64,000 nt of DNA from Deroplatys truncata. Lineage: Eukaryota; Arthropoda; Insecta; Mantodea; Mantidae. The notes below the pieces were generated by a model. The model worked only from the letters and a program-made list of their open reading frames with translations, was not told where the DNA came from and made no database searches. The DNA lies in the NCBI GenBank assembly GCA_030765065.1, contig CM060984.1, forward strand, positions 103,769,488 through 103,833,487. The letters are read 5' to 3'. Shown here in pieces: positions 1 through 64,000 of the stretch (the first letter of the stretch is position 1; the number at the start of each line of letters is the position of its first letter). The translations under genes were made by a program, and so were the position numbers.

Positions 1-236
1 GAATACACCTTAATAAACGAGGGCAGAGAAACACATCAGATCTTTTTTAATTGCTTCATTTAGATAGCCCCCTTTACCCCTTCTGGCGATTTCGGTGGCT
101 TTGCCTTTAAAAACAATTGCTTTAAATTTACACACACCGTAACATTCCCGCTTCCAGACTCTACATGGGGGGTGGGAATGTTTCGGATGAAATAAATAAA
201 AATGCCTCCGCCCCCAGCTGGGAATCGAACCCACTA
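1..236 (-). repeat. tRNA-derived SINE fragment (family F), minus strand
   Basis: Read on the minus strand, the segment starts with a B-box-like stretch (GGTTCGATTCCCAGCTGGG) and runs into a low-complexity T/A-rich body. The same B-box context (TTTCGAATCCCAGCTGG) occurs in the SINE at 1586-1793, so the two are placed in one family. The minus-strand 74-codon frame here is a by-product of the repeat, not a gene. The left part is cut by the window edge, and the family assignment rests on a short shared head. Confidence 0.4.
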
Positions 237-1226
237 GATATGCACTTAAGTATTTACCTGTACAGCAAATTTTAAAAGGGTTCTCATTCTTCAGTGTTCA
301 GTGCATTTTTGTATATTAAAAACTAAATGGGATATCAAATCATATTCTAAGAAGCGAATATTCCACATTCCATAATATAAATCATTGCAAGAAAACCAGT
401 ATGGAATTTACTATAGAATTAAAGTTTAAGTAATAAATTTAATACCTGCAAGAAAATCAATTTTTCTATGAGTGTGCGGCGAGTACAACCAGTAATTTTG
501 TTCTAAATAACTTATACCTAATTCTGTAAAGACGTTAGATTTATTTTACTAAAATCTATGCGAACATATTCATTAAAAAATAAGCAAATTTATAGAAAAT
601 TTAAAAAATAATGGATTTGCAGAATTACTATGGCAAACCATTGCGTATGCGCACATACAATCAAGCATTCAAAATATGCGCGAGAGTATTTCTCATCCAT
701 TTTCCGACTTAATTGATCGCCACTTTCCGTTTAAGGGAGTGCTTCAATGAAACCCAGCTTCTTCTATTCTTCTTCATTTTACTCTTTTCTCTTTGTATTC
801 ACATAAACACAATTTATCTCAATGTCTGGTACATTTTTTCTCCCTCGAACCTTCCATTATTTACAATTCCTTCAAATGAATCCTTTAGCAAGTAGTTTAG
901 TTCCGTTTCGGCATTGTTCTTTCTAAAAGAGTTTTGTTCTTTATTTTGTCTTCACATGCTTTATATCTCTGCGTATTCACATTTAAAATGCTCCCAATCG
1001 GTTTTCTTCATTGGTCTCTACGTTCAAGATTCCTCATTATATTTCTATTAACTGTCTCACTTTACAAAATATTATGTAACCCAAAAACTTATGTGACTGT
1101 TATTCTGAAATTTCGTGGAACTTCTGAGCAGGTGTCACAAAAATATCATTATATTAGAAAGCTCTTTATGGGATCTATTCTTAATACGCTTCTTAGGAAT
1201 TTATACATGCATTTTCTTCAAACATC
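237..1226. other. Unassigned AT-rich stretch
   Basis: No recognisable gene, RNA or transposon end. Two short open frames (713-895 and 934-1230) have hydrophobic, low-complexity translations of the kind AT-rich DNA gives by chance, and I do not support them as genes. Confidence 0.5.
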
Positions 1227-2619
1227 TTAGGGCAGGTTTCACTAAACAACGATAGTTTTATTTAACTCGGGGTAAAGGTGTTAAGCCACGATTTTCAACA
1301 ACCAGCGTAATGGTTGCTGTGACCTGTAACCCCGGTTAAAGCTTTACCGGCTATTTTCCACCGTATACAGATCGAAATCGGAGTTAGCGAAACAAAAAGA
1401 AAGACGGCGCCGCAACGGGTAATACGTTTGGTTATGGAAACCAACGGATATGAAGGTTTACAGTACGAGAGAAATAGAAGGCGACCACTATGGCTCAGAG
1501 AACGGAGGAATTATTATTTCAATGTACCTACCTGTATTATAAAGGAGATTTTGTGTTGTGATTTCGTCTACTTAACAACCTACAGACCAGTTGCTTTGGC
1601 GTGTCTCCGTAGTCGGTTCGTCAGCATTTAGCTTCACAATCTCAAGGTCACAGTTTCGAATCCCAGCTGGAGTAGGGATTATTTTTTTTTTATTTGGATT
1701 TCTCCCTAACCTCCTCAGAGCCTTGGAGGCATGCATATGAGTGTGAATGTAAGAAAGTTTCAAGATAGAAATTAATAAAGCCTAACGTTAAATAACCTAC
1801 AGTCAACGACTGTTTCTCGCATCAATGCTCCAGATATGACTAAAAGCTATAGAGGCCTATAAAAGTGAAACTAAAAATATTGTAGTCTGCTTTAGAACAA
1901 AAGAAGCATGAATTGGAATTCCTATCTAATATATAAACAGTTACGGAATAGCAATTTCAAAAATAAATTAAAGATTTGTGCACTGCAGGATTAATAATTA
2001 TCAGCCTTGCTTCAACACACCTAACCTATATTTCTTCACTGCATCATCTACTGTCACTCCTGGTGGATTCACTGCTCTTTACAGGTCACAAATGTTTGTA
2101 TATTATTTCATTATCGACGCATTTTATGGCGTAATAAAATATAAGCGAACTTTCGCCTTACACCGCCTCTCTTCCTTCCTACAGCCCACATATTTATATC
2201 ATTGTCATGAAACATTTGTGTGACCGTGCAATTAAGTGCATCAATTATTCGCATGCAATAGGCTTAAATTTTAGACTTAAACATATAATTTTATTCTAAC
2301 GAGTGCACAGTGGTTTGTAAACTCAGAGCTTCAGAAGCAGAATACGTTTGTCTGTGCTTCAATCAAACGCAGTTTTGATCTTAGACATGCACAGGAAAAG
2401 GCTCCAACGGAAGCAGCGGACAGCGATTCTCGCTTGTTATGTATGAGAAATTGCTGGCTCGTATAACACGCGTAAACCAAAGCTAAAATTTCTTTACCTG
2501 GGTTTGCAAACTCGTGGTGAAACGTGCTTCTATGTTTCAGCGATAAAGACGTATATAATTGGGATTACATAAACTAAAATAAGACGAACAATTTTAGCTG
2601 TTGTTGAAACCGGCCCTTA
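1227..2619. mobile_element. PIF/Harbinger-like DNA transposon remnant with TTA target duplication
   Basis: The element proper is 1230-2616. Its left end reads GGGCAGGTTTCACTAAACAA and the complement of its right end reads GGGCCGGTTTCAACAACAGC, an imperfect terminal inverted repeat of about 20 bp. Both ends are bordered by TTA (1227-1229 and 2617-2619), the target duplication typical of PIF/Harbinger elements. Near the left end a short frame (1428-1631) starts M-V-M-E-T-N and is rich in R and Y; it could be the beginning of an ORF, but no catalytic domain follows, so the copy is internally deleted. A SINE (1586-1793) is inserted in it. Class assignment rests on TIR plus TSD, not on a transposase. 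Confidence 0.55.
1586..1793 (+). repeat. tRNA-derived SINE (family F) with 9-bp target-site duplication
   Basis: The 208-bp insert is flanked by the direct repeat AACCTACAG (1577-1585 and 1794-1802), which marks an LINE-type insertion. It carries a B-box-like TTTCGAATCCC and then a T-run and body. It sits inside the Harbinger-like element, so it inserted later. No 7-bp acceptor stem is preserved, so it is not a functional tRNA. Confidence 0.7.
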
Positions 2620-2909
2620 AAGTAAAATTTCGGCTTAGGATGTGCAGAAGTTTCATGTACGAATAAAGACGGAGGGATTGTCTGATGGTAATAGGCGCTC
2701 GGCAATATCAAACAGCCAAAACGGCAGCTGGTCATCACCCGATAACGGCAATATGGCCGACGGGTTGAAACCGCGTACCTAAAAGTAAAGCATAAGTCGA
2801 TATCACTAGAACCGTCGGCAGAAAATGCACCGAAACATCCGTCGCTTCTACCAACCTTGTCCTCTCAATTTCCCCCGCCAAAACACTTGTTATCGAGCGG
2901 GAGGAGGTA

Positions 2910-2921
2910 CACGTGACGTCA
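2910..2921. promoter_or_regulatory. Overlapping E-box and CRE palindrome (CACGTGACGTCA)
   Basis: CACGTG (2910-2915) overlaps TGACGTCA (2914-2921). In animals these are the consensus sites of bHLH factors and CREB/ATF factors. The perfect CRE palindrome lies about 70 bp upstream of a TATAAA in the CpG-richer block. Occupancy and function are not shown by sequence. Confidence 0.4.
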
Positions 2922-2986
2922 CGCTGAGCGAAGCGAGGCGGTCCTTCATTTAAATGGATCTTTACGGACTGTAGACATTATGGTTT

Positions 2987-2992
2987 TATAAA
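2987..2992 (+). promoter_or_regulatory. TATA-box-like motif
   Basis: TATAAAGG lies 66 bp 3' of the CRE-like palindrome. By itself the hexamer is common in AT-rich DNA; the pairing with the CRE in a CpG-richer block is why it is listed. Confidence 0.25.
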
Positions 2993-3430
2993 GGTCACGT
3001 GACTGCTCATAAATTATTAGGAGGCGGTCAACCATTAGGGACTGCACAGTCTGAAGCACTTGGGAGGATACTAAAGCGGCGGAACTGTTTTCTCACGCAA
3101 AGAATAATAAAAGGTAGCTCGCAGATTTGCCTGGCAGCATGCCCCATAAATTTTCTTAAACAAACCGTACCCTCTGACAAAGAACAGCGCCTGCACTGTA
3201 GATGCGCTTTAACTACAAATTTTCTAGCGAAGCAACAGATTTTTCTGCGCACGTTCATGGAGGGGAAAACGTCCCGGTTACGCTTCTCAGCTAAACGACC
3301 GACATATGGAGCGCTTTCCGCTTTCGTGGTCGTAAGTGTAGTTGGTTTGATTTTTTCTTCTTCCAGATTTCCTGCTTTAGCATGAGCTGCCTCTCCTCTA
3401 GTAATATGCGTTAAAGTCTTTAGCCCCCCC

Positions 3431-4804
3431 CTTTTTGGATTTTAATTTTCGTACAGATAAAATTTTGGATTCGCTATTTCCAAAGTGCACAAGCTCATAT
3501 GTATTTTGTACAAGTTTTCTGATGACCCTTCTGGCCATGATAAACGTTGGCAAGACCTTAATTCGCCGCTGAATGCGGGAAATGTAAATGGTATACCATA
3601 ACGGTGCGGTCTCTTGCGTTCAGCAAGAGTGAATTAGGACGGCGCGGGCGAGTCAACAGCTGCGGTCGCTGGTGGTGCGAACTACAGCGCGATCAATGTA
3701 AACATTCACCATTAATCGCTGATAACTTCTGTTGAAAAAAATAATGCACAGGAGTTATCAGTTATGAACTGGCGTAACTATGGGAGAATTGTCCTATCAT
3801 AGTAAATGTTGGAAACATCTGAGCTTACAGTACGAAGAATCCGGAAACACTGATAATAATGCGTTCCCATTTCTGAGCATGATTGCGTCATTTCTTGCAC
3901 TGCGTTGCTTCGCGCTAAACGAGTAATCCGACTCTTGCCTTAATCGGAGCAAGGAACTCAGTAATCGTTCCGGACATTGAGACATTGCAGGTTTACTTCT
4001 TCCACTCTCGCTAAGAAGTGAGCCAGCTATCTCTATCTGAACTCAATTTGAAATGCCCCTTGCGATTTAACCTGGAGATTTACCACCCAGTAGGTTTTCA
4101 GACAAAAAATACATTCCCAACCTGAAATGTCCATATTTTCCATATTATGGCGAAATAAGCACTGCTCTCGTTCTCTAGAAAGCCAATGTCAGTAACAATG
4201 ACAACAATCATGGCAGGGTACCAATTTACAGAGCCCTCACATAATAACTATCCCGCATAGGCAAAGTTTTGATTCTCGGCAGCTACGAGCGGCGCTCCCA
4301 CTCTTTCCCCTACAAGTTATGCAAGGCGTATTCTCGGTACCATTTTTACGAGACGACAATAGGTGCAGAAAAGTACGGAATGCTTCAGAACAGACGTTTT
4401 GACCCTATTTCTTCATATGGTTACTTCAACAGGACTCTACAACTGCTCATACAGAACGGAGTCCACGAATAAAATTAAGGAAGTATTTGAAGAGTAATTA
4501 GTGCCAGTGTATGGCTATATCGCTAACCAAATTCAACAGTGTGTGATTTTTACAAGTGTGGTTTGCTGGAGGACAAATTTTATAAAACAAACCCTCACAC
4601 ATTAGACGAGTTAAAGGAAATTATCACAAATTAAATCAGAAATATTATAGTGGCTGAACATAAATGTGTTTTCCAGTTGCGATGCCTATTCATCCGAAGT
4701 GGACAACAATTCCAGCATCTTCTGTAAAGTAAGACTTCTTCTTCTAGCTTTCCAAGGATTGGGAATTTAATCCCGTTCCGCGCCAAAGTTATTTATTTAA
4801 ATTG
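3431..4804. other. Unassigned stretch
   Basis: No recognisable coding or repeat feature. Base composition is mixed, with several CG-containing patches (for example 3600-3690). The short open frames at 3797-3985 and 4269-4472 have no recognisable motif. Confidence 0.5.
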
Positions 4805-5180
4805 ACCTTTCCATCTGGTCCTCGGCTGTCCTACATTTCGTTTTCCTTTTGGGTTGTAACTAAAAGCTTGCTTCAGTAGTCTGTCAGAAAGCATTCGATT
4901 AACATGCTCTTGGCACTTCCTTTGATACTGAATTATCTCTTGTAGTATACTATTTTTATGTCTAGTTCCTTACTTATATCCTCACTTCTCATTCTCTCTC
5001 TTATAGATACCTTTAGTAACCTTCTCATTAATCTCATCTCTGCGTCTTCAATTTTATTTTTGTCTTTTTTCCTCACAATCAAGCTTCACTAACATATTAT
5101 AGTAGCATTGCTTTCGACACAATATTATGTAGTCTGACTTTGACCTCCTTCCTCATTGATCTTCCCAAGTATCTGTTAAT
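4805..5180 (-). pseudogene. LINE reverse-transcriptase C-terminal remnant (family LINE-A)
   Basis: Minus-strand translation, allowing frame changes, shows the C-terminal tail found in many arthropod non-LTR elements. In order it gives INRYLGRSMRKEVK-like residues, a degraded YGSEAW..KK motif (two stops), KIEDAEMRLMRRLL, EDISKELDIK, then after a frameshift QRKCQEHVNRM and YNPKGKRNVGQPRTRW. This corresponds to the family's AEM..LR, R..WREH..RM and PKGKR..GRPR.RW blocks. The palm domain and 5' half are absent. Two further fragments of the same family lie at 36105-36670 and 51820-52290. Confidence 0.75.
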
Positions 5181-6198
5181 ACATACATTTATTGAATTAT
5201 ATTACAGTATTATTTAGATTTTGATTTAGATTATAAATGTATATGTCACATCCCAATTTAGTACACAATATTAGGAGTGAAGTTGTGCACAGTTTACAAT
5301 GGAGCGACATGCAACTCGATATTGCTCCACAAAATCTACTGTTCACAATGAAAGCACACAATCTGGCATTAAAGTGCAGAACTCGGGTGAAAGCACATAC
5401 CTTTTCATGGTAATTCTGTATGCACAAACTCAATTCGTACCACTCGGAGTTTACTACTTCTTCGAAAAAAGAATGCATTCCCTGGAGGTTTCATGCCATC
5501 TTAACAAGAACCCACGCATCAATTCTGTGGATGCCACCATGTCAACTTTCTTCGCACGGAAGTTAATTCTGAATTCCTATTGATCAATCATCTAATCGCT
5601 GGAAGCGATTACTCAATTGGAAGTGTTATTGTCGGGCGGCCGCGACACGCCCAGCCGCCAAGAATGAAAACATTGCACGTGCGGGATAGTTTTTACGTGA
5701 AGGCTTTGTAGAATCTTTCAGAAACACAGGTATCATGAATTTAATTTTATAGATGTATAGGTACTAACTACCAAGATAAATTATAACTCAATAAATTGTT
5801 GAAGTTTATACGGGTCACACTCTGTGTAGCACGAAGATGTTAAAATGACTGAATCGAGCATTCGCCGACATTACTAGGACGTTAATAGTTAATTTATGAC
5901 ACGACAGCCGATGAAGGGCCAAGGACTACCAATCCCACTGCAGGCTCACTATTGCCGCTAACTGAGTGAAAACTACAATAAGTATTGCATAATAGAACAG
6001 CAATTCTTATAGTCAACAGCGAACAAAGGGTAGGACATTAACGAAATATAAAAATATACATTTTTCAGTGTTATTTATTCTTTCTTCTCACATTTAAGCT
6101 GAAAGCTCGTAAAGTTGTATTTTAAAATTCCACCCATAGGAGACAAAAAATTATTAAATGCTGTACATAGCATTGCGTTTTATTTCTGATTTTTATAT
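5181..6198. other. Unassigned stretch with a GC-rich patch
   Basis: Two overlapping antisense frames (5197-5478 minus, 5299-5583 plus) have no known motif. A GC-rich patch at 5630-5665 contains GCGGCCGC. No splice or promoter arrangement can be defended. Confidence 0.45.
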
Positions 6199-7072
6199 TT
6201 TTATTCCTCTACTGCGTATAGTAAGTAGGGAAAGTACTGCACTCCCCCCAAAAAAGATAGATAGCGAGATTTCAACGAAAATACATGTTTTGAGGACCCC
6301 TGAATAAAAAAAAGCATTTTTAGAAAAAGTTCCGTGTTTGTGTATGTGAATAGCATAACTAAAGAACTCAAAAGTTGGATAGATACTAAACTCAGTATTC
6401 AGGTTCAATACCTTTCAAAGGTACAACACCCAGATTTTTGAGAAAATTATCCCAGATCAGAACACACTTTACTGGAAGATTTTTAGAAATTATTGATTTT
6501 CTAAAAAATATTTGTAATGATTTTGATTAAAATAACACATATTAAAGACATTTGCCTTACAATAAAATGTATATCTTGAATTTTCTAGGAATACCGTTTA
6601 AGTGCACTTCATTGGGAATAAATTTTCCATAATCTTGTGTAACTGGAAAGCGTCAATCATAGACCCCCCCAAATAAAAGTACTATCCAAAAGATGTAGAG
6701 CTCTTTTAAACACACAATTTATTTCAAATACGTTGTTTTGTGGCATAAGCCACATGCGGTATTAATAGGTTCGAATTGTTCATTTTTTGGTCATTCTCTT
6801 AAAGTCTTGTCAATATTCAGTTGTTTCTCGCGATGGTATGGAAAAAGTATGGAATTTTAAGGCCAGCACATAGCGTCCAGTTCTTAAATATTTGACTTTC
6901 GCTGTCCCCTTTGTATCTATAATGAAATGTGTAATGTAGCTATATCTACTAAAGGTATTTGGATTAAAACGTAGTAGATAGAAAAATAAGCTGTAGTAAG
7001 AATAGTTTGTATACTCACTAATAAACGATAGAGGCTAGAAATTGTCTTATGAATGTATACATCAGATTTTTA
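6199..7072 (-). mobile_element. Family R element, full length (copy R1)
   Basis: Minus-orientation copy running from the right-end hairpin (CTCTACTGCGTATAGTAAGTAG region) to the left end (ATCAGATTTTT). The CA/GT microsatellite site has only a degenerate GTGTTTGTGTATGTG. The central part is subfamily X (CGCGA..AACTGAATATTGAC-type block near 6810-6835). See copy R9 for the family description. Confidence 0.85.
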
Positions 7073-9347
7073 CACTTTATGAGGCTTTTCTCGAAGCTGT
7101 CACATAGCGTTTTCTACAATTGCAAAGCACAGGAGCTTATAAGAGCTATTATTTCATATTAAAAAATGTTGTATACATGGTATACTTTAAAGATTTTGTT
7201 TTGATAAATACTTTTAATAAACTGTATCGCTAAACAACATAGTTATAAAATACTATATTGTGACCATAGTTTGATAAGTGAATTCTATACAATCGAGGAG
7301 AAGTTTAAAAAACCAGAGGCCAGTGGTTCCGAAAACCATTTTGCAAATAAGTGTTGTAGAGTATTTATTGCGTTGTATATATTCTAAAAGTACAAACCTA
7401 ATAAAATTCTTCAATATGCATGTCCTAATTAGAACAGCTGAATTAGATAATATGCGTTGCCACACAAGTTGATACTATGATACTGATACTATGTTGATAT
7501 CGCAGTGAAAACAAATAATTGGTGATATATTATGTACTTGGTAAACCTGGGTGTTGTACACAAGTTGTGTAATTCACTTTTATAAAATTCTTACATTTAA
7601 AAACGCTTTAAAAGTTCAATATATGTATAAGTTTTTATGTATTTTAATGCCTTACCTGATAAAACATGATTAAAATAAATATTTAAAGGGGGAAGAATAA
7701 AATAATAAAAAATACGCTTGTGCAACTTCCTACAAAGTATTAATTTTATATCATGAAAATAATCCACATCTTCCTTCATATAATGGCTGCATAAGCTCAA
7801 AGTTTATTATCGAACTTATCATTTACCTATCTCATTCATTATTTATATTATCCATCAGTTTTTATAACAACATTTTTCTTGATATTCATATCTAATACCA
7901 CAGAATGTTAAGGAAGCATTTGCAGTTTGTATTCTCAGCAATACTTCTACTACACAAAACAGGAGAGTTTTATCTCTGAATTGTTTCTCGAGAACAAATT
8001 TCAATAATTTCTTTTCCGCCGAAGAGACAAATTATACTAATAAATGACTGTGCTTTGTGTTATTGCAATACGCAACAAAACAGTTCTCTTAAAATCAGAT
8101 AATTCATGAAGTTTTACACATTAAAATATTTTGAAAATTATTTAACGCAGTTCTTTGTGGAATATGAATTTTAAAAACATTCTTTGTTAAAGAAATGCTC
8201 AAGTGCACTGAAAGTTTTCGATGGTATAGTATTCTATAGTCTTTCCCTTGACTAATGATAGAAGTTGCTATCCACACCAGCCTCTTAATGAACCATTCTG
8301 GTATTGATTTAAACTAAATTCTTGTACAAAAACATTAACTTATGAGCAAAGGAGCATAATCTCAGAAGTGAAAAAGTAATGACTGCAAAGGTATTTATAC
8401 GAATGGATATTTCAATGATCACGTGGAATCTATAAGGCTAAAAAGGCAAAAACCATGATGGGTAACTTAAGTACCCATAAAAAGGTATTTAGGCATAAAA
8501 ACGAATACTTAAGTTTTTTGAAAATATTGATTAAATTTCATCTGAAGATACATGCATCAAATTGGTTCTATAGTACTTTTGAAAAACGTATGTCATTTTT
8601 ATTGTGTTCATCACAACAATATATACAAAAGGGCCTAAAAATATGGATATAACACAGCTATTTGGTACATTCAAGTACAGTTACGTGCAAAGTTTCTTTC
8701 CGATATAGGAACGTGGCGGTTTCATTTTGTACTGAATTATTAAATAGCCCCTTCCTCTACAACTGTTTTCCGAACTATTCAAATGAGTATCCCCAGATTT
8801 AGCCTGACAAGCAACATATATTTTATTCTCAGCCATAATATTTAATACGTCACTCAGCTATCAAATAGGCCATCCTCAGTGCCATATTTACATCCAAGCA
8901 CAACAATATTTCTATGTTCGCTTCTAACCTCATGATAATTTCCAGTGGTTAACTTTGTTTCCCGAGGTTTAACTTGATTTGTTTGGTAAAAAATGTAGCA
9001 CTGTTGTGCCATTAGAAGAATAAAAAATGTTAGAAAAATATTTGTTGTCATCAAGGGGTTGGCAAAATATTTTGCATGTTAAGTACATCAACACTGCAAA
9101 AGCCTTCCTCTAACCAAATTACTTAAGATGCTACTTAACATAGGAGCAAAGGTGAAAATCAGAATAGATACGTTTCAGTAGATTATACACTTAATAGTAA
9201 GAGTTTACCTTTTTAAGAGCACAAGGGCACTCGGGGCTTATTGGAACATACCTGGAAAGACAAGAAAAAACTAATATTAGCACATAAATAAAGTAATTAT
9301 TTATCTTTAGAGAACTAAAAATTCAGATACTGATCTAAGTTCCTTTT
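7073..9347. other. Unassigned AT-rich stretch
   Basis: No recognisable repeat family member or gene across about 2.3 kb. Two overlapping antisense frames at 7253-7472 look like chance. A possible small exon and a signal-peptide-like frame on the minus strand (8854-9255) are described separately. Confidence 0.45.
8854..9054 (-). CDS. Small open frame with signal-peptide-like start, unrecognised
   Basis: The 66-codon frame starts M-M-T-T and then has a hydrophobic run (IFLTFFILLMA, residues 5-16) followed by a polar tail with two cysteines, the outline of a small secreted or membrane-anchored protein. I do not recognise it. No Kozak context or poly(A) signal was needed to find it, and AT-rich DNA makes such frames by chance. 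The alternative is that the hydrophobic run is just a translated polypyrimidine tract. Confidence 0.15.
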   Translation of the reverse strand: MMTTNIFLTFFILLMAQQCYIFYQTNQVKPRETKLTTGNYHEVRSEHRNIVVLGCKYGTEDGLFDS

Positions 9348-10195
9348 ACCTTCTATACCATCTACTTAGTAGGCAGAGGAGGTATCCCATTCCACCCAAA
9401 AATTCGATTCGTAGGTTTCACCAGAAATACATATTTTGAGGCTCTCTGAATCCAGCATTTTTAGAAAAATGTCCTTGTGTGTATGTCTGACTGTGAACAG
9501 CATAACTCAAAAACTAAATGTCGGATTAATACCAAACTTGGTATTAAAGTACAGTACCTTCAAAAGATGCGAAACTCAGATTTGTAAGAAACTCTCTCCA
9601 CTTCAAACTACCCTTCACGTGGAACATCTTTGACTTTTGAAAAATGGCTGTAACCATGATACCATGTACGATACGGTATCAAATACCAAATATCATATAT
9701 TAAAGACATATGCATGAAAAATAAAATGTACATTTTGAATTTCCGCATTTGAAGTCCTCTTCATTAGGAAGGAAGTTTATGTAGTTTTGTGTAACTGGTA
9801 AACGTTAAGTGATAAACGAAAACGTAGTACATGAAAAATGTAGATTTCTTTAAAACAAACACTTTATTTCAAATAGCTTTTTCTGTGGCATTAAGCATTT
9901 CTGAGATATCCTTTATTAATGGTTCGATTGCTCAATACCTACACTTAGCCATTTTCAGTTGTTTCTCGCTATGTCATGGAGAGTACGGAGCTTTAATAGT
10001 GCCCAGTTCTAAAACATTTGACTATTGCTACTCCCTTTGTCTCTGTAACGAAAACTCAATGCAGTTATTTCGTAAAGGTTTATCTGGATTAAAATGAAGT
10101 AGATAGGAAAATAAACTTTCGTAAGAATAATATGTAAACCCACTAATAAGCAATAGAGGGTAGAGAAAGTCATATGGATTTATCACATAAGATCT
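9348..10195 (-). mobile_element. Family R element, full length (copy R2)
   Basis: Minus-orientation copy ending at the left terminus GGTAGAGAAAGTCATATGGA. The microsatellite site reads TTGTGTGTATGTCTGACTGTG. Near 9655-9685 it has a local rearrangement with ACCATGATACCATGTACGAT repeated in part. Subfamily X centre (CGCTATGTCATGG and TCTGAGATATCC blocks). Confidence 0.85.
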
Positions 10196-10660
10196 GTAAT
10201 ACTGCAATATATTTAAGCCAAGTTACAACAATAATATAGTGGTTAGATACACGAGAAAATCTATTATTCGAAACCCAGTGGATGACAGACGGAGAACAGT
10301 TCACGCTTCACATCTGCATATGATTGGAATCACATTCCACTAAGATATGTAAATCTTCGGATGATCCATCAGCCAGGCATGAGGAGCGTGCCGTCAACAT
10401 TATCCTGTTACATTTTCGAAATCAGTGAACCACAATGATAAACGCCTTCAATTTCGCGAGCGATTTCCATTACTAATGTCCTTTGACTGCAAAAGGGAAT
10501 AACTGACAAGCTCCTTTCTGTCCACTCTGCTAGTATATTGATCACTGGCCTTTACTCGGGCTTCGTGGGGATTAATGTTTTACTTCTTAAAATAATCTAC
10601 CAATGCATCCATTTTTACTCGAGACACAAAACAATTTTGTTGCAGAGGATGCATATGAAA
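10196..10660. other. Unassigned stretch with a weak tRNA-like SINE trace
   Basis: 10238-10285 has TAGTGGTTAGATACACG followed by ATTCGAAACCC, spacing that recalls A- and B-boxes of a tRNA-derived SINE, but the rest does not match another copy here. Left unassigned. Confidence 0.3.
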
Positions 10661-10753
10661 TTAAAAAAAATCTGGTGTGATACATTCACACAACTTTCTC
10701 TATCCCCAATCGCTTATTAGTGGATACACAAATTATTCTTACGAAAGTTTATT
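10661..10753 (+). mobile_element. Family R left-end fragment (copy R3)
   Basis: Only about 90 bp of the left end is present: AAAAAATCTGGTGTGATAC, the hairpin, CTTTCTCTATC, then TTCTTACGAAAGTTTATT. It stops exactly where the oppositely oriented copy R4 begins, so it was truncated by, or recombined with, that copy. Confidence 0.75.
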
Positions 10754-11597
10754 ACTTTCTCTACCACAGTAGAGTAAGTAAGGGAAGTATTGTATTGTAC
10801 CCAAAAATTCGATACCTAGATTTCACTGGAGATAAATATTTTGAGACCCCCTGAATCCAAAAAAGCATTTTTGGAAACATGTACGTGTGTGTGTGTGACT
10901 GTAAACAGCATAACTCAGAAACGAACAGTCGGATAAACACCAAACTTGGTATTTAGGTTCAGTATCTTCCAGAGATGCGACACGAAGGTTTTTAAGAAAA
11001 TCCCCCACTCCAGAGTACCCTTTACATGGAACATTTTTCGAAAATTTTAATTTCCTCAAAAATAGCTAACGATTTTGATTAAAATATCATATGTTTAAGA
11101 TATTTTCATGACAAATGAAATATATATCCCGAATGTTCTGGGAATGTCTCCAAAAGTATTCTTCATTGTGAACGACTTTTGCATAACTGGTAAACCATAA
11201 GAGATAGACAAAGTTTTACTACGCAAAAAAATGTAGATCGTGTTAAAACACACAATTTATATCATATACGTTTTTTTGTTGAGTGAATCGTTTTCGAGAT
11301 ATTGCTTGTTATTTCCTTAAATTTTCCAATACTTGTACTTTTTCGCAAAAGGGAATTCGCTATTCATTTTTTTTTATGTCCTGGACATACAAAGAGAATG
11401 GAATGCGCCACATAGCAAACAGGTCTTAAAAGATTTGACTATCGCTTAAAGCCTGCCATATTCCCCTTGTACCTACAAGAAAATTAGCAATAAGATTAGC
11501 ATCTCAATTAACATGAAGCATATGGAGAATAAGCGTTTGTAAAAATAGTTTGTACAAGAGTAGAGGTCATGTGAGTGTAACACGTCAGATTTTTTTC
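10754..11597 (-). mobile_element. Family R element, full length (copy R4)
   Basis: Minus orientation, from ACTTTCTCTACCACAGTAG at its right end to GTAACACGTCAGATTTTTT at its left end. The microsatellite is GTACGTGTGTGTGTGTGACTG. The centre belongs to subfamily Y (CAAAAGGGAATTCG block). Its left end abuts copy R5 head-to-head. Confidence 0.88.
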
Positions 11598-12360
11598 GAT
11601 CTACTTCATTTTAATAGAAATAAAACTTTCCAGAAATAGCTGCATTACACTTTTCGTTATAGATACAAAGGGAATAGTGACAGTAAAATGTTTTAGAACT
11701 GAATGCTAAGTTCTGATCTTAAAATTCCAACACTTCCCATGACATCGCGAGAAACAGTCATTCTTTTCGAGCACTGTCGATTTTCAACTAAGTATTGAAC
11801 AATTCGAACCATTAATAACGGATATCTCAGAAATAATTGATTCCACAAAAAGTTATTTGAAATAAACTGTTATATTATAGTCATCTATATTTTTTGTGTA
11901 GTACGTTTTCGTCTATCGCTTAGAGTTTACCAGTTATACAATATTTCTTCTGAATAATGAGGACTTCACAGGCTATTCCCAGAAAATTCAAAATGTAAAT
12001 GTTATTTTTCATGTAAATGTCTTTAATATATGGTATTTTAAACACAATCGTTACAGCGATTTTTAGAAAATAAAAAAATTCGAAAATATTCCATATAAAA
12101 GGGATGGGGGATTATCTAGAAAATCTTCGTTTGGCATTTTTGAAAGGTACTGAAACTAAATTCCATGTTTGGTATATATCTGAATTTTCATTCTTGAATA
12201 CGCTGTTCATAGACACACACACGGACCTTCTTCAAAACATGTTTTTTTTTCGTATTCAGGGGGAATCGAAAACATGTATTTCTGTGAAATTTGGGTATAA
12301 AGTTTTGGGTGGAATACCTTCTCTACCTAATATGTATGTACCCGGTAGAGAAAGCAAAAA
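11598..12360 (+). mobile_element. Family R element, nearly full length (copy R5)
   Basis: Plus orientation, lacking the first ~90 bp and starting at GATCTACTTCATTTTAAT. Subfamily X centre (ATCGCGAGAAACAG). The microsatellite is short (ACACACACACGGACC). It ends GGTAGAGAAAGCAAAAA and continues directly into copy R6. It carries a 122-codon frame (12104-12472) crossing the R5/R6 border, which is repeat-derived. Confidence 0.88.
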
Positions 12361-12648
12361 TTATCTGATGTGTTACATTCACATAACTTCCTCTACCCAC
12401 TCTTCAACAAACTATTGTTTCAGAAGTTTATTTTTCTATCTACTTCATGTTAATCGAGACAAACATTTGTAGAAATAGTTTCATTACATATTAGCTTGTA
12501 GCTACAATGAGAATAGGGGAATACAGTGGGCTTAAGCTATAGTCAAACCTTTTAAGAGCTAGTCGCTATGTTATGGGTTTGAAATTCTGTTCTCTATGCA
12601 TTACTAGGGAAAAAACAACAAATAACGACTTCCCAATTGAGAATAGTA
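12361..12648 (+). mobile_element. Family R left-part fragment (copy R6), head-to-tail with R5
   Basis: Begins TTATCTGATGTGTTACATTC immediately after the R5 right end and breaks off about 290 bp in, inside the subfamily-Y block (CAATTGAGAATAGTA). Confidence 0.8.
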
Positions 12649-12656
12649 TACCATGC

Positions 12657-12740
12657 ACAGGACTATAGTGGTGGTAATTAAGACGCGAGCGAGAAGCGAG
12701 TTTAATAATTTTCACACAGTGTCTTAATTACGATTACAGT
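12657..12740. mobile_element. Tiny snap-back (hairpin) element, copy 1
   Basis: Arms GTGGTAATTAAGACGC (about 12668-12685) and GTGTCTTAATTACGATTACA (12719-12738) are inverted repeats around a loop of about 40 bp. A second copy with the same arm sequence but a different loop lies at 61881-61955. Confidence 0.5.
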
Positions 12741-13171
12741 TAATTTCACAAATTTATTTCAATAGTTTCGAGTTTTTACAAAAAGATCCTACGTTGTTAA
12801 TTGTGTGTAATGAAATGCTGATCGGATGGCAGCACCTTGAGTGCAGCATATGGCAGTACTATTGAGTCCACAATGTATTAATTGATGTTTTGCAGGTAAC
12901 GTATATTGAACAATATGTGTAGTATCATAGCAAACCGGGCAACTCCGTAAATTAAAAAAAATCGAGTAACAGCTGAGCATTACAGAACATCTTTATCATT
13001 GGGTAACATCTTTATCATTGGGTAATATCAGTACTTAAAACACTTGAAAATGGCGTGTCACAGCAACACGACTAACTCCAACGTATGCGTCATAGCAAAA
13101 GTGGCCAACTCCAAGTTATTTGTGTGTTACATCAAAAGCGGTCAAATCCTTTGTTTTTCTTATGGATAATA
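12741..13171. other. Unassigned stretch with short direct repeats
   Basis: Contains a perfect tandem pair of the 19-mer AACATCTTTATCATTGGGT (12986-13004, 13005-13023) and four degenerate copies of a CATAGCAAAAGNGGNCAACTCC-like motif starting at 12926, 13059, 13091 and 13130. No coding feature is supported. Confidence 0.5.
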
Positions 13172-13710
13172 ACCGAGCGGGATGGCATAGGCATTCTGTA
13201 GCCCGCATTCGGGAGGTCGTGGGTTCGATTCTCGTGGACGACTTTTCTGACCTATGTTTTTTCGGAGGTTTCCCCAGGTCGCTAGTGAACGCTGGAAAGG
13301 ATCATTACATCCCCGAATTTCCTGCCCCTCCATTTCATTTCCATTCTCATCTCTCTTCACCTTTCATCTGCTTGGTTTCTTTCAGGGTTGCAAGTGTCGG
13401 CGGGAGGTCTCGGCTTGTGCATGGCAAGGGAAAAGGATGATCTAAGCAAACCTTCGTCCCCCGGACTGCGAGCGGTCTCCGGGTCCCGGCCCGGCCTCCC
13501 AGGGGGGGGGGAGGCACTAGCTACTCCAGCACCCGGAGAGTTCAAATCTGTAAACGGTAGGAACCCGTGGCTCCTGGTCCGGTCGCCTTCTCTCTCTCCT
13601 CTCACTTCATCCCTGTCTTCCTGGAGCGCCCCGTCAGGGGCCTAGGTGCAAAAGATCTGCCTAGATTAAGGTGCTAAGTCCCACTCCGCTTCTAGTCCTA
13701 TCCTATCCTG
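13172..13710 (+). repeat. Long tRNA-derived SINE (family A, copy A1)
   Basis: tRNA-like head ACCGAGCGGGATGGCATAGG with B-box GTGGGTTCGATTCTCG, then the family body (GGTTTCCCCAGGTCGC, CATCTGCTTGGTTTCTTTCA, GTGTCGGCGGGAGGTCTCGG, ATCTCCGGGTCCCGG-type blocks, CCCCGTCAGGGGC), ending in a (TATCC)n tail. Copy A2 at 42281-42816 is collinear over its whole length. A run of ten Gs interrupts it near 13502. Overlapping frames on both strands are translations of the SINE. Confidence 0.85.
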
Positions 13711-14367
13711 CATTTAATCTAGTAGATGGTGATAAAATAGGGAATAAAACTGCAAAATTAGAAATGGAGATAACATAAACCCACGTTTTAGCAAGTTAGC
13801 ATGGTAAGGTATAGTCCTTTTTTATGATTAAACACCAACAACTTGTTCATCACTGTATACATATTTAAATTCTTCACTAAAACAACTAACGCTGTGCTTT
13901 CCATTATATAGCTTATCTTCTATCTTACTAGGTTTTCAAGTAGGTTAAGTTTTAAACATGGAATGCACGTTATTTAGTGTTCTATATTAATAAGGTATTA
14001 CGAGGAACTCTTACATTTACAAAATTTGCTTGTGGATACGAAAATTCAGCTTCATTTCAACATCTTTATTCCACCTTTCCATTACGGCTTATGGAAGACA
14101 TTGCACTTTTCTACCTTCGTCACGTGACTTTGATGTTGGTTTTAAGTCACAGCATGCGAGAGGTTGGGCCATTCGCTCTCTATCTGCATACACGCTCGAA
14201 GAGGGTGATGTGATGAGGACGAGCATATGATTACGTCATGCATCTGTGACGTGAGCATGTGATGATGTAATAGGGCCATAATGTGTGAAGCTATTGTGAA
14301 ATTGAAATTATACACTGCGATAGCTTATAGTGATGTACCTTATAGTGATCCACAATAATCTATTGCA
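13711..14367. other. Unassigned stretch
   Basis: No matched repeat. Two overlapping frames at 13977-14230 show no motif. TGATGTGATGACG-type short repeats occur near 14205-14275. Confidence 0.45.
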
Positions 14368-14369
14368 TA

Positions 14370-14878
14370 CACAATTATTCAAAAATAAAGAACAGGCTTT
14401 AAATATTTACTTCTAATGAACGACAACAGATGGCGACACATGCGATACATCACTGAATAGAGAAAGGTTCAAAATGTTATCTTATGTGTTCAAAATGAGC
14501 ACCATTTGTTATGCGAGGACAACCAGTGCTTTTTTGTTTGCATACGCAACCATCTTCTACGAATTTATTGTATCAATTTTAAATCTTTTATGACAAGGCG
14601 GCTCGTTGTTGAACTTGCAATGAAATACACGCTGCAATGAAAAATTGATTCACTCTTTGCATAATTGCATAATGCAGCACACAAAACGACTTTTCCTGTG
14701 GCGTCACCATTTTCTCGTAAACAAACACAGCGCCGCTGTAGGCACCGAATGGAACTAATTGGTGGGACTTGAAATTTTGAACTTCCCTCTATTCAATGCT
14801 GCGTCGTATGTGTTGCTATCTATTGTCGTTCATTATAATGAATATTTAAAATCTGTTCCTTCTTTTTGAATAACCCTG
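14370..14878. mobile_element. Long-TIR MITE (family M1, copy a), TA target
   Basis: The right end reads CTTCTTTTTGAATAACCCTG followed by TA. Its complement matches the left end (degraded to CACAATTATTCAAAAATAAA) for about 100 bp, including TGAACGACAA.AGAT.GC.AC and TGAATAGAG..A.GTTCAAAAT. TA lies on both sides (14368-14369, 14879-14880), which fits a Tc1/mariner-type origin. No transposase. Copy b is at 16247-16732. Confidence 0.75.
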
Positions 14879-14880
14879 TA

Positions 14881-15382
14881 CTTGCAAGCTGTATTGTATT
14901 ATCATAGAACAAATATATTAATAGCATTTCATAGAAAAAAGGCTAACAAAAAATTTCTCGAACCTACTGAAGTATGTTTTTTGTCATTAATCCTTCTAAT
15001 ACTGCTACATAAACCATGTATCCTTAAAAAACAAATTGAAATTTGATAGGAGGTAGAAGCATCACATTATTTTACGTTTTCTCAAATCGATTATGATGGT
15101 ATGTCCGATTTTGCTATGACGCTACTCATATTTGAAACAAAGGAAATGATCTCAGTTTGTTGGGATATTAAAATTAAAACGAACAGAATATATATTATTT
15201 TGAATACATATATTTAATTATTTATCTGGGGAATGGATCCCAGTGGACTGTTATTTTGAAGGTGTTAAAAGATATGGGCGAGATCATAATGAGTCGCTGA
15301 AGTATAATGAATGCCATTTTAGTCCAGTTACGTCAAATGTAATCAGCGTATTATAGCACGGTGGACCCAAAAATTATGCTTT
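14881..15382. other. Unassigned AT-rich stretch
   Basis: No gene or repeat end recognised between MITE M1a and the R7 fragment. Confidence 0.5.
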
Positions 15383-15975
15383 TGAAGCTTCAAACCAATA
15401 ACGAGGAATATAAAGAAACCGAGCTTCATTTATGGATGCTCTTTAACTACAATGATTCTTAGCGTCCCATTCTATATTAAACGTGAAAGACCGGAAATTT
15501 TACTCAGAGAGCTCTTTGTCAGACTTGAGATTCTTTTACGTGCCGTAAATCTACGATACGGGACTACCGGCTTTACTTCCCTTCCGAAGGAAGCCATGCT
15601 ATGCCGAAAAAAAAATCCATCGCCCTCCGCAGATCTGAACCCGCGACCTAAGGAACCGGAGCCCAGCATGGTACCCTAGGACAACGAGGAATATCTCGGA
15701 AATGGTTAACCCCACAAAAAGAATTATTTGACTTAAAATGTGCACTTCAACGAGTCTAATTTTTTTTTCCTTACGGTTCAACAGTTATTCAAAAGTCCTT
15801 CAGAATGAAGAGGACCTTAGAGGTTATTCCCAGAAAATTAAAGAATTACATTTCATTTGCTACGAAAATATCTTAAACATACGGTATTTTAACCAAAATC
15901 GTTATTCAATTTTGAAAGAATCAAATTTTTTGAAAAATCTTTCATATAAGGGTAGTTTGGGGGGATTTTCTTGAA
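15383..15975 (+). mobile_element. Family R fragment (copy R7), interrupted by a SINE
   Basis: The R sequence enters at TTCAAACCAATAACGAGGAA, is split by the SINE-B at 15412-15682, and resumes with ATCTCGGAAATGGTTAACCC through the usual CATTTTGAATTC-type and GTAGTTTGGGGGGATTTTCT blocks. It stops before the microsatellite and right end. Subfamily Y. Confidence 0.8.
15412..15682 (-). repeat. tRNA-derived SINE (family B, copy B1) with 12-bp TSD
   Basis: Flanked by AACGAGGAATAT at 15400-15411 and 15683-15694. On its own strand it has head GTCGCGGGTTCAGATCTGC, then GCGATGGATTTTTTTTTCGG, GGGAAGTAAAGCCGGTAGTC, GATTTACGGCACGTAAAAGA, and a tail AATATAGAATGGGACGCTAA. Copies B2 (47724-47987) and B3 (62912-63177) match throughout. 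The clean TSD inside family R dates it as younger than R7. Confidence 0.92.
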
Positions 15976-16244
15976 AATCTTATACAACATATTTATTGGC
16001 CTCCCACAAGTGGAAAACCAACCAGCATCACATTGAAATATAGAGCTGTTTTGTAGGTTTATATTTTTCTGGCATCGTTTTCACCCAGCAATATTCCCGT
16101 TTCAACATGTCCTCGTTGTCGGTTTTCTGTTACACTGGACGTAGTTTGAATAAACTTCGCATTATAAAAATAGTGCTTCTTAACTTTTCACAACTATTGT
16201 AAATGCTCCTGAAACGCAAACTGGTATATGCCCAGAACCTAAAA
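15976..16244 (+). repeat. Duplicated segment D, copy 1
   Basis: Begins ATACAACATATTTATTGGCC and ends ACGCAAACTGGTATATGCCC. It is repeated at 16989-17255 with few changes, each time joined to the same point of a family R fragment. Not recognised as a known element; the minus-strand 140-codon frame over copy 2 is not supported as a gene. Confidence 0.75.
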
Positions 16245-16246
16245 TA

Positions 16247-16732
16247 CAGGGTTATTCAAAAAGAAGGAACAGACTTTAAATATTTATTTCTAATGAACGA
16301 CAACAGATGGCGACGCTTGCGATACATCACTGAATAGAGGGAAGTTCAAACTTTTATTTTATGTATTCAAAATCAGCACCATTTGTTATGCGAGGACGAC
16401 CAATGCGTTTCTGTTTGTATACGCAACCATCATCTATGAATTTGTTGTATCAATTGTAAATATGTTTTATGCCGGGGTGGCCCTTTGTTGAACTTAAAAC
16501 GAAATGCACGCTGTAATGAAATAATGGATTCACTCTTTGCATACTGCAGCACACGAAACAACTTTACCTGGCGTTGCCATTTTCTCGAAAACAAACCCAG
16601 CGCCGCTGTAGCACTGAATGGAACTAATAGGTGGGGACCTAAAACTTTTAACTTTCCTCTGTTCAATAATGTTTCATATGTGTTGCTATCTATTGTCGTT
16701 CATTAAAATGAATATTTAAAATCAGGTCCTTC
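16247..16732. mobile_element. Long-TIR MITE (family M1, copy b)
   Basis: Intact left end TA|CAGGGTTATTCAAAAAGAAG, then the same interior as copy a (CAGCACCATTTGTTATGCGA, GCGCCGCTGTAG). The right inverted repeat is present (TATTGTCGTTCATTAAAATG) but the last ~17 bp (GAATAACCCTG) are missing and replaced by family R sequence. Overlapping antisense frames here are repeat-derived. Confidence 0.78.
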
Positions 16733-16988
16733 TAAATTATTTTGTGTAGCAAGATTTTGTCTATCTCTTACGGTTCATCAGTTATTCGAAAGTCATTCAG
16801 AATGAAGGAGACCTCATAGTTTATTCCCAGAGAATTCAAGATATACATTTCATTTGCTACGAAACTAAACCTTAAACATATGGTATCTTAATAAAAATCG
16901 TTATTCATTTTTGAAAGAATCAAACTATCCGAAAAAGCTTTCATATAAGGGGCAGTTTGGGGTGGGGGATTTTTTTTTTGAAAATGTT
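16733..16988 (+). mobile_element. Family R fragment (copy R8), duplicate of part of R7
   Basis: TTTTGTGTAGCAAGATTTTG through GGGGCAGTTTGGGGTGGGGG, then a T-run and the border with segment D. Together with segment D copy 2 it repeats 15735-16244. Confidence 0.8.
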
Positions 16989-17255
16989 CTTGTACAACAT
17001 ATTTATTGGTCTTCCACAGGTGGAAAACCAAGCATCAAATGGAAATATAGAGTTGTTTTTAAGGTTTATATTTTTCTGGCATCGCTTTGCCCCAGCAATA
17101 TTCCCATTTCAACTTATCCTTTATGTCGGTTTTGTGTTACATTGGCCGTAGTCTGAATAAACTTCGCATTATTAAAAATAGCGCTTCTTAACTTTTCACA
17201 ATTCATGCAAATGCTCCCGAAGCACAAACTGGTAAGCTCAAAACCTAAAATATAA
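16989..17255 (+). repeat. Duplicated segment D, copy 2
   Basis: TACAACATATTTATTGGTCT through CACAAACTGGTAAGCTCAAA, collinear with 15976-16244, including TTTTTCTGGCATCG and GAATAAACTTCGCATTAT. Confidence 0.75.
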
Positions 17256-17523
17256 TCTATCTTTAACACCAGCTGAAACGATATTAGCGTAGGTGTTGTT
17301 GAGAACTTTTTGGAACTGTGGTATCTAAATTTGCTGTAGTACAAATTCTGAAAATTTAAACATATAAAAAAGGCAAAGAAAAATATAAAGAAAGAATCGG
17401 AAATTTTGACGTCAATAAGGTAAGAGTAGCTTGATGTGTACAACTGTAATGCCTTCGCAACATTGAAACTTAATAATATTGACGTGGCAATAGCCAAAAC
17501 GGTTTTAATGACGTTTCGTAGTA

Positions 17524-19015
17524 CACTGGTGTGCATAACCTAAAGATGAATGTAATCTTCGCATGCTGTAAAACTGCCAAATAACATAATTTGACGAATC
17601 TTGAATCATACATAGAGGGACTGCTACGGTATGCTACAGTAGGTAACTAAACGAAATATACAATGAGACGAACAGAAATGTCAATTTTATTCATAGACCA
17701 TAAGCTATATTAAAGTCAATACGACATATGATGGCTCTCTAGATTTACAGAAACAGATACATGGTGCTTAAAAGAGTGTATGATCACCACGGACAGTAAT
17801 TCATGCTCTGTATCGTGCTACCATGCTGGCCACAAGGTTGGTAAGCAGTTCTTGTGGTAGGGCGTTCCATTCCTCCACCAGCGCTGTTGACAACTGTTGC
17901 ATGGTTGTTGGTGCATGTGAATGTGCTGCAATGCGTCCCCCAAAGCATCCCAGACGTGTTCGATGGAATTTAAATCAGAGGAACGGACAGGCCAGTCCAT
18001 TCGCCGAATGTAATCTCGTTCCAAGTTCGATGCGGTCGCGCATTGTCATCCATAAAAAGCCAGGGCCGACTGCACCCCTGAAAAGACGCACATGGGAAGG
18101 AGTACAGTATCACAATAACTTTGAACAGTGAGCGTACCTGTTCAAAGATTTGGAGATCGGTGCGCCCATGCAACATTATGCCTCCCCAAACCATAACACC
18201 GGACCACCAAAACGATCATGTTCAAGGATGTTTCTGCGTTCATTACGCGTTCCCACCTCTTGCCAGATAAGGGTACGTCGAAAATCACTACTTAGACTGA
18301 ATCTGCTCTCATCCAGAAGAGCACACGACCCCATTCCTCGTTGGTCCAATTTTGATGATCTTGGGACCATCGCAAACGGTGCCGCCGATGTGCGGATGTC
18401 AATGGAACGACGTACTGGCCGTCGGGCAAAGAAACCACCTCTGTGTAGTCGCCGTGCCACTGCGTATCGTAAGATTGCGTGCCTAGCTGTCCTGTTAAAT
18501 GTGGCTGCAATTGCACCCGCTGTTTGAAGTGAATCCCTTCTTGCCTGTTGCACAATGTAGCGGTCATCTGCTGCTGCAGTTGAGCGTGGTCGACCACCAC
18601 CTCCTTGGGACAGCAGTGTCTGTGGTTTGGAATGCTCCCCATGCACGTGAAACAATGCTGTGAGCAATTCCAAGTTCCTGAGCCCTTCTTCCAGTTTCCC
18701 GATGATTCTTCTCCGTGTGAGATCATCCAAATGGTGTCTATGGACCATGTTGCAATGAAGAACTCCACTGCAGTGTACCGTAATAGCTCGCTAATTGCCA
18801 CACACCGCCTTAATCTGTTTCAACTGCCCCGTGTTGCGGGACCAGACCCATTTGGCACTATAGGCTCGCTACACTCACTGCATGTGACATCCAGCTCTCT
18901 GTGTACGTGTGAGAGACCACTGACAACATGGTCCCGCACCTTCATCTATTTCCACCAGGTAGTTCATTTGTTATGTTATTTCACCCATCTCGTCCTTAGG
19001 TTTTGCACACCATTG
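17524..19015 (-). mobile_element. Tc1-like DNA transposon, near full length
   Basis: Terminal inverted repeats CACTGGTGTGCATAACCTAA (left) and CAATGGTGTGCAAAACCTAA (complement of right) are bounded by TA on both sides (17522-17523 and 19016-19017), the Tc1/mariner signature. The 1.49-kb interior holds one transposase pseudogene on the minus strand. Length, TIRs and TSD show a complete copy that decayed by point changes and small indels rather than by large deletion. Confidence 0.9.
17768..18748 (-). pseudogene. Tc1-like transposase (DD34E type), frameshifted
   Basis: Transposases of this family cut and paste DNA with a D,D,E metal-binding triad. The N-terminus (MVHRHHLDDLTRRRIIGKLE) and GGGRPRST linker are in one frame from 18748. 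The first catalytic Asp is in LDESRFSLSSD (near 18312), the second in FMDDNARPHR (near 18046), the Glu in SDLNSIEHVWDALG (near 17960), and the end ITVRGDHTLF precedes TAA at 17768-17770. The pieces lie in different frames: a shift near 18400 and back near 18320, another near 18190, a loss of several codons between the second Asp and the Glu, and an in-frame TGA near the C-terminus. All three catalytic residues survive, but no intact protein is possible. Confidence 0.92.
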
Positions 19016-19017
19016 TA

Positions 19018-19299
19018 TTTCAGAAATGATCATATCCAGAGGAACTTAGGTTAATTGAAGCGATTTACGCTAACAAAACCTTACCAAAAATTAACACAAA
19101 TGTGAATCCTATAATGATTCGCATATTGGAGGGAACCACTAATATTCCGAGGTGACAAAAGTGATTGAAACCGAATGACCTGATCCCAATACAGATAAGA
19201 ATTTAAGGCACTTCAAACTGAGAGAAGGTGAATATTATTCCATTTTGGATCAACTTGCTACATCCCATTGTGTAGCATAGTAAAAAATTCTAATGTTTG
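19018..19299. other. Unassigned spacer
   Basis: Short AT-rich spacer between the Tc1 element and the SINE-E copy; nothing recognised. Confidence 0.5.
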
Positions 19300-19552
19300 A
19301 TAATTATTGTTCTTTCACACATGCCTTGTATGGAAAAGGTATTGAGCTATGCTGTATCAAAATGAATTTGAAAACATCTTGTGGTTTACTGGAAAACATG
19401 TGTCAGTTAAGCAATTTAATGTTGCACTGGCATGTTGCCATGGTAGCTCAGTTGATTAGAGCACGACACGATAAGCTAAAAATCCGTGGATAAAATCCCG
19501 GCTATGGAATCGAACTTTTCAGTCGGATTCTACCTTTCTACTCTTAGTGTTT
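19300..19552 (+). repeat. tRNA-derived SINE-like repeat (family E, copy E1)
   Basis: Shares with 38.46-38.93 kb the stretches TGTTCTTTCACACA, CATCTTGTGGTTTACTGG, CATGTTGCCATGGTAGCTCA, TTAGAGCA, ATCCGTGG and, after CCCGGCTATGG, the tail TTTTCAGTCGGATTCTACCT. The D-arm-like GCTCAGTTGATTAGAGC is preserved, but the anticodon and T arms are not paired, so it is not a tRNA gene. It is more diverged than the copies at 38 kb. Confidence 0.7.
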
Positions 19553-19895
19553 GTTGAGACTTTAAGGTGATGCATCTGTGAAATTCACAATGTAGTTTTG
19601 AAACTTATGCCAGTTATTACGCACAGTAACAGCCTGCTCTCAAAATTATAGTTTGCATGGGTATTTAAATATTAATTTGCTATTATTTAAGTTCATTATT
19701 CCAATTAAAATGTTCCACAGATGCATTTTTAAAAATACTCACATAACAATTAGGTTTTATAATAAACGAGTTTGTTGAAAGATACATCATATTATTTTCT
19801 TTATATTACTCCTAATTATTGTAGGAATATTATTACTTTTCTACTCTTGACTTTTCAAAAATTAATAATTTATTTTTCGAAATTGGAGTATTATT
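19553..19895. other. Unassigned AT-rich stretch
   Basis: Nothing recognised between the SINE-E copy and the first base of family R copy R9. Confidence 0.5.
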
Positions 19896-20615
19896 TTAAA
19901 AAATCTGATGTGTTACACTCACATGACTTTCTCTACTCTTGTACAATCTAATTTTACAAACGCCTATTCTCCATATGCTTCATGTTAATCAGGATATCGA
20001 GATGTCAATCTTATTGGTAATTTTCTTGTAGATGCAAGGGAAATATGGTAGGTTTTAAGCGATAGTCAAATATTTTAACGCTGGTTGCTATGTGGCGCAT
20101 TCCATTCTCTTTGCATGTCTAGGACATAAAAAAATGAATAACGCATTTGAGAAAAAGTATAAGTATTGGAAAATTTAAGGAAATAACAAGCAATATCTCG
20201 AAAACGGTTCACTCAACAAAAGAAATGTATATGACATAAGTTGTGTATTTTAACGCGATCTACATTTTTGTGTAGTAAAATTTTGTCTATCTCTTATGGT
20301 TTACCAGTTATGCAAAAGTCGTTCACAATGAAGAATACTTTTGGAGACATTCCCAGAAAATTCGAGATATACATTTCATTTCTCATGACATTATCTTAAA
20401 CATATGATATTTTCATCAAAATCGTTAGAGCCATTTTTGAGAAAATTAAAATTTTCGAAAAATCTTCCATGTAAAGGGTAGTCTGGGGTGGGGGATTTTC
20501 TTGAAAACCTTCGTGTCGCATCTCTGGAAGATACTGAACCTAAATACGAAGTTTGGTGTTTATCCGACTGTTCGTTTTTGAGTTATGCTGTTCACACACA
20601 CAGACACACACACAG

Positions 20616-20647
<32 letters not shown>

Positions 20648-20788
20648 ACACACGGACATGTTTCCAAAAATGCTTTTTTTGGATTCAGGAGGTCTCAAAA
20701 CATGTATTTCCGGCGAAATCTCGGTATCGAATTTTTAGGTGGAATGCAATACTTCCCCTACTTACTATACGTAGTAGAGAAAGTAAAA
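19896..20788 (+). mobile_element. Family R reference copy, full length (copy R9)
   Basis: Best copy for describing the family. The left end AAAAAATCTGATGTGTTAC forms a small hairpin (ATGTG/CACAT), then GACTTTCTCTACT. The right end is a stem-loop CTACTTACTATACGTAGTAG followed by AGAAAGTAAAAA. ACTTTCTCTACT and its complement form a 12-bp subterminal inverted repeat. The centre is subfamily Y (TTTGAGAAAAAGTATAAGTA). A CA-rich microsatellite of about 61 bp (20593-20653) sits between TGAGTTATGCTGTTC and GGACATGTTTCC. No transposase or reverse transcriptase is encoded; frames of 60-107 codons around 20488-20811 include the microsatellite as (HT)n. Class unknown; the plan resembles Helentron-associated (DINE-1-like) elements. 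Confidence 0.9.
20593..20653. repeat. (CA)n microsatellite inside family R copy R9
   Basis: About 61 bp of CA repeats with CAGA interruptions every 10-24 bp. It is at the same place as the much shorter CA tracts of the other R copies, so it grew in place. Confidence 0.95.
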
Positions 20789-21616
20789 ATCTGATGCGAT
20801 CATTAACATGACTTTCCTTACCTTCTGTTATTTATTAATCAGTAGGTATACAAACCAGTATTATTAAAGCTTATTTTTATATCTACTACGTTTTAATCCA
20901 AGTAAACCTTTGCAGCTATAGCTAGATTACCCATTTCGTTATACATACAAAGAGAAGAGCGATAGTCAATGTTTAAGAACTGGACGCTATTCCCTGGCCT
21001 TAAAATTCGTACTGTTTCCATGCAAACGGGAGAAGCAACTGAATGTTGAAAGGACTTTAAGGAATGACCAAAAAATGAACAATTCGAACCATTAATAACC
21101 GATATCTCAGAAACGACTTATGCCACAAAAAAACTTATTTGAAATAAATTGTGTGTTTTAAAAATATCCACATTTCTTGTGTAATAGCTTTTCGTCTCTC
21201 GCTGAACGTTCACCAATTATAAAAGATTATACAAAATTCCTTCCAAAAGAAGAGGACTTTAAAGGCTATTCCCAAAAAATTCAAGATACACAGCTTATTT
21301 GTCATGTAAATATACATAATATTTGATATTTTAATCAAAATTGTTGGAGCCATTTTTTAGAAAATAAGAATTTTCAAAAAAATTTTCAAAAACGTTTTAT
21401 GTAAATGGCAGTTGGGATGCGGTATTTTCAAGCACCTTTGAAAGATACTGAACGTAAATACCAAGTTTAACATTTTTCCGATTTTTCGTTTTTGAATTAT
21501 GCTGTTCTTAGACACACACACACACACACATACGGACCTTTGAAATCTCGGTATTAAATTTTGGGTGGAATGCAATACATTCTCTGCCTACTATGTATTG
21601 GCAGAGAAAGTAAAAA
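20789..21616 (+). mobile_element. Family R element, full length (copy R10), head-to-tail with R9
   Basis: Starts TCTGATGCGATCATTAACAT directly after the R9 end and finishes GGCAGAGAAAGTAAAAAG. Unlike R9 its centre is subfamily X (CGGGAGAAGCAACTGAATGT; ACCGATATCTCAGAAACGAC), so the pair did not arise by simple local duplication. CA tract at 21512-21531. Confidence 0.9.
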
Positions 21617-22931
21617 GTATACGGTCAGTTTTAGACAGTAAAAAAAATGTTGAAACAAATTAGTAAAAGATTACATCGTGTGGAGTATTTTGAGTATGGA
21701 AAAATGCTGAAAACAAGGTTTAAAGTTAGGCGTGCCTATTATGTACCTGCACATTTATATCTTCAGTTAATTGGTAGTTAACAAGCCCCAAGCGGAAAAG
21801 TGTGTTTTTTTAAAGTTTGGAATTCATAATATTACATTATGGAGAATTTTAGTTTTCTAATTTTCGGAATTTTTGGCCAGATCTCACAGATGTGTTACCT
21901 TCAACAATCTCCGCAAAAAAGAGTGCTGCACTATTGTTCTAAAAGTATTACAACGATTTGTCAGTTTGCCTAAGTCTCCTACAACGGGGATGTTAATTAA
22001 TACGTTTGCTTTCAACTCGGTGTAGTTTCTGATTTTTTTAAAATAAAGTTTCGTTGTTAAACACTGTTAAGAAACACATTTACATGTCACTTTTGTAACC
22101 TTTGTGTTTTATTGAGGGGGTGTAACCCTCGACGCCGAACAGCAAACAAAGGACATGATGGAAATAAAGAATTGGCAGCTTGCACTGTGGGAGGGCTACA
22201 AATCAAGCGAAGACTGGCCGTTAAGTTTGTAGAAGCAATTTGGATTCCGACGGCAAAGAGAACAAATCGGCCAGGTAATGCGTCGCGTCACGGCGCCGAC
22301 AAGAGGCGCTGTAAACAACATAACGAGTCTGTGTAAATCACATCTGTTTAACGGTCCAGGTTCGTGCACCGCCGCAGTCACCTCTGTCTTTATTGCCCAA
22401 AACGCTTCCCCGCGACTGGAAGCACAAATTATTATACAGAGTACTCGACAGTTGTTATTGAAAGTGTTTGTTGCCCCTACCGCATGGTCCTCAACAAAAG
22501 GAAGATTTATGGTTCTATGTATCCACAACATTGCTTCTTTCCATTCATGTATTTGTTTGCATACAATATACCAATATTACTGCTGTTCCTTTGAACCAGT
22601 AAAATAGCTCAAGGATCGATTCCTGTTATATTCTCTGCTCAGTAAATCAGAAATTGTAACATGTCAGCTTCAAAATGTCCTCCTGTATTATTACACAGTG
22701 CTACATCTACTGAAAGCAATTGCCGATCAACAAAAGCAGCATTTGCTTTTCGAGAAAAAACTAATCGACCTGTTCAGAATAAATCAGACTTTCTCTCTCA
22801 TTGCCAGGAAATCACGATATGGAATTCTAGCATCGAGGTAGTTTTAATAGGGAGGGTTAGAACAACTGCTTTCCCAGGAAACTTGAGCAGTGAGATATAT
22901 GCTCTCCTGCATCATAATAAGCCGGTCCTCC
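21617..22931. other. Unassigned stretch, GC-richer in its right half
   Basis: 21617-22100 is AT-rich without recognised features. 22106-22480 has more CG dinucleotides and antisense overlapping frames (22112-22607) without motifs; it could be an old repeat or part of a host gene's 5' region. No splice structure can be defended. Confidence 0.4.
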
Positions 22932-23080
22932 TAGCCTGGTCGCTGAAGTGTATAAATTCGGCGCTCCGCCAAGCTGAGAATCGCGGGTTCGAGTCCCGCC
23001 ATGGGCATGGGTGTTTGTGTGTTGTGTAATTGCGGTAATAAACGGTCAGTAATACAGTAAAACACAGTAATAATAAACTG
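22932..23080 (+). repeat. tRNA-derived SINE (family D, single copy here)
   Basis: tRNA-like head: GCCTGGTCGCTGAAGTGTAT, then CTGAGAATCGCGGGTTCGAG with a good B-box (GGGTTCGAGTCCCGCC), then a GGTGTTTGTGTGTTGTGTAA unit and an A/T-rich tail. The head cannot close a 7-bp acceptor stem, so it is a retroposon head rather than a tRNA. Confidence 0.6.
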
Positions 23081-23190
23081 GGTAAACAATATATCTTTAA
23101 AATAATAATAATAAAGGAATAAATTCAGCTGAAGTTTAGACGTACTATGAAGGAAATCCATCCATTAACCATGGGTATTTATAAGTCGTA

Positions 23191-23425
23191 TTTACTAGTC
23201 GGCCACGATATGAGTGCGTTCGTGAGAAAAGGAACTTAACAATTATGGACCAAGTGGCGGGCATCGGAAAGACAATCAGGTAAAGAAACCATCCACAGTT
23301 CCGAGTGACATCTACTAGCGAGACTGAGCCCTGCAAATATAGTACTGTTTTCATTGTGCAATTGTGCATTCCCTATCGCCTTATCCCTCTGAGCCCTAAC
23401 CTTGATTGTGAACACAAAACAGCGT
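23191..23425 (-). mobile_element. MITE family M2, truncated copy (b)
   Basis: ACTAGTCGGCCACGATATGA matches an end of the complete M2 at 44478-44790. The interior AGTTCCGAGTGACATCTACT, TACTGTTTTCATTGTGCAA and CCCTATCGCCTTATCCCTCT is collinear with the complement of that copy. The other inverted repeat is missing. Confidence 0.7.
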
Positions 23426-24869
23426 CGCCCTCCTCATATTTTAGTGAATCATTATTACGTAATAACCGAATATCTCTCGAAATATATAGGTTGTAATTTA
23501 TATAAGTTTTTAATGATAACCTATCTTCGTTGCCCAGAGAAAAGAATATAAGCCATGCAACTGTTATGTCATCGCTATAGGAAATAAGTATATTTAGGAC
23601 TAGTGCCATAACGAGACAGTTATACACGATAATGAACACAGTAAGAACCTGTTTATAATGGTAGAGTTGTATAAAATGTTTTAGATCACTGCACAATAAC
23701 TCCAAGAAGAACACGGGGGAGGGGATAAATGACACGTCACTTGAATTTTAAAAATGAATGCAAGGTAAGGTAGTTAGGGACAAATAAGACAGGCTGAAGA
23801 AAAGTTCCATTGTATGTATGTAGTTTATGGTTTATTGTACAAATTCCGATTACAAATTATAAATTTTGTTGTATTTATTTTCATGCTTCTGCTTTATTAT
23901 GTGCATGTTTGGTACCTTACTTTGTGTTGCACAACCAGGATAGCTCCCTGGCCTTCGGCACAGCTGTGCAACGTTTACTCCTCTGTGCTATAGTCTCATT
24001 AGAATGTATTTCATTTTATCTTAATTCCCCTCCCTTTCCCTCCCTCCTCTTCTCTTTGAATTTCCTCATTTATCCTTCATTTTTATCAAATATCTCCTAC
24101 TTCTCTATTTCTTTCTTCCTGTTCGCTTGTTAACATTTTCAATGGACTAAATCACACCTCATATTATTCCATTTGTCCCAGATTTTCTCTCCCCATTTTT
24201 TTAATCTTCACATTCAGTTAGATAATGTTCTACACCTTCCTCACCATCACAAAATTCATTACCTCTTATAAGCCATTTAAGAATATCGTTCCAGTTCTCA
24301 TCCAAGCTAACCCTTCTTTTTCTCTTTTATTACACTGCTCTATATATATATATCTTGAATTAAAGTTAAGCATTGTGATTTTCAGTATGCATGTGTACGT
24401 TCTATATTGATGCCCTATTGCAACCACCGATAGAGTGATTACGGTTCTGTTCGCCGTACCGAAATACAAAAAAAAAAAAAAAATGAATAAATAAAAAAAA
24501 TAAAAAGCTCCATATTCGATAGCGAAAGCGTATTTTTGCAATGGAAATCCAGTTTGGAAATTTGTTTTATACTTGCACCGTTGTAAACTGTGATTTTTAT
24601 TCTGGCGTTTTAGTTCTTTTGTATTGTTAGGTTAGGTTGTCCTGTTACTTCTCTTTCTGGGTGCAATCGCAATTCGCTGTATTTTTCACACCAAGTCTAC
24701 CTTGGTGTGGAAAAGCCTAACGTTATTATTATTATTATTATAACTGAATCGTATTAATAAATATCAGTTGTCTAGACAAATAAATCAGCTAAAGAAGCTT
24801 ACTTTCTGTGAAGAAAGGCTCCCTTATGGTTGGGTAACGAGATGTTTTATAGGATACCTACGTAACATT
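23426..24869. other. Unassigned stretch with homopolymer and TTA runs
   Basis: Pyrimidine-rich at 24020-24200 (strings of CCTCC/TTTC), a (TA)n of about 10 bp near 24341, poly(A) at 24466-24482 and (TTA)n at 24723-24741. TTAGGTTAGG, two units of the insect telomere repeat, occurs near 24628 and is too short to mean more. No gene supported. Confidence 0.45.
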
Positions 24870-25305
24870 TTGGCATGGAAGCACGCAGGTGGCCTATTGC
24901 ACCATCAGAACCTCCGGGAGGAAGGGGTGAAGGGAACGATACAGAGGGCAACCAGAGGGAAGGCTCAAATTCAAGCGGGGTCCCTAACATTCCAGATGTG
25001 AGATCCCGATACTTGCAGGACCACCCACACAAGCCTCACTACCCAAGGAGAGTTCTCATCACACATCGGACGCCAGGACAAAGTCATTCAAAGCAAATTC
25101 CAGGGCCACATCCCTCGCCATGCCATCCACTCGCCTAATCCTCCAGCCCTAGAACATGACAAGGAAATTAAAGATAGGACATGAAAATTCTCGGCATTAC
25201 AGAAACTACCCCATATTTAGCCTAATGATCTGAATAAACCGCGAAGAAACCTAAGGTCCAATGGAACCTCCTGAATGTGGGCCCCTCACATTACCGCGGA
25301 GCCAT
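24870..25305 (-). repeat. Long tRNA-derived SINE (family A, copy A3)
   Basis: Read on the minus strand, the head CTCCGCGGTAATGTGAGG matches the head of the copy at 50523. The body shares TCTGGAATGTTAGGGACC with 50889 and 60775. The end CTTCACCCCTTCCTCCCGGA matches the CTCATCCCTCC-type 3' blocks of the other family A copies. Internal parts are diverged, and frames on both strands are translations of it. Confidence 0.6.
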
Positions 25306-26448
25306 TTAGTTCTGTATGAAGTATGTATGAATGTTCTATTTTGAAATTCTCTTTCTTAAACCTGTCTAATTATTTTATGTTACTGAAACAAATACGTTGA
25401 AATGCGTTCATTATTCGGCGTTAATTGGTTGACATTCATCCTCTTGAGGTTACCAGTAACTTCTAAAAGTATTCCTTGGAAACCACTGGATAATTTAGGG
25501 GAGAAAATTGTTGGTTGCTTATTGCATACCAACAAAGGTAGGGAAATTCTCGTTTATATTTCATCATCCCTCGAGAGGTTGAAGGGTGGGATTGAATGAA
25601 ATATAAAAGCAGATTTACTGTGTTCGTCGTATTGTCAGCAATTAGGCTTAAAAGGTTTTTCGAATGTTGACAGAACAGGCGAACACTGACACAATAGCAG
25701 GATTTCATGACGCTGTATTAGGATTAGTACGGGCCACCTTTTAGTTAACAACAAAAAGTGTCTATGTCGCCATTCAACCTGGCTTAACTCCCGGTATGTA
25801 AACAAGGGGTGTGCTACAGGATAGCAGCACGTATCACAGTAATGTTAAAGGGTGCCGAGTCGACTGTAATTACTCTATACATTTACCATTTACTTAACTA
25901 CATGTCAAACATAAAATCTACGTCTGCTGAACCTAACATATTTTAGACCATGGAATGATTAGATAATAGACTAAACCTCCAGTCTCCTGCCCCTGACTAC
26001 TCGGCTGCAAGGAAAGCGAAATTAACTATATTGTCCTCAAGGAAAGAATGCACGTATACGAGTCGTGGCGTACTAACCTAACTTCCCTTAAGGGGAACGA
26101 AACAAAAATAATACTGCTTCTTAAATGAAGGATATGCCCAAGATTATTTGTACACACCTCCGCACTGTTATCGCTGTTTAAGCTAAATAAAATCTGCGTC
26201 ACACGTATTCAGTGCTTGTCGTTTGTTGGAGGAAGCTTTGGGATGAGAAGGCGATCACTGCCAGACCTGTTGTAATACGTTTTAATAATTGTTCTCGCTG
26301 GGAAAATTGTGTATTCATTCAATAGATCTATTTATTTGAGATGAGAATAGTATTAATCGGTTTATTTCAAGTTCAAGAGAAGTGTATTTTGTCGTGGTGC
26401 TTTTGGTGATGGTGTTAGTCACTTTAAGTAATCTACAAACAACGTAAT
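25306..26448. other. Unassigned stretch
   Basis: Antisense overlapping frames at 25402-25708 without motifs. No repeat family member recognised, so this could be single-copy DNA. Confidence 0.45.
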
Positions 26449-26553
26449 ATGCCGAAAAAGAGAATATCTCTATGTAGTGTATATAGCTGTAATGTTAAAA
26501 GTAAAACACACGGGAACTGAATTTCATAACTTTTCAAATTGGGGCAATTAATC
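26449..26553 (+). CDS. Possible THAP-like zinc-finger start, broken or first exon
   Basis: ATG at 26449 gives MPKKRISLCSVYSCN, then VKSKTHGN and a TGA. In the next frame TEFHNFSNWG follows. THAP domains (DNA-binding fingers of P-element transposases and some host factors) start Met-x(n)-Cys-x(2-4)-Cys and have an FHxFP-like block about 15 residues on, which is what appears here across a one-base frameshift. A GTAAAA at the KS codons could alternatively be a splice donor. The C-terminal C..H pair is not seen. Evidence is thin. Confidence 0.25.
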
Positions 26554-28396
26554 TCTCAAGATATTGGATACGGCTAGAATTTTGCAAAAGAAAAGATGTT
26601 TCGCCTGGTCCCGGAGCCTGTTTATGTATGTCACAATGTGATCTAATACCGCCACGCGAATATTGATGAAGACGGTGTAACGCGATAACCATCGAACTTA
26701 GGAAAGTGGGACTGTGTGTGTTGCTAATTATGCTCGATGACAAATAATGCGGTGAATGAAATATTAAATTTTTGTTTCTTTTTCCTAGAAGCTTGAGTAG
26801 GCTGCCGCTTCTTGACTGGAGTGGTCTGAAGTAAGCTATTCGTGCGGCATAATTGTGCAGCTCTGTGTTAGTGTATTTGTTCAATTCAATTTAGGTTGTG
26901 AACAATGCAAATAGCAGGAAAATGAGCCAACCCATCAGGGCACTAAGGAGGAATTAACAAGTAGGAATATAAATTTGTAATGAAAAATGGTTGAAGTTCA
27001 GCAGGAAAAAAAAGTGGTCAGGGTTTGTGTGCAGATAACAAACAAACCAAAAGTTTCTCGCCCTATTTTTGTCATGCTTTTTTAAGTAGTGAGAAATTTT
27101 AAAATGTTGAATCCATTTAAACATTTAGCTAAGGATTCTCGTTTAAAATATCTAACTACCTCACTGCTTCTAGTTTTCTCGTTCACCTTTATATGTATTC
27201 TAATTATGTTTATTTAAGTTTTCAAATTCTTTGTTTAGATAACCTATTTGCTTCCTTTCATAACCCTTTTAACTCAGTTGATTAGCGAAATGGTTAAACA
27301 TCTTTATTACGAAGGAAAAATTGTAATAACAAAGAAGGTTATTAAGTATTCGCTTCTCATTTAAACAAATTATTTATGTTTAGCAGTCCTGAATATATAC
27401 TTGACTTGCCTAAATATCTGCTGGTTTCATATAAACGCAACAAAAAGTGCAAACAAATTGCTATGCTGTATAGCATAGTAACAAGAAATTAAGCCAGCAA
27501 GCCAAGTTATCAATAAGTTGCTTAAATCATACAGACATCGTCACCTATCGTGGCTCAATGTGAACAAAAATTAGATCAGGAGGGTTGCGTTCTGATACCG
27601 GTAGGTAACTTGTATTTGTCCCTGCAGCTTTCCTCGTAATAGTTAAAAGATTATCTAACAACCTGTTTTCGTTCCCATTGCTAATATTTACAAAATTAAG
27701 TACTGTCTATGTCATATCCCGTGTACTTCCCTCTCTAATCAAAGCTTCTCACTCTTCCTACGTTCAAAACCAATGCGATGCGGTTCCGCTGTTTTAAAAC
27801 AAGAGTAAGTGCCAAAATTGTTTCTCCGATTTGAGGCAGTATTTTTAACACTTAAAAATATTTCAGTGTAATTATATAATATAAAATATAAAAACAGCCC
27901 GCCTTAAAGCAGTATGTGTATAAATAACATATAAAATGTATGTAACAGTCATTGTATTATGTTTATATTATTGTAAACATGTTCAATAAAGTTATATGAA
28001 TGTATTACGTAATTTAATAATGCAGCAGCTGTGAGAATAATAGGTTAAAAGTTGCTAACAATGAGGTAACCTTGAGGCAATAATGAATTGGAAAGTTTAA
28101 TGCTACTAGTAATTCTTGGAGCAACAATAATGTAATTTTTGTGACACTTCATAAAATAGCCAATCAACAACCAGAAAAAGCTTTAGTTAAGTGAAGGTAT
28201 TCTATTGGACTAGGATTAGCCAAAACTGGAGCAACTAAAATGGAGCAACATTTACAAATTTAGAAGTCAGTTGCTTGTAGTCAGCGCTCCTAACCGGACG
28301 CGAGATGCGTCCTCGAGAAATTTAATACTTATTTTGTGTAAGAAAAAAATAGTTTACGTGTTAAAAAGTGCAAGTAATTAATAAAAAATCTCACAG
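26554..28396. other. Unassigned AT-rich stretch
   Basis: No repeat copy recognised. The minus-strand frame at 26534-26884 (116 codons) has no motif. Around 27540-27610 an ACCTATCG/CGGTAGGT pair with a GTGGCTCAATG and GGTTGCGTTCTGATACC gives a poor tRNA-like outline that I do not call. Confidence 0.4.

Positions 28397-28432
<36 letters not shown>
28397..28432. repeat. Compound (CT)n(AT)n microsatellite
   Basis: CT repeats (about 28398-28411) switch directly to AT repeats (about 28412-28432). Confidence 0.95.
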
Positions 28433-29682
28433 CAGTGAAGCGTTATTTAATTTGTGTAAAGACTAATAAATGTAGTGAAGTAAAAATTATAATCTGTGTA
28501 AGCCTACATTCTCAGTCGCTCCACTCCCTGCTAAGACATTCATGTCTAAAAATAAATATTGATGCAGCCGAGACAAACATAAATATATAATATTTAAAGA
28601 AACGTCAAAATTACAAAGTTAATATCTTATAAACTTGGAGCAAAGGCCTCCGGAAAGTACATTTGGGGCGAAGGCAACCGGAAACTTTTTTCCATACGTG
28701 CGGTTGCTACTACTTCAAGTTCCGCTCCCCAACAGTCGAAATACAATACAACTCCTTCCTAACATAACCTTCTTCAGTTCGCATACCTTATTTCGAAGTG
28801 AAGAGATTCACCATAAACGGATTCACCTTTAAGACATTCATAGCCGATTTATAACGGGGTGGTGCTGCTTTGCTGAACCATTTCTTAGGTGGCGGTTGAA
28901 TGCTCTAATTGAGGCCTCATCAGGTGACCGATAGCTGTTTTGAGCACAGTATTTGCTCATACAGAGATGTTGAGCAGGGGAACGCTACCTACCTTCCCTC
29001 AAGGAACCTTCAAGAACCTGATATAGTTTTTAAAAATAGTACTTTTTATTTAATTTTTTTTACAAATAATGGTAAAAATTTAAGGTTATTGCTTTAAAAC
29101 TTTATTATTCAACTCTTAATTTATGAGAGTATGGAATATGGATATGAGTTTCTGCTGTTGTTGAAAGTAACAATTATTATATGTTTTACATGAATTAAAT
29201 GCGTACAAAAAGAGTAGAAGCGGAAGTTTTATTTACTTTATTGTTAAGTCTAACATTTATGTTTAGTACTTTCAGGTTTTTATTCTAAGTGTCTTACGTC
29301 ATAAGAATGTAACAGAAATATTTCTTTCTAATCTCTTTAATAAGAATAAAAGCCCAAACAACGAGTATTATAATTGCTTTGTTCAAACTTAAAACATTAC
29401 TGAGTCGACTTTAACATTTAATTAACAAAGAAAATAATGAAATAATTGTTTATAATAATTCCGTTGAAATAAAAGCTTTGTTGTGGAGATTACCACACCG
29501 ATTGATTTGGACGTCCAGTACAACGCCACTGTTGTTCCGTCCTTCCGCCCTTAACAGCAAACCATCAACCTGGATGCACACGGAGCAACGAGCCAAATGC
29601 CCTGGCCTATTCCATTAAGCCTAATCATAGTTGTTATAGCTATTAGCGAGTAAAATCTGCTGTAAGTATAACAATCTAAAGT
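28433..29682. other. Unassigned stretch
   Basis: 28600-29000 is less AT-rich and has small plus-strand frames (28635-28832, 28909-29097) without motifs. No recognised repeats. Confidence 0.4.
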
Positions 29683-29872
29683 AATGCATTTACATGATTT
29701 CCCCCTACTCACTGTTCTTACGAAAGCTTATTCTTCTGTCTACTTCTTTTTGATCAGATAAACTTTCATTACACAATTACTCATTTCGTTACTATTATAA
29801 CCTTCAATACAGAAGGATATAATAGTAGGCTAAAGCGATAGTCTGATTTTTAAACTTGAGTTGCGTGCCAAA
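29683..29872 (+). mobile_element. Family R left-part fragment (copy R11)
   Basis: Recognised by TTACATGATTTCCCCCTACTC, GTTCTTACGAAAGCTTATTC, GATCAGATAAACTTTCATTA and AGGCTAAAGCGATAGTCTGA, which are collinear with the first 190 bp of R. It breaks off at TTGCGTGCC. Confidence 0.7.
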
Positions 29873-30622
29873 TTGACCCTCTCCGGAGAAATCTACTTTA
29901 GGCGACTGGGCTGTACCAAAGGCAGGCTGACATGTACGGGAACAGAAGTGAAACGACTATGCTAGTGGTTCTCAAGCAGACGACAACAACAAGAAGCAAG
30001 GGCGCAGTTATTTTGAGTCACGCAGTACGTCAGGCGATTGTCGTAGTCGACTGCGCAGGCGCCGGATCAGTTCCAGCTTTCTTCAATGTCCTGTCCACAA
30101 GGCTGATCAGTCTTTCTTCGACGGCGAGCTAGGTTACGAGGAAAACAACAGGACAACGTTTAGACAGAAGGCATTCAGGACGGTATTCTCTAAATTCGTT
30201 TTTGGCTTAACGTATTCAAAATTCTCTTTAGTAATTTTTCACCGGGAAAAGATTAATCGTCTGAACTATAAACTTATTGAGGTTAGAGTTGAAATATATC
30301 GGTAAACGTGAGAGCATGAAGCCATTCTGTAATTATTGTAATTTAATTTAAAGCATTGAAGAATGTAAAGAATGGTGAACGAATAAGGGTTTTGTAAATT
30401 GTAATTATCTATGTTATTGAGCTGTGAGTTTATTAAATGGAAGAAATTCGGCTTCTTGATTAATTTATGGAATACGTTTTAAAGTAGCAATCTGCTATTA
30501 TTCCTAATTTAATCCACTTCCTCTTGGGTCAAAAGAGCACGTTTCAGTTGCTATGTGATAACTTTGAAGTTCCATGTTCCTTGCATTGCCACGATTAAAA
30601 ACGAATAGACACATACCACTAG
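29873..30622. other. Unassigned stretch with a CG-richer core
   Basis: 29930-30130 has more CG dinucleotides and a 66-codon frame without motifs; it could be a small promoter-like block. The rest is AT-rich. Confidence 0.4.
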
Positions 30623-31453
30623 GAAAAATCTGATGTGTTACACTCACATGACTTTCTCTACTCTTGTACAAACTATTTTTACAAACGCTTATTCTCCATC
30701 CACTTCATGGTAATCGAGATAAACATTTCCAGAAACTATCTTATTGTTAATTTTCTTGTAGATGCAAGGGGAATATGGTAGGCTTTAAGCGATAGTCAAA
30801 TCTTTTAAGAGCTGGTTGCTACGTGGAGCAATTCCTTCTCTTTGCATGTCCAGGACTAAACAAAACGAATAACGAATTCCCATTTGAGAAAAAGTATAAG
30901 TATTAGAAAATTCAAACAAATAACAAGGAACATCTCGGAAATGGTTCACTGGATAAAAAATGTATATGAAATAAATTGTACGTTTTAACGAGCTCTTACA
31001 TTTTTTTTGTAGAAAAAGTTTGTCTGTTACGATTTATCAGTTATACAAAAGCCATTCAGAAAGAACTTTTGGGGATATTCCCAGAAAATTCAAGATATAT
31101 ATTTTATTTGTCATGAAAATATCGAAAATATATGATATCTTAATCAAAATCGTTACAGGCATTTTTGAGAAAATCAAAATTTTCGAAAAATGTTCCATAT
31201 GAAGGGTAGTCTGGGGTGGGGGATGCTCTTGAAAAGCTTTTTATTGTATCTTTGAAAGATGCTGAAACTAAATACCAAGTTTGATATTTATCCAACTTTT
31301 CGTTTTTTAGTTATGGTGTTCACAGACCACACACACGGAGCTTTTTCTAAAAGGGGGACTTAAAACATGTATTTCCGGTGAAATCCCGGTATCGAGCTTT
31401 TGGGTGGAATGCAATACTTACTCTACTTACTATGCGTAGTAGAGAAAGTAAGA
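30623..31453 (+). mobile_element. Family R element, full length (copy R12)
   Basis: AAAAATCTGATGTGTTACAC to GCGTAGTAGAGAAAGTAAG. Subfamily Y centre (CATTTGAGAAAAAGTATAAG). The microsatellite is only ACCACACACACGGAGC. It is among the closest copies to R9. Confidence 0.9.
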
Positions 31454-31726
31454 AAGTATTTGAAAATTCAAACCAAAAACAAAGAATATATCTCAGAAAC
31501 GGTTAACCGCACAAAAAGTTATTTGACATAATATGTGTGCTTTAACGAGATTTACATTTTTTGTGTAGTAAGATTTTGTATCTCTCCTACGGTTTACCAA
31601 TGATATAAAATTCATTCAGAATCAAGAAGACCTCACAAGCTATTCCCAGAAAATTATAGATATGCATTTTATGTCATGCAAATGTCTTAAATATATAGCA
31701 TTTTAATAAACATCCTTAGAGCTATG
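31454..31726 (+). mobile_element. Family R internal fragment (copy R13) joined to R12
   Basis: Immediately after R12 the sequence re-enters R in mid-element at GTATTTGAAAATTCAAACCA (subfamily Y) and runs to TCCTTAGAGCTATGAACC. It is a second, head-to-tail unit lacking both ends. Confidence 0.8.
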
Positions 31727-32325
31727 AACCACACCTTAGGACCTTGTTAATAATATCCTCTACTGTAAAGGAATTTAGCAGATATTCTGGGAAATACTGC
31801 GATTTGAATTAACACAATTCCGTCTGAAATGAAATTTGATTAAAAGAGTATAGTTGCAGGTTATCGGAGGTTTATGAGTTATGTAAGGTTGAATACATTA
31901 TCTTTGAGGTATGCATATATTTGATTAACATTGAGAAAAGCATTAAACATCGAAATAGGGATTATCAACAACCTTCGTCGTTGCGTTCTTTGACCTCGGC
32001 TTGCTTTCAGTTTCATTCATAGCCACTCAGGTCAATAAATAGAACTTCTAAAACAGGGAATAATGTGTTTGCAGTTTCAATGCGCGGTTAATAAACTTTA
32101 AATGCACAAAGCGCACACGTTTGTGCCTGAAAACAATCACTCCCACTTCCCACCTATATTTATAATTGCTGTTTCGAATTGAAAGAGAAGTTGTTTCAAA
32201 AACCGACAAGCAATTTTTGAAACACGTAGTTTAACAAACGCTTTTTATTATCATCTTAGTTTTGAAATGACCTACTTCTACGCACACGTGCCTGTAAGAG
32301 CCACACTTGTGAATGTCCATTGTTC

Positions 32326-32347
32326 CTTTAAGCACGTGTGCTTAAAG
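32326..32347. repeat. Perfect palindrome with a 2-nt centre (1)
   Basis: CTTTAAGCAC, centre GT, then GTGCTTAAAG: ten perfect base pairs. It could extrude a cruciform or be a dimeric factor site. Confidence 0.9.
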
Positions 32348-32396
32348 CAGAAGTGTTGAAAGCAAGTCGCATTTTTTGTTTACTTACTTGATTTTT

Positions 32397-32422
32397 TAAA
32401 ATTTATCTCAAGATAAATTTTA
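32397..32422. repeat. Perfect palindrome with a 2-nt centre (2)
   Basis: TAAAATTTATCT, centre CA, AGATAAATTTTA: twelve perfect pairs, 50 bp after palindrome 1. Confidence 0.9.
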
Positions 32423-33548
32423 GCTCAAGAATGAGCAAATCAATTGAAGCCATCAGTTCCATAAGAACACAATTCTACTTGTGCAAGTTTTGAGATAATT
32501 TAAGAAAACCTAATACATTTTCAAACTGAGCACTCGTTGGATTATTTTGAATGAAACACTTTTGGTAAGACTTTTTAATTATACGTAGTATATAGTGTGT
32601 AACAAACTAAATAAAATGAAAGACTTGTGTTGTTATGAAAATCATTTATATATTTTTAGGACCAAACAATAAATGTAATTGATTTTCGGGTCGTTGGCTA
32701 AAAGAAATATGTAAATAACATGAAAAAATGGAGACCATTATATAATCATATTTTTTTCAGTAATGCTTTATTTATCCCAATTAAAACATGTATATTAATA
32801 ATACCTTAGTTTATACAATACATGGAAACATTAATTATTAATGGAAATCCAATATCTCGTGTATGGATCACATCAAAACCCACTTCTTAATTCGAGTCCC
32901 AAACCTCCCTCCCTGATTATTCAACATTATGTATCACTGTGATCCTGCCTAAATTTATCTTTAAGATTTTGAAAATAAGGACGCTTTTCGCAAGAACTGA
33001 AAAATGATATTTAATAATATCTTTAGTTTTAGCTACTTTCAGTTGAGTTTCAGATTCATATGTTTTTTTTTAACTGATCAAACTTTACTTTTCCTTTCAT
33101 AAGGAATGTTTCACTTCCTAAGCCACTGGTTGTTTTGCTTGCACTTAAGATGCTTGATCTATATTTTGTTATTTTGTAACTGATCACCTTACATTTGTCC
33201 TTTTTCTTTGCAATGAGAACGGGTTCCGTGATTTTAGAGTATTTCTTTAATGCAAGTAAACTTATTCTTGGGTGTATTTGTCTTCCATTTATTTCGTAGC
33301 ACCGGTTCATCACTATCTAAATCACATTATCAGTTAATAAAACTGGTGAACATCTTCACTCCGTTACACTCGTATCAGCTGCAATTTAATAATGAAGACT
33401 GCTAGGTTCCTGCCGTGCGGCAACTTCCATACTTATCGCATCACGCATCACGCTCTAATCTTATACTACTATCTAACTTCCATATCAACACAGGTTCCGG
33501 ACTTGTGTAGTTTCACAATATGGAATAACATTCGAAAGCGGAATGAAT

Positions 33549-34349
33549 AAAAATCTTGTGCGTTGCACTAACATGAATTTCTCCACTAATTCTTCTTACA
33601 AAAGCGTATTATTCTATCTACTTATTGTTCACCTAAATAAACTTTCTATTCAGATTTTCGCATTTCTTAGTAGAATGCAGTAGATAAAGTCAGATTTTTA
33701 AAGAGTTTGTTGCTAAGAGATGAAATTCCATGCTCTTTGCAAGTAATAGGACTTACCAGTTGAGAAATGTAAAATTCAAATCAATAACAAGAAATATCTC
33801 GGAAATTGTTTACTCCAAAAAGGGCTTTATCTAAATAAACTGTGCGTTTTAAGCAAATCTAATTCTTGTGTACAAAGATTTTGTCTATTTCTTAGGGTTA
33901 ATCAATTATACAAAAGTAATTCAGATTTAACAGCACTTTACATGGCTATTCGTAGTATATTCAAGATATACATTTTATTTGTCATGTAAATATCTTAAAC
34001 ATGTGGTATTTTTAATCAAAATAATTAGAGCCCTATTTTAAAAAAGTAAAAAGCTTTGAAGACTTTTCTGTGTAAAGCGCAGCTTGGGGTGTGGGTTGTT
34101 TTCTGAAAATCTTCGTGTCATACCTTTGGAAGATACTGAACTTAAGTACCAAATTTGGTGTTCATAGGACTTTGGGTTTGAGTTATGCTGTTCACGATAC
34201 ACACACACGAACCATTTTCCTAAAAATCCTCCTTTTTTAGCTCAGGGGCTTCAAAACACGTGTTTCTGGTGAAGTCTCACATTGTATCTTTGGGTGGAAT
34301 ACAAAACGTCCCATATTTATTGTAGACACATAGTAGAGAAAGTAAAAAT
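33549..34349 (+). mobile_element. Family R element, full length (copy R14)
   Basis: Starts AAAATCTTGTGCGTTGCACT, ends TAGTAGAGAAAGTAAAAA. Diverged, subfamily Y-like centre (ACCAGTTGAGAAATG, GGAAATTGTTTACTCC). The CA tract is GATACACACACACGAACC. Confidence 0.85.
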
Positions 34350-36104
34350 ATCGAAATGTCTCGTTTATTGTTGAGGTTTGTGGAAAATGCTACATGGAGA
34401 AATGTATAAGCGCAGTACTACATAAAAGTATTGTTATTTACAAAATGTTCATAGAATGAACACTTAATATGTTGCAACAATTCTTCGTTACTATTATTCC
34501 ATTAGGTAACAATTTGATCTTTTAATGGTATATCCTGAACACTGCGGTGTAGTTTCGAACCCATAACAAGCATAAGGAAGAAGCACACGTTTGTGTACCA
34601 TTAAATCTTTTATTTATTTTTTAATGTTTATTAATATAGCAGAAAGAGTACCGAATTTTATTACCGATTTTCAAAACATCGCATGAAGTACATGTTACGC
34701 AGTGATAGAGGTGAGGAAGAGATACAAAGAGAGTTAGATAGAGTGGAAAGAATAGGGGAAAGAGTAATCTCTGCAATTAAGGTGAGTGGAACTGGAATTT
34801 GATAGTTTTAAATATTTAAGTGGTTGCTTGTGATCTCTCTGATGCAGCTGTCTATCCTTGCGTCTAATCTGTGGTCCGGAATTTAATCACGATTGGATCA
34901 AGCTGAGCGTTTTACTTCGGCTTTACCCGAGTCTCTAGGACAACTGCCGGGTATTCGGGTAGTTTGAACATGTTTCATTCCCACAAAAACTTACTTGTGC
35001 ACTAATAAACTGAAACTGAAAAATGGGGGAAGGTATTGCTTGCCACTCTTGCAAAATGCGCATTTTTAAGGCTACCCTATAATTAATTTTTCAAGAAGAT
35101 TTCGAAAACAAAAATCATTTCTGTAAATGTTTCATAGATACAAGTCTCAAACATTCTGGAAGTAGGATTCTATTGCCTTATCAACTTTTGGAAATTTAAA
35201 TGACCAAACGCTACGTTTTTAAAAATTCTGCGTAGGCGTGTGGAAATAGATGTGCCACTTTAAAACTTGATTCTCTCTTGGTTTCCAAAATTTTTGCCAC
35301 TTAACTGTTTTTTATTGTGCACTTTTTGTTCTATTTCTTACAAACCTTCATTTTAGCTTCTTTGAAGCTGAATGAAGATATCTATACAATTTTTTGTATC
35401 AAGTATAGCTTTTTTTAAATTAGGGCTTAAATCATTTAATACAAGTTGACTTATAAAATTTAAAGCTATTATCTACTTCATGATTTTTCCACTGAAATTT
35501 TTAGTGTTATAAAAAATGTGATCTTAGATTAATAACACCATATTAGTAAAATAATATGCAAAATTCAAAATTATATAAGTTTAATTTATATATGGGCCAT
35601 TTCACATTTGACTCAATTTTCATTTTTTGAAAGTTATTTTCTTGGAGAATTAGCTACCTGGGACTATGAAGATTAATTTATTGATATAGCTGTATCGGAG
35701 AGATCTGGTTAACCAAGTTGGTTGAATGTTTAGAAATTAACAATGTCAGTACACTTAAACATTCACATTTCCACCTTGATATTTAAACAGTTATTTTAAT
35801 TTCGAATAATAAATGCTTACTTGCAACTAAGCCAAATTTTAGGCAATTATTTGCAAAAATGATAAAGCAAGTGATATATGGAATGTTTTCAGTTTGGCCG
35901 TGGATGAGACTGGAATTTACAGTACAAAGAAAATGACACATTCGTAGTTAGCGTAAAATATAAATATATTATTTAATAATACGTTAAGTGAAACTCGTGG
36001 AAGTAATAAAATGCGTGCAAAGCATAAGGCATTTTTATAATTAATTACTCACCATCTTTAAATGTTTGTTAAATGTGAATTTGATTCCAAAGCATAACGG
36101 CAGG
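34350..36104. other. Unassigned AT-rich stretch
   Basis: About 1.75 kb with no recognised gene or repeat and no frame of 60 or more codons on either strand, so it is unlikely to hold a large exon. Confidence 0.45.
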
Positions 36105-36670
36105 CATGCGACGGAGAAAATGAAAAATAGAACATTTCCAGGTCTTCTGTATCAATACAGAATTATTAAAATATGGAGAACGGGAAGAATTACAGGTAGA
36201 TTATTCAATATGATAAATAAGTGTCGGAAAATAATTAAATCCCAGAAGAATGACGTCAAGCTAATGTAATCCCAACATTTAAGAAAGGCGAACTAAATAA
36301 ACGCTCGAATTACCGAGTCTCCTAAACACTGCTTATAAATTCTACATCAAAATAATCAGTGCCCGATTAAAAATAACAATCAATATGATTAAAAAACCCA
36401 AAGTGATATTAGGAGACGGCGTTGTTATATAGTTAATATATTTTCATATATTAAATAATTGAAAAGAGAATGGAATTTAATCTAGAGAAACACATAGACT
36501 TCATAAATTTATAAAAGTATACTTTGAGAAATATTAGAAAAGAAAGGGCATTCTAGACATCTAATCAAACTACTGCAAAACATGCATAAAGCAACTGAAA
36601 TAAGTATTAGATTAGGAAATGGAACACTTTCAAAGGAATGAAAGTTTATAGGTGTTTAAGACAAGAATGC
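36105..36670 (+). pseudogene. LINE reverse-transcriptase palm/finger remnant (family LINE-A type)
   Basis: Across several frames the translation gives the classic non-LTR order: LLKYG..-like LKYGE, NPRRMTS..(IPEEW-like), PTFKKGELNKRSNYR, then LLNTAYKFYIKIISARLK, EFNLEKHIDFIN, ISIRLGNGTLSKE and finally GV.RQECSF, the decayed GVRQGC motif 5' of the YADD box. The YADD region is lost where family R copy R15 begins. At least four frame changes and several stops. It could pair with the C-terminal fragments at 4805-5180 and 51820-52290 as parts of one family, but they do not overlap, so that is inference. Confidence 0.75.
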
Positions 36671-37460
36671 AGTTTCTCTATTACGTACATACATAATAGG
36701 TAGAGAAGGTATTGTATTCCATCCTAAACTTCGATACCGAGATTTTACCAAAAAGGCATGTTTTCATTTTCCCTGAATACAAAAAGAAAACATATTTTGG
36801 AAAAAATTCCGCGCACGCGCCTGTGTTTGAAGTCAGCACCTTCCAAAGATAAGACACGAAGATTTTCGCTAAAATCCCTTCACCCCAAACTACCCTTCAC
36901 ATAGAAAATGTTTCCAAAGTTTTGATTTTCTAATAAATTACTAACGATTTTTATCAAAATACCACAGATTTTTCATGACAAATAAAACGTAATTTTCTGG
37001 GAATAGCCGTTGAAGTCCAGTTCATTCGGAAGGGATTTTTGTATAATCTTGTATAATTGGTAAACGTTAAGCGATAGACGAAAACGTACCCTACAAAAAA
37101 TGTAGATCTCTTTAAAACACACAATTTGACAATTTGTTTCAAATAACTTTGTTGTGGCATCAGCCGTTTCCGAGATATCCGTTACTATGGTTCGTATTGT
37201 TTAGTACTTAGCCATTCTTTTAAAGGTCGGTATTCCGGTGTTTCTCTCGATGTCGTGGAAAGAGAATGGAATTCTAAGGCCAGTGTGTAGAGTTCAATTC
37301 AATTATGGACACTCCCTTTTATCTATAACGAAATGTGTAGTGCAACTATTTTCGGAAATGTTTGTCTCAATTAAAAATAAGTAGGTAGGAAAATAAAATT
37401 TCGTAATTTGTATACAATAGAGGGTAGAGATAGCCATGTAAATGTAACGCATATTATTTT
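36671..37460 (-). mobile_element. Family R element, nearly full length (copy R15)
   Basis: Right end AGTTTCTCTATTACGTACAT, left end CATGTAAATGTAACGCATAT. The microsatellite site is GC-shifted (GCGCACGCGCCTGTG). Subfamily X centre (TCTCGATGTCGTGG; CCGAGATATCCGTTAC). Confidence 0.85.
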
Positions 37461-38452
37461 AATAGTGTCCTTTTCGGAGCTCATTTGTCTTAATTTTACT
37501 ATTAAAATGCCACTTTCGTTTTACGGACAAGGGATAATAACGTCATTCCTTTAATTTATTGCAACATAAGCTAAATTGGTCAAAGCTTTTCTATAGATTC
37601 CTTCCTACAACTTTATTTGACGAAGATAAAGGTTTAAGACCAGCTAATATCAGTTGCAGGAATTGAGGCCAATATTCACACTATGGTTGGCAAACACATT
37701 AATTTGTCATCAAAGCTGATGAATACTATTCATTTTATATTTGTGCGGTATAGCTTTCCCTGCTTCCCTGAAATTCTCCCAAGATGTCTGAACGATTTCT
37801 CAAGGGACTCGAAAGATCTGGGTCAGAACGATAACACTGACAGGCTTCCCCAATCAGCTAAATGGAGCACGGAGCGAGACAGTCTCTTGTTTCTATCACA
37901 GGGTGTTTCCGCCATCATTAATGGCTTATGTTCTGGTTGGGTTGTTTTCTCTTTATCTTCTGCAGAAAATCCAAGAAAAATATTAAGCCCACTTTCTTTC
38001 TTCTAAGTATAGCGCTTTTCTTCTTTGGCAAGTACGTGCCAAACATAAAATCAACTAAAAACCTGAGCCGATCCATGTTAAGGCAAGCCAGAGTAGTATG
38101 TTTTATAAGTATGTGAATTTCTAATTGGAATACATCCTTGTTATTTACGTTTTATCGTAGGAATAAATTAATATACTTAATTGACTGTGTTTGTGTTTAT
38201 TTTATGAGGAAATTTCAAGGCTTCCAAGATAACACGTGAATTTAAATGCGTGTGCTTCGGAGCGCATGCTGAAGAACAGTTCTCATAACAGGTATAGGTT
38301 ATTCAGGTATCATCAATCTGTAGTTCTCGGGAGCTGGCTCCAACTTCTTCGCACCCGTTAGCGTGTGCCACAAGGAAAGCTGAGCGGCAGACTGGGTTGT
38401 AAACTCAATGGCGTTTCCTGGAACTGCGTGGGAGTAATTGCGATACAAAATG
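37461..38452. other. Unassigned stretch
   Basis: The plus frame 37683-38006 (107 codons) overlaps 37928-38116; neither shows a domain, though the first ends in a serine-rich patch. It may be single-copy DNA. No splice structure is defensible. Confidence 0.4.
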
Positions 38453-38935
38453 ATTTTAAGTGGAATTAATTGTTCTTTCACACAAGCCGTGTGTTAGAAA
38501 GGGTTGGAAAGGTAGAATCAGATGACTGAAAAATTCAATGCCATAGCCATAAATTTAATGGCGTGCCGGCATGTTGCCATGGTAGCTCAGTGGTTAGAGC
38601 AACCGGACGGAGACCGGGAGATCCGTGGTTCAAATCCCCACGGCTTGTGTGAAAGAACAATTAATTCCATTAATTGACCTAAACTAAAAGCCCGGGACTT
38701 ACGTACATACAAAGAATGTAAGTCGTCATTGGGGTATGACAACTCAATACAATTTGAGATGTCCTTGTGGTTTACCGGGAAAAATGCGAGTCAGCTGGAG
38801 AATTTAATGGCGTGCCGGCATGTTGCCATGGTAGCTCAGTGGTTAGAGCAACCGGACGGAGACCGGGAGATCCGTGGTTCAAATCCCGGCTATGGCATTG
38901 CATTTTTCAGTCATCTGATTCTACCTTTCCAACAT
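38453..38935. repeat. Composite of two SINE-E copies with interleaved inverted repeats
   Basis: Two identical 87-bp direct repeats (38552-38638, 38801-38887) carry the tRNA-like core CATGGTAGCTCAGTGGTTAG..GTTCAAATCCC. A 31-bp perfect inverted repeat joins 38461-38491 with 38639-38669, and a 45-bp inverted repeat with one mismatch joins 38504-38548 with 38888-38932, so the order is a, b, direct, a', direct, b'. In the second copy GCCATGG can pair with CTATGGC as an acceptor stem, but the anticodon loop ACGGAGA lacks T33 and the T-arm is mismatched, so these are tRNA-derived repeats rather than tRNA genes. Confidence 0.88.
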
Positions 38936-39277
38936 GATTTTAAGTGTTGTAATCATATTGTTTTACGAAAGCATATTGCTTATATGATAATACATTATTA
39001 TTATTATGATTATTAGTATTATTAAATACAACTAAAATGTTCAATATGGCGAGACATGATTAATCTATACATTGCATCATGGGAGGGATTATACAAGAAA
39101 TGAATAGTAAATTATTTAATAAGACCGTTATAATCCATATGTTCAAAGGCAAAATAAACAAGTTGTAAGTCTGAATAGCATGAACAAATTAAGCAATAGC
39201 AATAAATTACCGTACGATAAAATGTATTTTAACTTACATCCTCAACCTTTGTTTCCAATAAAACTGAACTTGCAGGC
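38936..39277. other. Unassigned AT-rich stretch
   Basis: Contains a short TTA-rich run near 38996-39025; otherwise nothing recognised. Confidence 0.5.
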
Positions 39278-39412
39278 AATCGCGAGAAACGACTGAAAAT
39301 CGATAGGAGATAAAAAGAATGACAAAGTTTCGAACAAATCGAAACATCAATAACGGATCCTCGGAAATCACTTGTGTCCCCCCAAAAAAAACTTGGAATA
39401 AAATGAGTGTAA

Positions 39413-39570
39413 GATTAGCATTAACTTTATTAGCTTTTATTTTTTTAACTAAAAGCTATTCATTATTAGATTTTTTTTATTATCAAATAAGTGTTTGGTT
39501 TTTATTTTTATGTTTGAGCAATTGCTCGTAAAACCCCTAATAAAGCGTAATTAGAATTTTAAGATCGGCT
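39413..39570. mobile_element. Small AT-rich insertion with inverted ends inside R16
   Basis: Relative to other R copies about 158 bp are extra between AATGAGTGT and AAAGAGATC. The insert starts AAGATTAGCATTAACTTTAT and ends in CTAATAAAGCGTAATT, imperfect inverted repeats of about 20 bp, with an inner AGCTTTTA/TAAAAGCT pair. Best read as a tiny MITE. Its 70-codon hydrophobic frame is compositional. Confidence 0.5.
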
Positions 39571-39912
39571 TTAAAGAGATCTATATGTTTTGTGTACCTA
39601 CGTTTTCGTACATCACTTAACGTTTAGGAGTTATACAAGATTATGCAAAGTCCCTTCCAAATAAAGAGGAGTTCAAGAGTTATTTCCAGAAAACTCAGGA
39701 TATACATTTTGTCATCTAAATATCTTTAATAAATGGTATTATAATCAAAATAGAACCGCTTTTGTTTTGTTTTTGCGAAAATCATTCTTTCCAGAAATAT
39801 TTCATAGTTGGGGTGGCGAATTTTCTTGAAAATCTTCGTTTCGCATCTTTGGTAGACATTGAACTTAAATACCAAGTTTGGTATCTATTCAACTTCTCGT
39901 TGTCATGATGTT

Positions 39913-39976
39913 CTCACACTCACACACACACACACTCACAGGCTCGCACACATACACATTCAAACACGCGCGCGCG
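39913..39976. repeat. Compound CA/CG microsatellite inside R16
   Basis: TCACACTCACACACACAC-type repeats with CT and GG interruptions ending in CGCGCGCG; same position as the CA tract of R9. Confidence 0.9.
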
Positions 39977-40111
39977 GACCTTTTTCTAAACATACTTTTT
40001 TCATTCAGGTGGCCTCAAAACATATATTTACGATGAGATCTTTGTATCTAATTTCTGGGTTGAATGCAATACCTTCTCTACTTACTATGTACGTGGTAGA
40101 GAAAGTAAAAA

Positions 40112-40904
40112 TTATTCTCTATAATTTACAAGACATTTATATCTAAACAACGTAGTGGGTTAAATCTAATTTATATGAACGTCCTTCGAAATTTAAAATT
40201 CGATGGTGGGTAACAAAGCTATTATTGTTATTATTATTAAAAATACTTAACATTTTTTAACAAAATTTCAAATTACGGGGCGGGATATGCTTAAAATAAC
40301 TTAGGATGTGTCTGGGAATTCCATCTTATGCATATCTCAACCATAAAGTGAAATAGATGTATCTCGTAGCATTTATGAATAAATGTTTTCAGGCAAGGAG
40401 ACATTATTTTTTAAAAACATATCTGCAGTGGAGGACTTAGCGACACTAAAGTCAAGCCACTGATTAATAACTCTGTTTCGACAGTTTTAGCGTTAATCCG
40501 ACAGAGGGCAACAATAGTGTAGACAGTTGAAAACACTTCATCCCCAGGGAACATTGTGCCGCACATCATTTGTTACACGTCGGTTCCCGTCAAACCGCAA
40601 TAGTTTTGCTGTCGTTAGTCATGCATGACATGCCAAAGTGCAACATGTGAAATATTGGCGGTGCCGAATCTGAGGAACCTGACATGAAATAACACGTGTT
40701 TTCCAAATGAAGGGTACAACGAATGTCAGAAACAATTGACAAACGAGACAATGTTGCCATCCCCTAGAACATTTGAAAGTTGACGTGAGAACAGCAATAG
40801 CTTTCCTAATAATTGGACAAATATAATTTCACACAGATACAGCATTAAAAAATTGCAATGTAAATTTACAACACAATTTTTGATGAGATTTTAAATTAAA
40901 TTGC
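40112..40904. other. Unassigned stretch
   Basis: 40430-40760 is less AT-rich (GACAGTTTTAGCG, CAAACCGCAATAG) but no frame of 60 codons or more lies in it. Nothing recognised. Confidence 0.45.
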
Positions 40905-41215
40905 AGGCCTGATATATCAGTAAAGTATATACAATATATGTTTTCTCAACCACAAGTGTAGCATTTGATAACGAATTTTTTCTGGGAATGACTCTTTCAG
41001 GTTCCTGGAAAAAAGTATGTGTGTGTGTGTTGCATGCAATTTCCGTTTGTCACTCATTTTTGAGAGAGAAAAAAGAAGGAATTTCCCCATCCCTAAACCC
41101 CACCAACTTTCTAACTTTTTATTTTCTCGAAAAATAGCACTAACGATATTGATAGAAATATCGTTTGTTTGAGAAGTTGGTATAATGAATAAAGTACGTA
41201 ACTTAAATTTTATGA
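40905..41215 (-). mobile_element. Highly diverged family R-like fragment (copy R17, doubtful)
   Basis: Order of blocks recalls R on the minus strand: a GTGTGTGTGTG tract, then CATTTTTGAGAGAG, CCCCATCCCTAAACCCCACC, TTTTTATTTTCTCGAAAAAT and CTAACGATATTGATAGAAAT. Spacing is altered and the ends are absent. Confidence 0.35.
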
Positions 41216-41394
41216 AAATAATCATAACTCAAAAACCAAAACAGATTGACAACATATTAGTCTGGAAACAACTGTGCGAACTGTGTTAATTTTTTAATGG
41301 CGTTATATAATTTTATTTGCGTTATATTACCACTGATGTTTATTTGCGTTTTTAAATAGTTTAAGCAGAAAACTCTAAAAACACGTATGAGCTC

Positions 41395-41631
41395 ATGCAA
41401 AGGATGATATTTATCGTATTGAGCGATTTACACCTTTTTTATTATCACCTCCTTTTAATTTTCACGTTTGCGGAGACAGTGAACGAAATGCACGGAATGA
41501 TGCTGAAACGCATTCAGGATCAACAGTTATTCGCTATTTGCCTTCCGACAGTGTCAGTTAACTCAATTACGTGTGACGTATCGCATTCGTGTGATGCAAC
41601 ACCATTAGGTAAGGTAAGAGGTAAGAGGTAA
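41395..41631 (+). CDS. Possible first coding exon with hydrophobic start, unrecognised
   Basis: The frame begins MQRMIFIVLSDLHLFYYHLL, a hydrophobic leader, and at 41608 meets ATTAG|GTAAGG, a good splice-donor match. Reading through the donor ends in a stop 24 bases later. This could be a signal-peptide exon of an unseen gene, but no acceptor or second exon was found, and the donor lies in a GTAAGAG tandem that creates donor-like strings by itself. Confidence 0.2.
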   Translation: MQRMIFIVLSDLHLFYYHLLLIFTFAETVNEMHGMMLKRIQDQQLFAICLPTVSVNSITCDVSHSCDATPLGKVRGKR

Positions 41632-41652
41632 GGTACGAGGTAAGAGGTGCGG
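41609..41652. repeat. Short tandem of GGTAAGA-like units
   Basis: GGTAAG, GTAAGAG, GTAAGAG, GTAAG, GTACGAG, GTAAGAG, GTGCGG in a row: a degenerate 5-7 bp tandem. Confidence 0.8.
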
Positions 41653-41957
41653 AAGGAAAGTACGAAAGAGGCAGGGCTTATGTCTTACAACCACATAGGT
41701 ACAAAGAACTATATGCATTCCTCTTTTCCCGCTAGTCATTCTGAGAAACTTTTCTTTCCTCATCCGCCCTAGATTTAATGGGTTCCTTTCTCAGAGCTGG
41801 AAACAAAAACAGATTTGCTCGCTGACTTCACAGAGCATTCATTTGGTTGATACCTTATCTATCTATCTAACTCACTCTCGCCGAGATTCAAACTCGAGTT
41901 TCCAGCCGGACACGTAATTCCTATACTACGGATGTAGTCATTTAAACAGTTAAATAC

Positions 41958-42276
41958 ATTATATTTTAATATAAACGTTAGAGCCATTTTTGAGAAAATG
42001 AGGAATAACAAAAACTCTTCCATGTAAACGCTATGTTGGACTGAGACGATTTTCTCCAATTACTTCGTGTCGCGTTCTTGGGAGGTCCTAACAGACTATG
42101 TTTTTGAGTTATGCGCACGTAACGCACACTCGCATACACACACGGACCTTTTTCATGAACTGCTTTTTTACTAGGGGGGGGGGCATGCATATTCGGTAAA
42201 ATCTCAACATCAAATTTTTGGGTGAAATACAATAATTCCTCTATTTACTGCGAGTACGTAGTTGAGAAAGTAAATA
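41958..42276 (+). mobile_element. Family R right-part fragment (copy R18)
   Basis: From TTTTAATATAAACGTTAGAG to GTAGTTGAGAAAGTAAATAT. It keeps the CA site (ACTCGCATACACACACGGACC) and has a run of nine Gs at 42175-42183. The SINE-A copy A2 lies directly after its right end. Confidence 0.8.
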
Positions 42277-42280
42277 TTTA

Positions 42281-42816
42281 ACCGAGCGGGCTGGCTCAGG
42301 CGGTAACGTCTGTGGCCCGTGGCCCGCATCCGGGAGGGCGTGGGTTCGATTCCCATGGCTAACCTATGGGTTTTTTTTCGGGGATTTACCCGGGTTGCCA
42401 AGCAAATGTTGGGAAGTATCAATACATCCTCCGAATTTCCTGTTCCTCCACTTCATCTGCATTCTCATTTCACTTCACCGTTCATCTGCTTGGCCTCTTT
42501 CAGGATTACAAGTGTCGGCGGGAGGTCTCGGTGTATGCATGGCAGCGGAAAAGTATGCGCTAAGGAAACCTTCGTCGCCCGGACTGCAAGCGATCTCCGG
42601 GTCCCGGCTCCCACAAGGGGTAAGGGAATTCAAATATGTGTATGGTAGGGACTCTGCCCTGTGCCTGTCGTGCCTCCTGATCCGACCGTCCTCTGTCTCC
42701 TCTTACCTCATCCCTCCCTCACGGGGGTGTCCCGTCAGGGGCTTAGGCACAAAAGATCTGCGTAGCTCGAGGTGCTAAATCTCCCTCCGCTTCTAGTCCT
42801 GCCCTATCCTATCCTA
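42281..42816 (+). repeat. Long tRNA-derived SINE (family A, copy A2)
   Basis: Head ACCGAGCGGGCTGGCTCAGG with B-box GTGGGTTCGATTCCC, then GGTTTTTTTTCGGGGATTTA, CATCTGCTTGGCCTCTTTCA, GTGTCGGCGGGAGGTCTCGG, TCCGGGTCCCGGCT and a CCTATCCTATCC tail. AAATAT on both sides (42272-42277, 42816-42821) may be the target duplication but is separated from the head by three bases. Three overlapping plus frames are translations of the SINE. Confidence 0.87.
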
Positions 42817-43538
42817 AATATCATTTTTAAAAATTCAGAAACAAAATATCTTTCTGAAAAGTTATACGCTCTACATAAACTAACTCTCCAGGATATTTAA
42901 GATGATTGATGAAGTATGCAGAGTGAAGTTTATAATAAGCAATCGAATGCAGTATACCTCCAGAGGCTGTTCATTTTCAAGTCCCTTACAGCAGTATCAA
43001 CCACTACAAAGATATACATATTTCGCTAACAGGCTTATTGCACGGGGTATTATGGCAATATACGACCATTGCGCTCGCTTAATCTGCATTTTAATAGCGC
43101 AATAACAGCGACGTAAGCAATCAGAAAATATTGATAGCTGCAGCTCCCAGCTGAGCGACACTGATTTTGGAACGTGATCAAAAAACAGCTCATGCTTTGT
43201 TTTTCATTGTTTAGTCGTTCCTAAAACTTCTCTAAACAAAAGAGTGGTAATGATCCATTCGGCCAGTCAATATACTTCTGCTGCAGTGGAAAGATTTGGG
43301 ATTTGGCCATAAAGGTTTCTACACGTTTAATGGAGTTTTAGCAGCTAAATATGATATTCAATTCTGCTTGGGTTTACACCAGTTGATTCTTTTCTATCTG
43401 CATTTTTGTTTCATTGGTAAATTACTCTTTCTACCGCTTACTGTGGTAGGGAACGATTGTGTTCCATTAAAAGAATTCGTTTTGATGTCCATGAATCCTA
43501 ATCTGTGTATGTGAGAGAAAGAAAGAGAGGACATAATT
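42817..43538. other. Unassigned stretch
   Basis: Two short plus frames (42902-43105, 43296-43514) without motifs; no repeat copy recognised. Confidence 0.45.
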
Positions 43539-44230
43539 AAAATTTTGATATGCTGCATCCACGTTAACACCTCTATTCATTGTTCTACCTATACAAACTA
43601 CTATTACAAGTGTTTATTCTTCTAGCTGCTTCTTGAAATCTAGATAAACTTTCATTACACATTTCTTTTAATTACAGGTATACATCTGCCTACTAGTCAG
43701 ATTTTTAAAAGTGGTTTGCAATGCGAATAGTCAATTACCACTTAGAAAAAGCACAAGTGTTTGAAAATTCCAACCACTAAACGAAGAATATCCCGGAAAT
43801 GGTTAATGCTACGAAAACTGTATTGATGTACTGAGAAATTCAGTTTATCAATTATACAAATCTCAGAATAAAGAGAACTTCTTAAGCTATTCCAAAATAT
43901 TAAAGATATACATTTTATTTTTCACGCAAATATCTTAAACATATGGTATTTCAATCAAAATCATTAAGACCATGTTTCAGAAAATAAAAAATAACGAAAT
44001 ATTTTCCATGTAAGGGGTAGTTTGGTATGGTAAATGTTCTTGAAAACCCACGTGTCAAGTTTCATATTTAATCAATTTTCGTTTTTGAGTTATTGTGTTC
44101 TCAGACAAACGTACCCACATACAGACATTTTTTTTCAGAAAGCCTTTATTTGGATTCAGAGGACCTCAAAGCATATTGAATCTCCATATTGAATTTCTGA
44201 TTGGAATGCAATACTCCTACAGATAAAAAT
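43539..44230 (+). mobile_element. Family R element, diverged, internally shortened (copy R19)
   Basis: AAAATTTTGATATGCTGCAT to AATACTCCTACAGATAAAAA. Subfamily Y centre (CCACTTAGAAAAAGCACAAG). The microsatellite is reduced to CAAACGTACCCACATACAGA, and the right stem-loop is lost. Confidence 0.8.
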
Positions 44231-44477
44231 AGCAGGGGGCTAAATCAGGGGAACGAGGGGGCTCTAAAAGAGAAAATGCACAAAACAAATGCACGCACTT
44301 TAGATGAACCTAAAAATAACATTCGTGAAAAAGTTGCTGTCATTTCATAGAGCGATCTGCGAAGGATAATGGGCAATTTCCTAAGCAAGTGTCAGTTCCA
44401 GCATCTCCTTATTTGATATACGTGAGTAGTTTACTTTCCTTTTTAAGTGTCTGAGTTATGTGGTTAGAAATAACTTA

Positions 44478-44790
44478 CTAGTCGGTCACTGTATGAGCGC
44501 GCTTGGAAGAGGGCGTCAATACTTTTGTTGACATATCTAAAGTCATCAATGTCTAGGGATCGAAGGGAGTGAGGGGTAAGGCGATAGGGGAATGTGCAGT
44601 TGCATAAGGAAACAGTACACTTGCTGGCCTCAGCTTCGCTAGTAAATGCAACTCGGAACGGCGGATGTTTTCTTTGCTTGATGTGCTTCTTTGTGCAGAT
44701 GTGCTTTTCAATGCTTCTTTGTCTTCCCAATGTCCCGCTCACTTGTTCCTCTTCCCACTCAACGCACTCGCATCGTGGTCGATTGGTACG
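44478..44790 (+). mobile_element. MITE family M2, complete copy (a)
   Basis: Left end ACTAGTCGGTCACTGTATGA.. and the complement of the right end ACCAATCGACCACGATGCGA.. align for about 38 bp, including GAGYGCGYT and GGAAGAGG. The interior matches copy b at 23191-23425 in opposite orientation. The 92-codon minus frame (44464-44742) spans it and may be a relic, but no domain is seen. Confidence 0.7.
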
Positions 44791-45728
44791 CGACTAACCG
44801 TGCTGTATATTTACTGCGAACTTCCTATCACCCGCACCACCGATACAGCAACCAGCCTCTCCGGACGCCGCGAAATCGGTCCCGCCAAGGATTGCTCACC
44901 CGATATAATTTCACATGGACCTCGATCATTAATAAAATGTTCTTGGAATAATCTCCTGACATTACGAGCCGATTATGCGTGTACTATTCGTAAATAAACA
45001 CATCATGTGGAGCAACATATCTAGCCATAACTTTTTAGTGCACTACTGCACAAAATATGTACTTTCAACAGGGTTTAGCTTTCTGATAACGCGTTCTCGG
45101 CCAAGGCCTTGGCCTACGTTGCAGCTGTACTTCCTGGCGGAGGACCCATCGCCGTGCAGCTAAATCATAATATGCTCAACCTTTTTAGTACACAATAATA
45201 TGCTTGTGAAAAGCTAATGATTAGAGAAAGTGATGCGGGTTTACATTATCAATTTTTAAAAGGATAGACATAATTAACTACAGTAAACCAACCTGCGATA
45301 TCCGTTATGGCCTCTGACGATAAATTAAATCATGTTTAATAATTGTTTACGTGATCCTGTAATCCAGAAATATGAAAGTTCTGCGATACATTGAATGCAA
45401 CGTCACGTGAAAGGATGATCCTGAAGGTAAGAGATGATGCAAACTAAATATAGGTTTAACATTTATTTATCTTGTTACGTCCCTCGCTCTGAGACCATTT
45501 CTGTTACGATACCATCCCTGTCTCGTGGAAGCAATTCTCAGACTAGTTACTACTTTAGGTTTCCTGAGAATACAATATTAGAAGTGCTGAACCGTAAATA
45601 CCCTGAAGGTGGTATCCTAAATCCAAAATAGAGCATTATGCCAGGAAGCATTAACAAATGGTACCACATGAAACCACAACATTCAGGAACACTGCTTAAT
45701 GTTTGTTTGATCTGAAGTTTTGTGTTTT
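44791..45728. other. Unassigned stretch
   Basis: Overlapping plus frames continue out of the MITE to 44997 and have no motif. The rest is AT-rich without recognised repeats. Confidence 0.45.
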
Positions 45729-45790
45729 AGATTAGATTAGATTATATTCTGTGAGTTCACTAGCAGCCATAAAGGCTTGTGAACATAGAG

Positions 45791-45971
45791 CATGTCAAGG
45801 AAATGTACAAAAATTACATATAAACATAAATATTATACAGAATATGGAACATTTGAAATAAAATAGACACATACTATATGCGTGTCAAGGAAATTTACAA
45901 TAAAGTTACATATATACATAAATATTACATAGTGTACAGAACATTTAAAATAAAATAGACATATTATATAC
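45791..45971. repeat. Tandem duplication of ~90 bp in the LINE-B 3' UTR
   Basis: Units 45791-45880 and 45881-45971 both read GTCAAGGAAATKTACAA..TTACATATAWACATAAATATTA..ACA..ATTTRAAATAAAATAGACA. The second copy diverges by several bases and small indels. Confidence 0.9.
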
Positions 45972-46264
45972 AAAATGAAACAAATCAAGTGTATGCAATT
46001 TTGTACAGAGTTGAATACCTCCTTACTGTTATAAGGTTAACATACGTATAGACAAGAACAGTTATTTTAACATTCACTAGGATTTTACCTTTGTTTGTCT
46101 CATCATTTTGTTCTATTTGATTTCTAATGCATAGCATTTACTGTCAGTTCTTAATATACATACATGTAAATAGCTTCATTAATTCTAGAGTATGCATCAA
46201 ATATGACTGGCAATTGTCATTAATATTTACTAATACTACTTACAGAGCTATATAAGTATTATCA

Positions 46265-46930
46265 TCAGGATAATTTGTTATTCAGATAATCTTGTTCAGA
46301 ATAATATGCTTTTGAGCATAGGTACTCTTTAACAGCAGTTTTAAAGACATTGAAATTGTCAACTTTTCTCTTAAGATCATTAGGGAGAGTATTAAATATG
46401 TTTATGGTCTCGTAATATACACCTTTCTGGAAGCAAGAAAGCTTTGCACTGGGATGATGGATGTTACCCTTTTGTCTAGTGTCTATCTCATGAATTTCCA
46501 TGTTTGTAATAAATGTAGTTCGATTGCATACATATAATTTTAAGATTGAAAATATATACATGCAAGGTAGGGTTAATATCTTCAGTCTTCTAAAAAGATG
46601 TTTGCAAGAGTGTCTGCTGTGAGTGCTGGAAATGATTCTTATAACCTTCTTTTGCATGAGGAATATTCGTTTACTTTCTACCGAATTTCCCCCAAATAAT
46701 ATTCCATATTCAATGATAGAGTTAAAATATGCATAGTATACTAATTTAAGTGTATCTATAGAACTGACATTTACCAATGCTCGGATAGCATAACATGTAG
46801 AACTGAGTTTGGGTATGATATACGTAATGTGAACTTTCCAATCTAAATATCTGTCTACTAGGAGGCCCAGAAATTTATATACGCCGTCTGATGAAGCAGG
46901 GAGTAGAACTGGTATAAACTTTATGTCATG
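46265..46930 (-). pseudogene. LINE-B reverse-transcriptase C-terminal region
   Basis: One continuous frame from CATGAC at 46930 (before the first Met at 46777) to the stop at 46265. It has the RT thumb signature YKFLGLLVDRYLDWKVHI, then IIPKLSSTCYAIRALVN, LVYYAYFNSIIEYGILFGGN, LMQKKVIRIIS, SCKHLFRRLKILTLPCMYIF, DTRQKGNIHHPS and CFQKGVYYETINIFNTLPND, the order found in many insect jockey/CR1-group elements. The catalytic YADD palm lies 5' of the truncation. About 220 codons with no stop, so this is a rather young copy. Confidence 0.88.
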
Positions 46931-47715
46931 TCAGGATAAATATTTAAATTTGGTTTGTAGTTAGATATTTTATAATACTGGGCTGATATAATCCGAAGAG
47001 CTTTAGTTAGAAAACTATTGTGCGTCTTATAGTTCTAGGTTTGATTGTACTCTTCCCTTTTTCTCTCCAGATGCTTACAAAATGAAGGAACCTAAGAAAA
47101 CAGCACAATATTGCAAATTTGTTCAAAGAGTAACATAGTTCATTATTTAAGGGATTTTCACGCGTGTGCTTCCGTATTCTTTGAGACTCACAAGGATACT
47201 CACTATACTACACAATTATATAAATTACCGATCAGATTTTCGCTAAACCATTGTTAAATAAAGTAATTGTGAAATTCTGTGCTTTTGCTTCGTCGTGTTT
47301 TGATTGCACTTCTTCCTCCTTTCCAGGGTCATAGGAGTCCCGGTTCTTTCCTTCTACATGATTTGTAAGTCGTGGTTGTTTTTGGTATTCTTTCTTTTTG
47401 TCTTCCAGCCATATGTATGTTCAGATATTTTGTCTTGTACAGAGAAAGTGTTTCTAAGTAATTTCTTAATGATATGCTTATGGAGTTTATACATTCTTGT
47501 ACAACAAAACGTAAGATAAAAATGTTTACTTCAACGATATTAATGTTTGACATGTCTTTATTCGTTAATGCCTATGATTCAGCTTCATACAGAAGAAATT
47601 GGAAGCCCAGAACCTAATTTGAGTTTCTTTTCGAGATTTTCGGAAGGCTCTTCTTATAGAATAACTGTACATCTTTGCCTTGGGCTTAATTTATTTTGTA
47701 TATAAAGGCAACATC
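46931..47715. other. Unassigned stretch
   Basis: Antisense overlapping frames at 47304-47553 are T-rich compositional frames. Nothing else recognised. Confidence 0.45.
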
Positions 47716-47723
47716 ATACACAT

Positions 47724-47987
47724 ATCTAGCCTCTACTTCCCGAGGTGTCAGGGTTCAATGCTGGCGGAGGTCGATGGATTTTTCAGGTGAAAGAATTCTT
47801 AAATGCCTTCCTTTGGAAGGGAAGTAAAGCCGGTAGTCGTAGATTTACGCCACGTAAAAGAACCTCAAGCCTGATAAAAGAAGACTTTGAGCAGGATTTC
47901 CGGTCTTTCACGCCCAATATTCAATGAGACGCTAAGAACCATAGTAGTTAAAGGGGATCCATAAATAAAACTCAATATAAGTTTTTT
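47724..47987 (+). repeat. tRNA-derived SINE (family B, copy B2) with TSD
   Basis: ATACACAT flanks it (47716-47723 and 47988-47995). Collinear with B1 and B3: TCTAGCCTCTACTTCCCGAG head, GGTTCAATGCTGGCGGAG B-box region, GGGAAGTAAAGCCGGTAGTC, GATTTACGCCACGTAAAAGA, CTTTCACGCCCAATATTC and tail CCATAAATAAAACTC. Confidence 0.9.
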
Positions 47988-47995
47988 ATACACAT

Positions 47996-50522
47996 CCATG
48001 TGATGTCTGATCGGATATTAGGATCTGCTGCCTGCTCTGTTATCTCGTAATCCATAATTATTTTAGTCCTGACAGCATTTTGTCTTGAGAAGTCATCAGA
48101 TTTGTCTTTGATGTTGACATTTTAAAACTGTTAGATTTTTTAATTAATTTAAGGTTTAAATGACTTATGCTCTGAATTCTGCACAAATACTAGATCGTCT
48201 GCACTCATTGTTTTACAGTATGCTTTCAAATGTTATGCGTTTCTGAGCTTGTAAGTTTACACTGGTTCCTTACTAGGCCTTCTTCCCACAATAGGTATAA
48301 TGTGTAGACTGGCGATTTACGTGAATCTGTGTACTACAATAACTTAAATAAGCACCTGAAAATTCTGAATTTCTTTCGGTAGACAACGACCTCCGCAGTG
48401 AATTCTGTGAATCCATTCTGCCTTTACAAGCAAGAAGTTAGCATTAATATTGTGATGCAGCTATGGTCTAAGCTTATTGCAATCGACCGACCGACTGGCC
48501 GGTTGAAGAGATAAGGCACGGAGTAGCGCTATCACCCAACATAAATTCCATAAGTGTTATCGAGTCATAAGCAGATTCTCCTGGAAGTTTCTGCCCTCTG
48601 CCAGGAACATTCCAGAAACACCCACGCTTGTATAAAAGCGATCGTGCTCGCGAGTAAACGAGTGAAATAGCTGCTCTTCTTGATGCGACAGAAAGTGCTG
48701 GTTATACGAATGAGGTTGTGACGGCAGGTGTGACGTACACATTACGTTGCTACGTCGCGAGGAAAACTGAAGTAACAGTGAAAATTGAACTACACCACAT
48801 AGTGAAGTGGCAATGAGAACTGGACAAATTCACAATAGCTATATATTTTTGTAGTACATATAACGAAAACCAGATATGGAAATAATGTTTTACACCTTTC
48901 CTAGTTTAATAAGTTGTCTTTCCCCTTTGTTCAGGTGTGTTTCATGACTTTTATTCTAGTGGTGTAGAAACGACTTAATGAAACTTTTAAGTTTAGCCAG
49001 GAACAACTTAAAGAAGAGTGTCACTGTAACGGCTTGTCTCTAAGAATATAATTTAAAGTTTCATCAAGCTTTACTAAAAAACTTAATCTCATAGTCTTTC
49101 CTCTTTAAACTGGGAAGCAACTTTGGCGTTCTCTAATTTCACACGTTTTTCCAGTTTTCCCCGCATTTATTCACACCTGTGAAGATCTCAAAGCCTTTTA
49201 TGAAAAATTATAGGGTACTTCTATTGCATATGTTACTCTTAGTTAAACATTTTCAACCCCAGAGCTTGAAACATTTTTTTATGTCGAACATATATTCATA
49301 CATGTTTTCATTCCCTTCACTATTATCTTTATGCGTAATAATCGCACGAATGCGTTCACAAACATTTCACAGCAATGCCAAATCTTATTGCAGGTGCTCC
49401 TTCAAGTTATTGCAGCCAAGTCTGCACACTATATTGTAGGAAGGAACTTAGGCCTAGCAAGGAACCTATGTGAGCTTATATCCTCATAACATAAACGTAA
49501 ACCTAAACGTAACCATAATCGTGACCGTAACCTAAACATAACATAAACATAACATAACGCATAACATTTGAGAGCACACTCTATCGAATGATTTCAGGCG
49601 ACTTAGTAACTGCTCAGAAATTAGAGGATAATATCACAAGTCATCCGATATTGTATCTGAAAACGCGACACTTAAGGAATGCATTTGTGAAATTTGGTAA
49701 AGCCACAGCACCTAAGATATATTGTCGAAATTTATGTCAGTTATTATAAAATAGCAATAATTTTTTGTCAAGTTTTAAAATTCTAGCTTGAATAGTTATT
49801 CAAATATTATTTTTATAATATAAATTCTTTGTTCTAATAAAAATTCTCCACAAGAATTCTCTTCGCGATTCTTTTTAATTGCAATTATTGTTTTAATTTT
49901 TCAGGTTAAATTTCTTAATTTATTCAAGAAACCATGTTTTTAAATTTAATATTTTTTCACAAATCTCAAACGACATGCAATCCTTCAAACGCTTTTTCAT
50001 TTCTTCCCATTTTTCATTTGAAGCGTGGTGATTTTCTGGAAGTTTTGTGACCCGGGCGCAGATTATATCTTGCTATTTGGTTGTAGACTTTTCGTTTTTA
50101 CTTTCATTTTTAAACATATTCACACAAAATATGCAGGTTTTACATTATGAGTTTACAAAAACATATATATTATATTAGAGATCTTTTTATTAACCCCTCA
50201 TTATTGCAGAAAAACGATTACTTTTGTACTCTCCAAAATGCTTCGTTTTTGAAAACATAAGAATTTATTTCTGAAAATTCGAGTATTATTTTTAAAAAGT
50301 ACATGGTCATTTTTAATGCGTTTTCGAGAGGCAATTAATTTTTTTTTCAACTGGTAAAAAGCTGCATCGCGTGGAGAATTTTGAGATGGAAAAAATTGTA
50401 AAAAAAAAAAACGTTTGCGAGAAAACAAGGTTTAAAGTTGGTGTGCCTTATTGATAAACTGTACATTTACAGCTTCAGTAAATTGATAGTTTAAATCCTC
50501 CAGAAAGCGGGAACCATAAGGA
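47996..50522. other. Long unassigned stretch
   Basis: About 2.5 kb without a repeat copy recognised or a convincing frame. 48480-48770 is less AT-rich. A degenerate hexamer array lies at 49485-49566 (separate entry), and poly(A) occurs at 50400-50410. Confidence 0.4.
49485..49566. repeat. Degenerate hexamer array (RTAAMC-like)
   Basis: Successive hexamers ATAAAC, GTAAAC, CTAAAC, GTAACC, ATAATC, GTGACC, GTAACC, then mixed CATAA/CATAAA units. A decayed minisatellite. Confidence 0.7.
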
Positions 50523-51075
50523 ACCGAGCGAGGTGGCGCCGCGGTAATGTGTGAGACTCAGATTCCGGAGGCACTAGGCCCAATCTCGGCGACCGCCCAC
50601 TCTGATTCATGGATTTTTCGTGGTTTCCCCGGGATGGCAGGCGAATGTTGGGGCCGTTCATCTTCTACCACGAACTTTCCTGCCCCTCATTTCCATCATC
50701 TTCCTTGTCATTTGTTTCAGGATTGTAGGACCAGGAAGACGATGTTCGGTGTAGAGTTTTCTTTCTGGGACTGCTCAGTTAGGACCCACCTCCAGATGCT
50801 CTCGCGCGGCAGCCCCTTCGGAGGACCACCGGGAGTTAGGGGCTTGTCGGTTGGTTCGGGTGGTATGGTTGCCATAAATCTGGAAACATTAGGGACCCCT
50901 TTCACGCTTGCGCCCCTCGGCATCTGGATCTGGTCGCTCTTCGGATTTCGTGCCTCATCCCTCCTCCTAGGAGCATCGAGGCCTACTTGCGCTGCTCTGC
51001 CCCGGTTTCGGGGTCACCTCCGTTCGCCCGAGGCTTTACACCATAAGGGACTAGGTTAATCTACTGACATGGGGC
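50523..51075 (+). repeat. Long tRNA-derived SINE (family A, copy A4)
   Basis: Head ACCGAGCGAGGTGGCGCCGC is the least changed of the family heads. It then shares GGTTTCCCCGGGATGGCAGG, CGAATGTTGGGG, TCTGGAAACATTAGGGACCC and CCTCATCCCTCCTCCTAGG with copies A3 and A5. Its 170-codon plus frame (50547-51059) and the minus frame inside it come from the repeat. The right end is approximate. Confidence 0.78.
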
Positions 51076-51819
51076 TGTCGCTTTTAAGCTCGCTTAAAAA
51101 CCTTGGTCTGGGTCGGATTTAAACCTGAGAGCATGTAGAGTCTGATGGCAACGAAAACCATCCTCCTAACCATCCTTTTAGTGGCCTTCCAACACTTCCA
51201 CTTCTGCTTCTGCTTGTTTCTTCCGCTCTGCCAACATGTTTATTTCAATGTTTCTTTCTTTCTTTTACACGTTTTATTATATGCCATTATCGCATACTTT
51301 CTTATAGTTTCGTTCTTTATTCTGTCCACTCTTGTTTTCCCTACTACTCGTATTGCCCTTAATGTATTAATTTCTGTTATTTTAGTAACTCTGTTTTGCT
51401 CTTTTCTGCTCCTGTTTCCGTTCCATACACTAATTAAGGTGTATCACAATCTCACATCCAATATTTACGGGTTATGAAATAGAAACTGTTTAAATGCTCC
51501 TTACTTAAAACGGAAATTTTATAACATTGATGAGCCAACATCTTTCTGTATATTAATAGAGGGTTACGTCCGGTATAAAAGCCACGTCGTTAGGTGGTTT
51601 CAAACCTATTGATCGAATTGGCTAATTTGTTTTCAAGCTAATTACTGCCTAACCATCAGAAGTTTCAATGAAGAAAGTATGTGTTGGATATGAATGGAGT
51701 CTCGCTCTTTAATGAAACAAATTCAGATTGTATTCTACAAAAATAAAGGCGTTCATCAACATGAATTCATAAGATTTAATATTGCAATGAAGAATAAAAT
51801 GATCGGAAAAGTAAAAATA
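51076..51819. other. Unassigned stretch, T/C-rich on the left
   Basis: 51145-51477 is an open frame of 110 codons made almost wholly of L, F, I, V, C. The DNA is a T/C-biased tract with no gene signature, so I read it as compositional. The remainder is AT-rich. Confidence 0.4.
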
Positions 51820-52290
51820 TATTAATCATTTAGGATACAATATCACTCTCAGAGAAAACGCAGCTTTAGAAATGAAATTTAATAGATATAAACAAAAGTG
51901 GTCTACTGGGTATAACAAGAAAATTAAATAAAATGACAAGGAGAGAGACACAGGTGAAGTTTTATAAAGTGATGGCGTTACCGACATTTCTAAACGGCTC
52001 CGAGGTATGGATTTTGAGAAAAAGAAGAAATGCAATAGACGCGGCGGAAATGAGGTTTCTAAGAGCTGTCGGGTCATATATCGAAAAGATAAAAAAAAGA
52101 AGCACAAGTATTAAGGAAGCGTTAAATATTTTTAGAATAAAGGCTAAAATTTTACAAAATAGAAACAGCTGGATAAAACACTTATAGATGAAACACTTCA
52201 GAATATGTTAGAGTACAATCCAAAATGGAAAAGAAGGCTTGAACGCCCATATCGGAGATGGAGGTGTGTGATATTCTTCACGAGGACGGA
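51820..52290 (+). pseudogene. LINE reverse-transcriptase C-terminal remnant (family LINE-A)
   Basis: Reads LGYNITL-like residues, a stop near 51927, then RRETQVKFYKVMALPTFLNG, SEVWILRKRRNAIDAAEMRF, LRAVGSYIE, IKEALNIF and NSWIKHL; after a one-base shift LLEYNPKW-like MLEYNPKWKRR and LERPYRRWR (the GRPRKRW block). This is the same C-terminal tail as the minus-strand fragment at 4805-5180. Palm domain absent. Confidence 0.82.
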
Positions 52291-52436
52291 ATAGTTTAGT
52301 GATGGACTAAACAGTGTAAATGTTGATGAAATTAGTTATATATAATTATTACTGTTTTGATTTTTGGGACATTTTTGCCATGCCTAATTGTTTCTACAAA
52401 AGCCGTCCATGTAACTCAAAGCTTCTTTTCTTCCTT

Positions 52437-53250
52437 ATTAGTTTCTTTACTATGTACAGTAAGTGGAGGAAATATTGTATTCCACTCACAAATTCGATGT
52501 CGAGTTTTAGAAAAAGTTCGGTGTCAGTTTGTGTGTGTTCATGTGCCGGTCTGTGAACCCAAATAAAGCATTTTTAGAAAAAAGCTCGTTTGTTGTCGCG
52601 TGTTTGAACAGAATAACTCAAAAAGAAAAATCGGATAAATACCAAACTTGGTATTTAAGTTCAATGCCAGACAATTCTCTCACCCCAAACTACCCGTTAC
52701 AAGGAACATTCTTTGAAACTTTTGATTTTCTAAAAAAATGACTAACAGTTTTGGTTAAAACACCTTATATTAAAGATTTGTACATGACAAACAGAATTTT
52801 CTGGCAATAGCCTGTATATTCGTTTTCATTCGAAAGGAATTTTGTATGATCTTGCATAACTGGTAAACGTTAGGCGACAGACGAAAACGTGCAGCACAAA
52901 AAAATGTAGGTGTCTTTAAAACACACAATTTATTTTAAATAATTTTCTCTGTGGCATAAGGCATTTCCAAGATATCCTTATTAATGGTTAGATTGTTCAA
53001 TACTTAGCCATTGTTTTAAATTCCTGTCGATTTTTAGTTGTTTCTCGCGAACAGTGTGGAATTTTAAGGCCAGCGTATAGCGTCCAGATCTTAAACATTT
53101 GACCATCGCCGTTCTCTTTGTATCCTAACGAAATGTGCAATGTAGCTATTTATGCAAAGGTTTATCTCGATTAAGATGAAGTAAGTAGAAAAATAAACTT
53201 TTGTAAGAATAATTTGTTTACCCATATATGGATGTAGCACATCAGATTTC
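52437..53250 (-). mobile_element. Family R element, full length (copy R20)
   Basis: Right end GTTTCTTTACTATGTACAGT, left end GGATGTAGCACATCAGATTT. The microsatellite site reads CAGTTTGTGTGTGTTCATGT. Subfamily X centre (TTTCTCGCGAACAGTG; GGCATTTCCAAGATATCC). Confidence 0.87.
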
Positions 53251-54570
53251 TTTTATCCTACATTTTTACTTCTGTTAACTTCGCCGTATCTATTAATGTC
53301 ATAACGTTGTGCTGATTGCGCAGTAACTTTTCATAATTGTATGACTTGGCAGAGTGCTCAGCTTTGCGCCCGGCGACTATCCTGAATTCTGAATTATTTT
53401 TTTAATGGCGCTTTTATTTATTTTACATACCTTTAGTATCTGTTCATGGGTGAACTAGACCTTAACACACACAAACACACACACATATCAAACTCTGGCC
53501 ATAATGAGAAATCTTCGTGCCTAAAAAAAGGCAGGCAGGTACTCTACCGAGATACATTTTAAACTGAAAATGATATTCTGTACAAGAACTGCAAAAAATT
53601 GACATGTGTTTTACTATCTGGTTTAGTTACGAAAACCTTGAGATATGATTTTTATCTTAGAAATTTACTTTCAACAATCTGTAATGGAAGCTTGTACCTC
53701 ATATACTACAATAAGCAACAATCGGAAACCACACCTCCCCTTCTTCCTACTTTCTTGTGGAATAAAAAGTTACAGCATCGTAAAAATGCCTGTCAGCAAA
53801 GAATAATGTCGCTTTAAAATGCAATTTGCGTATATGAGACGATATTAAATCTCGACACAAAGAAAATATTACACTTTCTTGAAGGAGCACTTGAGAAAAT
53901 AGCCAAACTATACGAGCAGCCTAATGTAACTAGGCTCCACTTCATATTTTTTCTTGTTTTGTATTTTTGTTACTGCCATTCCGGAAATGGTTTCGTTCTT
54001 TTGTCGCAGCTTTCCTAGAAGCTTGTGTTTTACGAAACAAAGCACTGTCGCCAAGCGGGCGTGCATCTCCCGTCTCTTTTCTTTTTCTTCTTCATCTGCA
54101 TGGAAAATGTAGTGGCGAGCCTGTGAACGCTTTAAACAAAATGGAACCAGTGAGGAGGAGAAGCGAGTTTATTGTGCACAGAGCGATGTACACAGAATTT
54201 ATTTATTTTAGAGGAAGCTAGTTGCGAAAATGTATTCCCTTTATGTTTACTCAATGAAACACCAGCTGATATGTTTCTCATAACGAATGTGACATCTGTA
54301 GCATACCAATTTCATATTGTTTCTTTATCGTACGTATTTGACAGTGCTTGGTTTTCATAATTTAAACGTTTACAAATGGTCTAAACAAACCTTAGCCGCA
54401 ATTCTAACATAGTTGGGGACCTGAAGATTCTTTATATTCTAAACTGAAAACTAGTAGTTTTCCAGTATGACAACAAAGCCATATCCAGTAATAATAAACC
54501 CGTTACCAACATTTGGTGGTTTCCGATTATTATTAAAGAACTAAAGTTAATGTTTATGATGGGCTACCTG
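53251..54570. other. Unassigned stretch
   Basis: Small plus frames at 53599-53817, 53967-54221 and 54172-54360 without motifs. A short CA run (ACACACAAACACACACACAT) is at 53465-53486. 53980-54140 is less AT-rich. Confidence 0.4.
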
Positions 54571-55292
54571 AAGTAAAAATTTTATGCGTTACATTCACAT
54601 GACTTTCTTTACTCACTATCGTTTATTTTGATATAACTTTGCAAACTGTTGTTACCAAATCCGATTATTCCCCCATCTACTTCATTATAATCCAGACGTT
54701 GCAGAAAAACTTTCATTACACATTTCGTTGAAGGTACAAGGGAGGTAGAGGAAACCGAATCAATAATCAGATGCTTAAAAACTGGCTCGCTATATATTGG
54801 CTTAGAGATTCTGTCCAGAACATGGTGAAAAAACACTAAATAGGGATATTACTTTTAAAAAAACTACTAAATACTGAAAAATTCAAACACATATTAACGG
54901 ATATCTCGGAAACGAAGGGGGTATTCCCAAGAAATTGAATTGCATACATGTTATCATATGAATATATTTTGAATGTATGGTGTTAATTCTTAGAGATATT
55001 GTTTATATTAATTGTTTAATATAGGTAAAGGATAGTATGGGGATAGGGGATTTTGTTAAAAGTCTTCGTGCCATACCTTTGGTAGATGTTTAAACGCAAA
55101 TGTCAAGTTTGGTATTTAACAGACATTTAATTATTGGGATAATTAATGTCCTGTTCAGACACCCCACGGATCTTTTCCAAAAATGATTTCTTGTAATTAG
55201 GTGGTCTTAAAACATATATTTCTAGTAAAATATCGACATCGCATTTTTGGGGTAATACCTACTATATAGGTAGGTGGTAAAGAAAGTAAAAA
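54571..55292 (+). mobile_element. Family R element, nearly full length (copy R21)
   Basis: AGTAAAAATTTTATGCGTTA to GGTGGTAAAGAAAGTAAAAA. AGTAAAAATT appears at both edges, either as a target duplication or as the shared terminal string of the family. The microsatellite is absent (CAGACACCCCACGGATC). Confidence 0.83.
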
Positions 55293-55489
55293 TTAATTAG
55301 AGAATGAATATCTATGATGCTAGGTTCAAGCATGAAACAAGAAATCAGGTCAGACGCAGAGATTATTCCATATGTGTCCATCAGTATTAAACAATGGAAC
55401 ATATAATTTAAAATGCCGGAATTTGTTCCAGTTTTTCTTGATAGGGTATATTCATACTGTGGCTTGAAATAAACTTGCTTCTCTCACCG
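55293..55489. other. Spacer between R21 and LINE-C
   Basis: Short stretch with no feature recognised. Confidence 0.4.
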
Positions 55490-57010
55490 ATAAAATGGGA
55501 TGCGACGTGAGTAGTTGCGATCATGTGCAGCAGCCTGATGTAAATCGCTACTATAATGGGCGCATCCTCCAGCAATCGAGAGCAGGTCGCCCAGGTTTAC
55601 CTGGACGGGATGTTAATCGCCACAGTACCTAGCCGCAAGTGCGGTTTTACCTGTGCGATATAGAAGGTGAATAAAGATTTTCGCTAGTTTTTATGTTTGT
55701 GGTCAATGGGCAGAGTTTAGCTTCCTGCACTGCCATTGGCTGGATCTGGTCAAACCCACTTGGGCGGACATGCGTCCAAGTGGTGACCAAGATCCAAAAT
55801 CTGTTAACTTTGGTGGCCGCTTGCGTGGTCATCAAATTAAGCAGACCGGCGAAAAGGATGCAATTTGTATATGGGTTTTAAGGAATATCCAAGTTAGCAG
55901 GCTGCGGGTCACCGCTAGACGGTCACTCATCAAGCTAGTGCCTAAGCCGATGCTGGTTAACTTGAGGGCTTGTGGTGTATGCGAGTGGTAGCCTTTAAGC
56001 CCGGGGGCCCAAGGCGTCCTTTGGTAACCGGTAACTCTTCCGTCGTCTTGGAGCCCTGTGGTCGTAGCGACCCAGAGTGTGCACCAGCTGGTTGGTATGA
56101 TAAGCGAGTGTCGTGTACATGGTACGGGTTCTCTCCCGCACCATGTCCACGATATATAGGAGACCGGAGTGGGTGTGTAGAATTTGTGATGAGAATCTAC
56201 GCCCGGTATCACAGATCATACGAAGCGCCCTGTTCTAGACGGTCTGCAGCCTGCGGACGGTGGTAACTATCGCCGATCCCCAGATCTCACAGCCATACAG
56301 AACCAGGAGCGGAATAATCGTCCGATATGGGCGTAGTTTGAGGTGTGTAGCATGGTAGAACGAAATACAGGTTACCGCTGCCTGAGAGTTACGTGGCCGA
56401 GGCAAAACCTTGCCCTGACATTTGGAGTGAAAGCGAGTCCGCGGTCAAGGGCGACTCCGAGGTATTTGGCCGAGGTAACCCAAGGGATTCTCCTCCGTCG
56501 CAGCCTCAGAGACCGCACGGGCCGTCAGGGACGGACCTTCGCCAGGAGAAGCGCGGAGCTCTTCCCCGGACTGATGGCCATTTACACTTCTCGCTCCCCC
56601 TGCCATTGACTTGGACCTGTCGCTGTAGTGGAGGGAAACAGAATCGCGCATTCTTGTTCTGTGTCATAATGAGGACGTCGTTCGCATACTAGCACGTAAA
56701 CGTCCTGGGTTTCGTAGGGAAGTCCGACATATAGGCCGCGAAGAGAAGCGGGGACAGTAGGCTGCCTTCCGGGACTCCGGTGGCTATGGGTCGGACTCTG
56801 AAACCTTCCCATCCACCTCACCCTGAAAGGTTGAATGTGCAATCCCGGAGGAAGCTGCTTATCAGGGATAGGCGGGAGAGCGCATCATAATTTGGAATTG
56901 ATGGTTGAAGGAGTGGGGATTCCAATGTTGCCGTTTTAGCACTCGGTCTACTTGTCATGCAGCAAAGATAGCGGGGTGTGGGGAGGATACTAATTGTGAG
57001 TCTGAACATT
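55490..57010 (-). mobile_element. Decayed jockey/R1-like LINE, 3' half (family LINE-C)
   Basis: GC-rich block on the minus strand holding an RT C-terminal half (55832-57010) and probably a 3' UTR (55490-55830; boundary uncertain). It is sharply different in base composition from the AT-rich flanks, which fits a GC-biased LINE that inserted from elsewhere. A TTAA-flanked piggyBac-like candidate follows 45 bp beyond its 5' end. Confidence 0.75.
55995..57010 (-). pseudogene. LINE-C reverse-transcriptase palm/thumb and C-terminal region
   Basis: Minus-strand order: LISSFLRDCTFNL (near 56850), GVPEGSLLSPLLFAAYMSD (RT motif B, near 56770), YANDVLIMT (the catalytic YADD box changed to YAND, near 56685), AKYLGVALDRGLAF (near 56430), LYGCEIWGSA (near 56300), RRLQTV*NRALRMIC with a stop replacing the usual Gln, and the tail SGLLYIVDMVRERTRTMY. 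The pieces lie in different frames with several shifts. The motif set and order fit the jockey/R1 superfamily. The Asp-to-Asn change alone would end activity. Confidence 0.85.
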
Positions 57011-57054
57011 CTTGTTATTGTTTCTTTAACTGCTATGCTTTTGTATCCTCTTAA

Positions 57055-57813
57055 AGCACTGGGAGGGGTCCAAGCGTACCCCAGGCTGAAAACTCGAATT
57101 AATGCAATATAATTATATTATGTTTACTTAGAACAAATAAAATCATTTTAAAACAATTGTGATGTCTCAACATTTTTTATGAACAATGTACCTCAAAGTT
57201 AGCACTGCCAAATAACCAAATTACAATATACTTTTTATTTTCCAGCACTATTTCCAGCACTAAGTTTTTTACGTGGAGTTTTACAATTTATATTCACTAA
57301 GCGTAACATCAAAAACACACTACTCTCTGTATTTCTTACAATGGGTATCGAAAATGAATTTCTTGCAACTCTTACACTTTGTTCTAGTTTTTCTACCAGT
57401 TTTTCTTGGACATAACTGACATCGGTTTTTAAAAGTTTCACTTTTCCGTTTCGACATGAGTACACCTTATAATGCACAATAGGAGAGTACTGAACTGTTT
57501 CCACACAATTGCAAACCAACAATGCATGCTAGAATAACTGAAAAACACGAGGCGGCCAACATAAAACTCTCATGATGCAGAAAATTTTATGAGGCATGAA
57601 CTGCTATAAGGGGTCCAAGTGGACACCAAGTTGTGTTTTGTATTTTCACAATTGTATTTATCGAACGTTTTACGAACTATTTTATGGTAATAAAGCCGTT
57701 TAAATTTGTAACACATTACAAACATTTCAAAATTCTAAATCATATATTTCACTCATAAAAAGTAAACAGTTTAACACTGGGGTTAAGTAGGACCCCGTAT
57801 AGCAGTGTGAAGG
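57055..57813. mobile_element. piggyBac-like non-autonomous candidate, TTAA-flanked
   Basis: TTAA lies at 57051-57054 and 57814-57817. Left end AGCACTGGGAGGGGTCCAAG and complement of right end CCTTCACACTGCTATACGGG, GTCCTACTTAACCCCAGTG share CACTG, GGGGTCC and CCCCAG in the same order. GGGGTCCAAG recurs a third time inside at 57612. TTAA targets and CACTG..GGGGTCC-like ends occur in piggyBac relatives, but no transposase domain is visible. The 95-codon minus frame at 57235-57522 is not recognised. Confidence 0.4.
57235..57522 (-). CDS. Unrecognised frame inside the piggyBac-like candidate
   Basis: 95 codons starting MLVCNCVETVQY, with a charged mid-part (KLVEKLEQSVRVARN) that could be helical, and a K-rich end. 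No piggyBac catalytic motif (no DDE context, no cysteine-rich C-terminus). It could be a relic or chance. Confidence 0.2.
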   Translation of the reverse strand: MLVCNCVETVQYSPIVHYKVYSCRNGKVKLLKTDVSYVQEKLVEKLEQSVRVARNSFSIPIVRNTESSVFLMLRLVNINCKTPRKKLSAGNSAGK

Positions 57814-57817
57814 TTAA

Positions 57818-58629
57818 TTATAGTTGACACTATACCCGATAATGCCCAGGATATATGCGTCTTACATCAGAGAGAGCGAGAAAAGTACAAACATGTGGTA
57901 TTGTATCTCCGAGGTTTGGGGATTACTTTTAGCTTCAGTTTACATTTTCGGAGAAATCCAAGGAAACGTGGTGCTATATGCTGGATGTCTGAAAATTACT
58001 CGATAACGCCCGTTTACTGTTATGAACTCTTGGGAAGTCTCTTATTTGCATATTGTAGTATAATCAGAAGACTGGCTACACCTTTCTTAACTGCGCAATT
58101 ACGTAGCAATAACAAAATACGAAATCCCTGCAAGCATGATGGACCCAAAATAAATACATAGCTACTTCAAATTTTACAGTTTATTAACTACAAGCGCCAT
58201 GCATGCACATTTTCGCGGATAGTTTTTGTTTTGTGTGCTTCTGTAACACGATCGTAGCCATTAGTGATGAAACCATTTGCTAAATATATAGTTGCACATC
58301 AGAAGTGCACGTGCACATATGAACACCCTGAAACACACGAATTTTATTGTGATATGCTATTGTAACTATTGTAAATATTTTTAAGTCAGATGCCTGGCGA
58401 TAAAATGCAGAAGCTGTTACACCTGGTCACACATTCACTGCCATATATTACAGAGAACAATAGACAAATGGCATACCGCTACCTCTGAATCGTAATCAAA
58501 GCAAGAATAACAGCAGTATCTGTTTACAACAAACGTCAGCATGCAGTTAGTAGAGGTATCAGTTGCTGCCGTCATGCACAAAGTACATGGTAATGTGATA
58601 GAGCTGGCAACGCAGCTCTAGCGTGCTCG
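57818..58629. other. Unassigned stretch
   Basis: Overlapping plus frames 57824-58161 without motifs. An AGAGCT/AGCTCT inverted pair sits at 58601-58620 just before the RFX-like site. Confidence 0.45.
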
Positions 58630-58660
58630 GTTGCTATGACAACAATTTGCTTTTGATTGG
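58630..58660. promoter_or_regulatory. RFX X-box-like site with adjacent CCAAT box
   Basis: GTTGCTATGACAAC (58630-58643) is an imperfect inverted repeat close to the X-box GTTGCCATGGCAAC bound by RFX factors, and ATTGG (an inverted CCAAT) follows 12 bp later (58656-58660). E-boxes CACGTG lie at 58690-58695 and 58725-58730. This is the arrangement of some RFX/NF-Y promoters. No exon could be attached, and a transposon starts 100 bp further on. Confidence 0.35.
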
Positions 58661-58764
58661 TTGTTAGACGACAGTAATAACGTGTCAGTCACGTGCTTAT
58701 CCCTCGGTTTCTGCAGCTTATTATCACGTGGCAAAAATGTCCATAACCAGTAACATTCGCTATG

Positions 58765-59734
58765 CAGAATATAACAAAAATGTACGACACAAATTGCAAC
58801 ACACATTCCTCACACGTAGACGAAGAAATTATATTATATGAGCATGGGTCTGGAAACGCTTTGTTACCATGTTACAACTCATTTTCTCCAACTCATTAAT
58901 CATGAGAAACACTCACGAACAGAACATTAGAACCACGGGGAATATGCACTCTTGGTTACGTTGTCATTATCGTAGGTGCACCGTCAGTGTTTTATTTATA
59001 TGTCTCTGTTGCCATGCGACTTACGTCATTGCTTGTTTACAGTTAACATCAACTGTTCCAGTGAGCAGTACGACCTTGTAAGCAAACGGGTTACTATGTA
59101 CTAGTAGAGCTGATCACAGACTAGACTCCTGCAATGGTAATGTGCATAAATACAGAGATGGCAGATGTCCATTTGATGTATGGATTTTAGCTTTGCTGTG
59201 CGACTAAACATGTACTTCATGTACGATGGAGCACCTCCTCATTTTAGTGTTAATGTCCGTCGGATTTTAAATAACAGATTCGGTGACGAATGGGTAGAGG
59301 TGGACCAATTGCATGGCCTCCACCCTCCCCGGACATAAACCCACTGGACTTTTATTTGTAGGGGCATTTGAAAGCTCTTGTGTATCGAACCCCAGTAGCG
59401 GATGTTCAGAGCCTCCGAGCCCGTATTATGGAAGGCTGGGAAACCATACGCAATATTCCAGGGATACATCAGTGCATCCGGGATTCACTACACGGCGGGT
59501 TGATGCATGTATCAATACACCCGGAGGGCATATTGAACATCTGTGAGAAATAGTTGCATGTAGTATGCTGGCACGTTCTATTCTTGTGTGTTTCCCATGA
59601 TTAATGAGTTGAGAAAATGAGTTGTAACATGGTAACAAAGCGTTTCCAGACCCATGTTCATATAACATAATTTCTTCCTCTACGTGTGAGGAATGTGTCC
59701 GGTAATTTGTGCCGTACATTTTTGTTACATTCTG
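58765..59734 (+). mobile_element. Mariner-type DNA transposon, internally deleted, 160-bp TIRs
   Basis: 58765-58924 and 59575-59734 are inverted repeats of about 160 bp each, starting CAGAATRTAACAAAAATGTA and including CATTCCTCACACGTAG, GGGTCTGGAAACGCTTTGTT, ACCATGTTACAACTCATTTT and CTCATTAATCATG. Between them lies the C-terminal third of a transposase (59219-59553). The 5' coding part is missing, so this is a deletion derivative. Overlapping minus-strand frames are shadows. Confidence 0.9.
59219..59553 (+). pseudogene. Tc1/mariner-superfamily transposase C-terminal part
   Basis: Reads MYDGAPPHFSVNVRRILNNR (second catalytic Asp in YDGAPPHF), FGDEWVE, then after a small frame change GRGGPIAWPPPSPDINPLDF with the third acidic residue as Asp in NPLDF, an in-frame TAG where the family has Trp (FYL*GHL), KALVYRTPVADVQSLRARIM and the terminal IRDSLHGG..HPEGILNICEK before TAG at 59551. 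D rather than E at the third position is a mariner-like feature. N-terminal DNA-binding and first-Asp regions are absent. Confidence 0.9.
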
Positions 59735-59860
59735 TTTTAGGAATAATAGCAGTATTTCGTTGCAGTCCTTGGTAACTTTGTATTATTATAACTTCGCCTG
59801 TCACTGTATTCCATTTCCCACTAGTATTTTAACTAGTGTTAACAGTTATGCCCTCTGAAG

Positions 59861-60637
59861 TTTAAAAATTTTTGAGTTACATTCACATATATTTCTCTAC
59901 CCACTGTCACATAGCTTCTTCAAACTTCTTACAAAAGTATATTTTTGGTATAAACTGTAGCAGAAAGAGTTTCATTACATATTTCGTTGTGGGTGCAAGG
60001 GAAGTAGAGCAAACCGAGTCGTTAGTCAGACGTTTAAAGCCTTAAAATACATACTCTTCATGACTTCGGGAGAAATCACTGAATAGCGGGAGGCACAAAA
60101 ATTAATATTCAAAATCAAAAAAGTAATTTTGGAAATAAATAGCACGAAAATGTTATTTGATATAAATGACGTGTTTTATAGAAATCTAGGTTCATTTTTT
60201 GTATAATTACCTTTTGTGTATCCCTTATACAGAATTGCTTCCGAATGAAGAGGACTTCACAAACTGTTCCCAGGAAATTCAACATGTACATTTTATTTGG
60301 CATGTAAATACCTTAAATATATGGTAATTTAATCAAAATCGTTAGGGCCATCTTTAAGAAAATAAATACTTTGGAAAACATTTCCATGTAGAGGGTAGTT
60401 TGTGGTGGGGGAATTTTCTTGAAGATCTTCATGTAACGTCTTTGGAAGATACCTACTGAAACACTTGCTATTTATCCAAAATTTAATTTTTAGTTATGTT
60501 TTTCACATTCATAAACACATACCTTTGTTTTTTTTTATTCAGGGACCTCAAAGCATGTAATCCGGATGAAATATGGATATCAAATTCTTGGACGAAATGC
60601 AATTCCTTCTTTACCTACTAGGTATAGGTTATAAAAC
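59861..60637 (+). mobile_element. Family R element, nearly full length (copy R22)
   Basis: TTTAAAAATTTTTGAGTTAC to the degraded right end TACTAGGTATAGGTTATAAA. The CA tract is CACATTCATAAACACATACC. The centre is shortened. The right stem-loop is no longer pairable, so this is an old copy. Confidence 0.8.
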
Positions 60638-60659
60638 GGAAGGGGACACCTCGCGCACT

Positions 60660-61098
60660 GCGACCTTCATAAGCTATTGTAGTTCCCCCAGGAGGAAGGG
60701 ATGAAATAAAGGAATCACATGAGGCTACAGATCGTAAGTAGACAGGCCCCAGAACGCGCGGAAGTCCCTAACATTCCAGAATTGAACACACGTCCCACTG
60801 CTGGAGCTGCCTAGACCGACCCGTCTGATAAGCAATCCTCTAATCTCCACGGGGAGTACTTTTCCCTTTGAGGAAGCTTCCGCGCCATCTGTCCGGCACC
60901 GCCATACGCCACGAAACCTAGAAGCACACCTGGAAGATGAAAAGGAAACGTAATGAAAGGAAAATGATGAATAAGAAACCACCCCAGCATTCGCCCGCCA
61001 ACCAGGGAAAGCATGAAAACCCCAAGGCCAGAGTTGTCGGTCGACCGGGAATCAAACCCTGGACCTTCCAAATGCGAGCCTTGTAGACACTATGGAGG
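60660..61098 (-). repeat. Long tRNA-derived SINE (family A, copy A5)
   Basis: On the minus strand: B-box GGGTTTGATTCCCGGTCGAC, GGTTGGCGGGCGAATGCTGG, TTCCTTTTCATCTTCCAGGT, TCTGGAATGTTAGGGACTTC and 3' block CATCCCTTCCTCCTGGG, matching A3 and A4 in order. Minus frames of 85-86 codons are translations of it. Confidence 0.75.
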
Positions 61099-61111
61099 GT
61101 ATGGAATAATC

Positions 61112-61205
61112 CGAATTAAATCAAAATTACTCTCCCACTCCGGGAATCGAACCCAGGACCTCTGGGTGATACCACTTGCTGACCATGGAGCAGACTGCTT
61201 AGAGT
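61112..61205 (-). repeat. tRNA-derived SINE head fragment
   Basis: Minus-strand CCTGGGTTCGATTCCCGGAG is a strong B-box; upstream GGTATCACCCAGAGG. It follows copy A5 in the same orientation. No acceptor stem closes, so it is not a tRNA gene. Family not determined. Confidence 0.5.
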
Positions 61206-61880
61206 AGCTTTTTGTTTCAGTGACACTTTCTATTATAAAATCCCTTTAGAAGCTATTCAAGATACTTCAATTAAGTTTAGGATCATAAAAACTACCTCCA
61301 ATTGCTGCCATGGCTCCACTTTGGATTTAAAAGCTCAGTGGTTGTTTTTTAAAAAGGATAATTGCTGATAAATTGTAATCAAAAGATGGCATAACTAAAA
61401 AAAGTCCTATCTTTGATAATTTCATAATAAATTTATCCATAAAAGTGAATCCGTGAACTTAGGAGGCATGCCTCTATGTAAAAAATTCGTCAGATATTTT
61501 GAATCACTTATGAGATTTAACAACTGTCGAGATGAGTCTTTTAATATCCCTTTATGCTCGACCATGCCAAAATGTAGTATTTATACGACTGGTAGCAGTA
61601 CTTTAATGGGCCTCATTAAAGCACACCTGTTCATTAAAGCATTGGTATTCGACCAATCAGAAGTGGCCAAGTAACATTGTGAAAGCGCAAGTATCGATTA
61701 TTCTGCGTAGTACGTCTCACAACGCTAGCAACTTTGTTTGACACAGGTGCTGCAATGTCGTTGTATTGTAACCATAAATAAAGGAATAACGATTGTAACA
61801 CATCACTCAAACCAGAAAGGAATACTTATGAAACCTTTAATTTAGATACATGGTCGATAATAAACAGTCGTATGAAACTT
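61206..61880. other. Unassigned stretch
   Basis: The 73-codon plus frame at 61453-61674 has no motif. Short TTAAAG-containing repeats (CATTAAAGCA at 61615 and 61636) recur at 62018. Confidence 0.45.
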
Positions 61881-61955
61881 GACTATAATGGTGATTAAAA
61901 CACACTGTTAATAATAATAATAATACTGGCGTTTTAATTACTATCATTATAGTCT
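61881..61955. mobile_element. Tiny snap-back (hairpin) element, copy 2
   Basis: GACTATAATGGTGATTAAAA and, inverted, TTTTAATTACTATCATTATAGTC form arms of about 22 bp around a loop containing (TAA)n. The arm sequence equals that of copy 1 at 12657-12740 apart from a few changes. Confidence 0.6.
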
Positions 61956-62899
61956 CGTTGCATAATATACTATTATATTATAAACATATGCAGTCAAAAT
62001 AACCTTCAGCGAAACATTAAAGCACTGCTGCTTTAAACCAGAAGGACGTAAAAATCACATTTCTATTACTCATTACGGCAAATGGTGATAGCTTTTATTC
62101 AGCGTTCGTTCCCCACATCAGATAAAACGGTTACTAAAGCACCCCACCCCCAGGAGATTAAATTAGTGTCACGGTACAACGGTGAGTTAACTTGGGATAC
62201 GGCTGCTGTATCTAAAATACCTCTGTAAGATTCTCTATATTTTGTTACAGTTATTGACTGCTGTTTCAGCGTTAAAAAATGGGGGAGCGACGTGGAAGAA
62301 ACGCTTCTCTGTGTTTATGTGTGTGTAAACAATAGGGATGGACAGGAAAACCGCGCCACCCTCCCTAGGGACTACACGCTTCGCTGATTGTCAGATCTAC
62401 CCATCCCTAGAGTCGGTCACGGCGATTTGAGTCTCCCTCGAGAATAAATAAAATAAAGGAGAGAAGTGTGCAAACAAGCAATTTAGAATCTGGAGAGTAT
62501 ATGAAGAAGTAGCAGAAGCTTCGTCTCGCTCTCCCTATTCTGCATTTAACTAAAAGCTGATTAGTGTCTACTGGGAAATGCCCAGTTTATTGCCAGAGCA
62601 TCCTTTTTATTAAATCAGGACGACATGGGATTACAGCGCTAAATTTAGTAATAGTAAGAAATATCTGGAAGAAAGAGAGAGCTGTAGTCGCAAATGTTAC
62701 ACACAGAAACGTTATAAAATGTGATACATGTGCACCTTATATTGACCTGTACAACACCTGATGCCATGCCTTCACCAGCCCTCAATCCAGTTCATTTCTG
62801 AATCTACTTCACTCAACTCACTCTTAATTGTTAACTATTCAAACGAAGTAGCAATTTCGTTTATTGAGGTACTGTATATTAAGACGAAGTAGTTCCTTC
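61956..62899. other. Unassigned stretch
   Basis: 62100-62530 is less AT-rich. The plus frame 62564-62761 has no motif. No repeat copy recognised. Confidence 0.4.
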
Positions 62900-62911
62900 T
62901 TAAAGTATCCA

Positions 62912-63177
62912 GCTAGCCTCTAGTCCCAAGTCGCGGGTTCAAACCCGGCGGAGGGCGATGGATTTTTTCGGGCGTAAAAATGCTTATCATGACCTTCTTC
63001 GGAAGGGAAGTAAAGCCGGTGGTCCCGTGTCGTAGATTTACGGCACGTAAAAGAACCTCAAGCCTGATAAAGAGGCCTCTGAGCAAAATTACCGATCTTT
63101 CACGCCCAATATAGAATGGGATGCTAAGGACCATAGTAGTTAAAGAACGTCCATAAATAAAACTCGATTTCATTTCA
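62912..63177 (+). repeat. tRNA-derived SINE (family B, copy B3) with 12-bp TSD
   Basis: TTAAAGTATCCA flanks it exactly (62900-62911 and 63178-63189). The head is GCTAGCCTCTAGTCCCAAGT with B-box GGGTTCAAACCC, then GGCGATGGATTTTTTCGGGC, GGGAAGTAAAGCCGGTGGTC, GATTTACGGCACGTAAAAGA, CTTTCACGCCCAATATAGAA and tail CCATAAATAAAACTCG. Best preserved of the three copies. The 117-codon minus frame is a translation of it. Confidence 0.95.
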
Positions 63178-63431
63178 TTAAAGTATCCAAGCACAATATT
63201 GGTAATAATGAACTTGCGATTCGCGAGTAACTGTATAGGATGATTAGGAGTGGTGATATTGCACAAATGCGATAGGGCACGAAACGATTATAAAGGCTTG
63301 TACTCCTGTATTTTTAATAATCCAAACTTTAATGGGTTTTGAAAATTCGAAGATATGTGAAATTGGTTCAAAATGAGATAATTATAATAAAATGCTATAT
63401 AAATGCGAAATCTACGACTTTTCTCCAATAA

Positions 63432-63508
63432 TCTTCCTTCCTTCCTTCCTCCATCCCTCCCTCCTTCCCTTCCTTCCTTCCTTCCTTCCTTCCTTCCTTC
63501 CTTCCTTT
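63432..63508. repeat. (CTTC)n microsatellite
   Basis: About 77 bp of CTTC units with CCATCCCTCCCTCC interruptions in the first half. Confidence 0.95.
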
Positions 63509-63737
63509 TAGAATCTTCTACTGCGGAGTTTGTACATTCTTGGAATGTTTAAAACTCACTTGGCTATCGTTCTGAAAGGTGGAATGGTAATATATGTAGA
63601 ATAGAAAGCAGTATCTTTTCTTTGGTGAAGTTAGCATAATTAATAAATTTTACTTATTCCATTATGACAACTAATCTAAATTAAGCCCGTTTAAAATCTT
63701 AATTTGTGTGCGTGGGGAAAAACAAACACAGTTGTGA

Positions 63738-64000
63738 TTCTAATAACTATTCCACCCAAAAAATTCATTGTCGAGCTTTTACCGAAATATATGTTTTGAG
63801 GCCCTGTGTATAAACAAAAGCATTTTTAGAAAAAGGTCCGCGTGTGTCTGTGTACAGATAACTCAAAAACGAAAAGTGTATAACTACTAAACTTGATATT
63901 TACATTGAGTATCCTCCATGGACGCGACACTAAGATTTTAAAGAAAATCTCGCAACCCCCAACTATTCTTTACATGGAACATTTTTCGAAAATGTGATTT
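63738..64000 (-). mobile_element. Family R element cut by the window end (copy R23)
   Basis: Right-hand part only: ATTCCACCCAAAAAATTCAT, ATGTTTTGAGGCCC, microsatellite GCGTGTGTCTGTGTACAG, AACTCAAAAACGAAAAGTG, and CCAACTATTCTTTACATGGA, to the last base. The right stem-loop is degraded. Confidence 0.85.

Follow-up and report, generated by a model that had tools for sequence, protein, structure and literature searches.

The described elements which come closest to the repeat family analysed here, designated R, are DINE-1/INE-1 of Drosophila and other non-autonomous Helentrons (HINEs). DINE-1/INE-1 shares with R subterminal inverted repeats (subTIRs), a partial inverted repeat nested in the 5' subTIR, a microsatellite within block A and, as a candidate in R, a palindrome after the 3' subTIR, as well as insertion at TT without clear target site duplication (TSD), the lack of an open reading frame and a high copy number (PMC2374699, PMC4067079). 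The two elements differ, however, in their subTIRs, which comprise 12 bp in R but 13 bp of different letters in D. melanogaster DINE-1 (ATACCCGTTACTC), and in their microsatellites, which consist of a GT repeat in R and of (CCGT)n(CTGT)n in DINE-1. Furthermore, R does not contain central repeats and its 3' stem measures about 5 bp compared to 7-11 nt in DINE-1 (PMC2374699). The HINEs of the mite Metaseiulus possess, like R, subTIRs of 12-15 bp at a distance of 2-4 nt from the 5' end, and both these and the Culex HINEs have a 3' palindrome, of which R has a candidate counterpart, and share T-rich target sites with R, the boundaries of the Culex elements consisting of 2-5 Ts (PMC4067079). In contrast to those of R, the subTIRs of the mite HINEs are palindromic and devoid of the inverted repeat, and 38-60 bp separate the 3' subTIR from the end of the element compared to about 22 nt plus the T-run in R (PMC4067079). 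Non-autonomous Helentrons of the Pacific oyster are dispersed, as is R, yet they carry satellite-like tandem arrays (PMC7492417), of which R has none beyond its microsatellite. As set out below, R very probably represents a non-autonomous Helentron of the DINE-1 structural type, its sense strand being the reverse complement of the one assumed in a preliminary description of the locus.

Abundance and arrangement of R copies

A profile built from 12 copies of R (threshold E<=0.05) matches 26 segments in the whole window, i.e. the complete stretch of DNA analysed, and covers 13,426 of its 64,000 bp (21%), with no match in any of three first-order Markov shuffled sequences of window length. Once split segments are merged by hand, these 26 segments collapse to 22 copies, which reproduces the 22 copies on both strands and the share of about one fifth of 64 kb given in the preliminary description. 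BLASTN with 19896-20792 as query returns 35 pieces, one of them the query, distributed over both strands. Two of the fragments, 15683-15981 and 16731-16994, have a duplicated flank in common and may be one insertion in origin; the number of insertions may therefore be 21. The stretch 19896-21616 consists of two abutting copies, the first of which is referred to as the focal copy. All copies, together with the parts of the focal copy, are given below with the analyses on which they are based.

19897-20789 (-): focal R copy, group R1 (younger), 5' end at 20789 (profile, end listing, tree)
20785-20789 (-): 5' T-run of the focal copy, common to the 3' T-run of its older neighbour 20782-21619
20773-20784 (-): 5' subTIR of the focal copy, ACTTTCTCTACT (motif count, end analysis)
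20750-20765 (-): partial inverted repeat pairing with the 5' subTIR, 5' terminal hairpin (folding, arm pairing)
20593-20653 (no strand): (CA/GT)n microsatellite, in the position of the DINE-1 block A1/A2 microsatellite (PMC2374699, excerpt)
19926-19937 (-): 3' subTIR, sense strand AGTAGAGAAAGT (motif count, end alignment)
19908-19924 (-): 3' palindrome ATGTG..CACAT, then CAGA and T-run (stability no better than shuffles)
20782-21619 (-): older R copy (R2 group), head to tail with the focal copy (profile, tree)
10754-11593 (+): R1 copy inserted into an older R copy (ends from the restored empty site, within T-run ambiguity)
10661-12360 (-): older R copy split by nested 10754-11593 (profile, consensus, junction alignment)
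12363-12643 (-): 3' part of an R copy, abutting the 5' end of copy 10661-12360 (profile, end listing)
30617-31454 (-): R1 copy within an older R copy (profile, consensus, junction alignment)
30547-31725 (-): older R fragment divided by 30617-31454 (profile, junction alignment)
6197-7074 (+): R copy (profile)
9340-10204 (+): R copy (profile)
15683-15981 (-): R fragment (profile)
16731-16994 (-): R fragment, in the duplicate of the stretch 15770-16246 (profile, self-comparison)
29669-29867 (-): 3' fragment of R (profile)
33544-34350 (-): R copy (profile)
36668-37462 (+): R copy (profile)
39270-40113 (-): R copy in two pieces, intact 5' end (profile, end listing)
41080-41220 (+): R fragment (profile)
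41950-42277 (-): 5' fragment of R (profile)
43531-44238 (-): R copy (profile)
52432-53256 (+): R copy (profile)
54570-55295 (-): internally deleted R copy, two segments (profile)
59860-60640 (-): R copy, ends degraded (profile, end analyses)
63749-63994 (+): R fragment at the window edge (profile)

Two pairs of head-to-tail neighbours are present (19897/20782 and 11592/12363) and the fragment pair 15683/16731 was spread within a local duplication, as would suit a satellite or segmental repeat dispersed by unequal exchange rather than by transposition. R copies, however, are found on both strands, two of them interrupt older ones, and the two focal neighbours do not pair up in the tree. Moreover, self-comparison of the window (17 rows) reveals, bar 15683/16731, no repeat common to the flanks of two R copies. 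An origin by unequal exchange is thus scarcely credible.

Self-similarity of other kinds is present in the window as well. A local duplication of about 490 bp with 84% identity (15770-16246 / 16767-17252), which includes R fragments, is interleaved with a second one of ~500 bp (14367-14863 / 16244-16733), and a further dispersed repeat of about 530 bp is found with 73% identity at 13198-13709 and 42319-42810.

Orientation and end structure of R

When read on the reverse complement, R displays, in this order, a T-run, the 12-bp subTIR, a 5' hairpin, a GT-rich microsatellite, the opposite subTIR, a 3' palindrome and CAGA-T(n). This corresponds to the series of features published for DINE-1 (PMC4067079, PMC2374699), and according to Thomas et al. 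Helentron-associated elements follow the same scheme (PMC4067079). Since both the order and the orientation of the features then agree with DINE-1, we reversed the sense of R relative to the preliminary description, which had read the element backwards. In the sense direction, the 5' end is made up of a T-run, ACTTTCTCTACY and, as judged by eye, a partial inverted repeat of this motif 7-14 nt further on, while the 3' end comprises GGGTAGAGAAAGT, a short palindrome of the ATGTG..CACAT type, CAGA and a T-run. In general form, the ends read T(n)-ACTTTCTCTAC and CAGA-T(n).

The reversal also relocates two structures which had been placed at the wrong end. The stem-loop CTACT..AGTAG, formerly assigned to the right end, corresponds to the 5' inverted repeat, and the small hairpin formerly seen at the left corresponds to the 3' palindrome. 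Likewise, the microsatellite is not central, as had been stated, but is situated ~150 bp inside the actual 5' end. A GT-rich stretch is present at this distance in 7 of 12 copies, the adjoining anchor not being found in the other five. In the focal copy the microsatellite amounts to 61 bp, and tandem repeats inside R are confined to it (20593-20653, 39915-39967).

The constancy of the ends had been overstated, as the exact end motifs TCTGATGTGTTAC and GTAGAGAAAGTAAAAA each occur only three times in the window; ACTTTCTCTACT is found twice on the plus and three times on the minus strand. A perfect inverted repeat of at least 11 bp between the 50-base ends is present in only three of the 11 two-ended copies (12, 12 and 11 bp; lengths reached by 0, 0 and 1 per 300 random pairs). 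In the remaining eight, the inverted match extends over 5-7 bp and is equalled by 53 to 265 of 300 random pairs. With up to three mismatches allowed, the 5' subTIR can be recognised in 10 of these 11 copies; 2-5 Ts precede it in nine, and at least three Ts follow the 3' CAGA-like motif, again in nine of 11.

Across 15 copies, including 43531 and 59860 whose arms are poorly anchored, the arms of the 5' hairpin pair in 163 of 195 cells, a value equalled by 31 of 1000 arm swaps (mean 156.2, sd 2.9). Covariation in this hairpin is hence marginal. Folding of the 5' end of three copies against shuffles gives z values of -1.91 (weak), -4.76 and -3.98. The 3' palindrome is no more stable than shuffles in any of three copies (z = -1.03, -0.49 and -0.62); its ATGTG..CACAT-type form is in place in several copies and decayed in others.

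The plus strand of R terminates in GTAAAAA, so that the element might be regarded as a SINE-like retroposon possessing a short AAAAA tail and inserting into A/T-runs. Yet, an A-run is present at the opposite end of R as well, and a search of 12 copies in both orientations with loose motifs revealed no pair of A-box and B-box spaced by 25-70 bp. In addition, no TSD beyond T/A is observed in 11 copies, and the tRNA matches of the window (38576-38645 and 38824-38898) are located outside R. With neither Pol III boxes nor a TSD to be seen, a SINE-like origin is very improbable.

The two tRNA-like genes themselves are covered by an 87-bp pair of 100% identity (38552-38638 / 38801-38887), an arrangement which probably reflects a recent local rearrangement. 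It is accompanied by a 46-bp inverted match (38503-38548/38888-38933).

Target sites, nested insertions and the head-to-tail pair

The boundaries of the 11 two-ended copies have, one single-base match apart, nothing but T-runs in common, and random pairing of flanks from different copies yields similar T-run matches. A clear TSD, named in the preliminary description, along with a DDE transposase in a full-length relative, as an argument against its own assignment, is not present: no duplication beyond T is observed in these 11 copies, as far as words touching the T-runs are concerned. The 11 copies are not all independent because the tandem pair has one T-run in common, and they include 59860-60640, whose 3' end is mis-anchored in this test and whose 5' end is degraded.

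The comparison of empty sites, already proposed in the preliminary description, becomes feasible by means of copy 10754-11593, which interrupts the older R copy 10661-12360 on the opposite strand. When its flanks are joined, they match the R consensus with no gap across the junction, and the older copy is cleanly restored at TTTATT^TTTC. Among the eight possible splits of the seven 3' Ts, the one attributing three Ts to the target scores best (168 compared to 155-163), so that about four Ts were brought by the element or some were duplicated. The insertion thus targeted a T-run and reveals no duplication beyond T; since solely Ts are in question at the restored site, Ts alone may have been duplicated. 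The second nested copy, 30617-31454, splits an older fragment whose parts join with a 5-column gap, the junction not being fixable to the base.

A duplication of TT or of a T-run would be part of a MITE-like reading, in which R is a cut-and-paste element with subterminal inverted repeats mobilised by a DDE transposase; such a reading is considered for DINE-1 by Yang and Barbash (PMC2374699). R does possess inverted subterminal repeats, and TTTTT on both sides of 4 of the 11 two-ended copies is readable as a duplication. The flanks of different copies, however, share T-runs about as often, and the target restored at 10754-11593 is complete save for the Ts in question. Furthermore, the 3' repeat is not terminal but is followed by about 22 nt plus the T-run, and a fixed TSD is not discernible, as no word beyond T but one base is shared. 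We consider it improbable that R is a MITE-like element.

Pairwise identities and a tree were obtained for 12 of the 22 copies. The identities range from 56% to 91%: the youngest three copies (19897, 10747, 30617) are mutually 83-91% identical, with the focal copy sharing 90.7% identity with 10747-11599, while all other pairs show 56-74%. The R family is mostly old. The tree separates the 12 copies into two groups with a support of 100/99 but leaves several of the inner forks unresolved. The two partners of the head-to-tail pair are 67.6% identical and belong to different clades. Both the tree and this low identity argue against a recent tandem duplication as the origin of the pair 19896-21616. 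Given that the partners are members of different groups at 67.6% identity, the pair most likely formed when the younger copy integrated into the 3' T-run of the older one.

All three of the youngest copies sit in or against older R copies. Tested against the availability of T-runs, the chance of this is 0.020-0.028 depending on which of three T-run target definitions is used (0.006 uncorrected), a figure obtained post hoc and from three copies; the signal for self-targeting is weak. That the terminal T-run of R constitutes a preferred landing site, and that head-to-tail arrays of HINEs arise from successive insertion instead of rolling-circle read-through, is a rather doubtful proposal. The pair does exemplify that separate insertions can yield head-to-tail copies. 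As Thomas et al. have already reported that distantly related Helitrons may directly adjoin (PMC4067079), it provides an illustration of this and not a new principle.

Coding capacity, class and proposed mobilisation

The view that R is devoid of a transposase is borne out by the comparison of 10 R-derived ORFs with Pfam, which yielded no transposase and nothing better than E = 0.036; three of them gave matches below the cut-off (E = 0.036-0.084), none of which is credible. Among the 40 ORFs compared out of 149 in the window with a length of at least 70 aa, no Pfam match to Rep/helicase was obtained. The best Pfam match among these 40, to HTH_Tnp_Tc3_2 (E = 5.8e-05, below the curated cut-off), is located outside R at 18179-18790 (-), and five others (E = 0.036-0.099, below cut-off) were taken as chance.

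By eye, the sequence at 18179-18790 (-) looks like the relic of a Tc1/mariner-like transposase. A 221-aa ORF at 46268-46930 (-), which has no Pfam match and no relative in viral contigs, likewise resembles by eye the terminal part of a reverse-transcriptase ORF of the non-LTR type.

Searches with three R motifs against viral contigs, with two against genome contigs and, by BLASTN, with R against phage records gave no match. As these collections are not meant for animal genomes, this says little about the distribution of R. The letters of the subTIR led, judging by titles, to no transposon paper in the full-text literature, and R was not encountered by name among the matches listed from the Helentron/HINE literature.

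R exists as many non-coding copies and displays 12-bp subTIRs, a 5' inverted repeat and insertion into T-runs, as is characteristic of DINE-1-like HINEs. To these is added a microsatellite of the block A type, a feature of DINE-1 which other HINEs show in some copies. The assignment to DINE-1/HINE elements suggested in the preliminary description gains support from the feature order on the reversed strand and from the empty site at a T-run lacking a clear duplication. The block following the microsatellite may resemble the core of Drosophila DINE-1. R is an ordinary kind of element which most likely belongs to the known DINE-1-like HINEs.

By analogy with this family, R, which carries no gene, would depend on the Rep/helicase(/endonuclease) encoded by an autonomous Helentron at another genomic location, a protein which would act in trans and recognise the ends of R. 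Copying would then proceed in a rolling-circle-like, copy-and-paste manner, stopping at the 3' palindrome, and the new copy would insert between two Ts without target duplication. Now that R has been given a likely class, a sense strand and ends, a search for its autonomous partner can start from the correct terminus.
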